DNA from: Labilibaculum manganireducens
GTDB lineage: Bacteria > Bacteroidota > Bacteroidia > Bacteroidales > Marinifilaceae
Direction: 5' to 3'
Length of the DNA: 48,756 nucleotides
Assembly (NCBI RefSeq): GCF_002843385.1
Contig: NZ_MVDE01000037.1
Span: 1 to 48,756, forward strand
Below the pieces are notes generated by a model that saw only the letters and a program-made list of their open reading frames with translations, did no database searches and had not been told where the DNA came from. The translations under genes were made by a program, and so were the position numbers. Positions within the stretch are counted from its first letter, which is position 1. Every line of letters starts with the position of its first letter. This document shows, in pieces, positions 1 to 48,756 of the stretch.

Positions 1-200
1 TACACCAGACATTTTGTCTAAAATATTTTTTATATGATATTTGCTATTGGATTTTCCTTTGAGAGTCATACTTAATAATTGCTTCGAAAACAAACATTAA
101 GATACTGATTCTTAAGGGATTATCCAAGCTTAAACACTGCTTATTCTTCTCATTTTCAACATTATAAGTCAAAACTTAACGAACTATTGTAATAGTAGAT

Positions 201-2486
201 ATGAAAAAATATAAATCATCCGTGATAAGGCTTTGCCGCTTCTCTTTTTATGCCCTGTTTTTTGTCTTTGCCGCATGTCAAAAAAATGACAAGGCTGTAG
301 AAATGGATTCGTTTGTCAGTTCATTACTAAATAAAATGACATTGAAAGAGAAGCTGGGGCAGCTTAATCTGGTTACTCCGGTAGCAGTAACAGGCCCACT
401 ATCTTCAAAAAATGTAAAAGAAAAGTTAATGGATGGCACCGGGGGCAATGTCTATGCAGTGATGCAAGACCCTGAATTTGTTCATTCATATGTTGTGTTA
501 GCTGATAGCTCAAGGCTTAAAATCCCCTTATTGAATGGTTTGGATATTATTCATGGTTACAAAACGGTTTTCCCTATTCCTTTGGGCTTATCATGTTCGT
601 GGGATACTGTTTTAATTGAAAAAACTGCAAGAGTAGCCGCTATCGAAGGTTCTGCCGAAGGGTATAACTGGACATTCTCGCCCATGGTTGACATTACACG
701 CGACCCACGTTGGGGAAGGGTTATGGAAGGTTCAGGTGAAGACCCTTACCTGGGTTCTGTAATTGCACGTGCCATGGTTAAAGGTTACCAGGGATCAGAT
801 TTAACAAATGAGACATCACTTATGTCCTGTGTCAAACATATTGGGATGTATGGTGCTGCCGAAGCTGGAAAAGATTACAATATCACCGATATGAGTCGAC
901 TAACCATGTATCAAAATTATTTGCCTCCTTATAAAGCAGCCATTGATGCGGGTGCCGGAAGTGTTATGACTTCCTTTAATGAAGTAGACGGAGTGCCGGC
1001 AACAGCGAATCAATGGTTGTTAACTGATTTACTAAGAAGTGAATGGGGGTTTGATGGATTTGTAGTTTCTGATGCCAATGCAGTAGCAGAATTAGAGGCT
1101 CATGGGGTGGCAGGAGATTATAAGCAAGCAGCAGTATTGGCTCTAAATGCAGGCGTTGATATGGATATGGCCAGTGAAAGTATGATGGCTTCATTGGAGC
1201 AAAGCTTAAATGAAGGTAAGGCTGATATAAAGCAGATTGACGATGCTTGCCGCCGGGTGCTGGAAGCAAAATATAAATTAGGGCTTTTTAAAGATCCGTA
1301 TCGAAATTATTCGCCAGGAAAAGCGGAAAATATTGTTTTATGCCAAGCGCATCGCCATTTATCAAAAAAAGCTGCTATAAAATCTATGGTTTTGTTGAAA
1401 AATGCCAATCAGGTATTACCCTTAAAAAAGGATGCTAAAATTGCCCTTGTAGGCCCATTTGCTAACGATAAAGGCGAGATGTTTAGTATGTGGGCACTTA
1501 GAGGCGAAAAGGATAGTGTAATAACTATTTTAGAAGGCATCAAAAACCTAAATACTAACGTTCAATATGCAAAAGGAACTCAAGTGATAGATGATAAAAA
1601 GTACAACTATAAAACTCGCTTCTATTTTGATGAAGATGAACAGCAAAAAATGGTGGCAGAGGCTTTAGAAATATCAAAAGGTGCGGATGTTATTGTTGCA
1701 GTATTAGGTGAGTCACGCAGAATGTTTGGCGAAGCAAGAAGCATGACTAATATTGAACTTCAGCATTGTCAGTTGGCGTTCTTAAAAGCACTCAAAGCAA
1801 CCGAAAAACCTGTTGTGTTGTTGCTCTCAAATGGTCGCCCGTTAGTTATTAGCGAAGCCTATCAATATGCTGATGCCATTTTAGAAACATGGAAATTAGG
1901 TACCGAAGCCGGAAACGCAGTGGCCGATGTATTGTTTGGCAACTATAATCCATCAGGTAAGTTAACGATGACTTTTCCTGCTTCATTGGGGCAAATACCA
2001 ATTTATTATAATCATAAAAATACAGGAAGACCTTATCCTTCAAAAAAACGGGGTATGGGTTATTTCTCAAATTATATGGACGAATATAATGCACCATCAT
2101 TTCCTTTTGGGTTTGGATTAAGTTATACTTCGTTTGACTACGGAAACATTGTATTGAGTGATACAATCATTACCGGAGTTGAAAACAAACTGACTGCTAC
2201 AATTAGAATTAAAAATACAGGCAAATATGCAGGAGAGGAAACAGCACAGTTGTATTTGAATGATCCTGTGGCATCAGTAACGAGACCTGTTAAAGAGTTA
2301 AAAAAATTTCAAAAAGTGTTCTTACAACCGCAAGAAACGAAGCAACTGACATTTGAGCTCACAAGTGAAGATCTTAAGTTTTATAATAGTAAGCTAGAAT
2401 GGGATTGGGAACCTGGGGAGTTTGTAGTTTATATTGGAACAAATTCTCAAGAGGTTGAAAAGGTTGGATTTGTTTGGAAGAGATAA
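201..2486 (+). CDS. bglX: GH3 family beta-glucosidase, lipoprotein
   Basis: Predicted exo-acting beta-glucosidase that removes terminal beta-linked glucose from oligosaccharides at the cell envelope. The N-terminus is a lipoprotein signal with a short hydrophobic run and a lipobox ending FAAC (Cys about residue 26), so the protein is probably lipid-anchored. The N-terminal GH3 barrel carries the BglX-like signature NGLDIIHGYKTVFPIPLGL and the nucleophile loop FVVSDANAV (Asp in the SDxxA position). The GH3 C-terminal alpha/beta domain follows from about residue 390, and a fibronectin-III-like domain fills the last ~80 residues (LYLNDPVASVTRPVKELKKF). At 761 aa it matches the usual BglX length. 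It stands alone, with no SusCD pair or second glycosidase visible. The family is clear; substrate preference is inferred. Confidence 0.92.
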   Translation: MKKYKSSVIRLCRFSFYALFFVFAACQKNDKAVEMDSFVSSLLNKMTLKEKLGQLNLVTPVAVTGPLSSKNVKEKLMDGTGGNVYAVMQDPEFVHSYVVLADSSRLKIPLLNGLDIIHGYKTVFPIPLGLSCSWDTVLIEKTARVAAIEGSAEGYNWTFSPMVDITRDPRWGRVMEGSGEDPYLGSVIARAMVKGYQGSDLTNETSLMSCVKHIGMYGAAEAGKDYNITDMSRLTMYQNYLPPYKAAIDAGAGSVMTSFNEVDGVPATANQWLLTDLLRSEWGFDGFVVSDANAVAELEAHGVAGDYKQAAVLALNAGVDMDMASESMMASLEQSLNEGKADIKQIDDACRRVLEAKYKLGLFKDPYRNYSPGKAENIVLCQAHRHLSKKAAIKSMVLLKNANQVLPLKKDAKIALVGPFANDKGEMFSMWALRGEKDSVITILEGIKNLNTNVQYAKGTQVIDDKKYNYKTRFYFDEDEQQKMVAEALEISKGADVIVAVLGESRRMFGEARSMTNIELQHCQLAFLKALKATEKPVVLLLSNGRPLVISEAYQYADAILETWKLGTEAGNAVADVLFGNYNPSGKLTMTFPASLGQIPIYYNHKNTGRPYPSKKRGMGYFSNYMDEYNAPSFPFGFGLSYTSFDYGNIVLSDTIITGVENKLTATIRIKNTGKYAGEETAQLYLNDPVASVTRPVKELKKFQKVFLQPQETKQLTFELTSEDLKFYNSKLEWDWEPGEFVVYIGTNSQEVEKVGFVWKR

Positions 2487-2689
2487 GTATATAAAAAGCA
2501 ACAATGAAATAGGCTTAATCCTAGTGAATTAAGTTTAAGTAGATAAGAGCTGTTTTTTGTGGTGAGTAGAAAGTTAGACTAAATTAGAATAGTTTAAATT
2601 GTAAAATTATGAAAAAATTATGCTTATTATTAGTTTTTAGGTAGAAAATATTAGTAAAAAAATAGAAGCCCCTTAAAATAAACTATTTA

Positions 2690-3169
2690 ATGATGAAAAA
2701 GAAGAAAACCATAGCGTTGGTGGCTCATGATAACAGGAAAAAAGATTTAATGGACTGGGTTGCATACAACTGGAAAGAATTGGTATTACATGATCTGGTA
2801 TGTACCGGAACAACAGGTTCGTTAGTCGGTGAAGTGCTGGAAAAAAAATGTGAGGAAAATAATGTAGTTCCCCCGATAATAACCAGGCTTAAATCCGGGC
2901 CATTAGGGGGAGATCAGCAACTAGGTTCATTAATAGCAGAACAAAAAGTAAATATCTTGATCTTCTTTTGGGATCCGATGCAGCCACAGCCGCATGATGT
3001 AGATGTAAAGGCCTTGTTAAGAATATGCGCACTCTATAATATTGTAACAGCAACCAACAGATCAACAGCAGATTTTGTTGTTTCAAGTCTATTATTTCAT
3101 CAGGACTATAAACCTATGTTGAAAGATTATACTGCCTATATAAAACGGCAAATTGATCCGTCTTCTTAA
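2690..3169 (+). CDS. mgsA: Methylglyoxal synthase
   Basis: Cytoplasmic enzyme converting dihydroxyacetone phosphate to methylglyoxal and phosphate, the overflow bypass of lower glycolysis. The 159-aa product is close to the usual ~150 aa. Recognisable motifs are IALVAHDNRK at the N-terminus (substrate-binding His), TGTTG (phosphate binding), GPLGGDQQLGSLI (catalytic Asp) and the conserved FFWDPMQPQPHDVDVKALLR stretch. Two ATG codons stand in tandem at 2690 and 2693, so the start is uncertain by one residue. It is the last core gene before the conjugative element. Confidence 0.95.
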   Translation: MMKKKKTIALVAHDNRKKDLMDWVAYNWKELVLHDLVCTGTTGSLVGEVLEKKCEENNVVPPIITRLKSGPLGGDQQLGSLIAEQKVNILIFFWDPMQPQPHDVDVKALLRICALYNIVTATNRSTADFVVSSLLFHQDYKPMLKDYTAYIKRQIDPSS

Positions 3170-3175
3170 AACCGG

Positions 3176-3204
3176 TTTGCAGGATAAAAAGTCATTCCTG
3201 CAAA
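3176..3204. terminator. Perfect 9-bp stem-loop after mgsA
   Basis: TTTGCAGGA (3176-3184) pairs perfectly with TCCTGCAAA (3196-3204) around an 11-nt loop, 6 nt after the mgsA stop. There is no good T-tract, so it may be a weak terminator, an mRNA 3' stabiliser, or part of an element boundary. It lies between the last core gene and the first ICE-type gene. Confidence 0.4.
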
Positions 3205-3223
3205 TAATGAATTTTGTTGTGCC

Positions 3224-4057
3224 ATGAAAAATTACATTTGGATTACTGATGATTTGGAAAATTCCTTGAAACAAAAAGAAAAGGTTTCCAATCAATTAAC
3301 AGTGCAGTTAGAGTATGCAATTGGCCATTGCAAGATTGCATTGAACAAATTGCGGGAACATGTTATTGAGGAAGGATTCCCGGATAAAGCTTCTGAAATC
3401 TACTTTTTCAAGAAAATCAAACCGGGAGTATACAGTAAAATGTTATTCTATCAGGCTGTTTTTGAACTGGAAAGTTTTCGAATGATTGCGAACAAGGATT
3501 CTTACAAAAAGCATCTGGATACTGAGATGGATAAGATTACGGAATACTTTGAGAAAAATCATGTCAAGGTTCAGTATTACCAATGTAATTTTGAGCATCT
3601 GGATGAAAAATATTTTATCCGCAGTGAACCGGAAATTCCTGTTCAGTTGAAAAATCACTTTTCGCTGATTGACGAAGCCTTTTTTACCTGGCACGATCAT
3701 ACCTTTTCAGTAATTATGGCTTTTTACTTGCTTCTGGAACATATTTGTAATGAGTTGCGAAGCCTGAATTCCGGAAGTGAGTTATTATTATCGGAGAAAA
3801 AGTCACAAATGCATTGGACAGGAAGCAAGGTTGCCCTTGTTGAATTAATATATGCCTTGCAGGGAAGCGGAATGATCGATCACGGCAATATTGGCATCAA
3901 AGAACTTGCAAATCGGTTTGAATGTCTGTTCAATACAGACTTGAAAGATTATTACCGTTCCTGGATTGAGATCAAACAGCGAAAAATAGAACCAACCAAA
4001 TTTATCGATCTGTTGCAAACAGTATTGCGTTCGAGGATTGATGAATCGGGGAATTAA
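3224..4057 (+). CDS. RteC-like ICE regulator
   Basis: 277-aa cytoplasmic protein resembling RteC, the DNA-binding protein that in CTnDOT activates the excision operon. Seen features are a mostly helical, charged N-terminal half, the RteC-type segment KIKPGVYSKMLFYQAVFELESFRM, and a C-terminal part (SKVALVELIYALQGSGMIDHG...IKELANRFECLFNTDLKDYYRSW) that is typical of the family's winged-helix end. No rteA/rteB two-component pair or tetracycline-resistance gene lies nearby, so it may respond to a different signal here. The assignment rests on sequence pattern; the role in excision is inferred from the family. Confidence 0.75.
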   Translation: MKNYIWITDDLENSLKQKEKVSNQLTVQLEYAIGHCKIALNKLREHVIEEGFPDKASEIYFFKKIKPGVYSKMLFYQAVFELESFRMIANKDSYKKHLDTEMDKITEYFEKNHVKVQYYQCNFEHLDEKYFIRSEPEIPVQLKNHFSLIDEAFFTWHDHTFSVIMAFYLLLEHICNELRSLNSGSELLLSEKKSQMHWTGSKVALVELIYALQGSGMIDHGNIGIKELANRFECLFNTDLKDYYRSWIEIKQRKIEPTKFIDLLQTVLRSRIDESGN

Positions 4058-4183
4058 TTTAAATTATTTTGAAACCCATGTTTAATATTTTTGTAATTGT
4101 AGTAATATGAATGAATGAAAATGATCCCGATTGGGATACTCTTAAAATATAAAAAGCGTTAGCTTTTTATTCTTGCTTCTAAA

Positions 4184-4275
4184 AACGCCAAATAATTAAA
4201 ATGCAACAAGAATAATGAGATGACGCTCACGTTTGGCGTGGGCTATTCTTATTTGTTGCATGGGTGATTGGCGTT
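4184..4275. repeat. 92-nt nested inverted repeat (long imperfect hairpin)
   Basis: The outer arms AACGCCAA (4184-4191) and TTGGCGTT (4268-4275) are exact reverse complements. Inside them ATGCAACAA (4201-4209) pairs with TTGTTGCAT (4253-4261), and GAATA (4210-4214) pairs with TATTC (4244-4248) after a 4-nt bulge. The apex holds further GCG/CGC complementarity. It occupies the otherwise gene-free stretch between the rteC-like gene and the next ORF. It could be a structured leader RNA, an origin-type hairpin or a protein-binding site; function unknown. Confidence 0.8.
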
Positions 4276-4356
4276 ACCTGGGAGCAGTAAGTTATGGTTC
4301 CACGCCTCTTTGTTTACATACGCATTGCTGTTTTTAACCCAATAAAATTTATTGAA

Positions 4357-4632
4357 ATGTTATTTAATCATCCAAAGTTTTGTGAGAATGCCGATTTGGT
4401 ATCCGTAATTTCCCAATGTCCTTTTGATTCTCCCGTAGATAATTGTCCTTTTAGACAGTATTATATGCTTCAAAACGAGATTTTACAAATTCAGGAATTA
4501 CTCTATGTTCCAGAAAATCAACTTGATAAAATGAGGGATTTTCACCGGGAGTGTTTTAAAAAACAAATTCATAAAAAGAAGGTTAGGTTGGATAAAGACT
4601 GGAAGTATGCAGCATCCATATTGGAAAAGTAA
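4357..4632 (+). CDS. Small Cys-containing hypothetical protein
   Basis: 91-aa protein starting at the ATG at 4357. An in-frame ATG at 4294 would add 21 hydrophobic residues of unlikely composition and begin right beside the long hairpin, so the shorter form is preferred. Two CPF motifs (SQCPFDSPVDNCPF) near residues 20-31 might bind metal, followed by a helical, Lys-rich C-terminus. Short proteins of this look occur near RteC-like genes in Bacteroidota elements, but I cannot name a family or function. Confidence 0.55.
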   Translation: MLFNHPKFCENADLVSVISQCPFDSPVDNCPFRQYYMLQNEILQIQELLYVPENQLDKMRDFHRECFKKQIHKKKVRLDKDWKYAASILEK

Positions 4633-4651
4633 TTCCTGTTCATCAATAAAT

Positions 4652-4674
4652 AGTTCCCAGCATGGGAAAGAACT
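4652..4674. promoter_or_regulatory. Dyad-symmetric site upstream of HTH gene
   Basis: TTCCCA (4654-4659) and TGGGAA (4663-4668) form a perfect dyad with a 3-nt centre. They are flanked by AGTT/AACT and, further out, by GTTCA (4638-4642) and TGAAC (4676-4680). It lies about 70 nt before the HTH protein start and could be its operator; alternatively it is the transcript end of the preceding small gene, although no T-tract follows. Confidence 0.35.
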
Positions 4675-4744
4675 GTGAACTAATCAGTTTAAAGAGTTGC
4701 AATTTGTGGTCAAAGTCATATTGTTTCATTTAAACAAGAATCTT

Positions 4745-5041
4745 ATGCCAACAGAAATTGTGACCACCGATGATTTACGGGAATTCAAAATCGAATTACT
4801 CGACGAACTCAAAAAAATCTTAAAAGAACACCACGGACAGCCCTCTAAAAAGTGGCTGAAAACCTGTGAAGTACGTGAATTGCTGGGGATCTCCCCCGGA
4901 ACCCTTCAAAACATGAGAACAAATGGGACACTTCCTTATGCTAAAGTAGGAGGCGTAATGTTCTATGACTATGAAAACATCAAAAAGATGTTGGATAAAA
5001 ACCAGGTGAAAAGCCGTTTTCCCTCTGAGAGCCTTAAATGA
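4745..5041 (+). CDS. Excisionase-like helix-turn-helix protein
   Basis: 98-aa DNA-binding protein. The N-terminus is a charged helix; the C-terminal half is a MerR/excisionase-type HTH with KTCEVRELLGISPGTLQNMR followed by the wing-like segment GTLPYAKVGGVMFYD. Proteins of this type in Bacteroidota ICEs act as excision factors or regulators of the following genes. I start it at ATG 4745 (MPTEIV) rather than upstream in-frame codons because the extra residues are hydrophobic and lack similarity to the family. Its stop overlaps the next start (ATGA at 5038-5041), indicating translational coupling. Confidence 0.8.
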   Translation: MPTEIVTTDDLREFKIELLDELKKILKEHHGQPSKKWLKTCEVRELLGISPGTLQNMRTNGTLPYAKVGGVMFYDYENIKKMLDKNQVKSRFPSESLK

Positions 5042-5490
5042 ATTACATTCGCCATTTGAATGGGTTTTTTCAACGCTTGGAGCAGGATGAAAGAATGACA
5101 GCATATCACATCAGCCTGTACCTGTCCTGTTTTCAGCTATGGAACCTGAACCGGTTTAAAAATCCCATTTCCATTTGTCGCTTTGAAATGATGAGACTCT
5201 CCAGAATTGGCTCAGTAAATACCTATGCCCGTTGCATGAAGCAACTCAGTCAGTGGGGGTATCTTGAGTATTCTCCTTCCGCCAATTTGCATTCTGGCAG
5301 TATGCTTAGCTGTATCAGATTTGATATTAGTGTCGAGACCACAGGAGATACAGCAAGTGATACACTTTTAATAAACAATACAAACAATAAAAAGGAGAGT
5401 AAACAAGACGAATCTAAAAAGAGACAGGGAAAAACAGCCAAAACCAGATTAAATGTCAGCACCGACAAAGATTACTCCGAACCCCTATAG
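5038..5490 (+). CDS. ICE replication/regulatory protein, winged-helix-like
   Basis: 150-aa protein translated in a coupled arrangement with the HTH gene before it (ATGA overlap) and the ATPase gene after it (38-bp overlap). The first ~100 residues (YHISLYLSCFQLWNLNRFKNP...RLSRIGSVNTYARCMKQLSQWGYLEYSPSA) read as a winged helix resembling the DNA-binding domains of replication-initiation proteins. The C-terminus is a Ser/Lys/Asn-rich tail (NNTNNKKESKQDESKKRQGK), probably disordered. Position before a DnaC-like ATPase suggests DNA replication or partition of the excised circle. Function is inferred from context. Confidence 0.6.
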   Translation: MNYIRHLNGFFQRLEQDERMTAYHISLYLSCFQLWNLNRFKNPISICRFEMMRLSRIGSVNTYARCMKQLSQWGYLEYSPSANLHSGSMLSCIRFDISVETTGDTASDTLLINNTNNKKESKQDESKKRQGKTAKTRLNVSTDKDYSEPL

Positions 5491-6139
5491 TGAGGCAGCC
5501 AGTTTCAGAGATGGAAATTACCAGTTTAATTTTTCAAGCTGTTTGAAATGGCTGGAAAAAAATGGTCAAAATGCCTTTGGTTCTCACTTTACAATCAGCA
5601 GGGAAGATCATGAATTGATTTTCAAACTACTGGTTTATGCAATAGGGGATAAAGACTGTTGCAAACAATGGGGAATAAGCCTTTGCAAGGGGATTCTATT
5701 GATTGGTCCAATCGGCTGTGGTAAAACCTCTTTGATCAGCTTGGTGAATAACTTCTTTCCTGTTGAAAAACAATTTCAAATGAAATCATCCCGGGAAATC
5801 AGTTTTGAATTTGAAAAGGAAGGTTACAGGGTGATCAACCGTTACGGCAGCGGGTTTGTACATTCCCTTGGAGGACGAATCCGATCCGGAATTATCTGCT
5901 TCGATGACCTGGGGATAGAACAATCACAAAAATACTACGGCAATGAATGCAATGTTCTGGCTGAGATACTATTGAGCCGTTATGATCTTTTTGTGCAGAG
6001 AAAGATTCTAACCCATGCAACCACCAATCTTTCTGCCTCGGAGCTGGAAACACTTTATGGAAATCGCGTTCGCAGCAGGATGCGGGAAATGTTTAACCTG
6101 ATCGCTTTTGATAAGCATTCCAGAGACAAAAGAAATTGA
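5453..6139 (+). CDS. DnaC-like P-loop ATPase
   Basis: 228-aa AAA-type ATPase. The Walker A motif is GPIGCGKTS (about residues 84-92) and the Walker B is IICFDDLG (about residues 143-150), followed by an arginine-rich region containing YGNRVRSRMREMF as in DnaC/IstB-type helicase loaders. It lies last in the three-gene cluster with the HTH and winged-helix proteins, overlapping its predecessor by 38 bp. A helicase-loading or replication role for the ICE is inferred from the family; a regulatory ATPase is the alternative. Confidence 0.7.
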   Translation: MSAPTKITPNPYSEAASFRDGNYQFNFSSCLKWLEKNGQNAFGSHFTISREDHELIFKLLVYAIGDKDCCKQWGISLCKGILLIGPIGCGKTSLISLVNNFFPVEKQFQMKSSREISFEFEKEGYRVINRYGSGFVHSLGGRIRSGIICFDDLGIEQSQKYYGNECNVLAEILLSRYDLFVQRKILTHATTNLSASELETLYGNRVRSRMREMFNLIAFDKHSRDKRN

Positions 6140-7051
6140 AGGTTTTCCCTTGTGTTACAGCATATTCACTTCATCTGTTCAATCGCTGTTTTTCCCTGTT
6201 CGTTCCTCCCTGGGACTACCGCTTTCTTTCACAGGTTCAGTAAAAAAGAAGTATCACACCCTACAGCAAAAGCTTCCTTTCAGTCAGGCTTTTCTACTAA
6301 TTTTTGTGTTGAAACATGAATTGAAGGGAAGAAGAAAATGAGCAGGTATGCCCCGTGCAGACCCATTCAGCTCATTCATTCATTCTTACCGTAAAATACA
6401 CCACTGCTTTCTTTTTGGAATTTTATCCGGTATTCATTACTTCCCTAAAAGCGTCTTTCACTCCCCGGATCAAGAGTATGCTTTCACCTTAATTATACCG
6501 TTTAAAAAATCAAATATCTATCGTTATTACAAGCATACACCTGATTTTTCCACCGCATAGCATCCTTTTGCCTGATTGAATAAAAACAATCAAAGAAAGC
6601 AAAAAGAAAGCCCAATGTAGCCCGGAGTCCCGCAGGCTTCCGCATTTTAAAATACAAGGCCGGGCAGGGTACCCCTTAGATTTACAAGAGCCTGTTTTAA
6701 GCAGGCATAGTTTCGGGCAGCCTTGTATTTTATCCCACTCCAGGCTCTGTAATGACTTTCTTTTCTTTTTTTGTGTCTTTTTTCTCTTCTTTTAATGTAA
6801 TCAGGCAACAAATAAAACCAAAGAGGTTCATCTGGTAACCCAATTGGAGGTGAAATGGATTGGCACCTGTCAATTGGTTTAAAAAGAGGTTATTTTCCTT
6901 TAAATAAACTGATTTTAATTGATCAATAAAAAACACCCAGCTTGTTCCCAAGCTGTGAAATCAGCCCATTTCAATTTCAGAGCTTTGTTTCATCGAATCC
7001 GAAATGATCCGGTTCGAAAATTAGTAATTCATAAACGAAATACAATAGCTA
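6140..7051. other. Gene-free region before the tra operon
   Basis: About 0.9 kb with no convincing gene on either strand. Short open frames at 6108-6341 and 6348-6560 have no coding character. The region contains the structured element at 6591-6773. The remaining parts (6140-6590 and 6774-7051) show no other feature I can support. Its position just upstream of the first transfer gene makes it the likely place for the tra promoter and for any regulatory RNA. Confidence 0.6.
6591..6773. repeat. 183-nt structured inverted-repeat element
   Basis: TAAAATACAAGG (6648-6659) and CCTTGTATTTTA (6721-6732) form a perfect 12-bp inverted repeat. Within the intervening sequence GCCTG (6690-6694) can pair with CAGGC (6702-6706). 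A competing pairing joins AGAGCCTG (6687-6694) with CAGGCTCT (6741-6748). Purine-rich CAAAGAAAG...AGAAAG (6591-6610) faces the pyrimidine-rich CTTTC...TTTTTTTG (6756-6773). This dense, mutually exclusive complementarity without coding potential suggests a structured RNA, a regulatory leader or an origin-like site. Confidence 0.7.
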
Positions 7052-7396
7052 ATGTTTGGATTGGAACAAATTGCCTGGTCTGATTTTCTTAGCCTGATTG
7101 CTTTGCTGTTTCTGTTTTGGTACCTGTTTTTGCTTCAGCTTGCCTGGAGAAAAGACAAGACAAATCAAAAGCAAGCCCTTTTTGAAAATGATGCCGGGCT
7201 GGACTCTTCAGGAAAAGAACTTTCCCTTTTAAAAGTTTCAGCAGGTGATTTTACATCACAGCTGAAAGCTCCTGTTTCCGAAGAGAAACTTTCATTGGTT
7301 TCCTCTTTCTATGAAGAAACCGGCATGGATGAAGGCTATGAACTGGATTATTTCCTGGGAGGGCATGACGCTTCCCTGTTTACCATTCTGAGCTAG
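7052..7396 (+). CDS. Small inner-membrane protein at start of tra operon
   Basis: 114-aa protein with one N-terminal membrane segment (FLSLIALLFLFWYLFLLQLAW, about residues 12-32) followed by a charged, acidic cytoplasmic or periplasmic tail. It is the first ORF of the transfer operon, 37 bp before traE. No family is recognised; position suggests a divergent counterpart of the small TraC/TraD proteins of CTnDOT-type elements, but that is inference only. Confidence 0.6.
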   Translation: MFGLEQIAWSDFLSLIALLFLFWYLFLLQLAWRKDKTNQKQALFENDAGLDSSGKELSLLKVSAGDFTSQLKAPVSEEKLSLVSSFYEETGMDEGYELDYFLGGHDASLFTILS

Positions 7397-7433
7397 GTAC
7401 AATGTGAATAATAACCATTAAAATACATTTCTT

Positions 7434-7748
7434 ATGAAACGAATGACCCGAAAGATTTTTCAAAACCTGTCCAGCCTGCTGCTAGGGCTGTATGGTTCCC
7501 TTTCCCTGCTGATGGCACAAAGTTCAACCGGGATTGACCAGGCCACCACGGAGATCAGTTCCTATGTCGATCCGGTTTCCAACCTGATCATTGCCATAGG
7601 CGCAGTGGTTGGGCTCATTGGCGGAGTGCGGGTGTACATCAAATGGCAAAGCGGCGACCAGGACACCCAAAAAGCCATCATGGGATGGTTTGGTGCCTGT
7701 TTGTTCTTAATCCTTGTGGGAGTTGTCATCAAAGCATTCTTCTCCTGA
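7434..7748 (+). CDS. traE: Conjugal transfer protein TraE (DUF4134)
   Basis: 104-aa membrane protein with an N-terminal signal-like helix (SLLLGLYGSLSLLMAQ) and two transmembrane segments (NLIIAIGAVVGLIGGVRVYI and the C-terminal GACLFLILVGVVIKAF). The pattern, including KWQSGDQDTQKAIMGWFGA, matches the TraE/DUF4134 family of Bacteroidota conjugative transposons, thought to be pilin-like (VirB2-like). Its stop codon overlaps the traF start (TGATG at 7746-7750). Confidence 0.85.
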   Translation: MKRMTRKIFQNLSSLLLGLYGSLSLLMAQSSTGIDQATTEISSYVDPVSNLIIAIGAVVGLIGGVRVYIKWQSGDQDTQKAIMGWFGACLFLILVGVVIKAFFS

Positions 7749-8044
7749 TGGAAAGCTATCACATTCAAAAGACAGACACCAGCCTCTACGTCAAAGGCTT
7801 TTCAGGGAACCTGGTTTATCTGGCACTGTACAGCATCATCGGAACATTTATTCTGTTTGTCTTGCTCTACATCCTGGCTGGAGTCTTTACCGCCCTTGTT
7901 GTGTGTACCCCCTGCTTTTTTACCCTTCTCTACCGGCTCAGCAGAATTCAAAAGAAATACGGACACAATGGATGGAGCAAAAAAAGACATGCCGGGAAAC
8001 TCCCTCAGTTTATCACAGTCAAAACAAGAATCTGTCAAAGTTAA
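7748..8044 (+). CDS. traF: Conjugal transfer protein TraF (DUF4133)
   Basis: 98-aa membrane protein, VirB3-like by position. It starts at ATG 7748, overlapping the traE stop; the longer open frame upstream is only the shadow of traE. The beginning YHIQKTDTSLYVKGFSGNLVYLALY and two hydrophobic segments (about residues 22-60) match the TraF/DUF4133 pattern, followed by a basic C-terminus. Directly precedes traG as in other elements of this type. Confidence 0.82.
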   Translation: MESYHIQKTDTSLYVKGFSGNLVYLALYSIIGTFILFVLLYILAGVFTALVVCTPCFFTLLYRLSRIQKKYGHNGWSKKRHAGKLPQFITVKTRICQS

Positions 8045-8117
8045 ATCATGAAACGAACATGAATTTTAACATTCTAAAATACTCACAAAAGAATGATTAA
8101 AATTCATCGGGAGTTCC

Positions 8118-10562
8118 ATGTGGCAAATGAAAGTAAATTTTAAACACATGAAAGTAAAATCTATTGATAAAACCCTGGCCCTGCTTGGATTCAACGGGAA
8201 TTTTCTGGTTTCCAATAACCTTGATTTAAGTTTTGGACTGAAACTAAGCCTGCCGGAGCTGCTGTCCTGCAGTCAGGAAAAGCTTTATGCATTGCACGAT
8301 ACTTTTAAGCGTATTGTCAATTTGCTGCCTCAGAATACTTTGTTTCACAAACAGGATTTTTTCTTTGTGGAAAATTTCGAATCTGCCCGTGCAGGCAGGA
8401 GAAAAGACGGAACCTCAAATCTGGACAGCAGCTACACACAACACTTCGAAGGAAGAGAATTTTTGAAACACGAATGTTACCTCTATTTCAGTTTGCTGAA
8501 CAAAGGCCTTTTGAAAAATTATCTGAACTCATCACTTCTTTTTTCACAGAAAGCAAAGAACTCAGAGCTGAAAATGAACGAAAGAGCCCTTGAGTTCCGA
8601 TCCGGTTTGATTGCTTTGCTCCAACAAAGCGGGATCAGCTGTCAGGTCATAAGCAAAGAAGAAGCAGTGGGAACAGAAGCCTCACCCGGACTAATCGAGA
8701 GGTACCTGACGCTCAACTTTGGAAAAGGAAAACCATTGCTGGGAGGAATCGATTTCAGGGACCGCCTGCGGGTGATGGATCAGTTTGTGGAAATCCTGAG
8801 CCTGAGTGATTATTCCCATGTTCCTTCCCGGGTGAAGCCGGCCGGAGAACACCCCGGGACGGGACTTCCCTGTTCCTTTGTTTATCCGGTCACCCATCAC
8901 CTTCCTTTTTCCCATATCACCAACCAGTTTATTTACATGCCCGGACAACAGGAAGTAAAATCCATGCTGGAAAGCAATTACAAAAAAATCTACAGCCTTT
9001 CCCGCTTTTCTTCGGAAAACAAGATCAATGCAGGACTCATCGAAAATTTTCTGGATACTGTTCAGACCACAGGAGAAAAGATTGTAAAAACCCATTTCAA
9101 TGTCATGCTGATGGATGAGTCCATCGGGAAACTAAAGCAAAACAAAAGTGAATGCTCTTCCGCATTTTCACTGATGAACTGTTTCCCCTACCAGCATACC
9201 TTTGACTTGCCATTTCTGTTTTTTTCCTGTGTTCCCTTTTCCACCCAGTTACCCGAAACAGAACTGTTCATTACACAAGTACCACAAGCCTGTTGCCTGA
9301 CCAATTTTGAAGGAGAGATCAGAAACTCGGATTCGGATTTTACCATTCAATTGTCCAACCGTCAGGAAGGCTGTCCGGTTCGTATTGACCTTTCCGATGA
9401 GCCCATGGAGAAGCATTTGATCCACAACCGAAACAAACTCATCATTGGCGGATCAGGCTCGGGAAAGTCCTTTTTTACCAATCATCTTTTGCGGCAGTAT
9501 GCAGAAAGCGGCAACTGTCATGTGGTCCTGCTGGACGTTGGGCGAAGCTATGAAATGCTGACCCGTTACCTTGGTGAAAGTTTAAAAGATCAGGGCGGTG
9601 CCATGATGGTGGAATTCACAACAGAAAATCCCATTTCATTTAACCCTTTTGTCATTGAAGGAGAGCTAAACGTAGAACGGAAACAAACCATTCTTTCGGT
9701 GATCTATACCATATACAAGGAAGATCTATCGGATATGGAAAAAGATGTGATTGCCCATTCGGTAACTGACTTTCTGAATACCCCGCAGCTGGAACGGTCT
9801 TTCAACGGCTACTACCGTTTCTGTATGGATTACATTCCTGATCTGGTGGAACGGCAGTCTCTGGACTTCAACAGCAATGAATACTTTTTTATCCTGAGCA
9901 AATATTTTGAAGGAGGAGAGTACGCTTACCTGCTGAACAAACCCATGCAGACCGATGAATTCTTTGCCTGTCCCTTTCTGGTCTTTGAGTTGGATAACAT
10001 CAAGGATCATCCCGTGATTTTTCCGGTGGCAACCCTGATTATCATGGACATTTTCCTGCAAAAAATGAGAAAACTAAAAGGAGTCCGAAAGGTGATCTGC
10101 ATAGAAGAAGCCTGGAAAGCCATTGCCACACCACAAATGGCCGCATACCTGAAATACTTTTTCAAGACCATCCGGAAATTCTTTGGAGAAGCCATGGTGG
10201 TGACCCAGGAGGTCGATGATATTATTTCATCTCCTATCATCCGGGATGCCATCATCAACAATGCAGACACCAGAATCCTGCTGGACATGAGCAAGTTCAA
10301 AAATAAATTTGATCAAATCAGCCGGTATCTGGGGCTTACGGATTTTCAGAAAGAACAGATCCTTTCCATCAACAAGAACCTGCCCGGAGACAGGAAATTA
10401 AAAGAAGTATTCATCGCACTGGGATCCTATTCAAGGGTATTTGCCCTGGAAGTGAGCCGTGCAGAGTATTTCTGTTACACTACGGAGCAGAAAGAAAAGG
10501 AAATGATCCTCAACAAACTCTCCGGGGAGAAATCCCTGATAGAAATTTTAACAAACATGTAG
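8118..10562 (+). CDS. traG: TraG, VirB4-like conjugation ATPase
   Basis: 814-aa cytoplasmic/inner-membrane ATPase powering type IV secretion assembly. The C-terminal ATPase half shows Walker A GGSGSGKSFF (about residue 443) and Walker B VICIEEAWKA (about residue 660), followed by the motif VVTQEVDDIISSPIIRDAIINN characteristic of TraG/VirB4. The N-terminal ~350 residues form the less conserved VirB4 N-terminal domain. Alternative in-frame starts at 8130 and 8148 are possible. Length is typical of TraG in Bacteroidota ICEs. Confidence 0.95.
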   Translation: MWQMKVNFKHMKVKSIDKTLALLGFNGNFLVSNNLDLSFGLKLSLPELLSCSQEKLYALHDTFKRIVNLLPQNTLFHKQDFFFVENFESARAGRRKDGTSNLDSSYTQHFEGREFLKHECYLYFSLLNKGLLKNYLNSSLLFSQKAKNSELKMNERALEFRSGLIALLQQSGISCQVISKEEAVGTEASPGLIERYLTLNFGKGKPLLGGIDFRDRLRVMDQFVEILSLSDYSHVPSRVKPAGEHPGTGLPCSFVYPVTHHLPFSHITNQFIYMPGQQEVKSMLESNYKKIYSLSRFSSENKINAGLIENFLDTVQTTGEKIVKTHFNVMLMDESIGKLKQNKSECSSAFSLMNCFPYQHTFDLPFLFFSCVPFSTQLPETELFITQVPQACCLTNFEGEIRNSDSDFTIQLSNRQEGCPVRIDLSDEPMEKHLIHNRNKLIIGGSGSGKSFFTNHLLRQYAESGNCHVVLLDVGRSYEMLTRYLGESLKDQGGAMMVEFTTENPISFNPFVIEGELNVERKQTILSVIYTIYKEDLSDMEKDVIAHSVTDFLNTPQLERSFNGYYRFCMDYIPDLVERQSLDFNSNEYFFILSKYFEGGEYAYLLNKPMQTDEFFACPFLVFELDNIKDHPVIFPVATLIIMDIFLQKMRKLKGVRKVICIEEAWKAIATPQMAAYLKYFFKTIRKFFGEAMVVTQEVDDIISSPIIRDAIINNADTRILLDMSKFKNKFDQISRYLGLTDFQKEQILSINKNLPGDRKLKEVFIALGSYSRVFALEVSRAEYFCYTTEQKEKEMILNKLSGEKSLIEILTNM

Positions 10563-10585
10563 TATAACCATTAAAAATAAGTGGC

Positions 10586-11233
10586 ATGAAAACAACAATT
10601 ATCGCATTTGGAATAACAATACTGCTGTGTGGAGTCAAACTTCAGGGCATGGCCCAAACACCAGTCACCGATGTAGGAGCAGGAATACAAAGAGAAGCCT
10701 TATGGACACAGGAAAAAGGCATCCTTTCCAAAATCAACTGGTACAATGTTCTGATCAAAGCACTCAGCGGGGACATCAGGGGATTGACAGGAGAAATTCT
10801 GGGCATTGACCAGAAGATGATGGAAAGCCTGGAGAAAGTATCCGCCCTGATCAAAGACTACAAAAGAGTACAGGAAACCCGGAAGATGCTGGATAAGGTG
10901 ATGGACATCTACACAGAAAAGTTGCCAAAACTGGTTCAGGATGGAAACTTTACCAATCAGCAGGCGGTAGTCATCGTTCAATCCTTTGATTTGATACTGG
11001 ATGACAGCAGGCAGCTGGTCAACACCATCCTGAACACCATCCTGAAAGACAACCTGCTCATGATGGATGACAAGCAGCGTTACGATACCATCAACGAAGT
11101 TTACCTGAGTGTCAGACGGCATTACGGAACCATCTGTTACCTCTACAACAAATTGTTGTACGCCTCCTATTTGAGAAGCTATGAAAGCAAAAACCTGGAA
11201 GGCTTTGCCCTGTATTATTCTTTGTATCAATAA
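10586..11233 (+). CDS. Exported TraI-like conjugal transfer protein (DUF4141-like)
   Basis: 215-aa protein with a signal peptide (TTIIAFGITILLCGVKLQGMAQ) and a mature, largely helical periplasmic domain. The segments YTEKLPKLVQDGNF and MMDDKQRYDTINEVYLSVRRHY correspond to conserved parts of TraI (DUF4141) of CTnDOT-type elements, which is VirB5-like. Overall similarity is weak, so the symbol is left out. Position between traG and traJ agrees with TraI. Confidence 0.68.
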   Translation: MKTTIIAFGITILLCGVKLQGMAQTPVTDVGAGIQREALWTQEKGILSKINWYNVLIKALSGDIRGLTGEILGIDQKMMESLEKVSALIKDYKRVQETRKMLDKVMDIYTEKLPKLVQDGNFTNQQAVVIVQSFDLILDDSRQLVNTILNTILKDNLLMMDDKQRYDTINEVYLSVRRHYGTICYLYNKLLYASYLRSYESKNLEGFALYYSLYQ

Positions 11234-11243
11234 TTCTCAGACC

Positions 11244-11963
11244 ATGAAAAGATTCAAATTGATAAGTATCCTTTGCCTGACTTTCCTCTTGCTGCAATCA
11301 GCAGGCATGGCAAATGCCCAGGCCGTTGCCATCAAAAAATGGAAGGGGAGGTACCCCAGGATGAACAACAACTATCCGCAATCCTTTATTGCCTTTCGGG
11401 GATGGCTGCCCCCCAAACCCCATTTGTTCATTAAAACACCACTCACTCATTACTATTGGAAAGTCAAGTCCATGCCGGTAACAGATTCCGGGGAGGTTTT
11501 GGGAAAGACAAAAACAGGATTGCTGCGCATCTTTTCCAAACTCATGGAACGCACTCAATTCAAAGGAAGGTACGAAGAAACCGAAATGATCAGTCTCATG
11601 ACTGAATCGCAAAAACAGATCGGACGAAAGCTGTCTGACAGCAGGAAGGATCAACTGGCAGACATCTACGGGCTCACAGCTTCCTTTCTGGAGCTTTACC
11701 AAAGGCTGGATGATTTCAAGCAGGTAGATCAGGGGAAGGAGGTCAAAAAGATATTGCAAAAAGAGACTGATGAGCTTGTACAGCAATTTTTAATGGTCAA
11801 TCTTTTGGCAACCGACCATGGAGAGAAATTCAAAGCCTTTTCAAAAATAGAAAGATCGCTGATTCTGCTTTCAGGCGAGGTAGATTATAGTCATAATAAA
11901 ATGAACTTTTTTAATTCCTACGGAAAATATCATAACAATCATTACGCTTTTTTAACCCAATAA
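11244..11963 (+). CDS. Exported tra-operon protein of unknown function
   Basis: 239-aa protein beginning at ATG 11244 with a clear signal peptide (FKLISILCLTFLLLQSAGMANAQ). The open frame extends 21 codons upstream, but that part overlaps the preceding gene and the signal sequence decides the start. The mature part begins with a Pro/Trp-rich section (FRGWLPPKPHLF) and continues as a helical region. It has no counterpart that I recognise in the standard TraA-TraQ set. Being between the TraI-like protein and TraJ, it is probably an extra periplasmic component of this transfer apparatus. Confidence 0.72.
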   Translation: MKRFKLISILCLTFLLLQSAGMANAQAVAIKKWKGRYPRMNNNYPQSFIAFRGWLPPKPHLFIKTPLTHYYWKVKSMPVTDSGEVLGKTKTGLLRIFSKLMERTQFKGRYEETEMISLMTESQKQIGRKLSDSRKDQLADIYGLTASFLELYQRLDDFKQVDQGKEVKKILQKETDELVQQFLMVNLLATDHGEKFKAFSKIERSLILLSGEVDYSHNKMNFFNSYGKYHNNHYAFLTQ

Positions 11964-11972
11964 GACATCGAC

Positions 11973-12923
11973 ATGTTATTACAAGTCCTCACAACAAATG
12001 AATTTTTTACTTTCACAGACAGTTTGGTGGAATCTGGAATTGATCATGCCCGGATCCTAGTGGACATGGCAAGAGCCATAGGAGGAATCGCAGCCTTTTT
12101 CTACATTTCCAAACGAATCTATGAAGAGCTGATTGCTGACAATCCAATCTCCCTGCTGCCCTTGCTTCGTCCCTTTGCCTTTGTGTTGGTGTTGAGCTTC
12201 TGGGGCGTGTTTGTGAACCTCCTGATGGTACCCACCAAAGGACTGGCTTCCCTTTCAGAATCCATATATGCCGACAAAAAACACATTGTCGCACAACGCC
12301 TGGAGGAGAAACAAAATGCCATGCTCGCGTCAGACCTTCCGATTTTCTATGAGAACCAGGAAAAAGAAGCCGCCTTATGGGACAAGGGAATCAACCTGTT
12401 GCTGACGAGCTATAACATCATGACCGGAAGAGCCATTCAAAACCAAATCAATTTTTACATCATGGATGCCATCCGTCAGGTTCTGGAATCCATATTTGAA
12501 GCCATTGTTTACCTGATTGCTTTTTTACGAACCATTTTTTGCGTTTTGCTTGTGATCTTTGGACCACTGGTTTTTGCCCTCTCCATTTTTGATGGCTTTC
12601 AGGACAACTACCTGCAGTGGATCGCCAGGTTCATCAATGTAAATCTCTATCTGCCCATCGCACTCTTAATTCTCTCACTGGTACAGGAAATACTCATTTA
12701 CATGCTGGAATGGGAGATCCTGAAAATCAACAGCATGCTGATCTATCAACCACAACTGTTCTATGTGACCAATTTGGTCGTACCCATCTGTGGCATAGTC
12801 GGAATGAGCCTGGTTCCCAAGATTTCCTCATGGATTGTTCAGGCCTCAGGCACAAATTCCGGAGGAGGAAGAATGTTCAGAACAGCAGCCACCATGGCCG
12901 TTACAAAAGGAATGATGAAATAA
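11973..12923 (+). CDS. traJ: TraJ, polytopic conjugation membrane protein
   Basis: 316-aa inner-membrane protein, the VirB6-like channel component. Hydrophobic segments lie near residues 30-48, 68-86, 168-200 (AIVYLIAFLRTIFCVLLVIFG) and 220-240 (INVNLYLPIALLILSLVQEI), with a Gly-rich C-terminus (SGTNSGGGRMFRTAATMAVTKGMMK) typical of TraJ. It lies 9 bp after the preceding exported protein and 14 bp before traK. Confidence 0.88.
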   Translation: MLLQVLTTNEFFTFTDSLVESGIDHARILVDMARAIGGIAAFFYISKRIYEELIADNPISLLPLLRPFAFVLVLSFWGVFVNLLMVPTKGLASLSESIYADKKHIVAQRLEEKQNAMLASDLPIFYENQEKEAALWDKGINLLLTSYNIMTGRAIQNQINFYIMDAIRQVLESIFEAIVYLIAFLRTIFCVLLVIFGPLVFALSIFDGFQDNYLQWIARFINVNLYLPIALLILSLVQEILIYMLEWEILKINSMLIYQPQLFYVTNLVVPICGIVGMSLVPKISSWIVQASGTNSGGGRMFRTAATMAVTKGMMK

Positions 12924-12937
12924 AAACAGAAAACATC

Positions 12938-13564
12938 ATGAGAAAACAATTCGACATCCAAAGAAAATTCCGCTTTACAGTTTACGTACTGCTGATTACA
13001 GCTTTATCAATGATGGGAGTCAGCGTATATACCTTTACAATCTCATCAAAGCTGGTAGAGCGCTCCCGACAGAAGATTTATGTGCTGGACAATGGAAAGT
13101 CCCTTTTGGTAGCCCTAAGAGAAGACATCACGGAAAACAGAAATGCCGAAGCCAGGGATCATGTAAAGCGCTTTCATGAACTGTTTTTCACTATGGAGCC
13201 AGACAAAGACTACATCGAAAACAATGTCAGGGAAGCTTTGCATTTGGCAGATCGTTCTGCCATGGAGCAATACCAGTCCTACAAAGAGAACAATCTGTAC
13301 AACCAGGTGATTGCTTCCGACATCAGCATGACCCTTCAGACAGATTCTGTCCGGCTGGACTTTTCCGCTTATCCCTATCGTTTTCATTTCTACGGTAAAC
13401 AGAAGATTGTACGCAAATCCAACATCACCATTCGCAGTTTAGATACATCCGGAACATTAAGAAACATCTCCAGAACGGACAACAACCCACATGGCTTTTT
13501 GATCGAAAACTGGCGCATTGTTGACAATAAGGATTTGGAAAGCATCAAAAGGAAAATTTTTTAA
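12938..13564 (+). CDS. traK: TraK, VirB8-like conjugation protein
   Basis: 208-aa single-pass membrane protein of the TraK family. Start chosen at ATG 12938 (MRKQFDIQRKFR); the longer open frame upstream overlaps traJ in another frame. One membrane helix near residues 13-33, then a periplasmic domain with FHELFFTMEPDKDYIENNVREAL and the C-terminal LIENWRIVDN motif that are diagnostic of conjugative transposon TraK. Confidence 0.93.
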   Translation: MRKQFDIQRKFRFTVYVLLITALSMMGVSVYTFTISSKLVERSRQKIYVLDNGKSLLVALREDITENRNAEARDHVKRFHELFFTMEPDKDYIENNVREALHLADRSAMEQYQSYKENNLYNQVIASDISMTLQTDSVRLDFSAYPYRFHFYGKQKIVRKSNITIRSLDTSGTLRNISRTDNNPHGFLIENWRIVDNKDLESIKRKIF

Positions 13565-13659
13565 AACAATAGATTCTTAGATTTTAGAAATGAGATATTA
13601 GACTGACTTACAAGATGCTTATTTTCAGACTTTTATGACGGGTGTCTTTTAGGTGAATC

Positions 13660-14046
13660 ATGCTAAAAAACAGATACTTACAAGAGTTTAACGAACTATC
13701 GTTAAAAGAAGAAGGAAATATGAAAAATAAGACAGAAATAACTAAAGAAAGAAGCTTCAAAGGCCGGTTAAGAAAGTGGATTAATCGAGCAGATACCCGG
13801 GACAGGTCTCTTGATTCCAAAATCCGCATAAGAAAATGGATACTCATCCTTGGTGTATTGTTTGTCCTGTTTGCAGCCTCTTTTTTTCAAAACCCTGTGA
13901 TTGACCTGTCACAAAACAGCTTTGCACCGGGAGGAATGGAAACAACAGAAAACGAAGCTGTCATCCCCTCTTTTGAAATGCCTGTCGATTCATTTGAACT
14001 GTATCTAAAACAACACATTCATGAAAACTTATCTGAAAAAGAATAA
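13660..14046 (+). CDS. TraL-position single-pass membrane protein
   Basis: 128-aa protein (108 aa if the ATG at 13720 is used) lying between traK and traM where TraL (DUF3989-like) is found in related elements. It has a basic N-terminus rich in Arg/Lys (RLRKWINRADTRDRSLDSK), one transmembrane helix (KWILILGVLFVLFAASFF) and a short acidic periplasmic tail. Similarity to known TraL is not strong. It overlaps traM by 26 bp. Confidence 0.62.
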   Translation: MLKNRYLQEFNELSLKEEGNMKNKTEITKERSFKGRLRKWINRADTRDRSLDSKIRIRKWILILGVLFVLFAASFFQNPVIDLSQNSFAPGGMETTENEAVIPSFEMPVDSFELYLKQHIHENLSEKE

Positions 14047-15199
14047 AGCCCTATTGATACTGCCTTTGGTGTTGCTTCCTTTTGTCGTTCTGATCTTTTA
14101 TATTCTGGGAGGAGGAGAGAAGGCAAGCCAAAATCAAAACCAGACAGGGCACAGCAGTAATGAAAAAGGAGCCAATTACCTGCTTCCGGAAGCTGAAAAG
14201 AGCATTGAGATTTTTGATAAAATGGAAGCTTATCAAAAACAGAATTTGGCTGTCAGAAGCGGCACTCAAAATCCTTCCGTTGAAAGCAGCGAATCATCTA
14301 ACGATACTGACCTGGACTTAACAGATGTGAATACCGATAGTTTAAAAGCATTGCTCCAACACCAGGTCAAAGCTGATGTGTCCGGTCAGTTGCTGGCCCA
14401 CATCAAGCAAAAAGAGGAATTGGTACGGGAAGATCTGGAAAAAGAATTGTCTGAAAAAGAAAGCTCTTCCAACAGGAAAATAAAAAAGGACAAAGCACCT
14501 GTACTGCATAAAAAAGAGAAAAAAAGCTTACAAAGGATGATGGAAGATCAACAATCCGGATTTGAAGAACTGGAACAGGTCATTGATGAAAACAGCAGTC
14601 TGAACCGGGAAAATGATTCTTTGAAGTATTACCTCCAACAGGCACAGGAAAAGCTGTCAGACTTGAATCAGAAAAAACGGATGAGTTTTTCTTTGGAAAA
14701 GAAACAGCGGGTTGGGTTCAATGGAAAAACGCCATCCAATTCTATGATCAAAGCAGAAATCTATGAAACAACAACAGTCCTGAACGGGAACCGCATTAAA
14801 ATGCGCTTGCTGGAAGATGCCTGGATAGATGGCAAAAAAGCCGGAAAAAACACCTTCTTCTATGGAATCTGTAAGATTAATAACGAGAGACTTAATATAG
14901 AGGTTCTCAGCTTTCCGTTGGCGCAAAATTTTCTTCCTGTCGAATTGCAGGTTCATGACCTGGACGGGCTTCCCGGCCTGTACATACCCGGTAATGCCGC
15001 AAGAAAAGTCAGCAAGGAAATAGGCAGCCGCACCAACACTTCAGCCCTTTGGAGTATGAGTACCGATCCTCTTACCGGTATCGGAATCAATACCGCAGAC
15101 CGTACCGCACAGGCACTCATCAAAAGAGTAAGACTAAAGAAAATCACCATCAAAAAGAACAGCCTGGTCTATTTAATCAATCAAAATCAGCAGCCATGA
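14021..15199 (+). CDS. traM: TraM, VirB10-like conjugation protein
   Basis: 392-aa protein with an N-terminal membrane anchor (ALLILPLVLLPFVVLIFYILGG), a low-complexity/coiled-coil middle rich in Glu, Lys and Ser (about residues 100-220), and a conserved C-terminal domain (IKAEIYETTTVLNGNRIKMRLLEDAWIDG...YGICKINNERLNIEV...VHDLDGLPGLYIPGN) characteristic of TraM. It spans the envelope in the family model. The stop overlaps the traN start (ATGA at 15196-15199). Confidence 0.93.
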   Translation: MKTYLKKNKALLILPLVLLPFVVLIFYILGGGEKASQNQNQTGHSSNEKGANYLLPEAEKSIEIFDKMEAYQKQNLAVRSGTQNPSVESSESSNDTDLDLTDVNTDSLKALLQHQVKADVSGQLLAHIKQKEELVREDLEKELSEKESSSNRKIKKDKAPVLHKKEKKSLQRMMEDQQSGFEELEQVIDENSSLNRENDSLKYYLQQAQEKLSDLNQKKRMSFSLEKKQRVGFNGKTPSNSMIKAEIYETTTVLNGNRIKMRLLEDAWIDGKKAGKNTFFYGICKINNERLNIEVLSFPLAQNFLPVELQVHDLDGLPGLYIPGNAARKVSKEIGSRTNTSALWSMSTDPLTGIGINTADRTAQALIKRVRLKKITIKKNSLVYLINQNQQP

Positions 15200-15996
15200 A
15201 ACATATTTTAATCAGCCTGTTTTGTCTTTTTGCAAGCATTGGTTTGGCAGGACAAAACAGGATCACCATCAATGTAAACAAAGTTGTTCACCTGATCTCA
15301 AAAGAGAAGGTCACTTACCTGCAGACAGGGAATCCAAATTTTGTGCTGGCAGAAATAGTACCGGAACACCCAAATCTTGTTCGAATCAAGGCAGTGGAAG
15401 TCTGTGAAGGAGAATCTTCAATAAGCCTGGTATCAGATGGCAAATTGTACTCCATTAGCTTAAACTATGGCGAACCCGGAGAGATTTCCTACCCGCTGGA
15501 TGGCTTTGATGCCATGAAGGCTGATCTTTATCAGGGAACCTTGATGAGCCTGGAAACCCTGAAGAAAAACTGCAGATACCTTCTCTCTCAAAAGAAGAAA
15601 CACATTCGAAAAAGTAAATCCGGAAAAGATGGAATCAACATTCAGATCAGAAACATCTTTCTGTTGAATGAAGCCCTGTTTTTTGAGCTGGAGATTGAGA
15701 ACAAAACCAATATGGGCTATGATGTGGAAAGCTTCCAATGGTGGATCGATGACAAAAAAAGGCTGAAAGCAAGCAATACACAGGAATACCGGATTCAACC
15801 CAAATTTCAATACCGTGGATTACAACGAATCCCTGCCAAAACCAAAGTGCGGGAGATCTTTGTCTTGCCAAAATTCACCATTCCCGGGAAACGTATTCTG
15901 CGAATTGAAATGCTTGAAAAGGCACTGGGCAATACCGGAAGAAAGCTTTCTGTGGAGCTTAAAAACAAACACATCCGAAGGGCTGAACGTTTATAA
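15196..15996 (+). CDS. traN: TraN, VirB9-like exported conjugation protein
   Basis: 266-aa exported protein (DUF4138 family). The start at 15196 gives a signal peptide (KHILISLFCLFASIGLAGQ) and couples to traM through an ATGA overlap. The mature domain includes LVRIKAVEVCEGESSISLVSDGKLYSISLNYG and the C-terminal beta-rich section FFELEIENKTNMGYDVESFQWWIDDKKRLK, both typical of TraN. TraO, TraP and TraQ, which follow TraN in CTnDOT, are absent here. Confidence 0.9.
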   Translation: MKHILISLFCLFASIGLAGQNRITINVNKVVHLISKEKVTYLQTGNPNFVLAEIVPEHPNLVRIKAVEVCEGESSISLVSDGKLYSISLNYGEPGEISYPLDGFDAMKADLYQGTLMSLETLKKNCRYLLSQKKKHIRKSKSGKDGINIQIRNIFLLNEALFFELEIENKTNMGYDVESFQWWIDDKKRLKASNTQEYRIQPKFQYRGLQRIPAKTKVREIFVLPKFTIPGKRILRIEMLEKALGNTGRKLSVELKNKHIRRAERL

Positions 15997-16021
15997 TATC
16001 CAACAAAAGAAAGGAGTAAAG

Positions 16022-17962
16022 ATGACTGGTGAATCAAGAGAACTGGTGAGACTGCATGAAGGATTTCGGTTCTTCTCTTATCTCTTGCTGATCATATCCC
16101 TGTATTTGAATCAAATCCTGTTTTTCAAAACCCTGGGAATATACATGATCGAATTGGAAGGGCTGATCACAAAACTGAAAAGCCTTGATTTTTTATCCCA
16201 TCCTGTCTGTTCAAAGACGGTTTGTATGGGCTTTTTGATGGTCACCTGTATCGGAACAAAAGCCAAAAAGGACAGGGACCTGAAAATTTCCGCTTTGCTG
16301 TATCAACTCCTGTTTGGCCTTTTGCTTTACTGGGGAAGTCTGCTGATTGCAAAATGGCAGGCAGGCCTGTATTTGCTTTTCTCCTTTTGGGGCTTTGTAG
16401 TACTGAACATCGCTTTTGACAATATTTCCAAACTAATCAATGTAAACCTGATGAAAGACCGTTTTAATCACGAAAATGAAAGCTTTGCCCAGGAAGAGGA
16501 ATTGAAGGAAAACGAGTACTCCGTGAACCTGAAAAGCAAATATCAGCTTCAGGGCAAGGAACATGACGGCTGGATCAATGTGATCAATCCCTTTCGGGGA
16601 AGCATGGTGATTGGAACCCCCGGATCAGGAAAATCCTTTTCCGTAGTCCTTCCCTTTATCAGACAACACCTGGGAAAAGGCTTTTCCATGTGCATTTATG
16701 ATTTTAAGTTTCCCGATCTCTCGGAAGTCACCTACAATCATTTTCTGAAAGCCAAAAAGAGAGGAAGACTGCCTGAAAAGTCTGCCTTTTACATCATCAA
16801 TTTTGATGACATCACCAAATCATACCGATGCAATCCACTGGCACCTGAATTTTTGGAAAGCCCCATTGATGCCTTTGAATCTTCCCGGACGGTGTTGTAT
16901 AACCTGAACCGGGAATGGATCCGCAAACAGGGAGAGTTCTTTTCCGAATCCGCAGTCTCCTTTTTTGCAGCCGTCATCTGGTTTTTGAAGCGATATAAAA
17001 ACGGAGAGTATTGCACCTTGCCTCATGCCATAGAACTCCTGCAACTGGATTACGAGGATCTCTTTGAAGTACTTTCCCGGGAAAAGGATGTGGTCAACAT
17101 CATCAACCCTTTTATCAATGCACATCAAAGAGGAGCCCATGAGCAGCTGGAAGGTCAGTTGGGTAGTCTGAAAATTGCCATTTCCAAGATCATCAGCAAG
17201 GAAATCTACTGGATCTGTTCCGGTAACGACTTTTCACTGGACATAAACAATCCCAGTCAGCCCAAAGTGCTTTGCCTGGCCAACAATCCCCTTCGCATTG
17301 AAATGTATGGAGTGGTTTTGTCCCTTTTTATCACCAGGATGCTTAAAGTAATCAACCGCAAAGGACAGCACAAATCATCATTGATTTTTGATGAGCTGCC
17401 TACTATCTATTTCCGGGGACTGGATACCCTGATTGCCACAGCGAGAAGCAACAGGATTTCAACCTTACTTGGTATTCAAACCATCGATCAGTTGATCCGG
17501 GACTATGGCAAGGAGCAGGCCAATGCCATTCTGACCAACATCGGAAACATCTTTGCCGGTCAGTCTGTTGGGGAAACGGCTAAATTCATACAAAACAGGA
17601 TGGGTAAAATCCTGCAGGAACGGCAATCCGTCAATATCAACCAGAATTCCCAATCCACCTCCTTTTCCACACAAATGGATTTTCTGGTGCCGGAAGGAAA
17701 GGTTGCCATACTGCCACAGGGCTGTATGGTGGGGCAGGTCGCTGATAATTTTGGACAGCAGATCAGGCAAAAGAATTTCAACAGCCTGATTCATGTGGAT
17801 ACAGAGCAGGTGGAGAGAGAAGAAAAGAACCACAAGAAGATACCAAATATTTACCAGTTTGATGACCTGGACAAAGTTATGGAAAACAACCGCACCGGAA
17901 TCTGTAACGACATTCAAAAGATTCTGATTGAATGCAAGATCAACAACAAACAGCAATTGTAA
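16022..17962 (+). CDS. Type IV coupling protein (VirD4/TraD-like; MobC of CTn)
   Basis: 646-aa coupling ATPase that delivers the relaxase-DNA complex to the transfer channel. The start at 16022 (MTGESRELVRLHEGFR) is chosen because the upstream part of the open frame overlaps traN. The N-terminal ~150 residues contain about four membrane segments. The ATPase domain has Walker A VIGTPGSGKSFS (about residue 200) and Walker B SLIFDELPT (about residue 453), with the ATARSNRISTLLGIQTIDQL motif of the TraG/VirD4 family. It lies 25 bp after traN, so the coupling protein is part of the tra operon. Confidence 0.93.
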   Translation: MTGESRELVRLHEGFRFFSYLLLIISLYLNQILFFKTLGIYMIELEGLITKLKSLDFLSHPVCSKTVCMGFLMVTCIGTKAKKDRDLKISALLYQLLFGLLLYWGSLLIAKWQAGLYLLFSFWGFVVLNIAFDNISKLINVNLMKDRFNHENESFAQEEELKENEYSVNLKSKYQLQGKEHDGWINVINPFRGSMVIGTPGSGKSFSVVLPFIRQHLGKGFSMCIYDFKFPDLSEVTYNHFLKAKKRGRLPEKSAFYIINFDDITKSYRCNPLAPEFLESPIDAFESSRTVLYNLNREWIRKQGEFFSESAVSFFAAVIWFLKRYKNGEYCTLPHAIELLQLDYEDLFEVLSREKDVVNIINPFINAHQRGAHEQLEGQLGSLKIAISKIISKEIYWICSGNDFSLDINNPSQPKVLCLANNPLRIEMYGVVLSLFITRMLKVINRKGQHKSSLIFDELPTIYFRGLDTLIATARSNRISTLLGIQTIDQLIRDYGKEQANAILTNIGNIFAGQSVGETAKFIQNRMGKILQERQSVNINQNSQSTSFSTQMDFLVPEGKVAILPQGCMVGQVADNFGQQIRQKNFNSLIHVDTEQVEREEKNHKKIPNIYQFDDLDKVMENNRTGICNDIQKILIECKINNKQQL

Positions 17963-17984
17963 TAATCATTAAAATTTTAAGACA

Positions 17985-18659
17985 ATGGAAATGGAACAAA
18001 CAACACGGATTGCCAAAGATGAAATCCCTTTTGAAAAATTGGAGAAGGTAGGCATCAAAAGAGATTTTGTAGACCGAATGGAAAGTCAGGAATTGAAAGA
18101 TTTTTTAAATGGTTTTCGATCAGCTAAACTCTATACGGTAAATGCTAAAATCAATGAGGAAAACTTTCGGATTCCCACGAAAATTCGCCTGCAAAAACTG
18201 GAGAATGGAAGCGTGAACATTAAAGTGCATCCCATTCAAAGATTACATATCCCGGAGGAATATATGCAGCACAAATTTACCAAGCAGGAAAAAACAGCCT
18301 TACTTGAAAACAGGAATCTGGGTAAAACTTTAGAATTAAAAGGAAGAGATGGAAAGAAGGATCATTATTATCTGTCCATAGATCCCAAAACCAATGAACT
18401 GATTCCACTTCGGACAAAACACATTCGGGTACCGGAGAAAATAAAAGGAGCTTCTTTATCAGAAGAGCAAAAACAGAAACTGGCAGCAGGAAAGAAAATC
18501 ACTTTGGATGGGATGACCGGGAAGAATGGCAAAAAGTTTTCAGCATCTCTCCAGGTAGATGCCGCCAACCGAAGCATTAATTTTTCCGGATTCAAGCAGG
18601 AGAAAGAACTGGAGCAAAAAGCCGAAAAGAAGAAAGGAGCCAAACAGAAAGTTGGTTAG
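17985..18659 (+). CDS. DUF3945-like ICE accessory protein
   Basis: 224-aa hydrophilic, Lys-rich protein. It contains two repeats of a small module with similar layout, KFTKQEKTALLENRNLGKTLELKGRDGKK near residue 95 and LSEEQKQKLAAGKKITLDGMTGKNGKK near residue 165 (split here for reading), the pattern found in DUF3945/DUF4099-type proteins of Bacteroidota mobile elements. The family often accompanies topoisomerase and mobilisation genes. Biochemical function is unknown. It is 22 bp after the coupling-protein gene. Confidence 0.7.
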   Translation: MEMEQTTRIAKDEIPFEKLEKVGIKRDFVDRMESQELKDFLNGFRSAKLYTVNAKINEENFRIPTKIRLQKLENGSVNIKVHPIQRLHIPEEYMQHKFTKQEKTALLENRNLGKTLELKGRDGKKDHYYLSIDPKTNELIPLRTKHIRVPEKIKGASLSEEQKQKLAAGKKITLDGMTGKNGKKFSASLQVDAANRSINFSGFKQEKELEQKAEKKKGAKQKVG

Positions 18660-18787
18660 AAAAATGAAGGTACTTGAGTTCGTTTGAGGAAGATCGTTCC
18701 AACGAATGGGAGGCCTTCCTTTTTTTAAGAATATAAAACCACAAAACAGACTTAAAAAGAATCTGTAAAGAGAGGCATGCAAGATGT

Positions 18788-18806
18788 GTTTTTGTAATAC
18801 AAAAAC
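18788..18806. repeat. 8-bp inverted repeat upstream of mob genes, oriT candidate
   Basis: GTTTTTGT (18788-18795) and ACAAAAAC (18799-18806) form a perfect 8-bp dyad around AAT, 75 bp before the MobC-like start. In Bacteroidota mobilisable elements the transfer origin usually lies immediately upstream of the mob genes and carries such an inverted repeat beside the nick site. The nick site itself is not recognisable, so this is a candidate only. Confidence 0.35.
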
Positions 18807-18881
18807 TCTTGTGCCTTCTGGCAGGAACCTTTCATCTCAGATGAAAAGCTTGATTCTGCGAAGGCTAATAAATGAAAAGAT

Positions 18882-19259
18882 ATGAGACCCAAAACAGCAG
18901 ATCATGATAAATTGGGTGAAGGGGTTCGGATTCGATTGACGGAACTGGAAAAGAGATTGCTGTTGAAAAGATCTCAGAAGGAAGGCTATCGGACCATTAG
19001 TGATTTTTGCAGGGCAAAGCTGGTTAAGAAACGGGAAATCAAAAAAATAGAGGTCAGCAAAGAATTTGTGATGATTACCAAAAAGCTGGACTATGATCTC
19101 AATAAAATTGGCGTGAATCTTAACCAGGTTTCCAGAAACATTAACGCTCAACATGTTTATCAATTCACAGCTTCAGATCGAGACGTTTTTATGAAGGTTT
19201 TGCAAGAACTTCGAAATTGTTTTTCAGTTTTGCAGAATTACATGGATATGATAGAATAA
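18882..19259 (+). CDS. MobC-like relaxosome accessory protein (ribbon-helix-helix)
   Basis: 125-aa protein beginning MRPKTADHDKLGEGVRIRLTELEKRLLLKRSQ. The N-terminal RIRLTELEKRLL...GYRTISDFCRAKL is a ribbon-helix-helix DNA-binding segment, and the C-terminus contains DLNKIGVNLNQVSRNINA, the MobC signature (often NLNQIARKAN). Such proteins bind oriT and help the relaxase nick. It precedes the relaxase by 17 bp, forming a standard mobilisation pair. Confidence 0.85.
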   Translation: MRPKTADHDKLGEGVRIRLTELEKRLLLKRSQKEGYRTISDFCRAKLVKKREIKKIEVSKEFVMITKKLDYDLNKIGVNLNQVSRNINAQHVYQFTASDRDVFMKVLQELRNCFSVLQNYMDMIE

Positions 19260-19276
19260 AGCTAAAAGTCTTTCAC

Positions 19277-20185
19277 ATGGTCATTGTGATCCATCAAACC
19301 GCAAGTACTGATAATGCTTTTCTTTATAATGAGAAGAAAGTGGAGGAGAAGCATGCTACATTTTTCCATAGTCGAAACACCAAAGCTATTAACCCCTTTT
19401 TATACGATAAAAAGCACCGTTTAAAAGAGTTTACAGATATTGAAAAGCTAAATCCTCGGGTTAAGAATAAATGTCTTCATATCTCCTTTAATCCATCTAC
19501 AGATGATTATCTAAAATTAGGTGATAAGATAATTCGGGAGGAGATGGATAAGCTGATGCAGCATATGGGCTATGGTAATCAGCCTTACTTTATCTACAAG
19601 CATAAAGATTTGGATAGAGTCCATTTTCATATCGTTTCATCAAGAATTGATCGTCATACAGGCAAGAAAATCAAAGATAATCATGAGAGACAAAAGGTTC
19701 AAAACTTCATAAAGGAATTAGAGCTTAGACATCAGTTGGATAATAAAAATATGATTGAGAAAGCGGTATTCAAGTTCTCAGCACGAAGTAGAAATATCAA
19801 GCAAAGCCTAGAACATCTTTTTTATCATTTGAATCAACTGGACATGTTGCAATCTAAAGAGCAGTATGAGCAGTATCTGAAGCTCTTCAATGTAGAAATT
19901 AGAAAATCGGGAAGAGGGCATATCGTTGTCGTTACTGATGGGAATGGTAAAGTGATTCGTTATCCGATTCGATTGTCAAAATTCAAAGAACAACCCAAAT
20001 TCTATCAGAAACAAAAAGAAAAGGTTGATAAGAATGAGCACATATCAGAAGAAAGAAAGCTCAGAAAGGCCGGCTTCAAAACAGATTTTTTGAAAGAACT
20101 GCTTTGGCAGATTAGAAAGAGAGATCAAAATCAAGAGCTAAAGAAAGAGTATCGTGTGAGAAGCAAGAGAAAGAAGAAGAGGTAG
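19277..20185 (+). CDS. MOB-family relaxase
   Basis: 302-aa DNA relaxase that nicks oriT and leads the strand into the recipient. Start at ATG 19277. Motif I tyrosine is probably Tyr17 in AFLYNEKKVEEKHATFFHS. The metal-binding histidines lie in KDLDRVHFHIVSSRIDRHTG (motif III, about residues 112-131). A basic C-terminus (KKEYRVRSKRKKKR) follows. It is somewhat shorter than many Bacteroides MobB relaxases and carries no helicase domain. Its codon use is more AT-rich than the tra genes, like the cargo that follows. Confidence 0.88.
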   Translation: MVIVIHQTASTDNAFLYNEKKVEEKHATFFHSRNTKAINPFLYDKKHRLKEFTDIEKLNPRVKNKCLHISFNPSTDDYLKLGDKIIREEMDKLMQHMGYGNQPYFIYKHKDLDRVHFHIVSSRIDRHTGKKIKDNHERQKVQNFIKELELRHQLDNKNMIEKAVFKFSARSRNIKQSLEHLFYHLNQLDMLQSKEQYEQYLKLFNVEIRKSGRGHIVVVTDGNGKVIRYPIRLSKFKEQPKFYQKQKEKVDKNEHISEERKLRKAGFKTDFLKELLWQIRKRDQNQELKKEYRVRSKRKKKR

Positions 20186-20308
20186 AAAATGGTATTTTTC
20201 TATACTATCTTGCAAAGAGAAAAAGTTATTTCCGATTTTTCTTTTGAGCTAAATAATGGCTCCAAAAAAATCAGAATAACTTTACTTACACACGTTATGC
20301 GATACTGC

Positions 20309-20662
20309 TTAAAATTCCTTTAAGAGCATTTCAAGACGCTTGAATTGCTCTTGATAAATCGTAAACTTATCATAAATATAGACATTAGGGTTATTATCTT
20401 GAGCAACTCGCCTTTTTGTTTTTTGGCTTAAAAAATATTCACAGATATATTTCAATCGTCCTAGTTTTTCTTTATCAGAGATTTCTTCAATCATATCTAA
20501 TGCGAGAGTGTTCATATCTTCTGCTAATTGTTTTGGAATACCTCTAACAAACCCTGTAGGGTTGACCATTATATCAACTTTACTTTTTTTCAAACATTTA
20601 TTCAAATAACTTTGATACATTAGTATTTCAAACTTTTCTTTTTCTTCTTTTGTCAGAATCAT
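20309..20662 (-). CDS. Hypothetical 117-aa protein downstream of qatD
   Basis: Hydrophilic, helical 117-aa protein with no signal or membrane segment (MILTKEEKEKFEILMYQ ... LEMLLKEF). It follows the Qat operon in the same direction, about 160 bp after the qatD stop, and converges with the relaxase gene. It may be independent of Qat or an accessory gene. No family is recognised. Confidence 0.5.
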   Translation of the reverse strand: MILTKEEKEKFEILMYQSYLNKCLKKSKVDIMVNPTGFVRGIPKQLAEDMNTLALDMIEEISDKEKLGRLKYICEYFLSQKTKRRVAQDNNPNVYIYDKFTIYQEQFKRLEMLLKEF

Positions 20663-20823
20663 ATCTTTTACTATTTATGGATACTATGCTTAATGCTTGT
20701 ATATCTGAACAGTAATAAAATCAAACTAGTATTTTGCCTCCTTCCTATAATATATACTGTCCTAAAACAAGTGCTCTTTTCTAAATACCTCTAATTATTG
20801 AGAATTGGATTGTGAGATACCGA

Positions 20824-21552
20824 TCATTGTATAAGAGCTTTAAAATTATTCCAAAGAATTGTTTGCATTGCTATATAATCTTGATTCAAAACAATTGCTA
20901 ACTCTTTGACGATATTATTAATGTTTATAGGAGTAAAAGGTTTATCATTATACTTTACAAATGGAGCGTCAGTTTCCAATAGTAATCTTTCTAAAGGAAT
21001 CATTTTAATTAATTCTTTGCCAGAATTAGAATTTACCATTGAGTAGTTTATAGAAAAGTAATACCCATTTTCAATAGCTTGTTCAAGTATTGTTTTATTA
21101 CCTGAATACCAATGCAAAATTATTTTACCATTAAAATTTCCACCAATAATAGATACGACTTCTTTAGAACTCATTCTTGAATGAATAGTCAATATCTTAT
21201 TCCCTATAATATTACAGCGATCAATGAGTTCTGTAAAAAAAGAAATTTGCAAATCTTTAGACCCCTTACTAGTTTTAAAATCCAAACCTACCTCACCTAT
21301 ATATTTTGCCTCATTAAGTAATGTCCACATTTGAGGAATATGATGCTCATATTGAGATAACAATTCAGGATGAAAGCCCAATGCAGGTCTAATATACTTA
21401 CTTGATAAACTGTTCTTTAGTTTAGTATATAGAATAGGTAAGTTAGTAACTGCTATTGTGTAAATTTCATTTTGATCAATCTCTCTGATAATTTCTTTCG
21501 ATGATTTGAATAAATCTAAATGAAAATGAGTGTCGTATAAATGATTAGCCAT
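20824..21552 (-). CDS. qatD: QatD, TatD-like metal-dependent DNase of the Qat defence system
   Basis: 242-aa TIM-barrel hydrolase of the TatD family. Metal ligands are visible in order: YDTHFHLD (His9, His11), YIGEVGLDF (Glu), ILTIHSRMSS (His), KIILHWYSG (His) and LLLETDAPF (Asp). It is last in the qatABCD operon and overlaps qatC by 8 bp. In the described Qat system the nuclease is required for phage protection. The neighbours distinguish it from housekeeping TatD. Confidence 0.92.
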   Translation of the reverse strand: MANHLYDTHFHLDLFKSSKEIIREIDQNEIYTIAVTNLPILYTKLKNSLSSKYIRPALGFHPELLSQYEHHIPQMWTLLNEAKYIGEVGLDFKTSKGSKDLQISFFTELIDRCNIIGNKILTIHSRMSSKEVVSIIGGNFNGKIILHWYSGNKTILEQAIENGYYFSINYSMVNSNSGKELIKMIPLERLLLETDAPFVKYNDKPFTPININNIVKELAIVLNQDYIAMQTILWNNFKALIQ

Positions 21553-22840
21553 TGTACTTATCTAATAATGTAGTTAGTTCATTCATGCCTCTTCTATACA
21601 ACTTTTTAAAATTATCTTGATTTGAGGCTATGGGACCAGATTCTTGAATTTTAAAAGAAGTATTAGAATTGGTTGTTTTATAATCAAGGATTCCAATTTT
21701 GTAAGAATTTAACTCAGTAACTGCTTTACCAATATTAAAGTCTTTATCTCGATAAACAGAACTATCTGCTCCATAGGCTTTTTCAATTGATGCCCTTCTA
21801 ATAATACAAGGCAAACAAGTACCACAATGAGATGGTGCATTCTCCCTTTGGTAACGACCTAAATCAGGATGTGAACAAGACATAGTTTTAGTAATATTCC
21901 TTTTAATGAAAGCTGGCACTTTACAATTTTGAATCATCTCTCCTTTAGTAAAGAATTGATATGGGTTTACTAATTCAATCTTAATATCCATATTTGTAAG
22001 CAATAGTTGTAATAGATTCATATAATATGGGTGAGTTGTTCTAGTACTACTACTACCTAGTCGAGTATTTGTAAGTGGTATATTTAACGAAATCAATCCG
22101 TTTTCAGGAATATAAAGTTTTATATCTTTATCAACTGCTGAAGCTAGAATAATAGCATGTGCAAAAAACATAAAGGAGCGGGTTCTTGTTGAATCCTCAA
22201 TACCTTTTATTGGAGCTGCAAAGAAGTTGAAAAATTGCTTTTCATCTAAGTCAAATTCTTTTGTAAGTTCTGACTTTACATTGTTTTGATATTCAAGTAC
22301 ACCTTTGCCACCACCATAGTGTCCTACGAAGGCAATGTTTTTATTTTCACTCAATAAATCTATTGCACCGATAAAAGAGTCGAGTCCGCCAGATAGCATA
22401 CAAAAAGCATCAGGAGAATACTTCTTTTTTGTTTTTATAATACCAGCTGATACCTTTTTCTCTTTTTCATTTAATTCTCTTTTTCTAAATTCAAATTGCC
22501 ATATATCACCACTTAAAAAAGAAATCATTTTTTCAAGTAAAAACTTGTTTTCATTCCATTTATCGAGCTCTAATACAGGCATGTAAATTTTCATTTCTCT
22601 GGTCCAAGCATCATAAGTACCACTTCTTAATACTTTACGGTCAGCATAATATACCATTAAAGAAATGTAAAATAAATCGAGAGCCTCATTTGAAAAGAAT
22701 TTAGGAAATTGAAAAAGCCTTCTATAATATTGATAAAATGTCCAATGGTATGATTTTTTATCTGTTAGGTTGACTTCAAAGACAGATCTATCCACAGAAA
22801 AGTCATCACTATTATTCAATTTGCAAACCATATGATTCAT
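21545..22840 (-). CDS. qatC: QatC, QueC-like enzyme of the Qat defence system
   Basis: 431-aa protein with a QueC-like PP-loop ATP pyrophosphatase core: FCMLSGGLDSFIGAIDLL (SGGxDS motif, about residues 148-155). A C-terminal Cys cluster (CSHPDLGRYQ...HCGTCLPCIIRR) matches the zinc site of QueC. It is nearly twice the length of QueC, with an additional N-terminal domain of about 140 residues as in QatC. It overlaps qatB by 4 bp and qatD by 8 bp. QueC makes the 7-cyano-7-deazaguanine nucleobase; the QatC substrate is inferred to be related, possibly acting on QatB. Confidence 0.93.
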   Translation of the reverse strand: MNHMVCKLNNSDDFSVDRSVFEVNLTDKKSYHWTFYQYYRRLFQFPKFFSNEALDLFYISLMVYYADRKVLRSGTYDAWTREMKIYMPVLELDKWNENKFLLEKMISFLSGDIWQFEFRKRELNEKEKKVSAGIIKTKKKYSPDAFCMLSGGLDSFIGAIDLLSENKNIAFVGHYGGGKGVLEYQNNVKSELTKEFDLDEKQFFNFFAAPIKGIEDSTRTRSFMFFAHAIILASAVDKDIKLYIPENGLISLNIPLTNTRLGSSSTRTTHPYYMNLLQLLLTNMDIKIELVNPYQFFTKGEMIQNCKVPAFIKRNITKTMSCSHPDLGRYQRENAPSHCGTCLPCIIRRASIEKAYGADSSVYRDKDFNIGKAVTELNSYKIGILDYKTTNSNTSFKIQESGPIASNQDNFKKLYRRGMNELTTLLDKYNG

Positions 22841-23700
22841 AGCATATCCTCCATTACTTTATAGCATTGATTATATAGGCTTTCCACCTCTTTACTTACA
22901 TTTCCATTAAAATCAATTTGTGAGAAATCATTACCTTTTAGGGTCGTTTCCACTTTAGAATTAATATATTCTTTTAGTTCCTTTTCTTTGCTAATTGCAT
23001 CTGCTGGAGAAGATGATTTAGTTTCAATTCGACTGCCTAAATCATTAATTATACGCTCATATATGTATGATTCTATTTGAATTGGAATCATATCATTCAA
23101 TAGCTCTTTATCAATTTTATCTAATGTAGAAATATCTTTGTTTTCATCATCAATTCTTTCGTAAAGAACCTCCATTGTTCTAATTATAGCTTTTCTCGCA
23201 ACAGAGTCTTCTTTAGTTACAGGTACTGGTGCTAAACGGTTAATTACATCATTCAGAATATCCTTTGCAGCCCTTCCTTCATAATCAATTTTATATTGAG
23301 ATAATGTTTCTCTAATTCCTTGATTAGAACTATTGATTAAGAACTGTCCGAAACTTGCAGTTGATTTAATACCACTCGAAGCTGATTTTGCTGCTCTTTT
23401 CGCACCACCATGAGCTTTTACGTAAGTTGCAACTGCTCTCTTATAGTTGTTTGAAGTTCCTGATGCGTATCGAGACATATTTTTCTTAGCTGTACTCCAG
23501 CTAGAATCAATATTATTTGAGTTTTGTTGATTCTCTTGGCCATCATCACCATTATCAGATTCATCATTCCCGTTTTGAGTTTCTTCATTTGATTCTTGTG
23601 GATTATCACTTTCCGGTGAATCAGGGAATGAAGTATCTTCAAAATCATCTGGTAATAGAGGATTGCCAGAGGGACCATTGTACATGCTTGAGGTTCCCAT
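22837..23700 (-). CDS. qatB: QatB of the Qat defence system
   Basis: 287-aa protein. The N-terminus MGTSSMYNGPSGNPLLPDDF is the hallmark of QatB, with Gly after Met. It is followed by an acidic, Asn/Glu/Asp/Gln-rich disordered stretch (about residues 20-68). Then comes a conserved segment TAKKNMSRYASGTSNNYKRA with Gly/Ala/Lys-rich continuation (GGAKRAAKSASSGIKSTASF), and a helical C-terminal half. No enzyme motif is visible. Located 7 bp after qatA and overlapping qatC by 4 bp. The free Gly2 after Met removal may be the acceptor of a QatC-dependent modification (inference). Confidence 0.9.
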   Translation of the reverse strand: MGTSSMYNGPSGNPLLPDDFEDTSFPDSPESDNPQESNEETQNGNDESDNGDDGQENQQNSNNIDSSWSTAKKNMSRYASGTSNNYKRAVATYVKAHGGAKRAAKSASSGIKSTASFGQFLINSSNQGIRETLSQYKIDYEGRAAKDILNDVINRLAPVPVTKEDSVARKAIIRTMEVLYERIDDENKDISTLDKIDKELLNDMIPIQIESYIYERIINDLGSRIETKSSSPADAISKEKELKEYINSKVETTLKGNDFSQIDFNGNVSKEVESLYNQCYKVMEDML

Positions 23701-23707
23701 ATTATAA

Positions 23708-25519
23708 TTATTTTAATTCAATACTAATAGCGTTTTTCAATCTAGGATTATCTTTCTTCCATTTTCCAAGTAGCTCATTTATTTCTGTTGTTTTATTTGC
23801 GATAGTAGCAAACTCTTTAATACGCGGAATAAATGAGGCCTTAACAATATTACTCGGTATAGCATTTAAACAGACTACCGTTTCCGTATAGATTTCCTCT
23901 CGACTCCCCCCCCAAGAAATAAACGACTTAAACAAATCGGCAGAAATATCTGAGGCAATTTCTATTTCTGAAATAATTGCTTTAAGAACTTGTATTGCCT
24001 CAAAATCACTAATCTGTTTAGCTTTCTTAAGAGATTCTCCTCTTGCAGAATCACTACCCGATAATAATCCTTTCAATATGTTTTCGGCTTCAAAGCTTAG
24101 TTGTTGAATTTCTGAAGTACTCCTTAATTGAAGACTTTCTCGTGAAAAATAAAAGTATGGTTGCAAATTGATTCCACTCAACTTTGGTTCTATTTTTATC
24201 CAATTGATAAACCAATCATCATCTTTCCACAGCTTAAGTTTGTCGACCACATCCCATTCATCATTTTCAATTGATTTTATTTCTCCTGGCAACCCCTTTT
24301 CAATTGATTGCATTTCACCTAGCTCTTTGAATACATTATCTTTGAAATATTCAAGCAGCATCAGTTTCGATAAAACTCTCTTATCCAAATCTATCCCTTT
24401 TATTCTTGCCATTGTAATTCGCATAGAAAGTGAATTCAAAAAGCGTTTACAATGCCTAGGATTGCCATTCAATCCCTTTGAGAGTACCCCTGATAATTGG
24501 TTAGATAAAGCAATTACCTCTTTTAGTTTTTCTTCAATTACAGGGAATTTACCTTCAATTAAGCTAAATGACATTGAAAAGTTTAAGAAATCTTTTTGCC
24601 TTTCTTCTTGAATAAATTTCAAAACATCAACATGTTTTTCTTTTAATTCGAACTTTAATAAAAGACACATAATATAAAACTGTACTTCTTTATATCCAAG
24701 CTGTGGTATTTTAACAGGATATTGAATTATTTTCTCCAAGTATTCTTTACTTATGTCTATGTGATTTCCTTTTATTTCAGGGAACTTTTTACGAACAGCA
24801 TACATTACTTGACGCTCATCAGAACCAATTATAAATGAAGTCCCTTTGGCAAAAAGGAATAGACGAATAGCTTCGAAAGTTTCAAGTATTGTATCTGGAT
24901 TACATCTATCTAATTCGTCAATGAATACAACTAACCTTTTAATCTCTGTTTTCTCGAGTAATTCAGCGAAATCACTATGAAATGATTTCAGGTTCTTTCT
25001 TATTTCATCACTTTTAAGAGTTTTTCCAAGAACTCCTTTTATATCTTCTTCGGAAATATCTCCTGCTTTTTCTTTTGCTTTGGATAAAACTGATTGCAAG
25101 GTTATATCTGCAATGGTTCCAATACCTCCAGTCAACATAAAATCTAGCCCATATTTAGCCCCCTTGCTAGCGAGTTTAAAAAAATCAATGTTTTTGTATA
25201 ACCTTTCAATAATATCTTTCGCGTTATTAGCAGTAGTTACCTTTTTGTTTATTTCATCTAATATTGTACCAATTAAAGCTGTTTTTGCATCCTCATATCC
25301 TTCAAATAACCAACCATTAAATTTTAAACACAAATAATCCTCGTTGCTTGATAATTCTTTTAAAGTCATCTCTATAAGACTTGATTTACCACTACCCCAA
25401 TCTCCATAGACTCCAATACTTGAAGGAGATAAATCATCGTTTTCAATGATATCTTTTGTTACACCTATTAAATAATCAAAATCTAATAGATCTATATTGG
25501 TTTCACTATCTTTCCACAT
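23708..25519 (-). CDS. qatA: QatA, KAP-family P-loop ATPase of the Qat defence system
   Basis: 603-aa ATPase of the KAP family. Walker A is YGDWGSGKSSLIEMTL (about residues 37-52) and Walker B is RLVVFIDELDRCNPDTIL (about residues 193-210), followed by the FIIGSDERQVMYAVRKKFP sensor region. The KAP membrane-type insertion lies between (ASKGAKYGLDFMLTGGIGTIADI). First gene of the operon qatABCD, transcribed leftward from the AT-rich region shared with the divergent abiE operon. In the family the ATPase is essential for defence; the phage trigger is unknown. Confidence 0.93.
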   Translation of the reverse strand: MWKDSETNIDLLDFDYLIGVTKDIIENDDLSPSSIGVYGDWGSGKSSLIEMTLKELSSNEDYLCLKFNGWLFEGYEDAKTALIGTILDEINKKVTTANNAKDIIERLYKNIDFFKLASKGAKYGLDFMLTGGIGTIADITLQSVLSKAKEKAGDISEEDIKGVLGKTLKSDEIRKNLKSFHSDFAELLEKTEIKRLVVFIDELDRCNPDTILETFEAIRLFLFAKGTSFIIGSDERQVMYAVRKKFPEIKGNHIDISKEYLEKIIQYPVKIPQLGYKEVQFYIMCLLLKFELKEKHVDVLKFIQEERQKDFLNFSMSFSLIEGKFPVIEEKLKEVIALSNQLSGVLSKGLNGNPRHCKRFLNSLSMRITMARIKGIDLDKRVLSKLMLLEYFKDNVFKELGEMQSIEKGLPGEIKSIENDEWDVVDKLKLWKDDDWFINWIKIEPKLSGINLQPYFYFSRESLQLRSTSEIQQLSFEAENILKGLLSGSDSARGESLKKAKQISDFEAIQVLKAIISEIEIASDISADLFKSFISWGGSREEIYTETVVCLNAIPSNIVKASFIPRIKEFATIANKTTEINELLGKWKKDNPRLKNAISIELK

Positions 25520-25900
25520 AAGGTTATTTTTGAATAAAGTCTCTGTCGTTTGCTTTGTATGTTGGCAGAGATAGTTTCACAAAACTCAATTCTCTTAGGT
25601 TAAACTCCCATCAGATTATCTTTTTTATTATCAAGGATCTATTCTTAGTAATCATAGGTATGAGAATTTGTATACTATAACATACAGAAGTCAAGTAAAG
25701 TTATTAAATATAATCTAAGATTAATACTGTCAAGTCTGTCAACTTTATTATATAGATAAATTATATTTAAAAGAGATCAGTATTTCTATAATGAATACCA
25801 TATTTTATGGTGATGTTTTTTTTTCATAAGTAGTATACTTTCGTAGTAAACAGCGATCTAGTAAATACAGTAATATTGTATATGAGATAGTTTTTTTATA
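25520..25900. other. AT-rich divergent regulatory region between qatA and abiEi
   Basis: Very AT-rich stretch with no ORF of coding character. It must hold the leftward qat promoter, but no clear TTTG / TAnnTTTG pair could be placed. The rightward abiE control sites lie at its right end (25906-25956). Confidence 0.45.
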
Positions 25901-25905
25901 CATTT

Positions 25906-25956
25906 GTTCACAAATATTAAACGTTCACGTTTCGTGAACACTATAAAATTGTGAAC
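25906..25956 (+). promoter_or_regulatory. Nested-dyad operator of the abiE operon
   Basis: Four copies of one hexamer are arranged symmetrically: GTTCAC at 25906-25911 and 25923-25928, and its complement GTGAAC at 25934-25939 and 25951-25956. Inner and outer pairs share the same centre at 25931, with start-to-start steps 17, 11 and 17. The inner pair extends to GTTCACG-TTT-CGTGAAC. The last copy abuts the abiEi ATG. AbiEi antitoxins are known to repress their own promoter by binding inverted repeats, so this is the probable autoregulatory site. Confidence 0.8.
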
Positions 25957-26925
25957 ATGGAATTTATTATCCAACAATTAACTCAGAATCTCATTGATAA
26001 TAATGGGATTCAAGCCTATTGGGAAAGTGGGAGGGACTTGGATGGGATATTATTTCTCAATACTCAAGGACATGAACTAAGTTGTATCATCGAAATAAAA
26101 CAAGAAATTCGACAGTATCAACTTGAAAGTATTCGATTAAACAATCAGAAATATGAGAACTATATGATTGTGGCTCACAGAATATTTCCGGAAGTAAAGA
26201 AGCAGCTGAGAAAACAGAATATTGCCTATCTGGAAGAATCTGGTAATCTATATTTGAGCAGAGGGGAAAAGCTGATTTGGATTGATACCAATAAAGTGAA
26301 GCCTGATACAAAATCAACAGGAAACAGAGCTTTTACAAAAACAGGGTTGAAAGTTCTATTTCAATTACTGATAAAAGAAAACTTATTAAACAAGACACAT
26401 CGTACTATTGCTGAAACCACCAATGTTGCATTAGGTAATATTCCTCAGGTGATAAATGGTTTGAAAGATACCGGTTTTGTTTTAAGACTTAACAAGAGGG
26501 AATTAATCTGGGACAATAAAAAAGAGTTGTTGGAGAGATGGATGACTGAATATGAAACTACCTTAAAGCCTATTATCTTTCGAGGAAAATTCAAATTTCG
26601 TAAAGATTGGCAAGAAATAGAGTTTGAGGACAATGAAACACTTTGGGGAGGTGAACCAGCAGGTGATATACTAACGCAATATCTGAGACCAGAAAAATTT
26701 ACGATTTATACTAAAGAAAGCGCTAATAATTTGATACGGAAGTATCATTTAGTTCCAGATAAAAATGGTAACGTAGAGGTATACGATATGTTTTGGGAAA
26801 ATAAAGAAACGAATAAAACGGTTCCTTACTTATTAGTTTATGCTGATTTGATCAGTCAAGACAATAAACGTTGCCGTGAAACAGCACAAATGATTTTTGA
26901 TGAATACATCCAACCAAACTTATAA
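25957..26925 (+). CDS. abiEi: AbiEi-family antitoxin of type IV toxin-antitoxin system
   Basis: 322-aa protein. The middle contains a winged helix (TKTGLKVLFQLLIKENLLNKTHRTIAETTNVALGNIPQVINGLKDTGF, about residues 125-175) that binds DNA, and the C-terminal domain is of the type that counters the partner. The N-terminal ~100 residues resemble a restriction-endonuclease-like fold (GILFLNTQGHELSCIIEIKQEIRQYQLE), found in related AbiEi proteins. I start at ATG 25957; a GTG two codons earlier is part of the operator. It overlaps abiEii by 26 bp. Named by family; the specific neutralising mechanism is inferred. Confidence 0.82.
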   Translation: MEFIIQQLTQNLIDNNGIQAYWESGRDLDGILFLNTQGHELSCIIEIKQEIRQYQLESIRLNNQKYENYMIVAHRIFPEVKKQLRKQNIAYLEESGNLYLSRGEKLIWIDTNKVKPDTKSTGNRAFTKTGLKVLFQLLIKENLLNKTHRTIAETTNVALGNIPQVINGLKDTGFVLRLNKRELIWDNKKELLERWMTEYETTLKPIIFRGKFKFRKDWQEIEFEDNETLWGGEPAGDILTQYLRPEKFTIYTKESANNLIRKYHLVPDKNGNVEVYDMFWENKETNKTVPYLLVYADLISQDNKRCRETAQMIFDEYIQPNL

Positions 26926-27739
26926 GGAGCTTGCAATACCTTATTTTAAAGAAGTATTTGATATTATTGATGAAGTAATGAGACTTCAAAAGATGCCTTA
27001 TTACTTGATAGGAGCCAATGCTATGGCTTTAGAGTTGTTAAAAAAAGGAATCCCACCTTGTAGAGGTACCAAGGATATCGATTTTGCTATTATGCTCTCT
27101 TCCCTCTCTGATTACGACGATTTAATTAATCTTTTAGAGGAAAGAGGATTTAATAGGGTGAAAGCACCTTGGACCGTTTATTCCGAAAAATTCAATGTTG
27201 CAATTGATATTCTTCCTTTTGGTGAAATTGAAGAGCATGATACGCAAGATTTTATTGATCGTAAATCCGATTTACATCTTGTAGGTTTTAAAGAAGTTCT
27301 GGCAGCCTCAACTCAAGTATTCATTGAGGATAAAATTGCTCAAATTCCACCATTACCTGGAATGGTAATTCTAAAGCTGGTCGCATGGAGTGATCGCCCT
27401 GAAGAAAGGGATAGTGATCTGTATGATATCTTAACGATAATTGAGCATTATTTTGATTTCAATTATGATGAGATCGTAGAGTTTCACAATGATACCTTTC
27501 CTGAAGGTGATAATGAATTTGATCAACTAAAAATTTCTGCTAGAATTTTAGGTCGAAAAACAAAGCAATTCCTTCAAAAGTCGGATCCACTTAAGGTAAA
27601 AATCATACAATTAATGGATGGGAATTTAATTTCACCCGAATCTTCTGTGATTGCTAGACATTGGACTTATGACCGTGAATGGGACATCGAATACGCCTAT
27701 CAAATCTTGCAAGAGTTAAAAAGAGGAATTTCAGAATAA
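26900..27739 (+). CDS. abiEii: AbiEii-family nucleotidyltransferase toxin
   Basis: 279-aa nucleotidyltransferase toxin. The fold motifs are YYLIGANAMALELL (G-x-A/S), TKDIDFAIML (catalytic DxD) and NVAIDILPF (third Asp). The conserved later block MVILKLVAWSDRPEERDSDLYDI is typical of AbiEii/AbiGii proteins. Toxins of this family transfer nucleotides to tRNA or otherwise arrest growth upon phage infection; the target of this protein is unknown. Translation is probably coupled to the antitoxin by the 26-bp overlap. It converges on the integrase gene. Confidence 0.88.
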   Translation: MNTSNQTYKELAIPYFKEVFDIIDEVMRLQKMPYYLIGANAMALELLKKGIPPCRGTKDIDFAIMLSSLSDYDDLINLLEERGFNRVKAPWTVYSEKFNVAIDILPFGEIEEHDTQDFIDRKSDLHLVGFKEVLAASTQVFIEDKIAQIPPLPGMVILKLVAWSDRPEERDSDLYDILTIIEHYFDFNYDEIVEFHNDTFPEGDNEFDQLKISARILGRKTKQFLQKSDPLKVKIIQLMDGNLISPESSVIARHWTYDREWDIEYAYQILQELKRGISE

Positions 27740-27770
27740 TATAAAATATTGTCTTTCCAGTAAAGGATCA

Positions 27771-27782
27771 TGTGATATCACA
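27771..27782. repeat. 12-bp perfect palindrome between abiEii and int
   Basis: TGTGATATCACA is a perfect palindrome in the 100-bp space between the convergent abiEii and integrase genes. It might be a protein-binding site or chance; no T-tract makes it a terminator. Confidence 0.4.
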
Positions 27783-27841
27783 ATAGAGTCTTAATAATTC
27801 ACTTATCTAACACAGGTTTATAGACTATGTGATAATTACTT

Positions 27842-29059
27842 TTATCGAAGCTTTCTTTTAAGTTTACTCATATCTTTGCTTACTTTTTCATTAACTACTT
27901 TTGAATAAATCTGAGTGGTACGAATATTCTTATGACCAAGCATTGAACTGATCGATTCAATGGGGACACCATTGGCAAGAGTAATTGTAGTAGCAAAAGT
28001 ATGCCTAGCGATATGAAAGGTTAAATTTTTATTAATTGATGCAAGATCCGCTAACTCCTTTAAATAAGCATTTAGTTTTTGGTTGCTAAAACTCGGGAAG
28101 ATATGATGCTCTGTTTTTTTAGCAGGATGATCGACATATTTCTTAATTAAATCGTGTGCTTGTGGAAGTATAGGGATATTTGATGGTGTTTTTGTTTTTT
28201 CGCGTTCCAACAAAATCCATAAATTGCCATCTATTCCAATTCGTATATTTTCCTTGGTAAGGTTTGAAACATCAATATAGGCTAGACCCGTATAGCATGA
28301 GAAAACAAAAATGTCTCTGACAACCTCTAATCGAGGAAAGGATAATTTTAGGTTTTCAAGTTTCTGTAATTCATCTTTAGTAAGGTATTCTCTTTTTACC
28401 TCTATTAATTTTGTTTGATATTTTGCAAATGGGTCTTTATCCAACCATTCATTTCTAATTGCAAGATTGATAACCTTGCGCATATTTTTCAAATATTTAT
28501 AGGTGCTGTTATTATTGCATTTTCTAACTGTTTTAAAATAGTGTTCAAAGTCAATGATAAATGAATATTTAAGACGTGTTAATGGGATATCATTTATTTT
28601 GTATTGATACTTTAGGAATCTTTTAACATGGTCAAGCGTCGTGATATATCTTTTTACAGTTGCTTCAGCATATGAAATGCCCTGCAATTCTTTTATTTGA
28701 TTGTTGTGATATTCAAAGACCTGGATTAAGGTTCTTTTGTTTTCCTCAATACCCAAAAAGCGAGCTTTTAACTTCTTTGCAGAGATTAGATCACCATTTT
28801 TAACCATCTCTGTGTGGTGGTCATAAATGCTATTTTTTAAGACATCCAAAAATTTATTGAGTTGTCCAGCACCTTTCTTCTTAGTTATAGCTTTACTGAG
28901 CTTGCTATCCCAGTCTTGAGGATTAATAGATCTACCTGTAGAGATTTCAACACGTTCATTGTCTATAGAGAAACGGATGTAAATAGGGGCTTCTCCGAGC
29001 TTATTAGATCTGTTTTTTCGAATGAGAAAACTAATGTTTAGTGTTGAAAATGTATTCAT
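27842..29059 (-). CDS. int: Tyrosine recombinase (ICE integrase, IntDOT-like)
   Basis: 405-aa site-specific recombinase with an arm-binding N-terminal domain (NISFLIRKNRSNKLGEAPIYIRF), a SAM-like core-binding domain (about residues 110-210) and a catalytic domain. Active-site residues: TGLAYIDVSNL where the first catalytic Arg is expected shows Ala260; then the Lys region EREKTKTPSNIPI, HIARHTFATT (His349, Arg352), LGHKNIRTTQ (His of the third box) and the nucleophile Tyr385 (QIYSKV). Absence of Arg I is typical of the IntDOT group. It is located at the element's right end, starting about 310 bp from tRNA-Ser. Confidence 0.93.
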   Translation of the reverse strand: MNTFSTLNISFLIRKNRSNKLGEAPIYIRFSIDNERVEISTGRSINPQDWDSKLSKAITKKKGAGQLNKFLDVLKNSIYDHHTEMVKNGDLISAKKLKARFLGIEENKRTLIQVFEYHNNQIKELQGISYAEATVKRYITTLDHVKRFLKYQYKINDIPLTRLKYSFIIDFEHYFKTVRKCNNNSTYKYLKNMRKVINLAIRNEWLDKDPFAKYQTKLIEVKREYLTKDELQKLENLKLSFPRLEVVRDIFVFSCYTGLAYIDVSNLTKENIRIGIDGNLWILLEREKTKTPSNIPILPQAHDLIKKYVDHPAKKTEHHIFPSFSNQKLNAYLKELADLASINKNLTFHIARHTFATTITLANGVPIESISSMLGHKNIRTTQIYSKVVNEKVSKDMSKLKRKLR

Positions 29060-29313
29060 ACTATGATATTATTATTAGATCATTCAGGGCAGTTTTTAGT
29101 AGGATTTGTAGGATTAAAGTGGTGATGTTTAGTAAATCTAATGAAAATTCAGCAGTTTTGAAAATATATTTTCAATCCTAATTTTATTTAAGCTGTTTTG
29201 ATTCAGTTTGTTATGATGAGATTGGTGAACAAAGTGGATTCTGAAATTTGTTCACCGTAGAGTACACCTTCCTATTGACTTTATATGTAATAGAATGAAA
29301 TGGCTGAAAATAG
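29060..29313. other. Region between integrase and tRNA-Ser
   Basis: No gene seen. This must contain the int promoter and, if the element inserted next to tRNA-Ser, the right attachment site. GTGAACAAAGTGGATTCTG (29226-29244) and a following TTTGTTCACCG form an imperfect inverted repeat. No duplicate of the tRNA 3' end is visible here or on the left side. Confidence 0.4.
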
Positions 29314-29347
29314 AAAAGACTGTAAATCAGTGGATTTACAGTCTTTT
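29314..29347 (-). terminator. Terminator of tRNA-Ser
   Basis: A 14-bp perfect inverted repeat, AAAAGACTGTAAAT (29314-29327) and ATTTACAGTCTTTT (29334-29347), with a 6-nt loop. Read leftward, it lies about 25 nt after the tRNA and ends in TTTT, a good intrinsic terminator. Being symmetric it can act in both directions and thus insulate int from the tRNA. Confidence 0.82.
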
Positions 29348-29370
29348 GGATTAGGATGATTCCTAAATTG

Positions 29371-29455
29371 CGGAGAGAGAGGGATTCGAACCCCCGGTAC
29401 GTTGCCGCACAATAGTTTTCAAGACTACCGCATTCGACCACTCTGCCATCTCTCC
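29371..29455 (-). tRNA. tRNA-Ser (UGA)
   Basis: The 85-nt minus-strand sequence folds as a class II tRNA: acceptor arms GGAGAGA and TCTCTCC plus discriminator G, anticodon loop CTTGAAA with anticodon TGA, long variable arm, and T-loop GGTTCGAATCC. The CCA tail is not encoded. The gene is complete. It is next to the integrase end of the ICE, a frequent kind of insertion neighbourhood. Confidence 0.95.
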
Positions 29456-29504
29456 AATATACTTTGAGCTCTAATTGCTCTGCTATCTCTTGTGATAACG
29501 GGTG

Positions 29505-29536
29505 CAAATGTAGAATAAAAAATACTTGCAGCCAAA
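29505..29536 (-). promoter_or_regulatory. Promoter of tRNA-Ser
   Basis: On the minus strand TTTG (29536-29533) is followed after 20 nt by TACATTTG (29512-29505), exactly the Bacteroidota consensus TTTG-N19-21-TAnnTTTG. The start of transcription would be near 29498, about 40 nt before the mature tRNA. Confidence 0.85.
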
Positions 29537-29600
29537 CATTATTTTACTTCAGAGAGTAATTTATTTGAAATAGCTTGATCTTCAATTCAATTATTTTTAA

Positions 29601-30542
29601 TTACCCATGAATATCCAACTCATTCATCATGTAAAGTGAGTGTTCAATCGTCTTAAAAATCTCCGGGCAGTATTCATTTACGGCTTTTGGACTGCCAGGC
29701 ATGGTATAAATTAGAGATTTATTCATAACACCTGCAATGCCGCGACTAACCAATGCATTTGGCTTTTCCATTCCATATTTTACCCGAATCAATTCCATAA
29801 TTCCGGTTATTTCTTTTGTGATGTGTTTTTTTACTACATCAGGCGTAATGTCATTTGGTCCAATCCCGGTACCACCTGTGGTGAAAACAAGATCGAAGTC
29901 CTCTTTTTTTGCTTTTTCCAGTAAATTGGTAAGATCAGATTCTTGATCAGGAATAATGAATTTTTCTATTTGATAATGGCGGTTTTTAGATTTGAAAAAC
30001 TCTTCAGCCATTTTCTCCAGTAACGGACCACTTTTATCTGCATATTCACCTCGGCTGGCTCTGTCGCTAAGAGTGATTACCATGGTTTTTATTACTCTAG
30101 GATGATAGCAAAGAACATCACCGGCTTTTAAATTACCTCCGTTTAAAACTCTGCAAAAAATGCCTTCTTTTGGCATTACACAGTTTCCTATTTCGCGAAA
30201 AATACTGCAATTGTCACCGTGACATTTTTTTCCAATTTGAGTCACTTCCAAAATTATGTCACCTATATGGAAACGATCAAGCGGAGCAGTCAGATGAAGT
30301 AAAAGTCCTTCGGTGGTGATATTCTCGGCAAATTCTCCAAAATTGATATTGCGTTTGGCTTGTACCGAAAATTTGTCGATACTTTCTTTGGCCAGCAAGC
30401 TAACCTGACGGTGCCAATTTCCCGAATGAGCATCATTTACAACACCAAGTGAATTCAATTCTATGGAATCAACAGGCTTTTTGATCACGCCTTTTTTTTC
30501 AGATATATTTACAGAGAGTACTGATACTTCTTTTGTGCTCAT
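29601..30542 (-). CDS. MOSC domain-MogA/MoaB fusion, molybdopterin adenylyltransferase
   Basis: 313-aa protein made of two units. Residues about 1-148 are a MOSC domain (SLLAKESIDKFSVQA...GEFAENITTEGL, with CHGDNCSIF cysteines for sulfur handling). Residues about 150-313 are a MogA/MoaB-type domain (VITLSDRASRGEYADKSGP, FTTGGTGIGPNDITPD) that adenylylates molybdopterin before metal insertion. The MOSC part may carry sulfur for or sense the cofactor; that is inference. It is last gene of the moco operon, 12 bp after moaC. Confidence 0.9.
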   Translation of the reverse strand: MSTKEVSVLSVNISEKKGVIKKPVDSIELNSLGVVNDAHSGNWHRQVSLLAKESIDKFSVQAKRNINFGEFAENITTEGLLLHLTAPLDRFHIGDIILEVTQIGKKCHGDNCSIFREIGNCVMPKEGIFCRVLNGGNLKAGDVLCYHPRVIKTMVITLSDRASRGEYADKSGPLLEKMAEEFFKSKNRHYQIEKFIIPDQESDLTNLLEKAKKEDFDLVFTTGGTGIGPNDITPDVVKKHITKEITGIMELIRVKYGMEKPNALVSRGIAGVMNKSLIYTMPGSPKAVNEYCPEIFKTIEHSLYMMNELDIHG

Positions 30543-30554
30543 GTTTATCGTGTT

Positions 30555-31013
30555 TTATTGCTTCAAATTGGTTTTTGTTTTTTCTATAAGCTCAATTTCG
30601 CCTAATACCATTGATTTATCAACAGCTTTGCACATATCGTAAATGGTTAGCAGAGCGATGCTGGCAGCGGTTAACGCTTCCATTTCCACTCCTGTTTGGC
30701 CAATGCATTTTACCCGGGTAATTACCTGAACGCCCTTTTCAATAATACTGCACTTTACTTCAGCCTTTGTAATCTGAAGCGTATGACAGAGAGGAATCAA
30801 ATCACTGGTACGTTTGGCCGCCTGAATACCAGCTATTTCGGCAATAGTTAATACATCGCCTTTTTTAAGGGCATTTTCTTTTATTAATTCGATGGTGCGA
30901 GCCTCTAAGTGGATGATACCAGCAGCTTTGGCTTCTCGTATTTGCGGAGCTTTATGTCCGACATCAACCATATTGGCTTTTCCATTCTTATCGATATGAC
31001 TAAAATCTCCCAT
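30555..31013 (-). CDS. moaC: Cyclic pyranopterin monophosphate synthase MoaC
   Basis: 152-aa enzyme that, with MoaA, converts GTP via 3',8-cyclo-7,8-dihydro-GTP to cyclic pyranopterin monophosphate. Motifs: MVDVGHKAPQIREAKA, GIQAAKRTSDLIPLCHTL and GVEMEALTAASIALLTIYDMCKAVDK, all MoaC signatures including the catalytic Lys in the C-terminal block. Length is normal. Starts 50 bp after moaA. Confidence 0.96.
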   Translation of the reverse strand: MGDFSHIDKNGKANMVDVGHKAPQIREAKAAGIIHLEARTIELIKENALKKGDVLTIAEIAGIQAAKRTSDLIPLCHTLQITKAEVKCSIIEKGVQVITRVKCIGQTGVEMEALTAASIALLTIYDMCKAVDKSMVLGEIELIEKTKTNLKQ

Positions 31014-31063
31014 AAATTAAATGTTGTTTACTGATAACTGCTCTCTGTTTACTGCTCACTGTT

Positions 31064-31864
31064 TTAACCTCCAATACCGTAAAAACTGCCGTTTTTATTT
31101 TTAGTGCCGGCCTCTGGTTTTTGGTTGATCGATTTATCGATTGCCTCTTTATTGCCTAATTCTTTACTATCGAATTCGCTGGCATTAAACAAGCAGGGTT
31201 TTACTTTTCCGTTGGCAGTAAGCCTAATCCTGTTGCATTCCAAACAGTTACCGCCTTTTCCACCTTCAACAACAGAGAATTCTCCAGTGGATAAATCCAT
31301 CTGTTTAATGAATCGTAATTCCAGATTATTACTCTTGCAAAACTGGCGTAAATTTTCCAGATCATCCAAATCTGCATCGAGCATGCGAACACAGTTTATT
31401 TTTACGGGATGCAATCCGGCCTTTTGAGCCGCTTTAATTCCTTTAAAAACATCTTCGATATCACCCAAACGGGTTATTTTCTTATATTTTTCAGGATTAA
31501 GTGTATCCAAACTAATGTTTACTCTTTGTAAGCCAGCTTTGGCTAATTGATCAGCAAACTGATCAAGTAATATGCCATTTGTTGTCATTGCAATTTCACC
31601 AATACCTGGAATATCAGATAACAACTGCACCAAATCAACAATTCCTTTTCTAACCAAAGGTTCGCCACCGGTAAGTCGTATTTTGGTGATTCCACTTGCA
31701 ACAGCTTCTTTCACAAAATCGGTAATCTGCTCAAAACTCAATATTTCATCGTGAGCCATTAAATCAATACCCTCTTCGGGCATACAATAAGTACATCGAA
31801 GATTGCATCGGTCTGTTACCGAAATTCGCAGGTAATTTATATTTCTGTTATAATTGTCTAACAT
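31064..31864 (-). CDS. moaA: GTP 3',8-cyclase MoaA (compact form)
   Basis: 266-aa radical SAM enzyme. The N-terminal cluster is CNLRCTYC (CxxxCxxC), with LTGGEPLVRKG following. The C-terminal cluster ligands CLECNRIRLTANGKVKPC fit CX2CX13C, and the protein ends in Gly-Gly as MoaA should. It is about 60 residues shorter than typical MoaA, the missing part lying between LELRFIKQM and the second cluster. Start at ATG 31864 gives the usual N-terminus (MLDNYNRNINYLRISVTDR) and overlaps moeA by 17 bp. Confidence 0.92.
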   Translation of the reverse strand: MLDNYNRNINYLRISVTDRCNLRCTYCMPEEGIDLMAHDEILSFEQITDFVKEAVASGITKIRLTGGEPLVRKGIVDLVQLLSDIPGIGEIAMTTNGILLDQFADQLAKAGLQRVNISLDTLNPEKYKKITRLGDIEDVFKGIKAAQKAGLHPVKINCVRMLDADLDDLENLRQFCKSNNLELRFIKQMDLSTGEFSVVEGGKGGNCLECNRIRLTANGKVKPCLFNASEFDSKELGNKEAIDKSINQKPEAGTKNKNGSFYGIGG

Positions 31865-33023
31865 GAACAAATTCTCCTTCCGTAAATTCATCAACCTCTC
31901 TTGGAACTGCCATAATTCCATTGGCTAAAGTAAAAGCATTAATGTGTGCTGAACCATGATAGCTAATGGGTACAACCTGATTGTCAGCATTAAAGCGAAC
32001 GGGCAAAAATTCAAGTCTGTCAGTTCTTTTTCGCTGGTAATCTGATGCAATTGGCATTCGTACCATAGGTGCGTTGTAATCATGCCCCATAAGTCGGTAA
32101 AGTAATGGTTTGCCGAGTAATTCGAATTGTACGAAAGAGGAAACCGGATTTCCTGGTAAACCCAAAACATATTTCTCCTTACAGGTTGCAAATACTGTGT
32201 GTTTACCGGGTTTAACCATAAGCGTATGAAACCAGATGTTGAAACCCATTTCTTTTAGAATTTGGGGAATGTAATCGAAGTCACCAACCGAAACACCACC
32301 CGAAATAATAAGCACATCATTTTCTTCCAAACATTTTACCATTGCTTCTTTAGTAGCCTCTTTCGAGTCAGAAATAATTCCGAGACTATTGCCACGAATG
32401 CCCATTTTTTGCAATTGCGCCTGCAACTGCCACGAGTTTACATTGCGAATTTGAGATATTTCCGGTTTTTGGTCTGGTTCAACCAATTCGCTTCCGGTTG
32501 CAATTGTCGCAACTTTTGGCTGCCTGAAAACGAGTGGATTTGCGCATCCTACACTTGCCAAAACAGAAATGTGCTGAGCCTTTAATCGGGTTCCTCTCTT
32601 TAGAACGACATCATTTTCTAAAATATCTTCCCCTTTAAGGCAAATATTCGATTTTGTTTTGTCTTTCGTAAAACGAATGTGAGTGTTATCAATTTCTTCC
32701 GTGTGTTCAATCATGATTACTGTGTCGGCTCCTTCAGGCACCATCGCTCCGGTCATAATTTTGGAACACTGATTGTTCCCGACAGCTTTGCTTGGAGCAG
32801 ACCCTGCTGCGATAATCTCCAAAACTTCAAGATTGTTTGCCAAATCAGATTGTTTACAAGCATATCCATCCATAGCCGACTTATTAAATGGCGGAATAGA
32901 CATGTCTGAAAGAACATCTTCTGCAAGAACCCGATTCAAGCAATCTGCAAGATTGATAGTCTCAGTATCTAACTTTTTAGTGGCGTTTTTTACAGTTTTT
33001 AAAGCCTCGTGAAACGTAATCAT
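31848..33023 (-). CDS. moeA: Molybdopterin molybdenumtransferase MoeA
   Basis: 391-aa enzyme inserting molybdate into adenylylated molybdopterin. Conserved stretches are PPFNKSAMDGYA, KIMTGAMVPEGADTVIMIE, VATIATGSELVEP, VLIISGGVSVGDFDY and YVLGLPGNPVSSFVQFEL, all in MoeA order. Four domains and length are standard. It is second in the operon, 4 bp after the MobB-like gene. Confidence 0.96.
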   Translation of the reverse strand: MITFHEALKTVKNATKKLDTETINLADCLNRVLAEDVLSDMSIPPFNKSAMDGYACKQSDLANNLEVLEIIAAGSAPSKAVGNNQCSKIMTGAMVPEGADTVIMIEHTEEIDNTHIRFTKDKTKSNICLKGEDILENDVVLKRGTRLKAQHISVLASVGCANPLVFRQPKVATIATGSELVEPDQKPEISQIRNVNSWQLQAQLQKMGIRGNSLGIISDSKEATKEAMVKCLEENDVLIISGGVSVGDFDYIPQILKEMGFNIWFHTLMVKPGKHTVFATCKEKYVLGLPGNPVSSFVQFELLGKPLLYRLMGHDYNAPMVRMPIASDYQRKRTDRLEFLPVRFNADNQVVPISYHGSAHINAFTLANGIMAVPREVDEFTEGEFVHVRQL

Positions 33024-33027
33024 ATTG

Positions 33028-33573
33028 TTAGTTTTTTATTTTCCATTCATTATTAGTAAAAGAAATGTTATCTGCAGTAAAATTGAAATTCTCACCATTA
33101 AATTCAATCCATTTATCTGCTAATTTTCCATAACCAACAGCTCTGGTTTTTATATTTTTATTGTCTTCTTTGTTGATCATTAGAAACAAACCTGGTTCAA
33201 TCAAATCCCGCATGCCTCCCGATTCACAAATTACAGGAGTTTCTGCCGAAAGTATTTTCTCGAAAAAGGAGAGAACCTCAGGCAAATGATCATCTTTAGC
33301 CTGCACGTAATAAACCTTTTTGCTTCCTGCCTGAAACAAGCGATTGCTATCCTTACTGCCTGTTTTACTAGTTTCTTTTGCAATTACAAAATTATCAGTT
33401 TCGCTGATAATTTCTAATTCTTTGTTTAATTCATGAAAGTGAGGAGATATTTTAATACAAACCAACTCATTTTCACATTTCAATTTTTCTATCAATCGAC
33501 ATGCAAATAGGGTTTTCCCAACGTTTCTGCCGGTTCCTGCAATTAATAATATGTTCCTTTTACTACTTATCAT
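33028..33573 (-). CDS. MobB-like P-loop protein of the moco operon
   Basis: 181-aa protein with Walker A NILLIAGTGRNVGKTLFA near residue 8-25 and a likely Walker B/acidic region (ETPVICESGGMRDLIEPGLF). The layout resembles MobB, the GTP-binding protein assisting guanylation of molybdopterin. No mobA gene is in the window, so the substrate could differ. It is the first gene of the operon, 18 nt after the leader terminator. Confidence 0.75.
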   Translation of the reverse strand: MISSKRNILLIAGTGRNVGKTLFACRLIEKLKCENELVCIKISPHFHELNKELEIISETDNFVIAKETSKTGSKDSNRLFQAGSKKVYYVQAKDDHLPEVLSFFEKILSAETPVICESGGMRDLIEPGLFLMINKEDNKNIKTRAVGYGKLADKWIEFNGENFNFTADNISFTNNEWKIKN

Positions 33574-33590
33574 TTCTTAAATATAAGAAA

Positions 33591-33616
33591 CCTCCAATTC
33601 AATTCAGAATCGGAGG
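33591..33616 (-). terminator. Leader terminator of the moco operon
   Basis: On the minus strand CCTCC (33616-33612) pairs with GGAGG (33595-33591), continuing after one mismatch with ATTC/GAAT, followed by a T-rich tract (TTTCTTATATTT). It lies between the Moco riboswitch and the first start codon (33573), so it is positioned to end transcription in the leader when the cofactor is bound. Confidence 0.75.
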
Positions 33617-33699
33617 CTTATGTTTTTAGTTTCAACAGTATATAAATTGCTAAGGCAAAGCACATTTACTTAACTATCGGGATCACACTAAATCACAAA

Positions 33700-33820
33700 A
33701 ACACTCCTTTCCAATTTTAGGGTTTAAGCCCAGCGGGAGGCAAATTCGTTTCCCAATTTACCCATCGGTTTATAATTCGTTCCGTTTTGTTGTGGTTTAG
33801 AAATTATAAACTCGGAGATC
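33700..33820 (-). ncRNA. Moco riboswitch aptamer
   Basis: On the minus strand the leader shows the Moco RNA pattern. The closing helix is CTCC (33817-33814) with GGAG (33707-33704). The long arm is a perfect 10-bp GTTTATAATT/AATTATAAAC. The hairpin GGTAAATT/AATTTGCC runs into the conserved GCCTCCCG, followed later by the conserved TTGGAAAGG, as in the E. coli moaA leader. An additional small GGG/CCC hairpin separates these. Location directly before a five-gene moco operon and a leader terminator supports negative feedback by the cofactor. Confidence 0.86.
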
Positions 33821-34079
33821 ACTTTATTTCAACGGTAAAGATATAAATATTAATGAATCTACAAATGTGTATGTGTGATGACAAAAAAAATGATGCAAAG
33901 CTTCATTATTCTATTAAGAATGGGGTTTCTATAGAAAGCCTGCGGTCTTATAGTATTTAAAATGGAAACGATTGTGTTCTAAATGAAAAGAGAACTGAAT
34001 TTATTTTGTAATTTATAATTAGTTTGATTAAAAAAAAGAATTCCTTGCTATATTTATAAGCTTATTAAATGAGGCTAAT
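33821..34079. other. Divergent intergenic region moco leader / CDF transporter
   Basis: Holds the start of the moco leader transcript (leftward) and the upstream region of the transporter gene (rightward). No exact TTTG/TAnnTTTG pair was found on either strand. The sequence TTTCTATAGAAAG (around 33928) is a short palindrome of unknown use. Confidence 0.35.
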
Positions 34080-35015
34080 ATGGGAAAAGGGAATCATGGA
34101 CATGCGCATCACGATCATAGTGATTTAAAAGGGCGAAATTTGGGAATTGCAATTCTACTGAATATAGGAATTACAGTTGCTCAGGTTATAGGAGGATTTA
34201 TGTCGGGCAGCTTGGCTCTTTTGTCTGATGCCATGCATAATTTTAGTGATGTTCTTGCTTTAATCATAAGTTGGTTTGCAAGTAAATTATCGAGTCGTAA
34301 ACAAACCGCAAAACAAACATTCGGATATAAAAGGGCTGAGATATTAGCCGCTTTGTTTAATTCAATATCTTTAGCTGTAATCGCATTTTTTCTTTTAAAG
34401 GAAGCTGTCCAGCGGATTTCAGAACCTCAGGAAATTGAATCAGGATTGGTGATGATTCTGGGAGGATTGTCAATTCTATTGAATTTGCTTAGCATGTTAT
34501 TGGTAAAGAAGGATGCTAAGGATAATATTAATATGCGATCGGCTTATTTGCATTTGTTATCGGATATGATATCATCGGTTGCAGTGGTATTGGGAGGATT
34601 GGCAATGTATCTTTGGGAAATTTCGTGGATCGATAGTGTACTTTCAATACTCATTGCGCTCTATTTGGTTTATTCGAGTTGGGGCTTGGTAAAGGAAAGT
34701 ATCCGTATCCTTATGCAGTTTGCTCCTGTGCATCTCAATCTGGACAAAATTCTTCTGAAAGTTAAAGAGCTGGAGGAAATTGAAAATATGCATCATGTGC
34801 ACCTATGGCAACTGGATGATAAACAGATTAATCTTGAAGCTCACATTAGTTTTAGAAACGATATCAATTTGAGTGAAGTAAGTGAGGTGCTGCATAAATT
34901 GGAACATATGTTTCAAGACGAATTTGAAATTAATCATGTTACACTTCAGCCGGAAATAAATGGTTTTTGCGAAGATGAGAGTGTTGTAAGTCAGGAAAGA
35001 AAACATACGCATTAG
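34080..35015 (+). CDS. Cation diffusion facilitator (zinc/cobalt efflux, CzcD-like)
   Basis: 311-aa inner-membrane metal/proton antiporter. His-rich N-terminus (HGHAHHDHSD), six membrane helices, and the metal sites DAMHNFSDV (helix 2) and HLLSDMISS (helix 5), the HxxxD pattern of zinc-transporting members. A cytoplasmic C-terminal domain (MHHVHLWQLDDKQINLEAHI) is normal for the family. Substrate zinc is likely from the HD-HD site. Convergent with the HAD phosphatase gene. Confidence 0.93.
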   Translation: MGKGNHGHAHHDHSDLKGRNLGIAILLNIGITVAQVIGGFMSGSLALLSDAMHNFSDVLALIISWFASKLSSRKQTAKQTFGYKRAEILAALFNSISLAVIAFFLLKEAVQRISEPQEIESGLVMILGGLSILLNLLSMLLVKKDAKDNINMRSAYLHLLSDMISSVAVVLGGLAMYLWEISWIDSVLSILIALYLVYSSWGLVKESIRILMQFAPVHLNLDKILLKVKELEEIENMHHVHLWQLDDKQINLEAHISFRNDINLSEVSEVLHKLEHMFQDEFEINHVTLQPEINGFCEDESVVSQERKHTH

Positions 35016-35041
35016 CCTATTTTCTTTCCCGATTTAATATC

Positions 35042-35692
35042 TTAATTGAATGAATTAAGCAAGTCCATTGGGTTTTCGACAAGGATTTTTGCTCCGTTTT
35101 CAAGTAATTCTTCCATGTCGCGGAAACCCCATAAAACGCCTGCTGCGTACATTCCCGAGTTTTCTGCTGTCTGCATATCAACGCCCGAATCACCGACATA
35201 CATCATTTCTTCAGGAGCAATGCGCATTCTTGTACTAATAAGTATTGCTCCTTTAGGATTTGGTTTTCTTGGAATATCACCACCTGCACCAATTACCATT
35301 TCGAGTGTCCAGTCAGCGAGTAAAACATTCACTACTTTCTGAGTTAACTCATTGGCTTTGTTCGAGAATATGCCAATTTTAATATCTCTTTTCTGCAGTT
35401 CGGTAAGAAGTTCTGCAATACCGGGATACAAACAAGTTTTAGTAATGCAGTTTTCATCATAAACAATCATCATCCTGTTAAAGCAGGCTTCTAATATAGA
35501 TTCATCATTTACAGAATCGGGCAGGGCATTTTCAACCAGAGCTTTCAGTCCGCGGCCAACAAATGTTTTGTACGTATCATAGTCATGTGTTGGAAATCCT
35601 TTTTCTGCTAAAACAACATTCATTGAATCGGCAATGTCTTCAATTGAATTGGCCAGTGTGCCATCAAGGTCAAAAACTACTCCTTTTATCAT
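35042..35692 (-). CDS. HAD hydrolase, phosphoglycolate phosphatase-like
   Basis: 216-aa phosphatase of the HAD superfamily. Start at ATG 35692 puts the catalytic motif FDLDGTLANS at residues 7-16; upstream in-frame residues are hydrophobic and unlikely. Motif II is IGIFSNKAN, motif III KPNPKGAI and motif IV YVGDSGVDMQTAENSG. The cap-domain segment FVGRGLKALVENALPD is Gph-like. The natural substrate could be phosphoglycolate or pyrophosphate; family level is secure. Confidence 0.88.
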   Translation of the reverse strand: MIKGVVFDLDGTLANSIEDIADSMNVVLAEKGFPTHDYDTYKTFVGRGLKALVENALPDSVNDESILEACFNRMMIVYDENCITKTCLYPGIAELLTELQKRDIKIGIFSNKANELTQKVVNVLLADWTLEMVIGAGGDIPRKPNPKGAILISTRMRIAPEEMMYVGDSGVDMQTAENSGMYAAGVLWGFRDMEELLENGAKILVENPMDLLNSFN

Positions 35693-35784
35693 TACAATCT
35701 GTATTAAGTTTAAGAAGTACAAATATTGTAAACTCAGGTTAAGTATGCAAAGGGAATCTAATAAAAATTGAGCATAAAAAAAGC

Positions 35785-35808
35785 AGTTAATTAGAATTCC
35801 AATTAACT
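35785..35808 (-). terminator. Terminator after exported hypothetical gene
   Basis: Minus-strand stem AGTTAATT (35808-35801) with AATTAACT (35792-35785), extendable to 12 bp with AAGT/GCTT, followed by TTTTTTT on the minus strand. It is about 20 nt after the stop at 35830. Confidence 0.8.
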
Positions 35809-35829
35809 ACTTAAGCTCTAAAGTTTTAT

Positions 35830-36561
35830 TTATCTAATGATGGTTCTTAATTCAGCATTGTAATCATTGGTAATATCCATCCATTCATTGAACATGTTTT
35901 GCCATGATCCTTCTCCGTATAGTTTTTCAAACTCTTTTTTAAATCCACTATCCGAAGACCAATCGGCATAGCTTTTAAAATCCCATATCATTCCAACATC
36001 CGCACTTTCGCTTGTATGTAATGGGTTGTTGAAAATTAGAAATGCAAATCCTAATTTCTCCGATGTTTTCATTAATTTTTCAGCAAGTGCTTCAAAACGG
36101 TAATACTGTCCTCTTTTCAGATCGATTGCCCAGGCTTCATAATACTTGGCATTCATTAAAATTTCTTTTCCAAAAGATAATTTCGGGTTGTAATTCCAAA
36201 GATTGATTGGACCATATTTTTGAACCAGAGGTTCTACTGTTTTATCCCAATCGTCCTCATGACCATTTTCTTTTGCCGGGCGGGTATCCAGAGCAGCATA
36301 TGTTGTGGGACCCATAATCCAAACATACCAGCCGGCTTTATCACCGTATTCAACTTTTCGTAAACCTGCCACATAATCACCTTTTGGATGAAATTTTTCA
36401 TTGTGAGCTTTAATTGCTTTTTCGAACTCATCAGCCATTCCTTTTTTTGGCAGAATGTAAACACTTTCAACAACTGTTTTCTCTGCTTTCTCATTGGTTT
36501 GTGCTGTAACAGCAAAACTGAAACATAAAGCAATTGCTAAACCAATTATTCTCTTTCTCAT
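35830..36561 (-). CDS. Exported protein of unknown function
   Basis: 243-aa protein with a signal peptide (KRIIGLAIALCFSFAVTAQ). The mature domain begins VVESVYILPKKGMADEFEKAIKAHNEKF and is rich in aromatic residues, resembling a duplicated ferredoxin-like alpha/beta barrel (a second part is YRFEALAEKLMKTSEKLGFAF...DVGMIWDFKSYADWS). No active-site motif is recognised. Monocistronic, with its own terminator. Confidence 0.7.
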   Translation of the reverse strand: MRKRIIGLAIALCFSFAVTAQTNEKAEKTVVESVYILPKKGMADEFEKAIKAHNEKFHPKGDYVAGLRKVEYGDKAGWYVWIMGPTTYAALDTRPAKENGHEDDWDKTVEPLVQKYGPINLWNYNPKLSFGKEILMNAKYYEAWAIDLKRGQYYRFEALAEKLMKTSEKLGFAFLIFNNPLHTSESADVGMIWDFKSYADWSSDSGFKKEFEKLYGEGSWQNMFNEWMDITNDYNAELRTIIR

Positions 36562-36837
36562 GATAATATTGTTTTGGTGAATAAAGACTTAATTTACAAT
36601 TTTATTTAGAATAATTCTAATTAAAATTTATTAAACATCTAATATTGAGGGTGTAATGGGTATTTTGTTTTTAGTTCTAATTGAGGAGGAATCACAATGA
36701 AAATTGTTGGAATTGTATTTCTGCAAAAGCAAAAAAAGGAAGAATAATATCGTTTGCATTGGGTTGCAGCATTATTATTGGGCAATAAAATTTGAAAGAA
36801 TCCTTTTGAAATGATACAGATAAGAAAAAAAAAAGCA

Positions 36838-36845
36838 TATATTTG
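36838..36845 (+). promoter_or_regulatory. -7 box upstream of the thr leader
   Basis: TATATTTG fits TAnnTTTG, the Bacteroidota -7 element. A TTTG exists at 36805-36808 but at 29 nt is too far for the usual spacing, so the -33 element is weak or missing. Start would be near 36852, about 50 nt before the leader ORF. Confidence 0.55.
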
Positions 36846-36903
36846 AAACTCTTAAAGATGAGGAATAGCTTTTTTGAAACAGATAAATAACATAGCGATT
36901 GAA

Positions 36904-36999
36904 ATGAACATGTTGGGAACCAGCATGGGAATGTCTATGTCTGAAACTTCTATTTGTACTATTCCTACGATAATCACAACTACAACCACAACCCTTTAG
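36904..36999 (+). CDS. thrL: Threonine operon leader peptide (31 aa)
   Basis: ORF of 31 codons, ATG 36904 to TAG 36997-36999. Its product contains ten Thr, of which six are consecutive (codons 25-30: ACA ACT ACA ACC ACA ACC), five Met among the first twelve residues and four Ile. It lies 215 bp before thrA and its last Thr codons form the 5' half of a terminator-like hairpin. This is the design of an amino-acid attenuator: scarcity of charged tRNA-Thr stalls the ribosome and changes the downstream RNA fold. Met and Ile, the other products of the homoserine branch, may also be sensed. Confidence 0.85.
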   Translation: MNMLGTSMGMSMSETSICTIPTIITTTTTTL

Positions 37000-37015
37000 G
37001 GGGTTGAATTTTTAC
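36989..37015 (+). terminator. Attenuator hairpin overlapping the end of thrL
   Basis: CAACCC (36989-36994) pairs with GGGTTG (37001-37006) around a 6-nt loop that contains the TAG stop, followed by AATTTTTAC. The 5' arm consists of the final Thr codons, so a ribosome stalled there would cover it and block the hairpin. Further downstream GGGTA/TACC (37055-37069 area) and TAACT/AGTTA hairpins could be alternative pairings; I could not decide the antiterminator by eye. Confidence 0.6.
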
Positions 37016-37214
37016 ATATCGCCACAGGTGAGTAGTTGATTGCTCAAAAACCATAGGGTATTTTGTACCTTGTATAATAACTGATTATTCAATAGTTAGT
37101 GTTATCGGAGCATTCTTAATAATAAAGCAGAATAACTATTTAACCAAAATTTATATCAACCGATGGACAACCGGACATTTGTACGGAAGGGAATCTATCT
37201 TAAGAAATTAATCA

Positions 37215-39650
37215 ATGAAGGTTTTAAAATTTGGAGGGAGCTCAGTTTCTAATTCAGAAAATTGTAAGCGCGTTCAGGAGATTATTAAAAGGAATTATGC
37301 CAACTGTAAGCAAGTTGTAGTTGTTTCAGCTTTTGGCGGAGTTACCGACGAGCTGGAAAGATGTATTAATCTGGCCAGCAATAGGAATAAAGAATATGAA
37401 AATTCCCTTTTTAAAGTAAAGGAAAGGCATTTTCAAGTAATTAATGAACTTAATTTACCAGCAGAAATAGAATTGGGTACATCAAAGAAATTTGATGAGA
37501 TAGCAGAACTACTTCAAGGGGTTTATCTTTTGGAAGAAATCTCGCAAAAGGTGAAAAATTCCGTAATGGGATCAGGTGAGATATTATCATCTTTAATTTT
37601 TTCAGCCTATTTAAATCAATGTGGGATGAATACTGTGCTTTTCGATTCCAGAGACTTTATCAGAACACAGAATGGCAAAGGAGTATTTCTAAATAGCGAG
37701 CAGACCAATAAGAATTTGGAAGCCGTTAAGGATGTAGAATTTCAAGTTGCTTTGTTTCCCGGTTTTATAGCTTCCGGTCAAAAAGGTGAAATGACATTGC
37801 TTGGGCGTGGCGGATCGGATTACACAGCTTCTATTTTGGCGGCAGGATTAAAATGCAGCGAGTTGGAAATTTGGACTGATGTCAGTGGTATGTTTACTGC
37901 CGATCCAAGATTGGTATCGCAGGCTTTGCCGATTGAGCAAATGTCTTTTCAGGAAGCAATGGAACTTTCTCATTTTGGTGCTAAAGTCATTTATCCTCCA
38001 ACCTTAATTCCGGTATTGCAGAACAAAATAAATGTTCGCATTAAAAATACGTTTGCTCCCGACGAAAAGGGAACTCTGATCACTTCTGCACCTAAAAGTG
38101 AACGTTCAATAGTTCGAGGACTTTCTTCAATCAACAACATTAATTTATTTACTCTTTCGGGCAGTGGAATGGTTGGTATAAGCGGATTTGCATCTCGCTT
38201 TTTCACTTGTTTGGCTCAGAATAAAATTAATGTTGTTCTAATTACTCAGGCTTCATCGGAGCAGAGTATGAGTGTTGGGATTAATGAGGGTGATAGGGCG
38301 TTGGCTATTGAAGCGGTTCGTTCCGAGTTCGAAATGGAAATTAGAATGAACTTGGTAAATGAACCGGCTGTTGAGCAGGATTTGTCAATTGTAGCCGTTG
38401 TTGGTGAGGACATGGGATATACTCCTGGGATTTCAGGAAAAGTATTTAGTGTACTTGGAAGAAACGGAGTGAACATTAGGGCTATGGCTCAGGGCGGTAA
38501 TGAATTAAACATTACTTTCATGGTTCCAACCTTTGATGTAAAAAAAGTATTAAATGTTATTCATGAGGATTTTTTCATCTCAACTCATAAGAAAGTGAAC
38601 CTGTACATTGCAGGAGTAGGTAATGTAGGGGGGAAATTATTGGAATTCATTAAAAATCAATACGATTACCTTCTTGAAGAGAAAGGTTTGCAATTGATTG
38701 TTCGTGCAGTGACCAACAGTCGGAAAATGTGCTTTGCAAAGGATGAAAATATGCTTCAGAATTGGAAGCAGAAATTGGAGGAAGAATCAGAGGTGGCCAA
38801 TTTGCAGGAATTTGTAAAGCGGATGGATCAGGCAAACCTCAGAAATTCTGTGTTTGTAGATATCACCGCAAGCGAAGCTGTAAGTAAGGTGTATCAGCAG
38901 GTTTTGAACTCCACTGTTTCTATTGTGGCATGCAATAAAATTGCAGCTTCATCCGAATTTGATAATTACCTGAGAATTAAGGCGGCTGCAAAAAAGCACA
39001 ATGTGGAATTCATGTTCGAAAGCAATGTTGGAGCTGGATTGCCGGTGATTAGCACAATTAACAGTCTGATTCATACCGGCGACAAAATTGTTGGAATTGA
39101 TGCTGTTGTATCTGGCAGCTTAAACTTTATAATGAATGAGTTTAATAATGGTAAATCGTTTGTTGAAGCGGTGAAAATGGCAATGGAGCAAGGATTTACT
39201 GAACCGGATCCGAAAATCGACCTGAGCGGAATGGATGTATTAAGAAAACTTTTAATATTATCTCGTGAAGCTGGCTACAAGTTAGAGGTGAAGGATGTAG
39301 AGCATGAGCCTATGATCCCATTATCTTGTTTGAATGGAGAGACAGCAGCTGATTTGATCCGCGCTCTCGAAGCTCACAATGATCATTTTGAGGCATGGAG
39401 AACTGTGATGGCTGAAAAAAATATCAGGTACCGTTACATTGCTTCTTTTGCAAATGGCAAAGCCAATGTAAGCCTTAAAGAGGTTACACCCGATCATCCA
39501 TTTTACGATATACATGGTAAGGATAATGTGATTTCGTTAAAAACGAAGTGGTACAGCGATCAGCCATTGATTATTAAAGGCGCCGGAGCCGGAGCAGAAG
39601 TTACAGCTTCGGGAATTTTTGGCGATATCATTAGAATAACCAGCAATTAA
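37215..39650 (+). CDS. thrA: Bifunctional aspartokinase / homoserine dehydrogenase I
   Basis: 811-aa enzyme catalysing the first and third steps of the aspartate pathway. The aspartokinase domain (about 1-290) starts MKVLKFGGSSVSN and includes LLGRGGSDYTASILAAGL. Two ACT domains follow (about 305-460; GMVGISGFASRFFTCLAQNKINVVLITQ and GISGKVFSVLGRNGVNIRAM). The homoserine dehydrogenase domain (about 465-811) has the NAD-binding NLYIAGVGNVGGKLLEF and the active-site stretch FTEPDPKIDLSGMDVLRKL. Length and order agree with ThrA. It is the first structural gene after the leader attenuator. Confidence 0.97.
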   Translation: MKVLKFGGSSVSNSENCKRVQEIIKRNYANCKQVVVVSAFGGVTDELERCINLASNRNKEYENSLFKVKERHFQVINELNLPAEIELGTSKKFDEIAELLQGVYLLEEISQKVKNSVMGSGEILSSLIFSAYLNQCGMNTVLFDSRDFIRTQNGKGVFLNSEQTNKNLEAVKDVEFQVALFPGFIASGQKGEMTLLGRGGSDYTASILAAGLKCSELEIWTDVSGMFTADPRLVSQALPIEQMSFQEAMELSHFGAKVIYPPTLIPVLQNKINVRIKNTFAPDEKGTLITSAPKSERSIVRGLSSINNINLFTLSGSGMVGISGFASRFFTCLAQNKINVVLITQASSEQSMSVGINEGDRALAIEAVRSEFEMEIRMNLVNEPAVEQDLSIVAVVGEDMGYTPGISGKVFSVLGRNGVNIRAMAQGGNELNITFMVPTFDVKKVLNVIHEDFFISTHKKVNLYIAGVGNVGGKLLEFIKNQYDYLLEEKGLQLIVRAVTNSRKMCFAKDENMLQNWKQKLEEESEVANLQEFVKRMDQANLRNSVFVDITASEAVSKVYQQVLNSTVSIVACNKIAASSEFDNYLRIKAAAKKHNVEFMFESNVGAGLPVISTINSLIHTGDKIVGIDAVVSGSLNFIMNEFNNGKSFVEAVKMAMEQGFTEPDPKIDLSGMDVLRKLLILSREAGYKLEVKDVEHEPMIPLSCLNGETAADLIRALEAHNDHFEAWRTVMAEKNIRYRYIASFANGKANVSLKEVTPDHPFYDIHGKDNVISLKTKWYSDQPLIIKGAGAGAEVTASGIFGDIIRITSN

Positions 39651-39675
39651 TTACCAACAAAGAAAATTGAATAAC

Positions 39676-40602
39676 ATGTCAGATAGTGTGAAAGTTTTTG
39701 CTCCGGGTAGCGTTTCCAACGTTGGTTGTGGGTTCGATATATTAGGATTTGCCATCGATGGGGTGGGCGATGAAATGATTCTTACCAAAAATGACCAGAA
39801 TAAAATAATTATACAAACAGTAAAGGATTATGAGGATCTTCCTACTGATCCAAAGAAAAATGTTGCAGGTGTCGCCATTCAGGCTTTATTGGATGATTTG
39901 GAAAGCAATCAGGGGTTTGATGTTGAGATGATTAAAAATATTAAGCCCGGAAGTGGAATCGGATCTAGTGCGGCAAGTGCGGCAGGTGCGGTTGTTGCAG
40001 TAAATGAATTGTTGGGTAAGCCATATACAAGAATGCAACTGGTTGATTTTGCCATGAAAGGTGAGGAGGTTGCTTCGGGTGATGTTCATGCTGACAATGT
40101 TGCTCCTGCAACACTTGGTGGTTTTTGTCTGATTCGAGGATACAATCCTCTGGATGTAATTCATATTCAGCCACCGGCAGATTTATGGTGTGCTGTTATT
40201 CATCCACAAATTGAAATCAAGACCAAAGAAGCGCGGGAAATATTGTCTCCCCAAATTCCTCTAAAAAAGGCAATTCGTCAGTGGGGAAATGTGGCAGGCT
40301 TAATGGCCGGACTTTATACCGCAGATTATGATTTGATCGGACGTTCTCTTGAAGATCATATAGTAGAGCCGCAAAGGAAGGTGCTGATACCTGAATTTGA
40401 TGAATTGAAACTGTCCGTAATGGAAGCAGGAGCATTGGGTTGCAGTATTTCCGGATCAGGACCATCGGTATTTGCATTGGCAAATGGAAAGGAGTCTGCA
40501 GATGTTATTGCTGCTGCTATGGATACAGTCTATAAACGTACCGGTTTGGATTACAAAATATACGTGTCCAAAGTAAGTGAAGGTGGAGTGAAAATTCTGT
40601 AA
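39676..40602 (+). CDS. thrB: Homoserine kinase
   Basis: 308-aa GHMP kinase phosphorylating homoserine. Motif 1 is FAPGSVSNVGCGFDILGFA, the ATP loop is KPGSGIGSSAASAAGAVVAVNELLG (quoted to its key part, GSGIGSSAAS), and motif 3 is LGCSISGSGPSVFAL. Start at ATG 39676 fits; the TTG at 39667 only adds three residues. Lies 25 bp after thrA. Confidence 0.97.
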   Translation: MSDSVKVFAPGSVSNVGCGFDILGFAIDGVGDEMILTKNDQNKIIIQTVKDYEDLPTDPKKNVAGVAIQALLDDLESNQGFDVEMIKNIKPGSGIGSSAASAAGAVVAVNELLGKPYTRMQLVDFAMKGEEVASGDVHADNVAPATLGGFCLIRGYNPLDVIHIQPPADLWCAVIHPQIEIKTKEAREILSPQIPLKKAIRQWGNVAGLMAGLYTADYDLIGRSLEDHIVEPQRKVLIPEFDELKLSVMEAGALGCSISGSGPSVFALANGKESADVIAAAMDTVYKRTGLDYKIYVSKVSEGGVKIL

Positions 40603-40667
40603 CAGGAAGTAATTAGTTAAAAAATCGAATAGATTTTGATTCAGGAACTTGAAGAAAGGATAGACTT

Positions 40668-41963
40668 GTGAAATACTTTAGTACAAATAATAAAGATATA
40701 CGTTATAGCTTTAAGGAAGCTGTAATAAAAGGGCTTGCGCCGGATAACGGTTTGTTTTTCCCGGTTTCAATACCAAAGTTGGAAGATGAATTCTTTCAAC
40801 GATTGACAGAATTAAGTTTGCCTGAAATTGGATATGAAGTGGCTAAACACTTCGTTGGTGACGACATTTCCGATTCTGATTTGAGGGAAATTACCGAAGA
40901 GGTACTTAATTTCCCGATCCCAGTTGTGCCGATAGAAGATGGTGTTAACACTTTAGAGCTGTTTCACGGACCAACTTGCGCATTTAAAGATGTAGGTGCC
41001 AGGTTCATGTCCCGATGTCTGAGTGCTTTCGCAAAGCAGAATCAGGAAGAGGTAACCATTTTGGTTGCAACATCAGGAGATACGGGCAGTGCAGTTGCCA
41101 ATGGGTTTTTAGGTGTCGAGGGTGTAAAGGTGATTATATTATATCCTGCCGGAAAGGTGAGTAAGATTCAAGAGCAGCAATTAACCACTATGGGACAAAA
41201 CATCACAGCTCTTGAGGTTGACGGCACTTTTGATGATTGTCAGGCATTGGTAAAAACCGCTTTTGGAGATGCTGATTTGAATGCAGAATTGAGTTTGACT
41301 TCGGCAAATTCTATAAATATTGCTCGCTTGTTACCGCAAAGTTTTTACTATTTCTACGCTTGGGCACAATTGCAGCCAACAGATAAAAAAGTTGTGTTTT
41401 CAGTTCCCAGCGGGAATTATGGAAATCTTACAGGAGGATTGCTGGCAAAACAAATGGGATTGCCAATCGATTCATTTATTGCATCAGCAAATACAAACAA
41501 GGTTGTACCGGATTATTTAAGTTCCGGGAAATATGAGCCTAAAGCTTCTGTTCAAACCATATCAAATGCTATGGATGTTGGAGCTCCAAGTAATTTTGCT
41601 CGTATGATGGAATTGTATCAGGAGAAACATTTTGACATTGTTAAGGATGTAAAGGGAGCGTGGTTTTCAGATGAGGAAACTCAAGAGGCAATAGCAGATG
41701 TATATAGTAGGAATAAGTACATTCTTGATCCACATGGTGCCGTTGGATATCTGGGTTTGAAAAGATACTTAAATACGGATAGTGAGGTAGGTGTTTTTTT
41801 GGAAACAGCGCACCCGGCAAAATTTAAGGATACAGTTGAAAAGGTACTTAATACTGAAATAAGAGTTCCGGATTATCTTCAGCAGTGTTTGGGAAAAGAA
41901 AAAAAGAGTATTTTAATAAGTAAGGATTTTTCAGAGTTTAAAAGCTTCCTTTTGCTTAAATAG
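40668..41963 (+). CDS. thrC: Threonine synthase
   Basis: 431-aa PLP enzyme that makes threonine from O-phosphohomoserine. It begins at a GTG codon (KYFSTNNKDIRYSFKEAV is the normal ThrC N-terminus). The PLP-binding Lys is in HGPTCAFKDVGARFMSR; PLP phosphate contacts are in VATSGDTGSAVANGF and VPSGNYGNLTGG. It lies 65 bp after thrB and completes the thrABC operon. Confidence 0.97.
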   Translation: MKYFSTNNKDIRYSFKEAVIKGLAPDNGLFFPVSIPKLEDEFFQRLTELSLPEIGYEVAKHFVGDDISDSDLREITEEVLNFPIPVVPIEDGVNTLELFHGPTCAFKDVGARFMSRCLSAFAKQNQEEVTILVATSGDTGSAVANGFLGVEGVKVIILYPAGKVSKIQEQQLTTMGQNITALEVDGTFDDCQALVKTAFGDADLNAELSLTSANSINIARLLPQSFYYFYAWAQLQPTDKKVVFSVPSGNYGNLTGGLLAKQMGLPIDSFIASANTNKVVPDYLSSGKYEPKASVQTISNAMDVGAPSNFARMMELYQEKHFDIVKDVKGAWFSDEETQEAIADVYSRNKYILDPHGAVGYLGLKRYLNTDSEVGVFLETAHPAKFKDTVEKVLNTEIRVPDYLQQCLGKEKKSILISKDFSEFKSFLLLK

Positions 41964-41972
41964 GATCTCCCG

Positions 41973-42006
41973 AAAGGCTGTCATTATTTATGAACAGCCT
42001 TTTGTT
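41973..42006 (+). terminator. Terminator of thrABC
   Basis: AAAGGCTGT (41973-41981) pairs with ACAGCCTTT (41994-42002), with additional CAT/ATG pairing in the loop; followed by TGTTT. About 10 nt after the thrC stop. Confidence 0.88.
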
Positions 42007-42350
42007 TCCAATCATCTTATAATGATGCATATCATTGTGTAATACATTTTAATGAAATATACAGGAGATTGTGATGATGGTTTTATATTCTTTAAATCTA
42101 ATTATAGTGCTGAATATTAGTTGTTTGTGTGTGTGATGTTGAGGTTTAGGTTTATTGTTGGCATGTCATATTAAATGTTAGTGAATAAAGCATTTTAGTA
42201 AATCAGTTAAATAAGAAAGACCTTTAAATAGAGTTATGATTTAATTCACATTCTTCTCTTTATTGTTTACGGGGAATAGCTTGAAAATTTATAGTTTTAT
42301 TATGTTTCGATCTTTGAAAGGTTAAATTTCTTATTTTTTCTTATCGGAAA
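42007..42350. other. Intergenic region upstream of HU
   Basis: AT-rich, without coding character. Contains the HU promoter at its right border; otherwise I see nothing in it. Confidence 0.5.
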
Positions 42351-42381
42351 TTTGCAAACCATCAGAAATCCTTTATATTTG
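42351..42381 (+). promoter_or_regulatory. Promoter of the HU gene
   Basis: TTTG (42351-42354), 19-nt spacer, TATATTTG (42374-42381): an exact Bacteroidota sigma-ABfr promoter. Transcription would begin near 42388, giving a 5' UTR of about 45 nt that is A-rich, with no Shine-Dalgarno sequence. Confidence 0.88.
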
Positions 42382-42432
42382 TATATGATTCAAATTTAAA
42401 AGCAATTTTTAACCCTAAAATTTTATAAAGTT

Positions 42433-42705
42433 ATGAACAAAGCTCAATTAATTGATGCAATTGCAAGCAAAGCTGGTTTGACTAAAGCTGATTCTAAAAA
42501 AGCATTAGATGCTTTCATTGAAACTACTACTGAGGCATTAAAAAGTGATGATAGAGTAGCACTAGTAGGATTTGGTTCATTTTCTGTTTCTAAGCGTGAT
42601 GCTAGAACCGGTAGAAATCCTCAAACTGGTAAACCAATCAATATTCCAGCAAAAAAAGTTATCAAATTTAAGGCTGGTTCTGAATTAGCAGACTCTGTAC
42701 AATAG
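42433..42705 (+). CDS. HU family DNA-binding protein
   Basis: 90-aa histone-like nucleoid protein. The helix [28 protein letters not shown] and the signature [21 protein letters not shown] (HU/IHF motif with the DNA-contacting arm [10 protein letters not shown]) are typical. The strong consensus promoter and single-gene layout agree with an abundant protein. Confidence 0.96.
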
Positions 42706-42729
42706 ATAATTGTTGTCAAAAGATGTTAG

Positions 42730-42762
42730 AGGGGGTGTATCAATAATACCTCCTTTTTTTTA
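42730..42762 (+). terminator. Terminator of HU gene
   Basis: AGGGGG-(TG)-TAT (42730-42740) pairs with ATACCTCCT (42746-42754), followed by TTTTTTTT. One bulge and a G-T pair; a typical intrinsic terminator 25 nt after the stop. Confidence 0.85.
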
Positions 42763-42779
42763 TTCCTAATTTTTTGTGG

Positions 42780-43463
42780 ATGGAGAAGAAGTTATTGCAG
42801 GAATCGATTCATTTTTTGGAAGGTTTTACCAGTGAAAAGCGCATCGGACTACTGGATAAAAATATTGAAAACAGAACAAGATATATAACCTTGGTTTTGG
42901 AGGATATTTTTCAAGCTCAAAATGCCAGTGCCGTAATTCGTTCATGCGATTGTTTTGGTGTTCAGGATTTGCATGTTATTGAAAATCACAATGAATATCA
43001 TTTAAATCCTGATGTTGTAATGGGAGCGTCAAAGTGGATGAATTTGCACAGATACAATAAAGAAGAAAGAAATACCTTAAGTACAATTACGAAATTAAAA
43101 AATCAGGGATATAGAATTATTGCAACAAGTCCTCATTCAAATGATATTCTTTTACCCGATTTTGATCTGACTAAGGGGAAAGCTGCATTTTTCTTTGGAA
43201 CGGAACTGACTGGATTGTCGGATGAAGTAATGAATAATGCCGATGAATTTGTGAAAATTCCAATGTATGGTTTTACGGAAAGTTTTAATATATCGGTTTC
43301 TGCGGCTATAGTACTAAATCATCTTGCTACGGAGCTTCGGCGATCGGATATTTATTGGCAATTGTCTGAGTATGAAAAGCTGGAGTTGAAATTAGATTGG
43401 TTGGTGCGATCTGTAAGATCGGGGGATGAGCTTCTCGGTAAATTTCTAAAAAAGAAGCAATAA
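42780..43463 (+). CDS. SpoU/TrmH-family tRNA 2'-O-methyltransferase
   Basis: 227-aa SPOUT methyltransferase. Motif 1 is NASAVIRSCDCFGVQDLHVIE, motif 2 FFFGTELTGLSDEVMNNAD, motif 3 VKIPMYGFTESFNISVSAAIVL, containing the residues of the trefoil knot and SAM site. The fairly short N-terminal and a C-terminal helical extension fit TrmH (Gm18 of tRNA). Start at ATG 42780. Confidence 0.9.
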   Translation: MEKKLLQESIHFLEGFTSEKRIGLLDKNIENRTRYITLVLEDIFQAQNASAVIRSCDCFGVQDLHVIENHNEYHLNPDVVMGASKWMNLHRYNKEERNTLSTITKLKNQGYRIIATSPHSNDILLPDFDLTKGKAAFFFGTELTGLSDEVMNNADEFVKIPMYGFTESFNISVSAAIVLNHLATELRRSDIYWQLSEYEKLELKLDWLVRSVRSGDELLGKFLKKKQ

Positions 43464-43602
43464 AATAACCAATTTGAAAAAAAATTATATTAAGTTAAGT
43501 TTTGTGAAAGGGAATATTTTGGTTAAATATTTCGGAAATGGTAAAAAGATTGTTATTTTTGATGAAAACTACCTTGCCATAGATAAATATGATTTATTTA
43601 CC

Positions 43603-43610
43603 TATTTTTG
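43603..43610 (+). promoter_or_regulatory. -7 box of the LytTR regulator gene
   Basis: TATTTTTG fits TAnnTTTG, 22 nt before the start codon. No TTTG at the expected distance upstream, so the promoter is only half supported. Confidence 0.4.
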
Positions 43611-43632
43611 AATAAAAATTAACTACCACTAT

Positions 43633-44340
43633 ATGAATTGTGTTGTAATTGACGATGATAAGCTTTCGAGAAAAGTTGTTGAAAGTTATATTGAAAGAAC
43701 AGACTTCCTAACATTTGGAGCATCCTACCCAAGTGCAATTGAAGCGATAAATAATATCAAAAAAAACGAACCTGTTGATTTGATATTTTTAGATATTGAA
43801 ATGCCGGAAATGAGTGGCATGGAATTTTTAAATAGCTTAAGTACTACACCGCAAATTATTATTATCTCTTCAAAAGAACAGTATGCTTTGGAAGCTTTTG
43901 AGTATGATGTTACTGATTATTTATTAAAACCTATTAGTTACAGTCGGTTTTTTAAAGCGGTTAGTAAGGCAAACCGTCGCTATAAAAACAGCGAAAGTTT
44001 TATGCAGGATAAGAATGAGATTTTTATAAAAAGTAATTCGGCATTGGTTCGTTTGAATTACGATGATATTTTATGGATTGAAGCTCTTGAAAATTATGTT
44101 GTTGTAAATTCTTATCATGAAAAATATACAATACATTTTACCATGAAGGCCATCGAAGAAAAGATGCCCTCTACTCGTTTTTCAAGAATCCACCGTTCAT
44201 ATATCGTTAATTTGAGCAAAATTGGAGTGATTGAAGATAATTCAGTTGTGATTGAAACCGAAAGTGGGTCTAAAGCAATTCCTATCGGAAAATCATATCG
44301 TGATAAATTATTAGGAGATATTAATTTAATGACACGATAG
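43633..44340 (+). CDS. LytTR-family response regulator
   Basis: 235-aa two-component regulator. The receiver domain (about 1-115) has the acidic pair NCVVIDDDKLS, the phosphoacceptor Asp in LIFLDIEMPEMSG (about residue 53), IIISSKEQ and DYLLKPIS. The LytTR DNA-binding domain (about 130-232) includes ILWIEALENYVVVNSYHEKYTIHFTMKAIEE and RIHRSYIVNLSKI. No histidine kinase is encoded nearby, so its partner is elsewhere. Targets unknown. Confidence 0.94.
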   Translation: MNCVVIDDDKLSRKVVESYIERTDFLTFGASYPSAIEAINNIKKNEPVDLIFLDIEMPEMSGMEFLNSLSTTPQIIIISSKEQYALEAFEYDVTDYLLKPISYSRFFKAVSKANRRYKNSESFMQDKNEIFIKSNSALVRLNYDDILWIEALENYVVVNSYHEKYTIHFTMKAIEEKMPSTRFSRIHRSYIVNLSKIGVIEDNSVVIETESGSKAIPIGKSYRDKLLGDINLMTR

Positions 44341-44394
44341 TTTTTTTATGGCAGGATTTTTATTGAATTTTGTATTTAAATAAAAATTCTGTTT

Positions 44395-45588
44395 ATGATT
44401 ACAAATCGACAATTATTTCTGCAGCATGTAGCTACAACCTCTGATTTTCCTATTGCATTGGAAATAGAGAGGGCAGAAGGTATATATATGTACAGCCCGG
44501 ATGGAAAGCCATATTTGGATCTCGTATCGGGCGTTTCTGTTAGTAACCTTGGGCACGGGCATCCTCGTGTTCGTCAGGCCATTAAAGATCAGGTTGATAA
44601 ATATATGCACTTAATGGTATATGGTGAGTTCATTGAATCTCCTCAGGTTCAATTGGCCAAGCTCTTATCCGATAATCTGCCAGAGAGTTTAAATTCGGTT
44701 TACTTTGTGAATTCGGGGAGTGAAGCTAATGAGGGAGCTTTAAAATTGGCTAAGAGATATACCGGTAGGTCTGAAATAATTACTTTTAGAAATGCATATC
44801 ACGGAAGTACTCATGGAGCTTTAAGTGTATTGGGCGACGAGGAATTGAAAAATGCCTTTCGTCCATTATTGCCGGACATTCGAATTATTGAATTTGGAAA
44901 TATTTTGAATTTAGAGCAAATAACCAATAAAACAGCCTGTGTTATTTTGGAGCCCATCCAGTCCGAAGGGGGAATGATTATTCCAACCAAAGAATTTATT
45001 CAGGCTTTGCGGGCAAGGTGTACCGAAAAAGGGGCTTTACTGATTTTTGATGAGGTTCAAATGGGATTTGGACGAACAGGAAAACTTTTTGCATTTGAGC
45101 ATTTCGATGTTGTTCCCGATATTCTTTGTCTGGCGAAGGCAATGGGAGGCGGAATGCCAATTGGAGCTTTTATATCGGATAAAAAGATACTAGACACGTT
45201 CAAGAGCAATCCAATGTTGGGACACATTACCACTTTTGGAGGACATCCGGTTTGTTGTGCAGCTGCTAAGGCTGCTTTGGAAGTACTTTTGGAGGAAAAT
45301 ATTGTTGATGATGTTCAGCGCAAAGGAGAACTTTTTGTGACTTTGCTAAAAGATCATCCAATGGTGAAAGGATTTCGACAGTTGGGACTGTTTATTGCTG
45401 TAATTGTAGAATCTCAGGAGATCATGCTTGCTATTATGAAAGAAGCATATGAGTTGGGTGTTATTATGGATCCTTTCTTATTTTGTGCCGGAGCTTTTCG
45501 AATTGCACCCCCCTTAAATATTACTGATGAGGAAATTCATCATGCCTCGGATTTACTAATTGAGGCAATGAATAAGGTGAAAAAATAA
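44395..45588 (+). CDS. Class III aminotransferase (acetylornithine aminotransferase-like)
   Basis: 397-aa PLP-dependent enzyme. Recognised parts are YLDLVSGVSVSNLGHGHPRV, FVNSGSEANEGALKLAKRY (PLP phosphate), FDEVQMGFGRTGKLFAFEHF (PLP Asp) and the Schiff-base Lys in ILCLAKAMGGGMPIGAFI. Substrate could be acetylornithine, another omega-amino acid or a decarboxylation product; no arginine-pathway genes adjoin it, so I give no symbol. Confidence 0.88.
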   Translation: MITNRQLFLQHVATTSDFPIALEIERAEGIYMYSPDGKPYLDLVSGVSVSNLGHGHPRVRQAIKDQVDKYMHLMVYGEFIESPQVQLAKLLSDNLPESLNSVYFVNSGSEANEGALKLAKRYTGRSEIITFRNAYHGSTHGALSVLGDEELKNAFRPLLPDIRIIEFGNILNLEQITNKTACVILEPIQSEGGMIIPTKEFIQALRARCTEKGALLIFDEVQMGFGRTGKLFAFEHFDVVPDILCLAKAMGGGMPIGAFISDKKILDTFKSNPMLGHITTFGGHPVCCAAAKAALEVLLEENIVDDVQRKGELFVTLLKDHPMVKGFRQLGLFIAVIVESQEIMLAIMKEAYELGVIMDPFLFCAGAFRIAPPLNITDEEIHHASDLLIEAMNKVKK

Positions 45589-45638
45589 TATTTCACGGAA
45601 TTGATGCTGTTCCTGTAAGAATATTCAAAAATAGATGG

Positions 45639-46448
45639 ATGAGAAAATTATTACTTGTGTTTTTTGTCTTACTCGGGTCTTCGAGTCTTTTTTCGCAGAT
45701 TAGTTTATTGGAGAAGGAACAAAAAATAAAATCTGAGTTTGATAGTTTAATTCTGGCTGATACTGATTCTTTAAAATTGAGTATCTGTTCTGAAATCGAA
45801 AAAATATTTTCGGATGTATTGGTTGAAGAACAGAGTTTTGATTATCCGTTTTTAGAACTATCAAAAATGGGTAAGTTGATTTCTCCCGATCAGAAATTTC
45901 GGATTTTTAATTGGAATTGTGTTTTGGATGATGGGACTTACCAATATTTTGGGCTGTTGCAAATTAAACTGAAGAAATCAATTCAGGTTGAGGTTTTGCA
46001 TGATTCGAAGCTTGTCGCTGATATGTTTCATCAATACCCGGCAGTAAATTGGCCGGGAGCGCTTTACTATCAGATTATACCGTTTAAGGCAAAATCTGGT
46101 AATTCTTATTTCCTGTTGGGATGGGATGGAAATGATTTCCGAACCAACAAGAAGCTTGTTGAAGTGCTCAGTTTTGATGAGAAAGGACAAGTTACTTTTG
46201 GTATGCCGGTGATTATCTGGAAAGGAAAAACTTTAGACAGAATAGTTTTCGAATACGCCAAACAGGCAAGAATGACTATTCAATACAACGAAAAAGATAA
46301 AAGAATTGTATTTGATCATTTGGCACCGTCATTGCCAGTTTATCAGAATCAATTTGAATATTACGGACCTGATTTTTCTTACGATGCACTCGAGTATCAG
46401 AAAGGTAAATGGGTATTGGTTGAAAATATTGATGTAAGAAATAAGTAA
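45639..46448 (+). CDS. Exported protein of unknown function
   Basis: 269-aa protein with a signal peptide (KLLLVFFVLLGSSSLFSQ). The mature part has regular Trp/Tyr-containing beta-type segments (FNWNCVLDDGTYQYFGLLQI, YFLLGWDGNDFRTNKKLVEVL). No catalytic motif is recognised. It ends 5 bp before the peptidase gene, so they are probably cotranscribed. Confidence 0.72.
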   Translation: MRKLLLVFFVLLGSSSLFSQISLLEKEQKIKSEFDSLILADTDSLKLSICSEIEKIFSDVLVEEQSFDYPFLELSKMGKLISPDQKFRIFNWNCVLDDGTYQYFGLLQIKLKKSIQVEVLHDSKLVADMFHQYPAVNWPGALYYQIIPFKAKSGNSYFLLGWDGNDFRTNKKLVEVLSFDEKGQVTFGMPVIIWKGKTLDRIVFEYAKQARMTIQYNEKDKRIVFDHLAPSLPVYQNQFEYYGPDFSYDALEYQKGKWVLVENIDVRNK

Positions 46449-46453
46449 TAGAA

Positions 46454-48418
46454 ATGAGTGAAATATTCCAATATCAAACAGAGCAGTTTGCTGATATAAA
46501 GATATTAAGATACCAGGTTCCCGGATTCGGGGAACTAAGTTTGAGTCAGAAAGAATTGATTTATTATCTGGCGGAAGCAGCGCGTTGTGGCCGCGATATT
46601 CTGTTCGATCAAAACAATAAAAATAACCTTAGCATTCGCCGTACTTTGGAGGCTATTGCTAGATCATACGATGGCGATCGGGAATCGGATGAATTCAAAA
46701 GCTTTTTGGTTTATGCCAAGAGAGTTTGGTTCTCAAACGGAATTCATCATCATTATTCGATGGATAAGTTCATGCCTGAATTCTCTGAAGAGTACTTTGG
46801 AGAGTTGCTGAGCAATACAAATTATGAATTACTGCCTTTGTTGGAAGGAGAAGATGTTGTTGGTTTGCTGACCAGATTGGTTCCTGTTTTGTTCGATGAA
46901 GATGTAGATGCAAAACGTGTGGTTTTGAGTCCTGAACTGGATTTAATAAAGGATTCTGCAAATAACTATTATGAGGGAGTTTGTGAGAAGGAGGCGGAAG
47001 ATTTTTATGCCAAAATGGAAAAGGGAGATCCGGAAAGACCAATTTCTGCAGGTTTGAATTCCAAGTTGGTGAAGGAGAATGGGGAGCTGATTGAAAAAAC
47101 ATGGAAAGTGGGAGGAATGTATTCCGAGGCCATCGAAAAAATTGTGTTTTGGCTGGAGAAAGCAATTCCTGTTGCGGATAGTGAACTTCAAAGAGAATCC
47201 TTGGTGAAACTGGTGGAATTTTATAAAACCGGCGATTTAAAAGCCTTCGATGAATATTCAATTTTATGGGTGAAAGATTTAGATGCTCATGTGGATGTAG
47301 TGAACGGTTTTATTGAAGTGTATGGTGATGCTTTGGCGATTAAAGGCAGTTGGGAATCTATCGTTAATTTTAAAGATATTGAAGCCACCAAAAGAGCTGT
47401 GATTATTTCCGATAATGCACAATGGTTTGAGAATCACTCTCCTGTTGATGAACGATTCAAGAAAAAAGAGGTGAAAGGAGTGAGTGCAAAGGTAATTATC
47501 GTTGCGATGTTGGGTGGCGATTGTCATCCGGCAACGCCTATTGGGGTTAATTTACCAAATGCAGAATGGATTCGTAAAGAGCATGGAAGTAAGTCTGTTA
47601 CCATTGATAATATTACGCATGCCTACCATCAGTCGTCTTTAAAAAGCGGAATGATTGACGAATTCGCCTATAGCAAAGAGGAAGTTGCACGTGCGAAAGA
47701 GCATGGATATTTGGGAGGAAACCTGCATACCGACTTGCACGAATGTCTTGGACACGGTTCGGGACAGTTGTTGCCTGGTGTGGGGATGGATGCATTGAAA
47801 AATTACCATTCTACTTTGGAAGAGGCCCGTGCTGATTTATTTGCTTTGTATTACATGATGGATCCTAAAATGGTAGACTTGGGATTAATGCCAGGTTTGG
47901 AGGTTGCCAAAGCTGAATACGACGGGTACATTCGCAATGGATTAATTACTCAGCTGACCAGAATTGAGTTGGGAAAAGAGATTGAGGAATCGCACATGAG
48001 AAATCGTCAGTTAATTGCCAAGTGGGTTTTTGAAAAAGGAGAAGCTGATAAAGTGATTGAGAAGATTCATGAAGCTGGGAAGACCTACTATGTAGTGAAT
48101 GACTATCAGAAACTGAGAACACTATTCGGAGATTTATTGAAAGAAGTACAACGAATAAAATCGGAAGGGGATTTTAAGGCTGGTAAACGTCTGGTTGAAG
48201 ATTACGCCGTGAAGGTAGATTCCGAATTGCATAAAGAAGTAAAGGCACGATTTGAAAAACTGAATCTGGCTGCTTATGCCGGTTTTATTAATCCAGATTA
48301 TCATCCTGTTTACGAAGACGACAAAATTGTTGATGTGAAGATATCATATCCAATGGATTTTATGGAGCAGATGCTTCAATATGGAGAGAGATATTCTTTT
48401 CTGCCTAATATAAATTAA
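46454..48418 (+). CDS. Dipeptidyl peptidase III (M49 zinc metallopeptidase)
   Basis: 654-aa peptidase that releases dipeptides from the N-terminus of short peptides. The zinc motif is LHECLGHGSG (HEXXGH form) and the third ligand lies in STLEEARADLFALYYM, about 50 residues further, as in M49. There is no signal peptide, in contrast to DPP III of some Bacteroidota, so the enzyme is probably cytoplasmic. Length is close to the family norm. Confidence 0.93.
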   Translation: MSEIFQYQTEQFADIKILRYQVPGFGELSLSQKELIYYLAEAARCGRDILFDQNNKNNLSIRRTLEAIARSYDGDRESDEFKSFLVYAKRVWFSNGIHHHYSMDKFMPEFSEEYFGELLSNTNYELLPLLEGEDVVGLLTRLVPVLFDEDVDAKRVVLSPELDLIKDSANNYYEGVCEKEAEDFYAKMEKGDPERPISAGLNSKLVKENGELIEKTWKVGGMYSEAIEKIVFWLEKAIPVADSELQRESLVKLVEFYKTGDLKAFDEYSILWVKDLDAHVDVVNGFIEVYGDALAIKGSWESIVNFKDIEATKRAVIISDNAQWFENHSPVDERFKKKEVKGVSAKVIIVAMLGGDCHPATPIGVNLPNAEWIRKEHGSKSVTIDNITHAYHQSSLKSGMIDEFAYSKEEVARAKEHGYLGGNLHTDLHECLGHGSGQLLPGVGMDALKNYHSTLEEARADLFALYYMMDPKMVDLGLMPGLEVAKAEYDGYIRNGLITQLTRIELGKEIEESHMRNRQLIAKWVFEKGEADKVIEKIHEAGKTYYVVNDYQKLRTLFGDLLKEVQRIKSEGDFKAGKRLVEDYAVKVDSELHKEVKARFEKLNLAAYAGFINPDYHPVYEDDKIVDVKISYPMDFMEQMLQYGERYSFLPNIN

Positions 48419-48424
48419 GATTGA

Positions 48425-48452
48425 GGAGATGATTTTTTCATCTCCTTTTTTT
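48425..48452 (+). terminator. Terminator of the peptidase gene
   Basis: GGAGATGA (48425-48432) pairs perfectly with TCATCTCC (48438-48445), loop of five T, then seven T. Ideal intrinsic terminator just after the stop at 48418. The group II intron starts directly behind it. Confidence 0.93.
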
Positions 48453-48453
48453 A

Positions 48454-48756
48454 GTATGTCGGGCATGGTAACGTGCTATCAAGATGAAACGTTCTTGAGT
48501 TCGCCGAGTTGACAGGAAGAACTAGCAATTGGCAAGGGTGTTGGGGGCGACCCCAAATCTGAAGGAAGCCATCAGCAAAGTCATCGTTCTAACGAACAGA
48601 AACTTGATATAAGGCTTATTAGTGTGGGTAACCGAGCTATGGATTGGGAAAACCCAAAAGTCAACCGTAACCACTAAGAGTAAATCAAGTAGGACGTGAC
48701 GAAAGTACGTTATCTTATCCCGAGAGATCTCATAACCTGTTGTCCAAAACAACAAA
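48454..48756 (+). mobile_element. Group II intron, 5' ribozyme part (cut by window end)
   Basis: From about 48454 (GTATGTC, an approximate GUGYG-type 5' end) the sequence has domain I features of bacterial group II introns. A first hairpin GCATG-GTAA-CGTGC is followed by the conserved run AAGGGTG...CGACCCC AAATCTGAAGGAAGCC with AGCAAAG, and then GTGTGGGTAACC, GACGTGACGAAAGTACG and ATCCCGAGAGATCTC stretches as expected in this class. The reverse transcriptase ORF would lie beyond the window. The 5' boundary is uncertain by a few bases. Confidence 0.78.

Follow-up and report, generated by a model that had tools for sequence, protein, structure and literature searches.

Positions 20824-25519 of the window (the whole 48,756-nucleotide stretch of DNA that was analysed) hold an intact, ordinary four-gene qatABCD operon, whose anti-phage role is predicted from its sequence. 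In our main reading, with a probability of roughly 0.93, the complete qatABCD and an AbiE-type pair are exchangeable cargo that sits between the relaxase and integrase genes of a CTnDOT-like conjugative element beside tRNA-Ser, and the Qat mechanism would be that of Pseudomonas aeruginosa.

Identification of the qatABCD operon

The four genes and their profile scores are as follows.

23708..25519, minus strand: qatA, KAP-family P-loop NTPase, 603 aa (PF07693, 157.2 bits; NF041923, 467.1 bits, under the cut-off of 600)
22837..23700, minus strand: qatB, putative QatC substrate and partner with an MGTS N-terminus, 287 aa (NF041924, 103.3 bits, above 100)
21545..22840, minus strand: qatC, enlarged QueC-like PP-loop enzyme, 431 aa (NF041925, 460.6 bits, above 280)
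20824..21552, minus strand: qatD, TatD-family nuclease, 242 aa (NF041926, 236 bits, above 230)

The initial annotation had listed a KAP ATPase, QatB, a QueC-like and a TatD-like protein on the minus strand; its coordinates are exact, the ORFs are complete and the families match in that order. It had also taken the genes as one operon with overlaps of 4 and 8 bp and a 7-bp gap, and the intergenic distances of the window ORFs from A to D are indeed +7, −4 and −8 bp. With PADLOC and NCBIfam, all four families are found in the defining order, packed within 4.7 kb. The comparison with Qat profiles that had been proposed as a check matches all four proteins to the QatA-D models, with E-values of 2.4e-122, 1.4e-37, 2.7e-118 and 1.1e-66 for QatA to QatD in PADLOC, and 1e-139, 1.5e-29, 4e-138 and 3.1e-70 in NCBIfam. 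A broken frame had been named as a reason to give up the assignment, and all four ORFs are whole.

The curated NCBIfam equivalog cut-offs are passed by QatB, QatC and QatD, while QatA fails its own. The QatA model is still the best NCBIfam match over residues 1-591, and its score of 467.1 against 600 suggests a divergent QatA, the miss being that of one database threshold and not a trait of the Qat system. Incidentally, the gene in the qatA place was not named QatA in four of eight plasmid loci examined.

Conserved residues and proposed mechanism

Intact catalytic motifs had been claimed as well, and the residues required for defence in P. aeruginosa are found in the window proteins. The QatA translation, for which an alignment was also made, contains GDWGSGKS as Walker A and VVFIDELDRC as Walker B. 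Translated QatB starts with MGTS, the motif essential in P. aeruginosa, followed by P-D-D-F in place of the P16-x-W18 of P. aeruginosa, the tails not being identical residue for residue. By sequence, the closest solved structures are QatC and QatB, as the window QatC matches 9vlk (E 3.5e-70) and 9zee (E 6e-70), and the window QatB matches 9vll (E 3.5e-12) and 9zee (E 1.2e-11).

In a 9-row alignment, H9, H11, E87, H124, H147 and D195 of QatD are invariant, which we take to be the metal-site residues of TatD. Invariant in QatC, in a 9-row alignment of its own, are S150-G-G-L-D-S155, T266-R-T268, C322, C339, C342 and C345. T266 and T268 align with the essential T278 and T280 of P. aeruginosa QatC, and C322, C339, C342 and C345 would make up the Zn site. 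The roles of the ATP loop, Thr and Zn-site residues of QatC are taken from the P. aeruginosa work (PMC13279940).

In that system the QatBC complex has been solved, Gly2 and the ATP and Thr residues are needed, and the modification reaction of QatC has been proposed (PMC13279940). Judging from the structures and mutants of the P. aeruginosa system and from the residues conserved here, the window operon most likely acts as follows. QatB and QatC would form a 1:1 complex, and once Met1 has been removed, Gly2 would be brought into the QatC active site by the flexible tail of QatB. QatC, via ATP at its SGGLDS loop, would then attach a putative group to Gly2 of QatB, and the modified QatB would block phage. 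QatA as a DNA-binding NTPase and QatD as a TatD-type nuclease would broaden the phage range.

The operon could instead be an inactive passenger, its genes whole and the system silent here for want of a co-substrate or a promoter. QatC does occur in genomes without detectable synthesis of 7-carboxy-7-deazaguanine (CDG), which may carry passengers themselves. On the other hand, every frame of the window operon is whole with the essential residues kept, and its host carries QueE and a QueD-type gene, so CDG should be produced here. We regard a silent operon as unlikely.

Position of the operon in a conjugative element

The other features of the element and of its cargo slot are listed below.

3224..4057, plus strand: RteC-family regulator of a CTnDOT-type element (PF09357, 217 bits)
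8118..10562, plus strand: TraG-type (VirB4-like) conjugation ATPase (PF19044, 463.2 bits)
11973..15996, plus strand: TraJ-like (PF07863, 22.5 bits, under the cut-off of 28.4), TraM (PF12508, 129.5 bits) and TraN-like (DUF4138; PF13595, 148.7 bits) transfer genes
15815..17962, plus strand: coupling protein (T4CP), as the listed ORF, with a true start probably later (PF02534, PF14293, PF12696)
18882..20185, plus strand: relaxosome accessory protein (under Pfam cut-offs) and MobB-type relaxase (PF03432, 87 bits, above 24.6; named MobB subfamily, 116.4, under the cut-off of 400), the relaxase itself at 19217-20185
20222..20314, no strand assigned: remnant like the end of an IS256-family element, on the relaxase side of the cargo, with copies in relatives
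20309..20662, minus strand: ORF of 117 aa downstream of qatD, with sub-threshold Pfam matches only
25951..26925, plus strand: AbiEi-like antitoxin/regulator of a second cargo module (PF09952, 101.3 bits, above 21)
26897..27739, plus strand: AbiEii-like nucleotidyltransferase (PF08843, 23.9 bits, above 22.5)
27842..29059, minus strand: tyrosine integrase of the element (PF00589, PF13102, PF17293)
29370..29455, minus strand: tRNA-Ser(TGA), likely attachment site from the homology boundary in relatives

Integrase, relaxase, coupling protein and mating-pair genes, the gene set of an ICE, are together in the window. They point to a CTnDOT-like conjugative element, presumably attached at tRNA-Ser. 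Its integrase has a 92% identical protein in one relative (G051, locus L157). The initial annotation had placed the qat genes between relaxase and integrase, and this is where they lie (relaxase at 19217-20185, integrase at 27842-29059).

The view of qat as cargo of an ICE is supported, with qualifications. The backbone recurs in relatives without a qat match, but qat is not alone, since the AbiEi/AbiEii-type pair adjoins it on the integrase side. The AT-richness put forward for a separate acquisition is real but a weak argument, because the integrase (32.2% GC) is almost as AT-rich as qat (31.1%, against 42.1% for the tra genes). The GC content is 35.7% in the relaxase region, 34.1% in the AbiE pair and 36.8% in the right chromosomal flank.

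Nine relatives, eight of the same genus, were compared with the window at the DNA level. When the best 30 of the 86-163 first-look candidates per genome were scored, the coupling-protein/relaxase DNA was matched at length, at 72-82%, in five of the nine and the integrase-end DNA at length in six, and no DNA match longer than 100 bp fell inside the qat/AbiE interval 20319-27826 in any of the nine, although a diverged qat copy could be missed in such a comparison. The slot varies among the relatives: where qat and AbiE stand here, the genes found 3′ of mobB are recD, recC and recB in G053, and a Mutator/IS256-type transposase piece is found there in G050. This comparison supports that qat is a swappable cargo of the conjugative element.

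At the relaxase edge of the cargo lies the IS256-like remnant; of the 10 stretches that were read, 5 have copies of it (88-93 bp at 88-89%). The copies in L147 and L151 directly adjoin a transposase-like ORF, which in L147 is an IS256-family transposase (409.5, above 150). A tblastn search of 80 QatC loci at E 1e-8 gave no match to the 117-aa ORF.

Homology with the loci of seven of the nine relatives has its boundary at 29359-29370, the 3′ end of tRNA-Ser. As for a direct att repeat, no exact match of at least 14 bp to 29100-29460 was found elsewhere in the window. The left region 2400-5040 shares three exact 10-mers with 29060-29470, and no 14-mer with at most 1 mismatch or 18-mer with at most 3. 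Two overlapping 14-mers at 6213 match the tRNA with 2 mismatches; these and the 10-mers are taken as chance. The left flank, with GH3 and MGS-like genes, is accessory within the genus, so the contig probably stops short of the element's left end. In the host's own genome and the nine relatives, matches to this flank longer than 66 bp, besides its own copy, occurred only in G054 (452 and 297 bp) and at a second own-genome site (346 bp). Because the left end and the repeat were not found, we can only infer the completeness and transferability of the element.

For the same reason, qat might be pictured as a fixed chromosomal locus with unrelated conjugative genes next to it. However, genomes of the same genus that have no qat match share the integrase end and the transfer backbone, and the homology with seven of nine relatives begins right at the tRNA-Ser 3′ end, which makes a fixed locus very improbable compared with mobile cargo.

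Qat loci in other genomes

A survey sample of 80 QatC loci was kept. All four genes are on one strand in 70 of them, some with a split gene (L029, L070, L092), and the order is A-B-C-D in all 70. Among the 10 without the full set, a nearby contig end truncates 7, but not the other 3 (L037, L066, L090). The QatB N-terminal pattern, loosely defined as M/V/L-G-T/S-S/T within 200 residues of the start of the open frame, occurs in 76 of the 80 loci, in L070 only within the split-gene piece. It was not found in L014, where QatB is cut by the contig end, or in L087, and no QatB lies in the stretches of L042 and L048. SGGxDS is present in all 80 loci and STRT in 79 (the exception is L054).

The set into which the window QatC falls has 10 rows, of which 8 carry a Bacteroidota label and 2 carry none; it is nested within a larger set of 21 rows from Bacteroidota and Bacillota. 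Three pairs of near-identical QatC (L021/L025, L055/L056 and L059/L060), left in the counts, may reflect very recent transfer or contamination. QatC matches were found in 125 of 72,556 plasmid records and in 2 of 50,697 phage records, both of them Listeria phages (27.6%, with 71% of the query covered). Viral contigs scanned with QatC gave five pattern matches and no relative.

That the QueC-like and TatD-like genes are queuosine and DNA-repair housekeeping genes, neighbours by coincidence, is extremely improbable and was rejected on NCBIfam profile scores: Pfam does find a QueC domain (29.3 bits over 73 residues, above its threshold of 22) and a TatD_DNase domain, and a replacement role is imaginable as nothing in the host genome reaches the cut-off for canonical QueC, but QatC scores 460.6 bits with its own model against 16.5 with canonical QueC (TIGR00364, cut-off 150.3), QatD scores 236 with NF041926 against 127.7 with TIGR00010 (cut-off 206), QatC has a Thr motif where QueC has the substrate-holding Tyr/Asp pair (PMC13279940), loss of E. 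coli queC is not complemented by a QatC (PMC13329287), and the Qat order is kept in 70 of 70 loci with all four genes.

Co-substrate of QatC

No QueC, QueD-type or QueE gene was detectable in 12 of 50 QatC-bearing genomes, where QueE was called from a TIGR03365 match of at least 34 bits that began no later than model position 12, or from the partial gene at a contig start in G045, a criterion chosen after the scores were seen. The QueE-negative genomes were scored without TIGR04322 and TIGR04508, and QueE may be missed in proteobacterial genomes with QueC and no QueE call. In one such genome, that of Pseudomonas kuykendallii (L161), no ORF of at least 90 aa was found between queC and the gene preceding it. 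The PADLOC model PDLC00911, the one found for Cap9 of type IV CBASS by scanning QueC proteins, matches canonical QueC too.

Given these 12 genomes, the co-substrate of QatC may be something other than CDG made by the host. The qat hosts without CDG genes come from several separate lineages, and most of their operons have whole QatB and QatC. We put at even odds that QatC, unlike Cap9 and QueC, does not use CDG, and would link another, more general metabolite to the N-terminus of QatB. Such a reaction would fit the replacement of Tyr/Asp by Thr in QatC (PMC13279940). If Qat works in cells that do not make CDG, deazaguanylation as modelled for type IV CBASS cannot be its general mechanism. A useful by-product of this work is a genome-level argument on what QatC attaches to QatB.

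Comparison with known systems

The window operon shares with the qatABCD of P. aeruginosa and E. coli (PMC13279940, PMC13329287) the gene order, the four families and the MGTS tail of QatB, as well as the SGGxDS loop, T-R-T, Zn cysteines and enlarged size of QatC. It differs from them in a QatA under the NCBIfam cut-off and in a QatB tail with P-D-D-F rather than P-x-W/F. With Cap9 and its CD-NTase in type IV CBASS, it shares the proposed principle that a QueC-family enzyme acts on the N-terminal glycine of its partner (PMC13279940). On the other hand, no CD-NTase gene is among the ORFs of the window operon, and QatC has Thr residues at the place of the CDG-holding Tyr/Asp pair.

The element resembles those of CTnDOT type from Bacteroidota in RteC, TraG, TraM, TraN-like, coupling protein and tyrosine integrase, and departs from them in a relaxase under the MobB cut-off (116.4 vs 400) and a tRNA-Ser attachment that we infer. 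Carriage of Qat on ICEs is already published: one report describes qatABCD on ICEs and IMEs of Vibrio europaeus (PMC12824646). Like these and like plasmid qat, the window operon is cargo of a conjugative or mobilizable element. Compared with the carriers described there and with plasmids, its carrier is a CTnDOT-like Bacteroidota element with TraG/TraM/TraN-like proteins, RteC and a MobB-type relaxase. The window operon extends the list of mobile qat systems by one, on a conjugative element of Bacteroidota.

The qatABCD operon and its conserved residues

Four complete ORFs at 20824-25519 form a qatABCD operon, with an AbiE-type gene pair, an integrase and a tRNA gene to its right.

Features of the operon and its right flank
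20824-21552, minus strand: qatD, complete ORF, 242 aa
21545-22840, minus strand: qatC, complete ORF, 431 aa
22837-23700, minus strand: qatB, complete ORF, 287 aa
23708-25519, minus strand: qatA, complete ORF, 603 aa
25951-27739: AbiEi-like/AbiEii-like pair
27842-29059, minus strand: tyrosine integrase
29370-29455, minus strand: tRNA-Ser

The ORF listing gives numbers identical to those of the initial annotation, from the coordinates to the 7-bp gap after qatA and the 4-bp and 8-bp overlaps that follow. PADLOC assigns QatA, QatB, QatC and QatD to the ORFs in this order. NCBIfam agrees, the curated cut-offs being passed by QatB, QatC and QatD; QatA is the top match there at E 1e-139, yet it scores 467.1 against a cut-off of 600. 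By this HMM comparison, which the initial annotation had suggested, the QueC-like and TatD-like proteins fall in QatC and QatD, with housekeeping models far lower. A housekeeping QueC was rejected at 16.5 bits (canonical model, cut-off 150.3), and a housekeeping TatD at 127.7 bits (TIGR00010, cut-off 206). The nearest solved structures by sequence are QatC 9vlk (E 3.5e-70) and 9zee (E 6e-70) for QatC, and QatB 9vll (E 3.5e-12) and 9zee (E 1.2e-11) for QatB.

The catalytic motifs earlier described as intact are present: Walker A and Walker B in QatA, SGGLDS and four cysteines in QatC, and in QatD the aligned H9, H11, E87, H124, H147 and D195, which we take to function as in TatD. When the window QatC was aligned with eight plasmid QatCs (29-43% identity to it), the SGGLDS loop (150-155), T266-R267-T268, H270-P271 and C322, C339, C342 and C345 were invariant. 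In passages of PMC13279940, defence by P. aeruginosa QatC depends on its ATP-loop serines and T278/T280, and its Zn is coordinated by four cysteines. On our reading, T266 and T268 would correspond to T278 and T280, by numbering around the conserved THP. The window QatB begins with MGTS, and the G2D change in P. aeruginosa QatB abolishes defence (same passages).

Carrier element and cargo slot

Because genes for a MobB-type relaxase, coupling protein, TraN-like protein, TraM, TraJ-like protein, TraG and RteC lie left of qat, the carrier appears from gene content to be a CTnDOT-like conjugative element. With these on the left and the tyrosine integrase on the right, the operon does lie between relaxase and integrase of a putative ICE, as first proposed.

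Long matches to 29360-31900 were found in 9 of 20 relatives searched (eight of the same genus, one of the same family). Homology to the window stops at 29359-29370, the tRNA 3′ end, in seven of the nine loci. As for the other two, L107 is cut by the contig end, and in L111 homology continues to 29267 because its genome, G054, has the same integrase end there. A different integrase (394 aa, 42% identical, locus L119) adjoins the tRNA in relative G051, and G055 and G056 hold integrase fragments. The search located no left end for the element and no repeat of the tRNA end in the window. In eight of the nine relatives, matches to the leftmost window genes do not exceed 66 bp. A GH3-like glycosidase gene (our ORF reading) and MGS-like genes occupy 201-3169 at the contig's left end; since long matches are missing in these eight relatives, they may be part of the mobile region too.

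The slot was examined by comparing the DNA of 15800-29360 with the own genome and nine relatives, scoring the best 30 of 86-163 first-look candidates per genome. Among these candidates, the coupling-protein/relaxase part gave long matches (72-82%) in G050, G051, G053, G055 and G061, and the integrase end was matched in G050, G051, G052, G053, G054 and G056. Within the same best 30, 20319-27826 had no DNA match over 100 bp in any of the nine relatives, a search that diverged qat genes could escape; the longest match inside it, 96 bp, lies between qatA and abiEi. The 3′ side of mobB carries recD, recC and recB, all above NCBIfam cut-offs, in G053 (L155), and a Mutator/IS256-type transposase piece in G050. 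ORFs resembling GTPases and nucleases come after the rec genes in L155. Beyond mobB lie sulfate/siroheme genes in G055 (our ORF reading, some kilobases away) and capsule-like genes in G061, both possibly chromosome. G051 has a 92%-identical integrase, then an AbiEi/AbiEii pair unlike the window's.

At the relaxase edge of the cargo, 20222-20314 holds a 90-bp sequence with copies at 88-89% in the own genome and relatives, which adjoin transposase-like genes in two loci read. It looks to be what remains of an IS256-type end, at the boundary of the cargo. An inverted repeat of the GTTCACG...CGTGAAC type, imperfect with 72% over its 53 bp, lies at 25905-25957, just upstream of the AbiEi-like gene, and may be that gene's operator.

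Relatives and distribution of QatC

Genome contigs were scanned with the QatC alignment, and the best 80 of at least 233 related loci (at least 593 pattern matches) were analyzed with profiles built from plasmid alignments. In these best 80, all four genes are on one strand in 70, always in the order A-B-C-D; a nearby contig end cuts seven of the remaining 10, but not the other three (L037, L066, L090). SGGxDS occurs in all 80 and STRT in 79. With a loose pattern, a GTS-type start of QatB is recognized in 76 of the 80, in L070 solely in a split gene; it is missing from L014 and L087, and L042 and L048 lack QatB. A Chryseobacterium QatC (L092) is broken into two ORFs, and Sporofaciens musculi (L029) has QatA in three pieces with QatB, QatC and QatD as single frames.

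A tree built from 88 QatCs groups the window QatC with those of Flexibacter sp., Cloacibacterium and two Bacteroidales bins (5 rows, 100/99). This group is nested in a set of 10 rows (8 labelled Bacteroidota, 2 unlabelled; 99/99), itself nested in a 21-row set (9 Bacteroidota, 9 Bacillota, 3 unlabelled; 100/100). The best identity to the window QatC is 62%. Of 395 genomes drawn evenly from the phylum, 13 have QatC above cut-off, one of them the own genome, and 27 have any match at E 0.001. Plasmids with a QatC match number 125 among 72,556 records (39 conjugative, 18 mobilizable and 68 non-mobilizable by type).

CDG pathway in QatC hosts

PMC13279940 describes a 1:1 complex of QatB with QatC that suffices for defence against some phages, DNA binding by QatA, and an effect of QatA and QatD on phage range; its authors did not reconstitute the reaction, and no CDG showed up in the crystal. 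PMC13329287 names it a proposed carboxydeazaguanylation. Most likely, QatB would be modified at its N-terminus. We conceived that QatC may not use CDG, since no QueC, QueD-type or QueE gene was detected in some qat hosts.

The survey covered 50 genomes, the own one plus those behind 50 of the best 80 QatC loci, minus L086; the loci, 35 from records of isolate or isolate-like type plus the list's first 15 bins, were fixed before any result. QueC was above cut-off in 29/50 and a PTPS/QueD-type gene was found in 33/50. QueE was called from a TIGR03365 match starting at model position ≤12 with ≥34 bits, or the partial G045 gene, a criterion set after scores were known; its presence in 31/50 argues against QatC working without CDG. 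The 19 QueE-negative genomes gave weak matches alone (≤55 bits) with TIGR03963 and TIGR04349. All three genes were undetected in 12/50, genomes of unstated completeness in which some genes may have been missed. These are Petrocella, Streptohalobacillus, Peptoniphilus catoniae, Sporofaciens musculi, Ruminococcus bromii, Pseudochrobactrum and six bins. Petrocella and Streptohalobacillus have near-identical QatC and therefore count as one lineage.

Such hosts could salvage CDG from neighbours. Their qat genes could also be inactive passengers; QatB, QatC and QatD are each a single open frame in all six isolates. Pathway genes could have been missed, and QueE was rechecked with 17 proteins, the one to three strongest QueE-like matches from each of the 12 genomes plus one from G005. 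The best NCBIfam model was other than QueE for all 17; 13 pass another enzyme's curated cut-off (PFL-activating, NrdG, NrdG2, MoaA or NirJ1) and four pass none. By comparison, the five best models for the QueE of the window's host are all QueE models (122.9 bits), with scores under their cut-offs.

That host has QueE at L099:4825-5478 and a QueD-type gene at L100:4592-5038, with no QueC above cut-off. The same combination is seen in QatC-bearing Flexibacter sp., Cloacibacterium, Aquimarina, Algoriphagus, Chryseobacterium and one Bacteroidales bin. The reverse is seen in L161 (Pseudomonas kuykendallii), L162, L163 and L166 (Hoylesella, Prevotella, Prevotellaceae bin), where QueC is present and neither QueE by the criterion nor a PTPS match was found in the genomes. 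The passages of PMC13329287 on QueE and CDG that were consulted contain no discussion of hosts without the pathway. The CDG question is the part of the finding that merits a bench test.

Comparison with known Qat systems

The QatB tail reads P17-D-D-F20 in the window, whereas it reads P16-x-W18 in P. aeruginosa; P-x-D-F/Y is found in the window's close relatives (L013, L020, L030). Qat systems were known before, and passages of PMC12824646 report qatABCD from ICEs/IMEs of Vibrio europaeus; the window operon adds another case.
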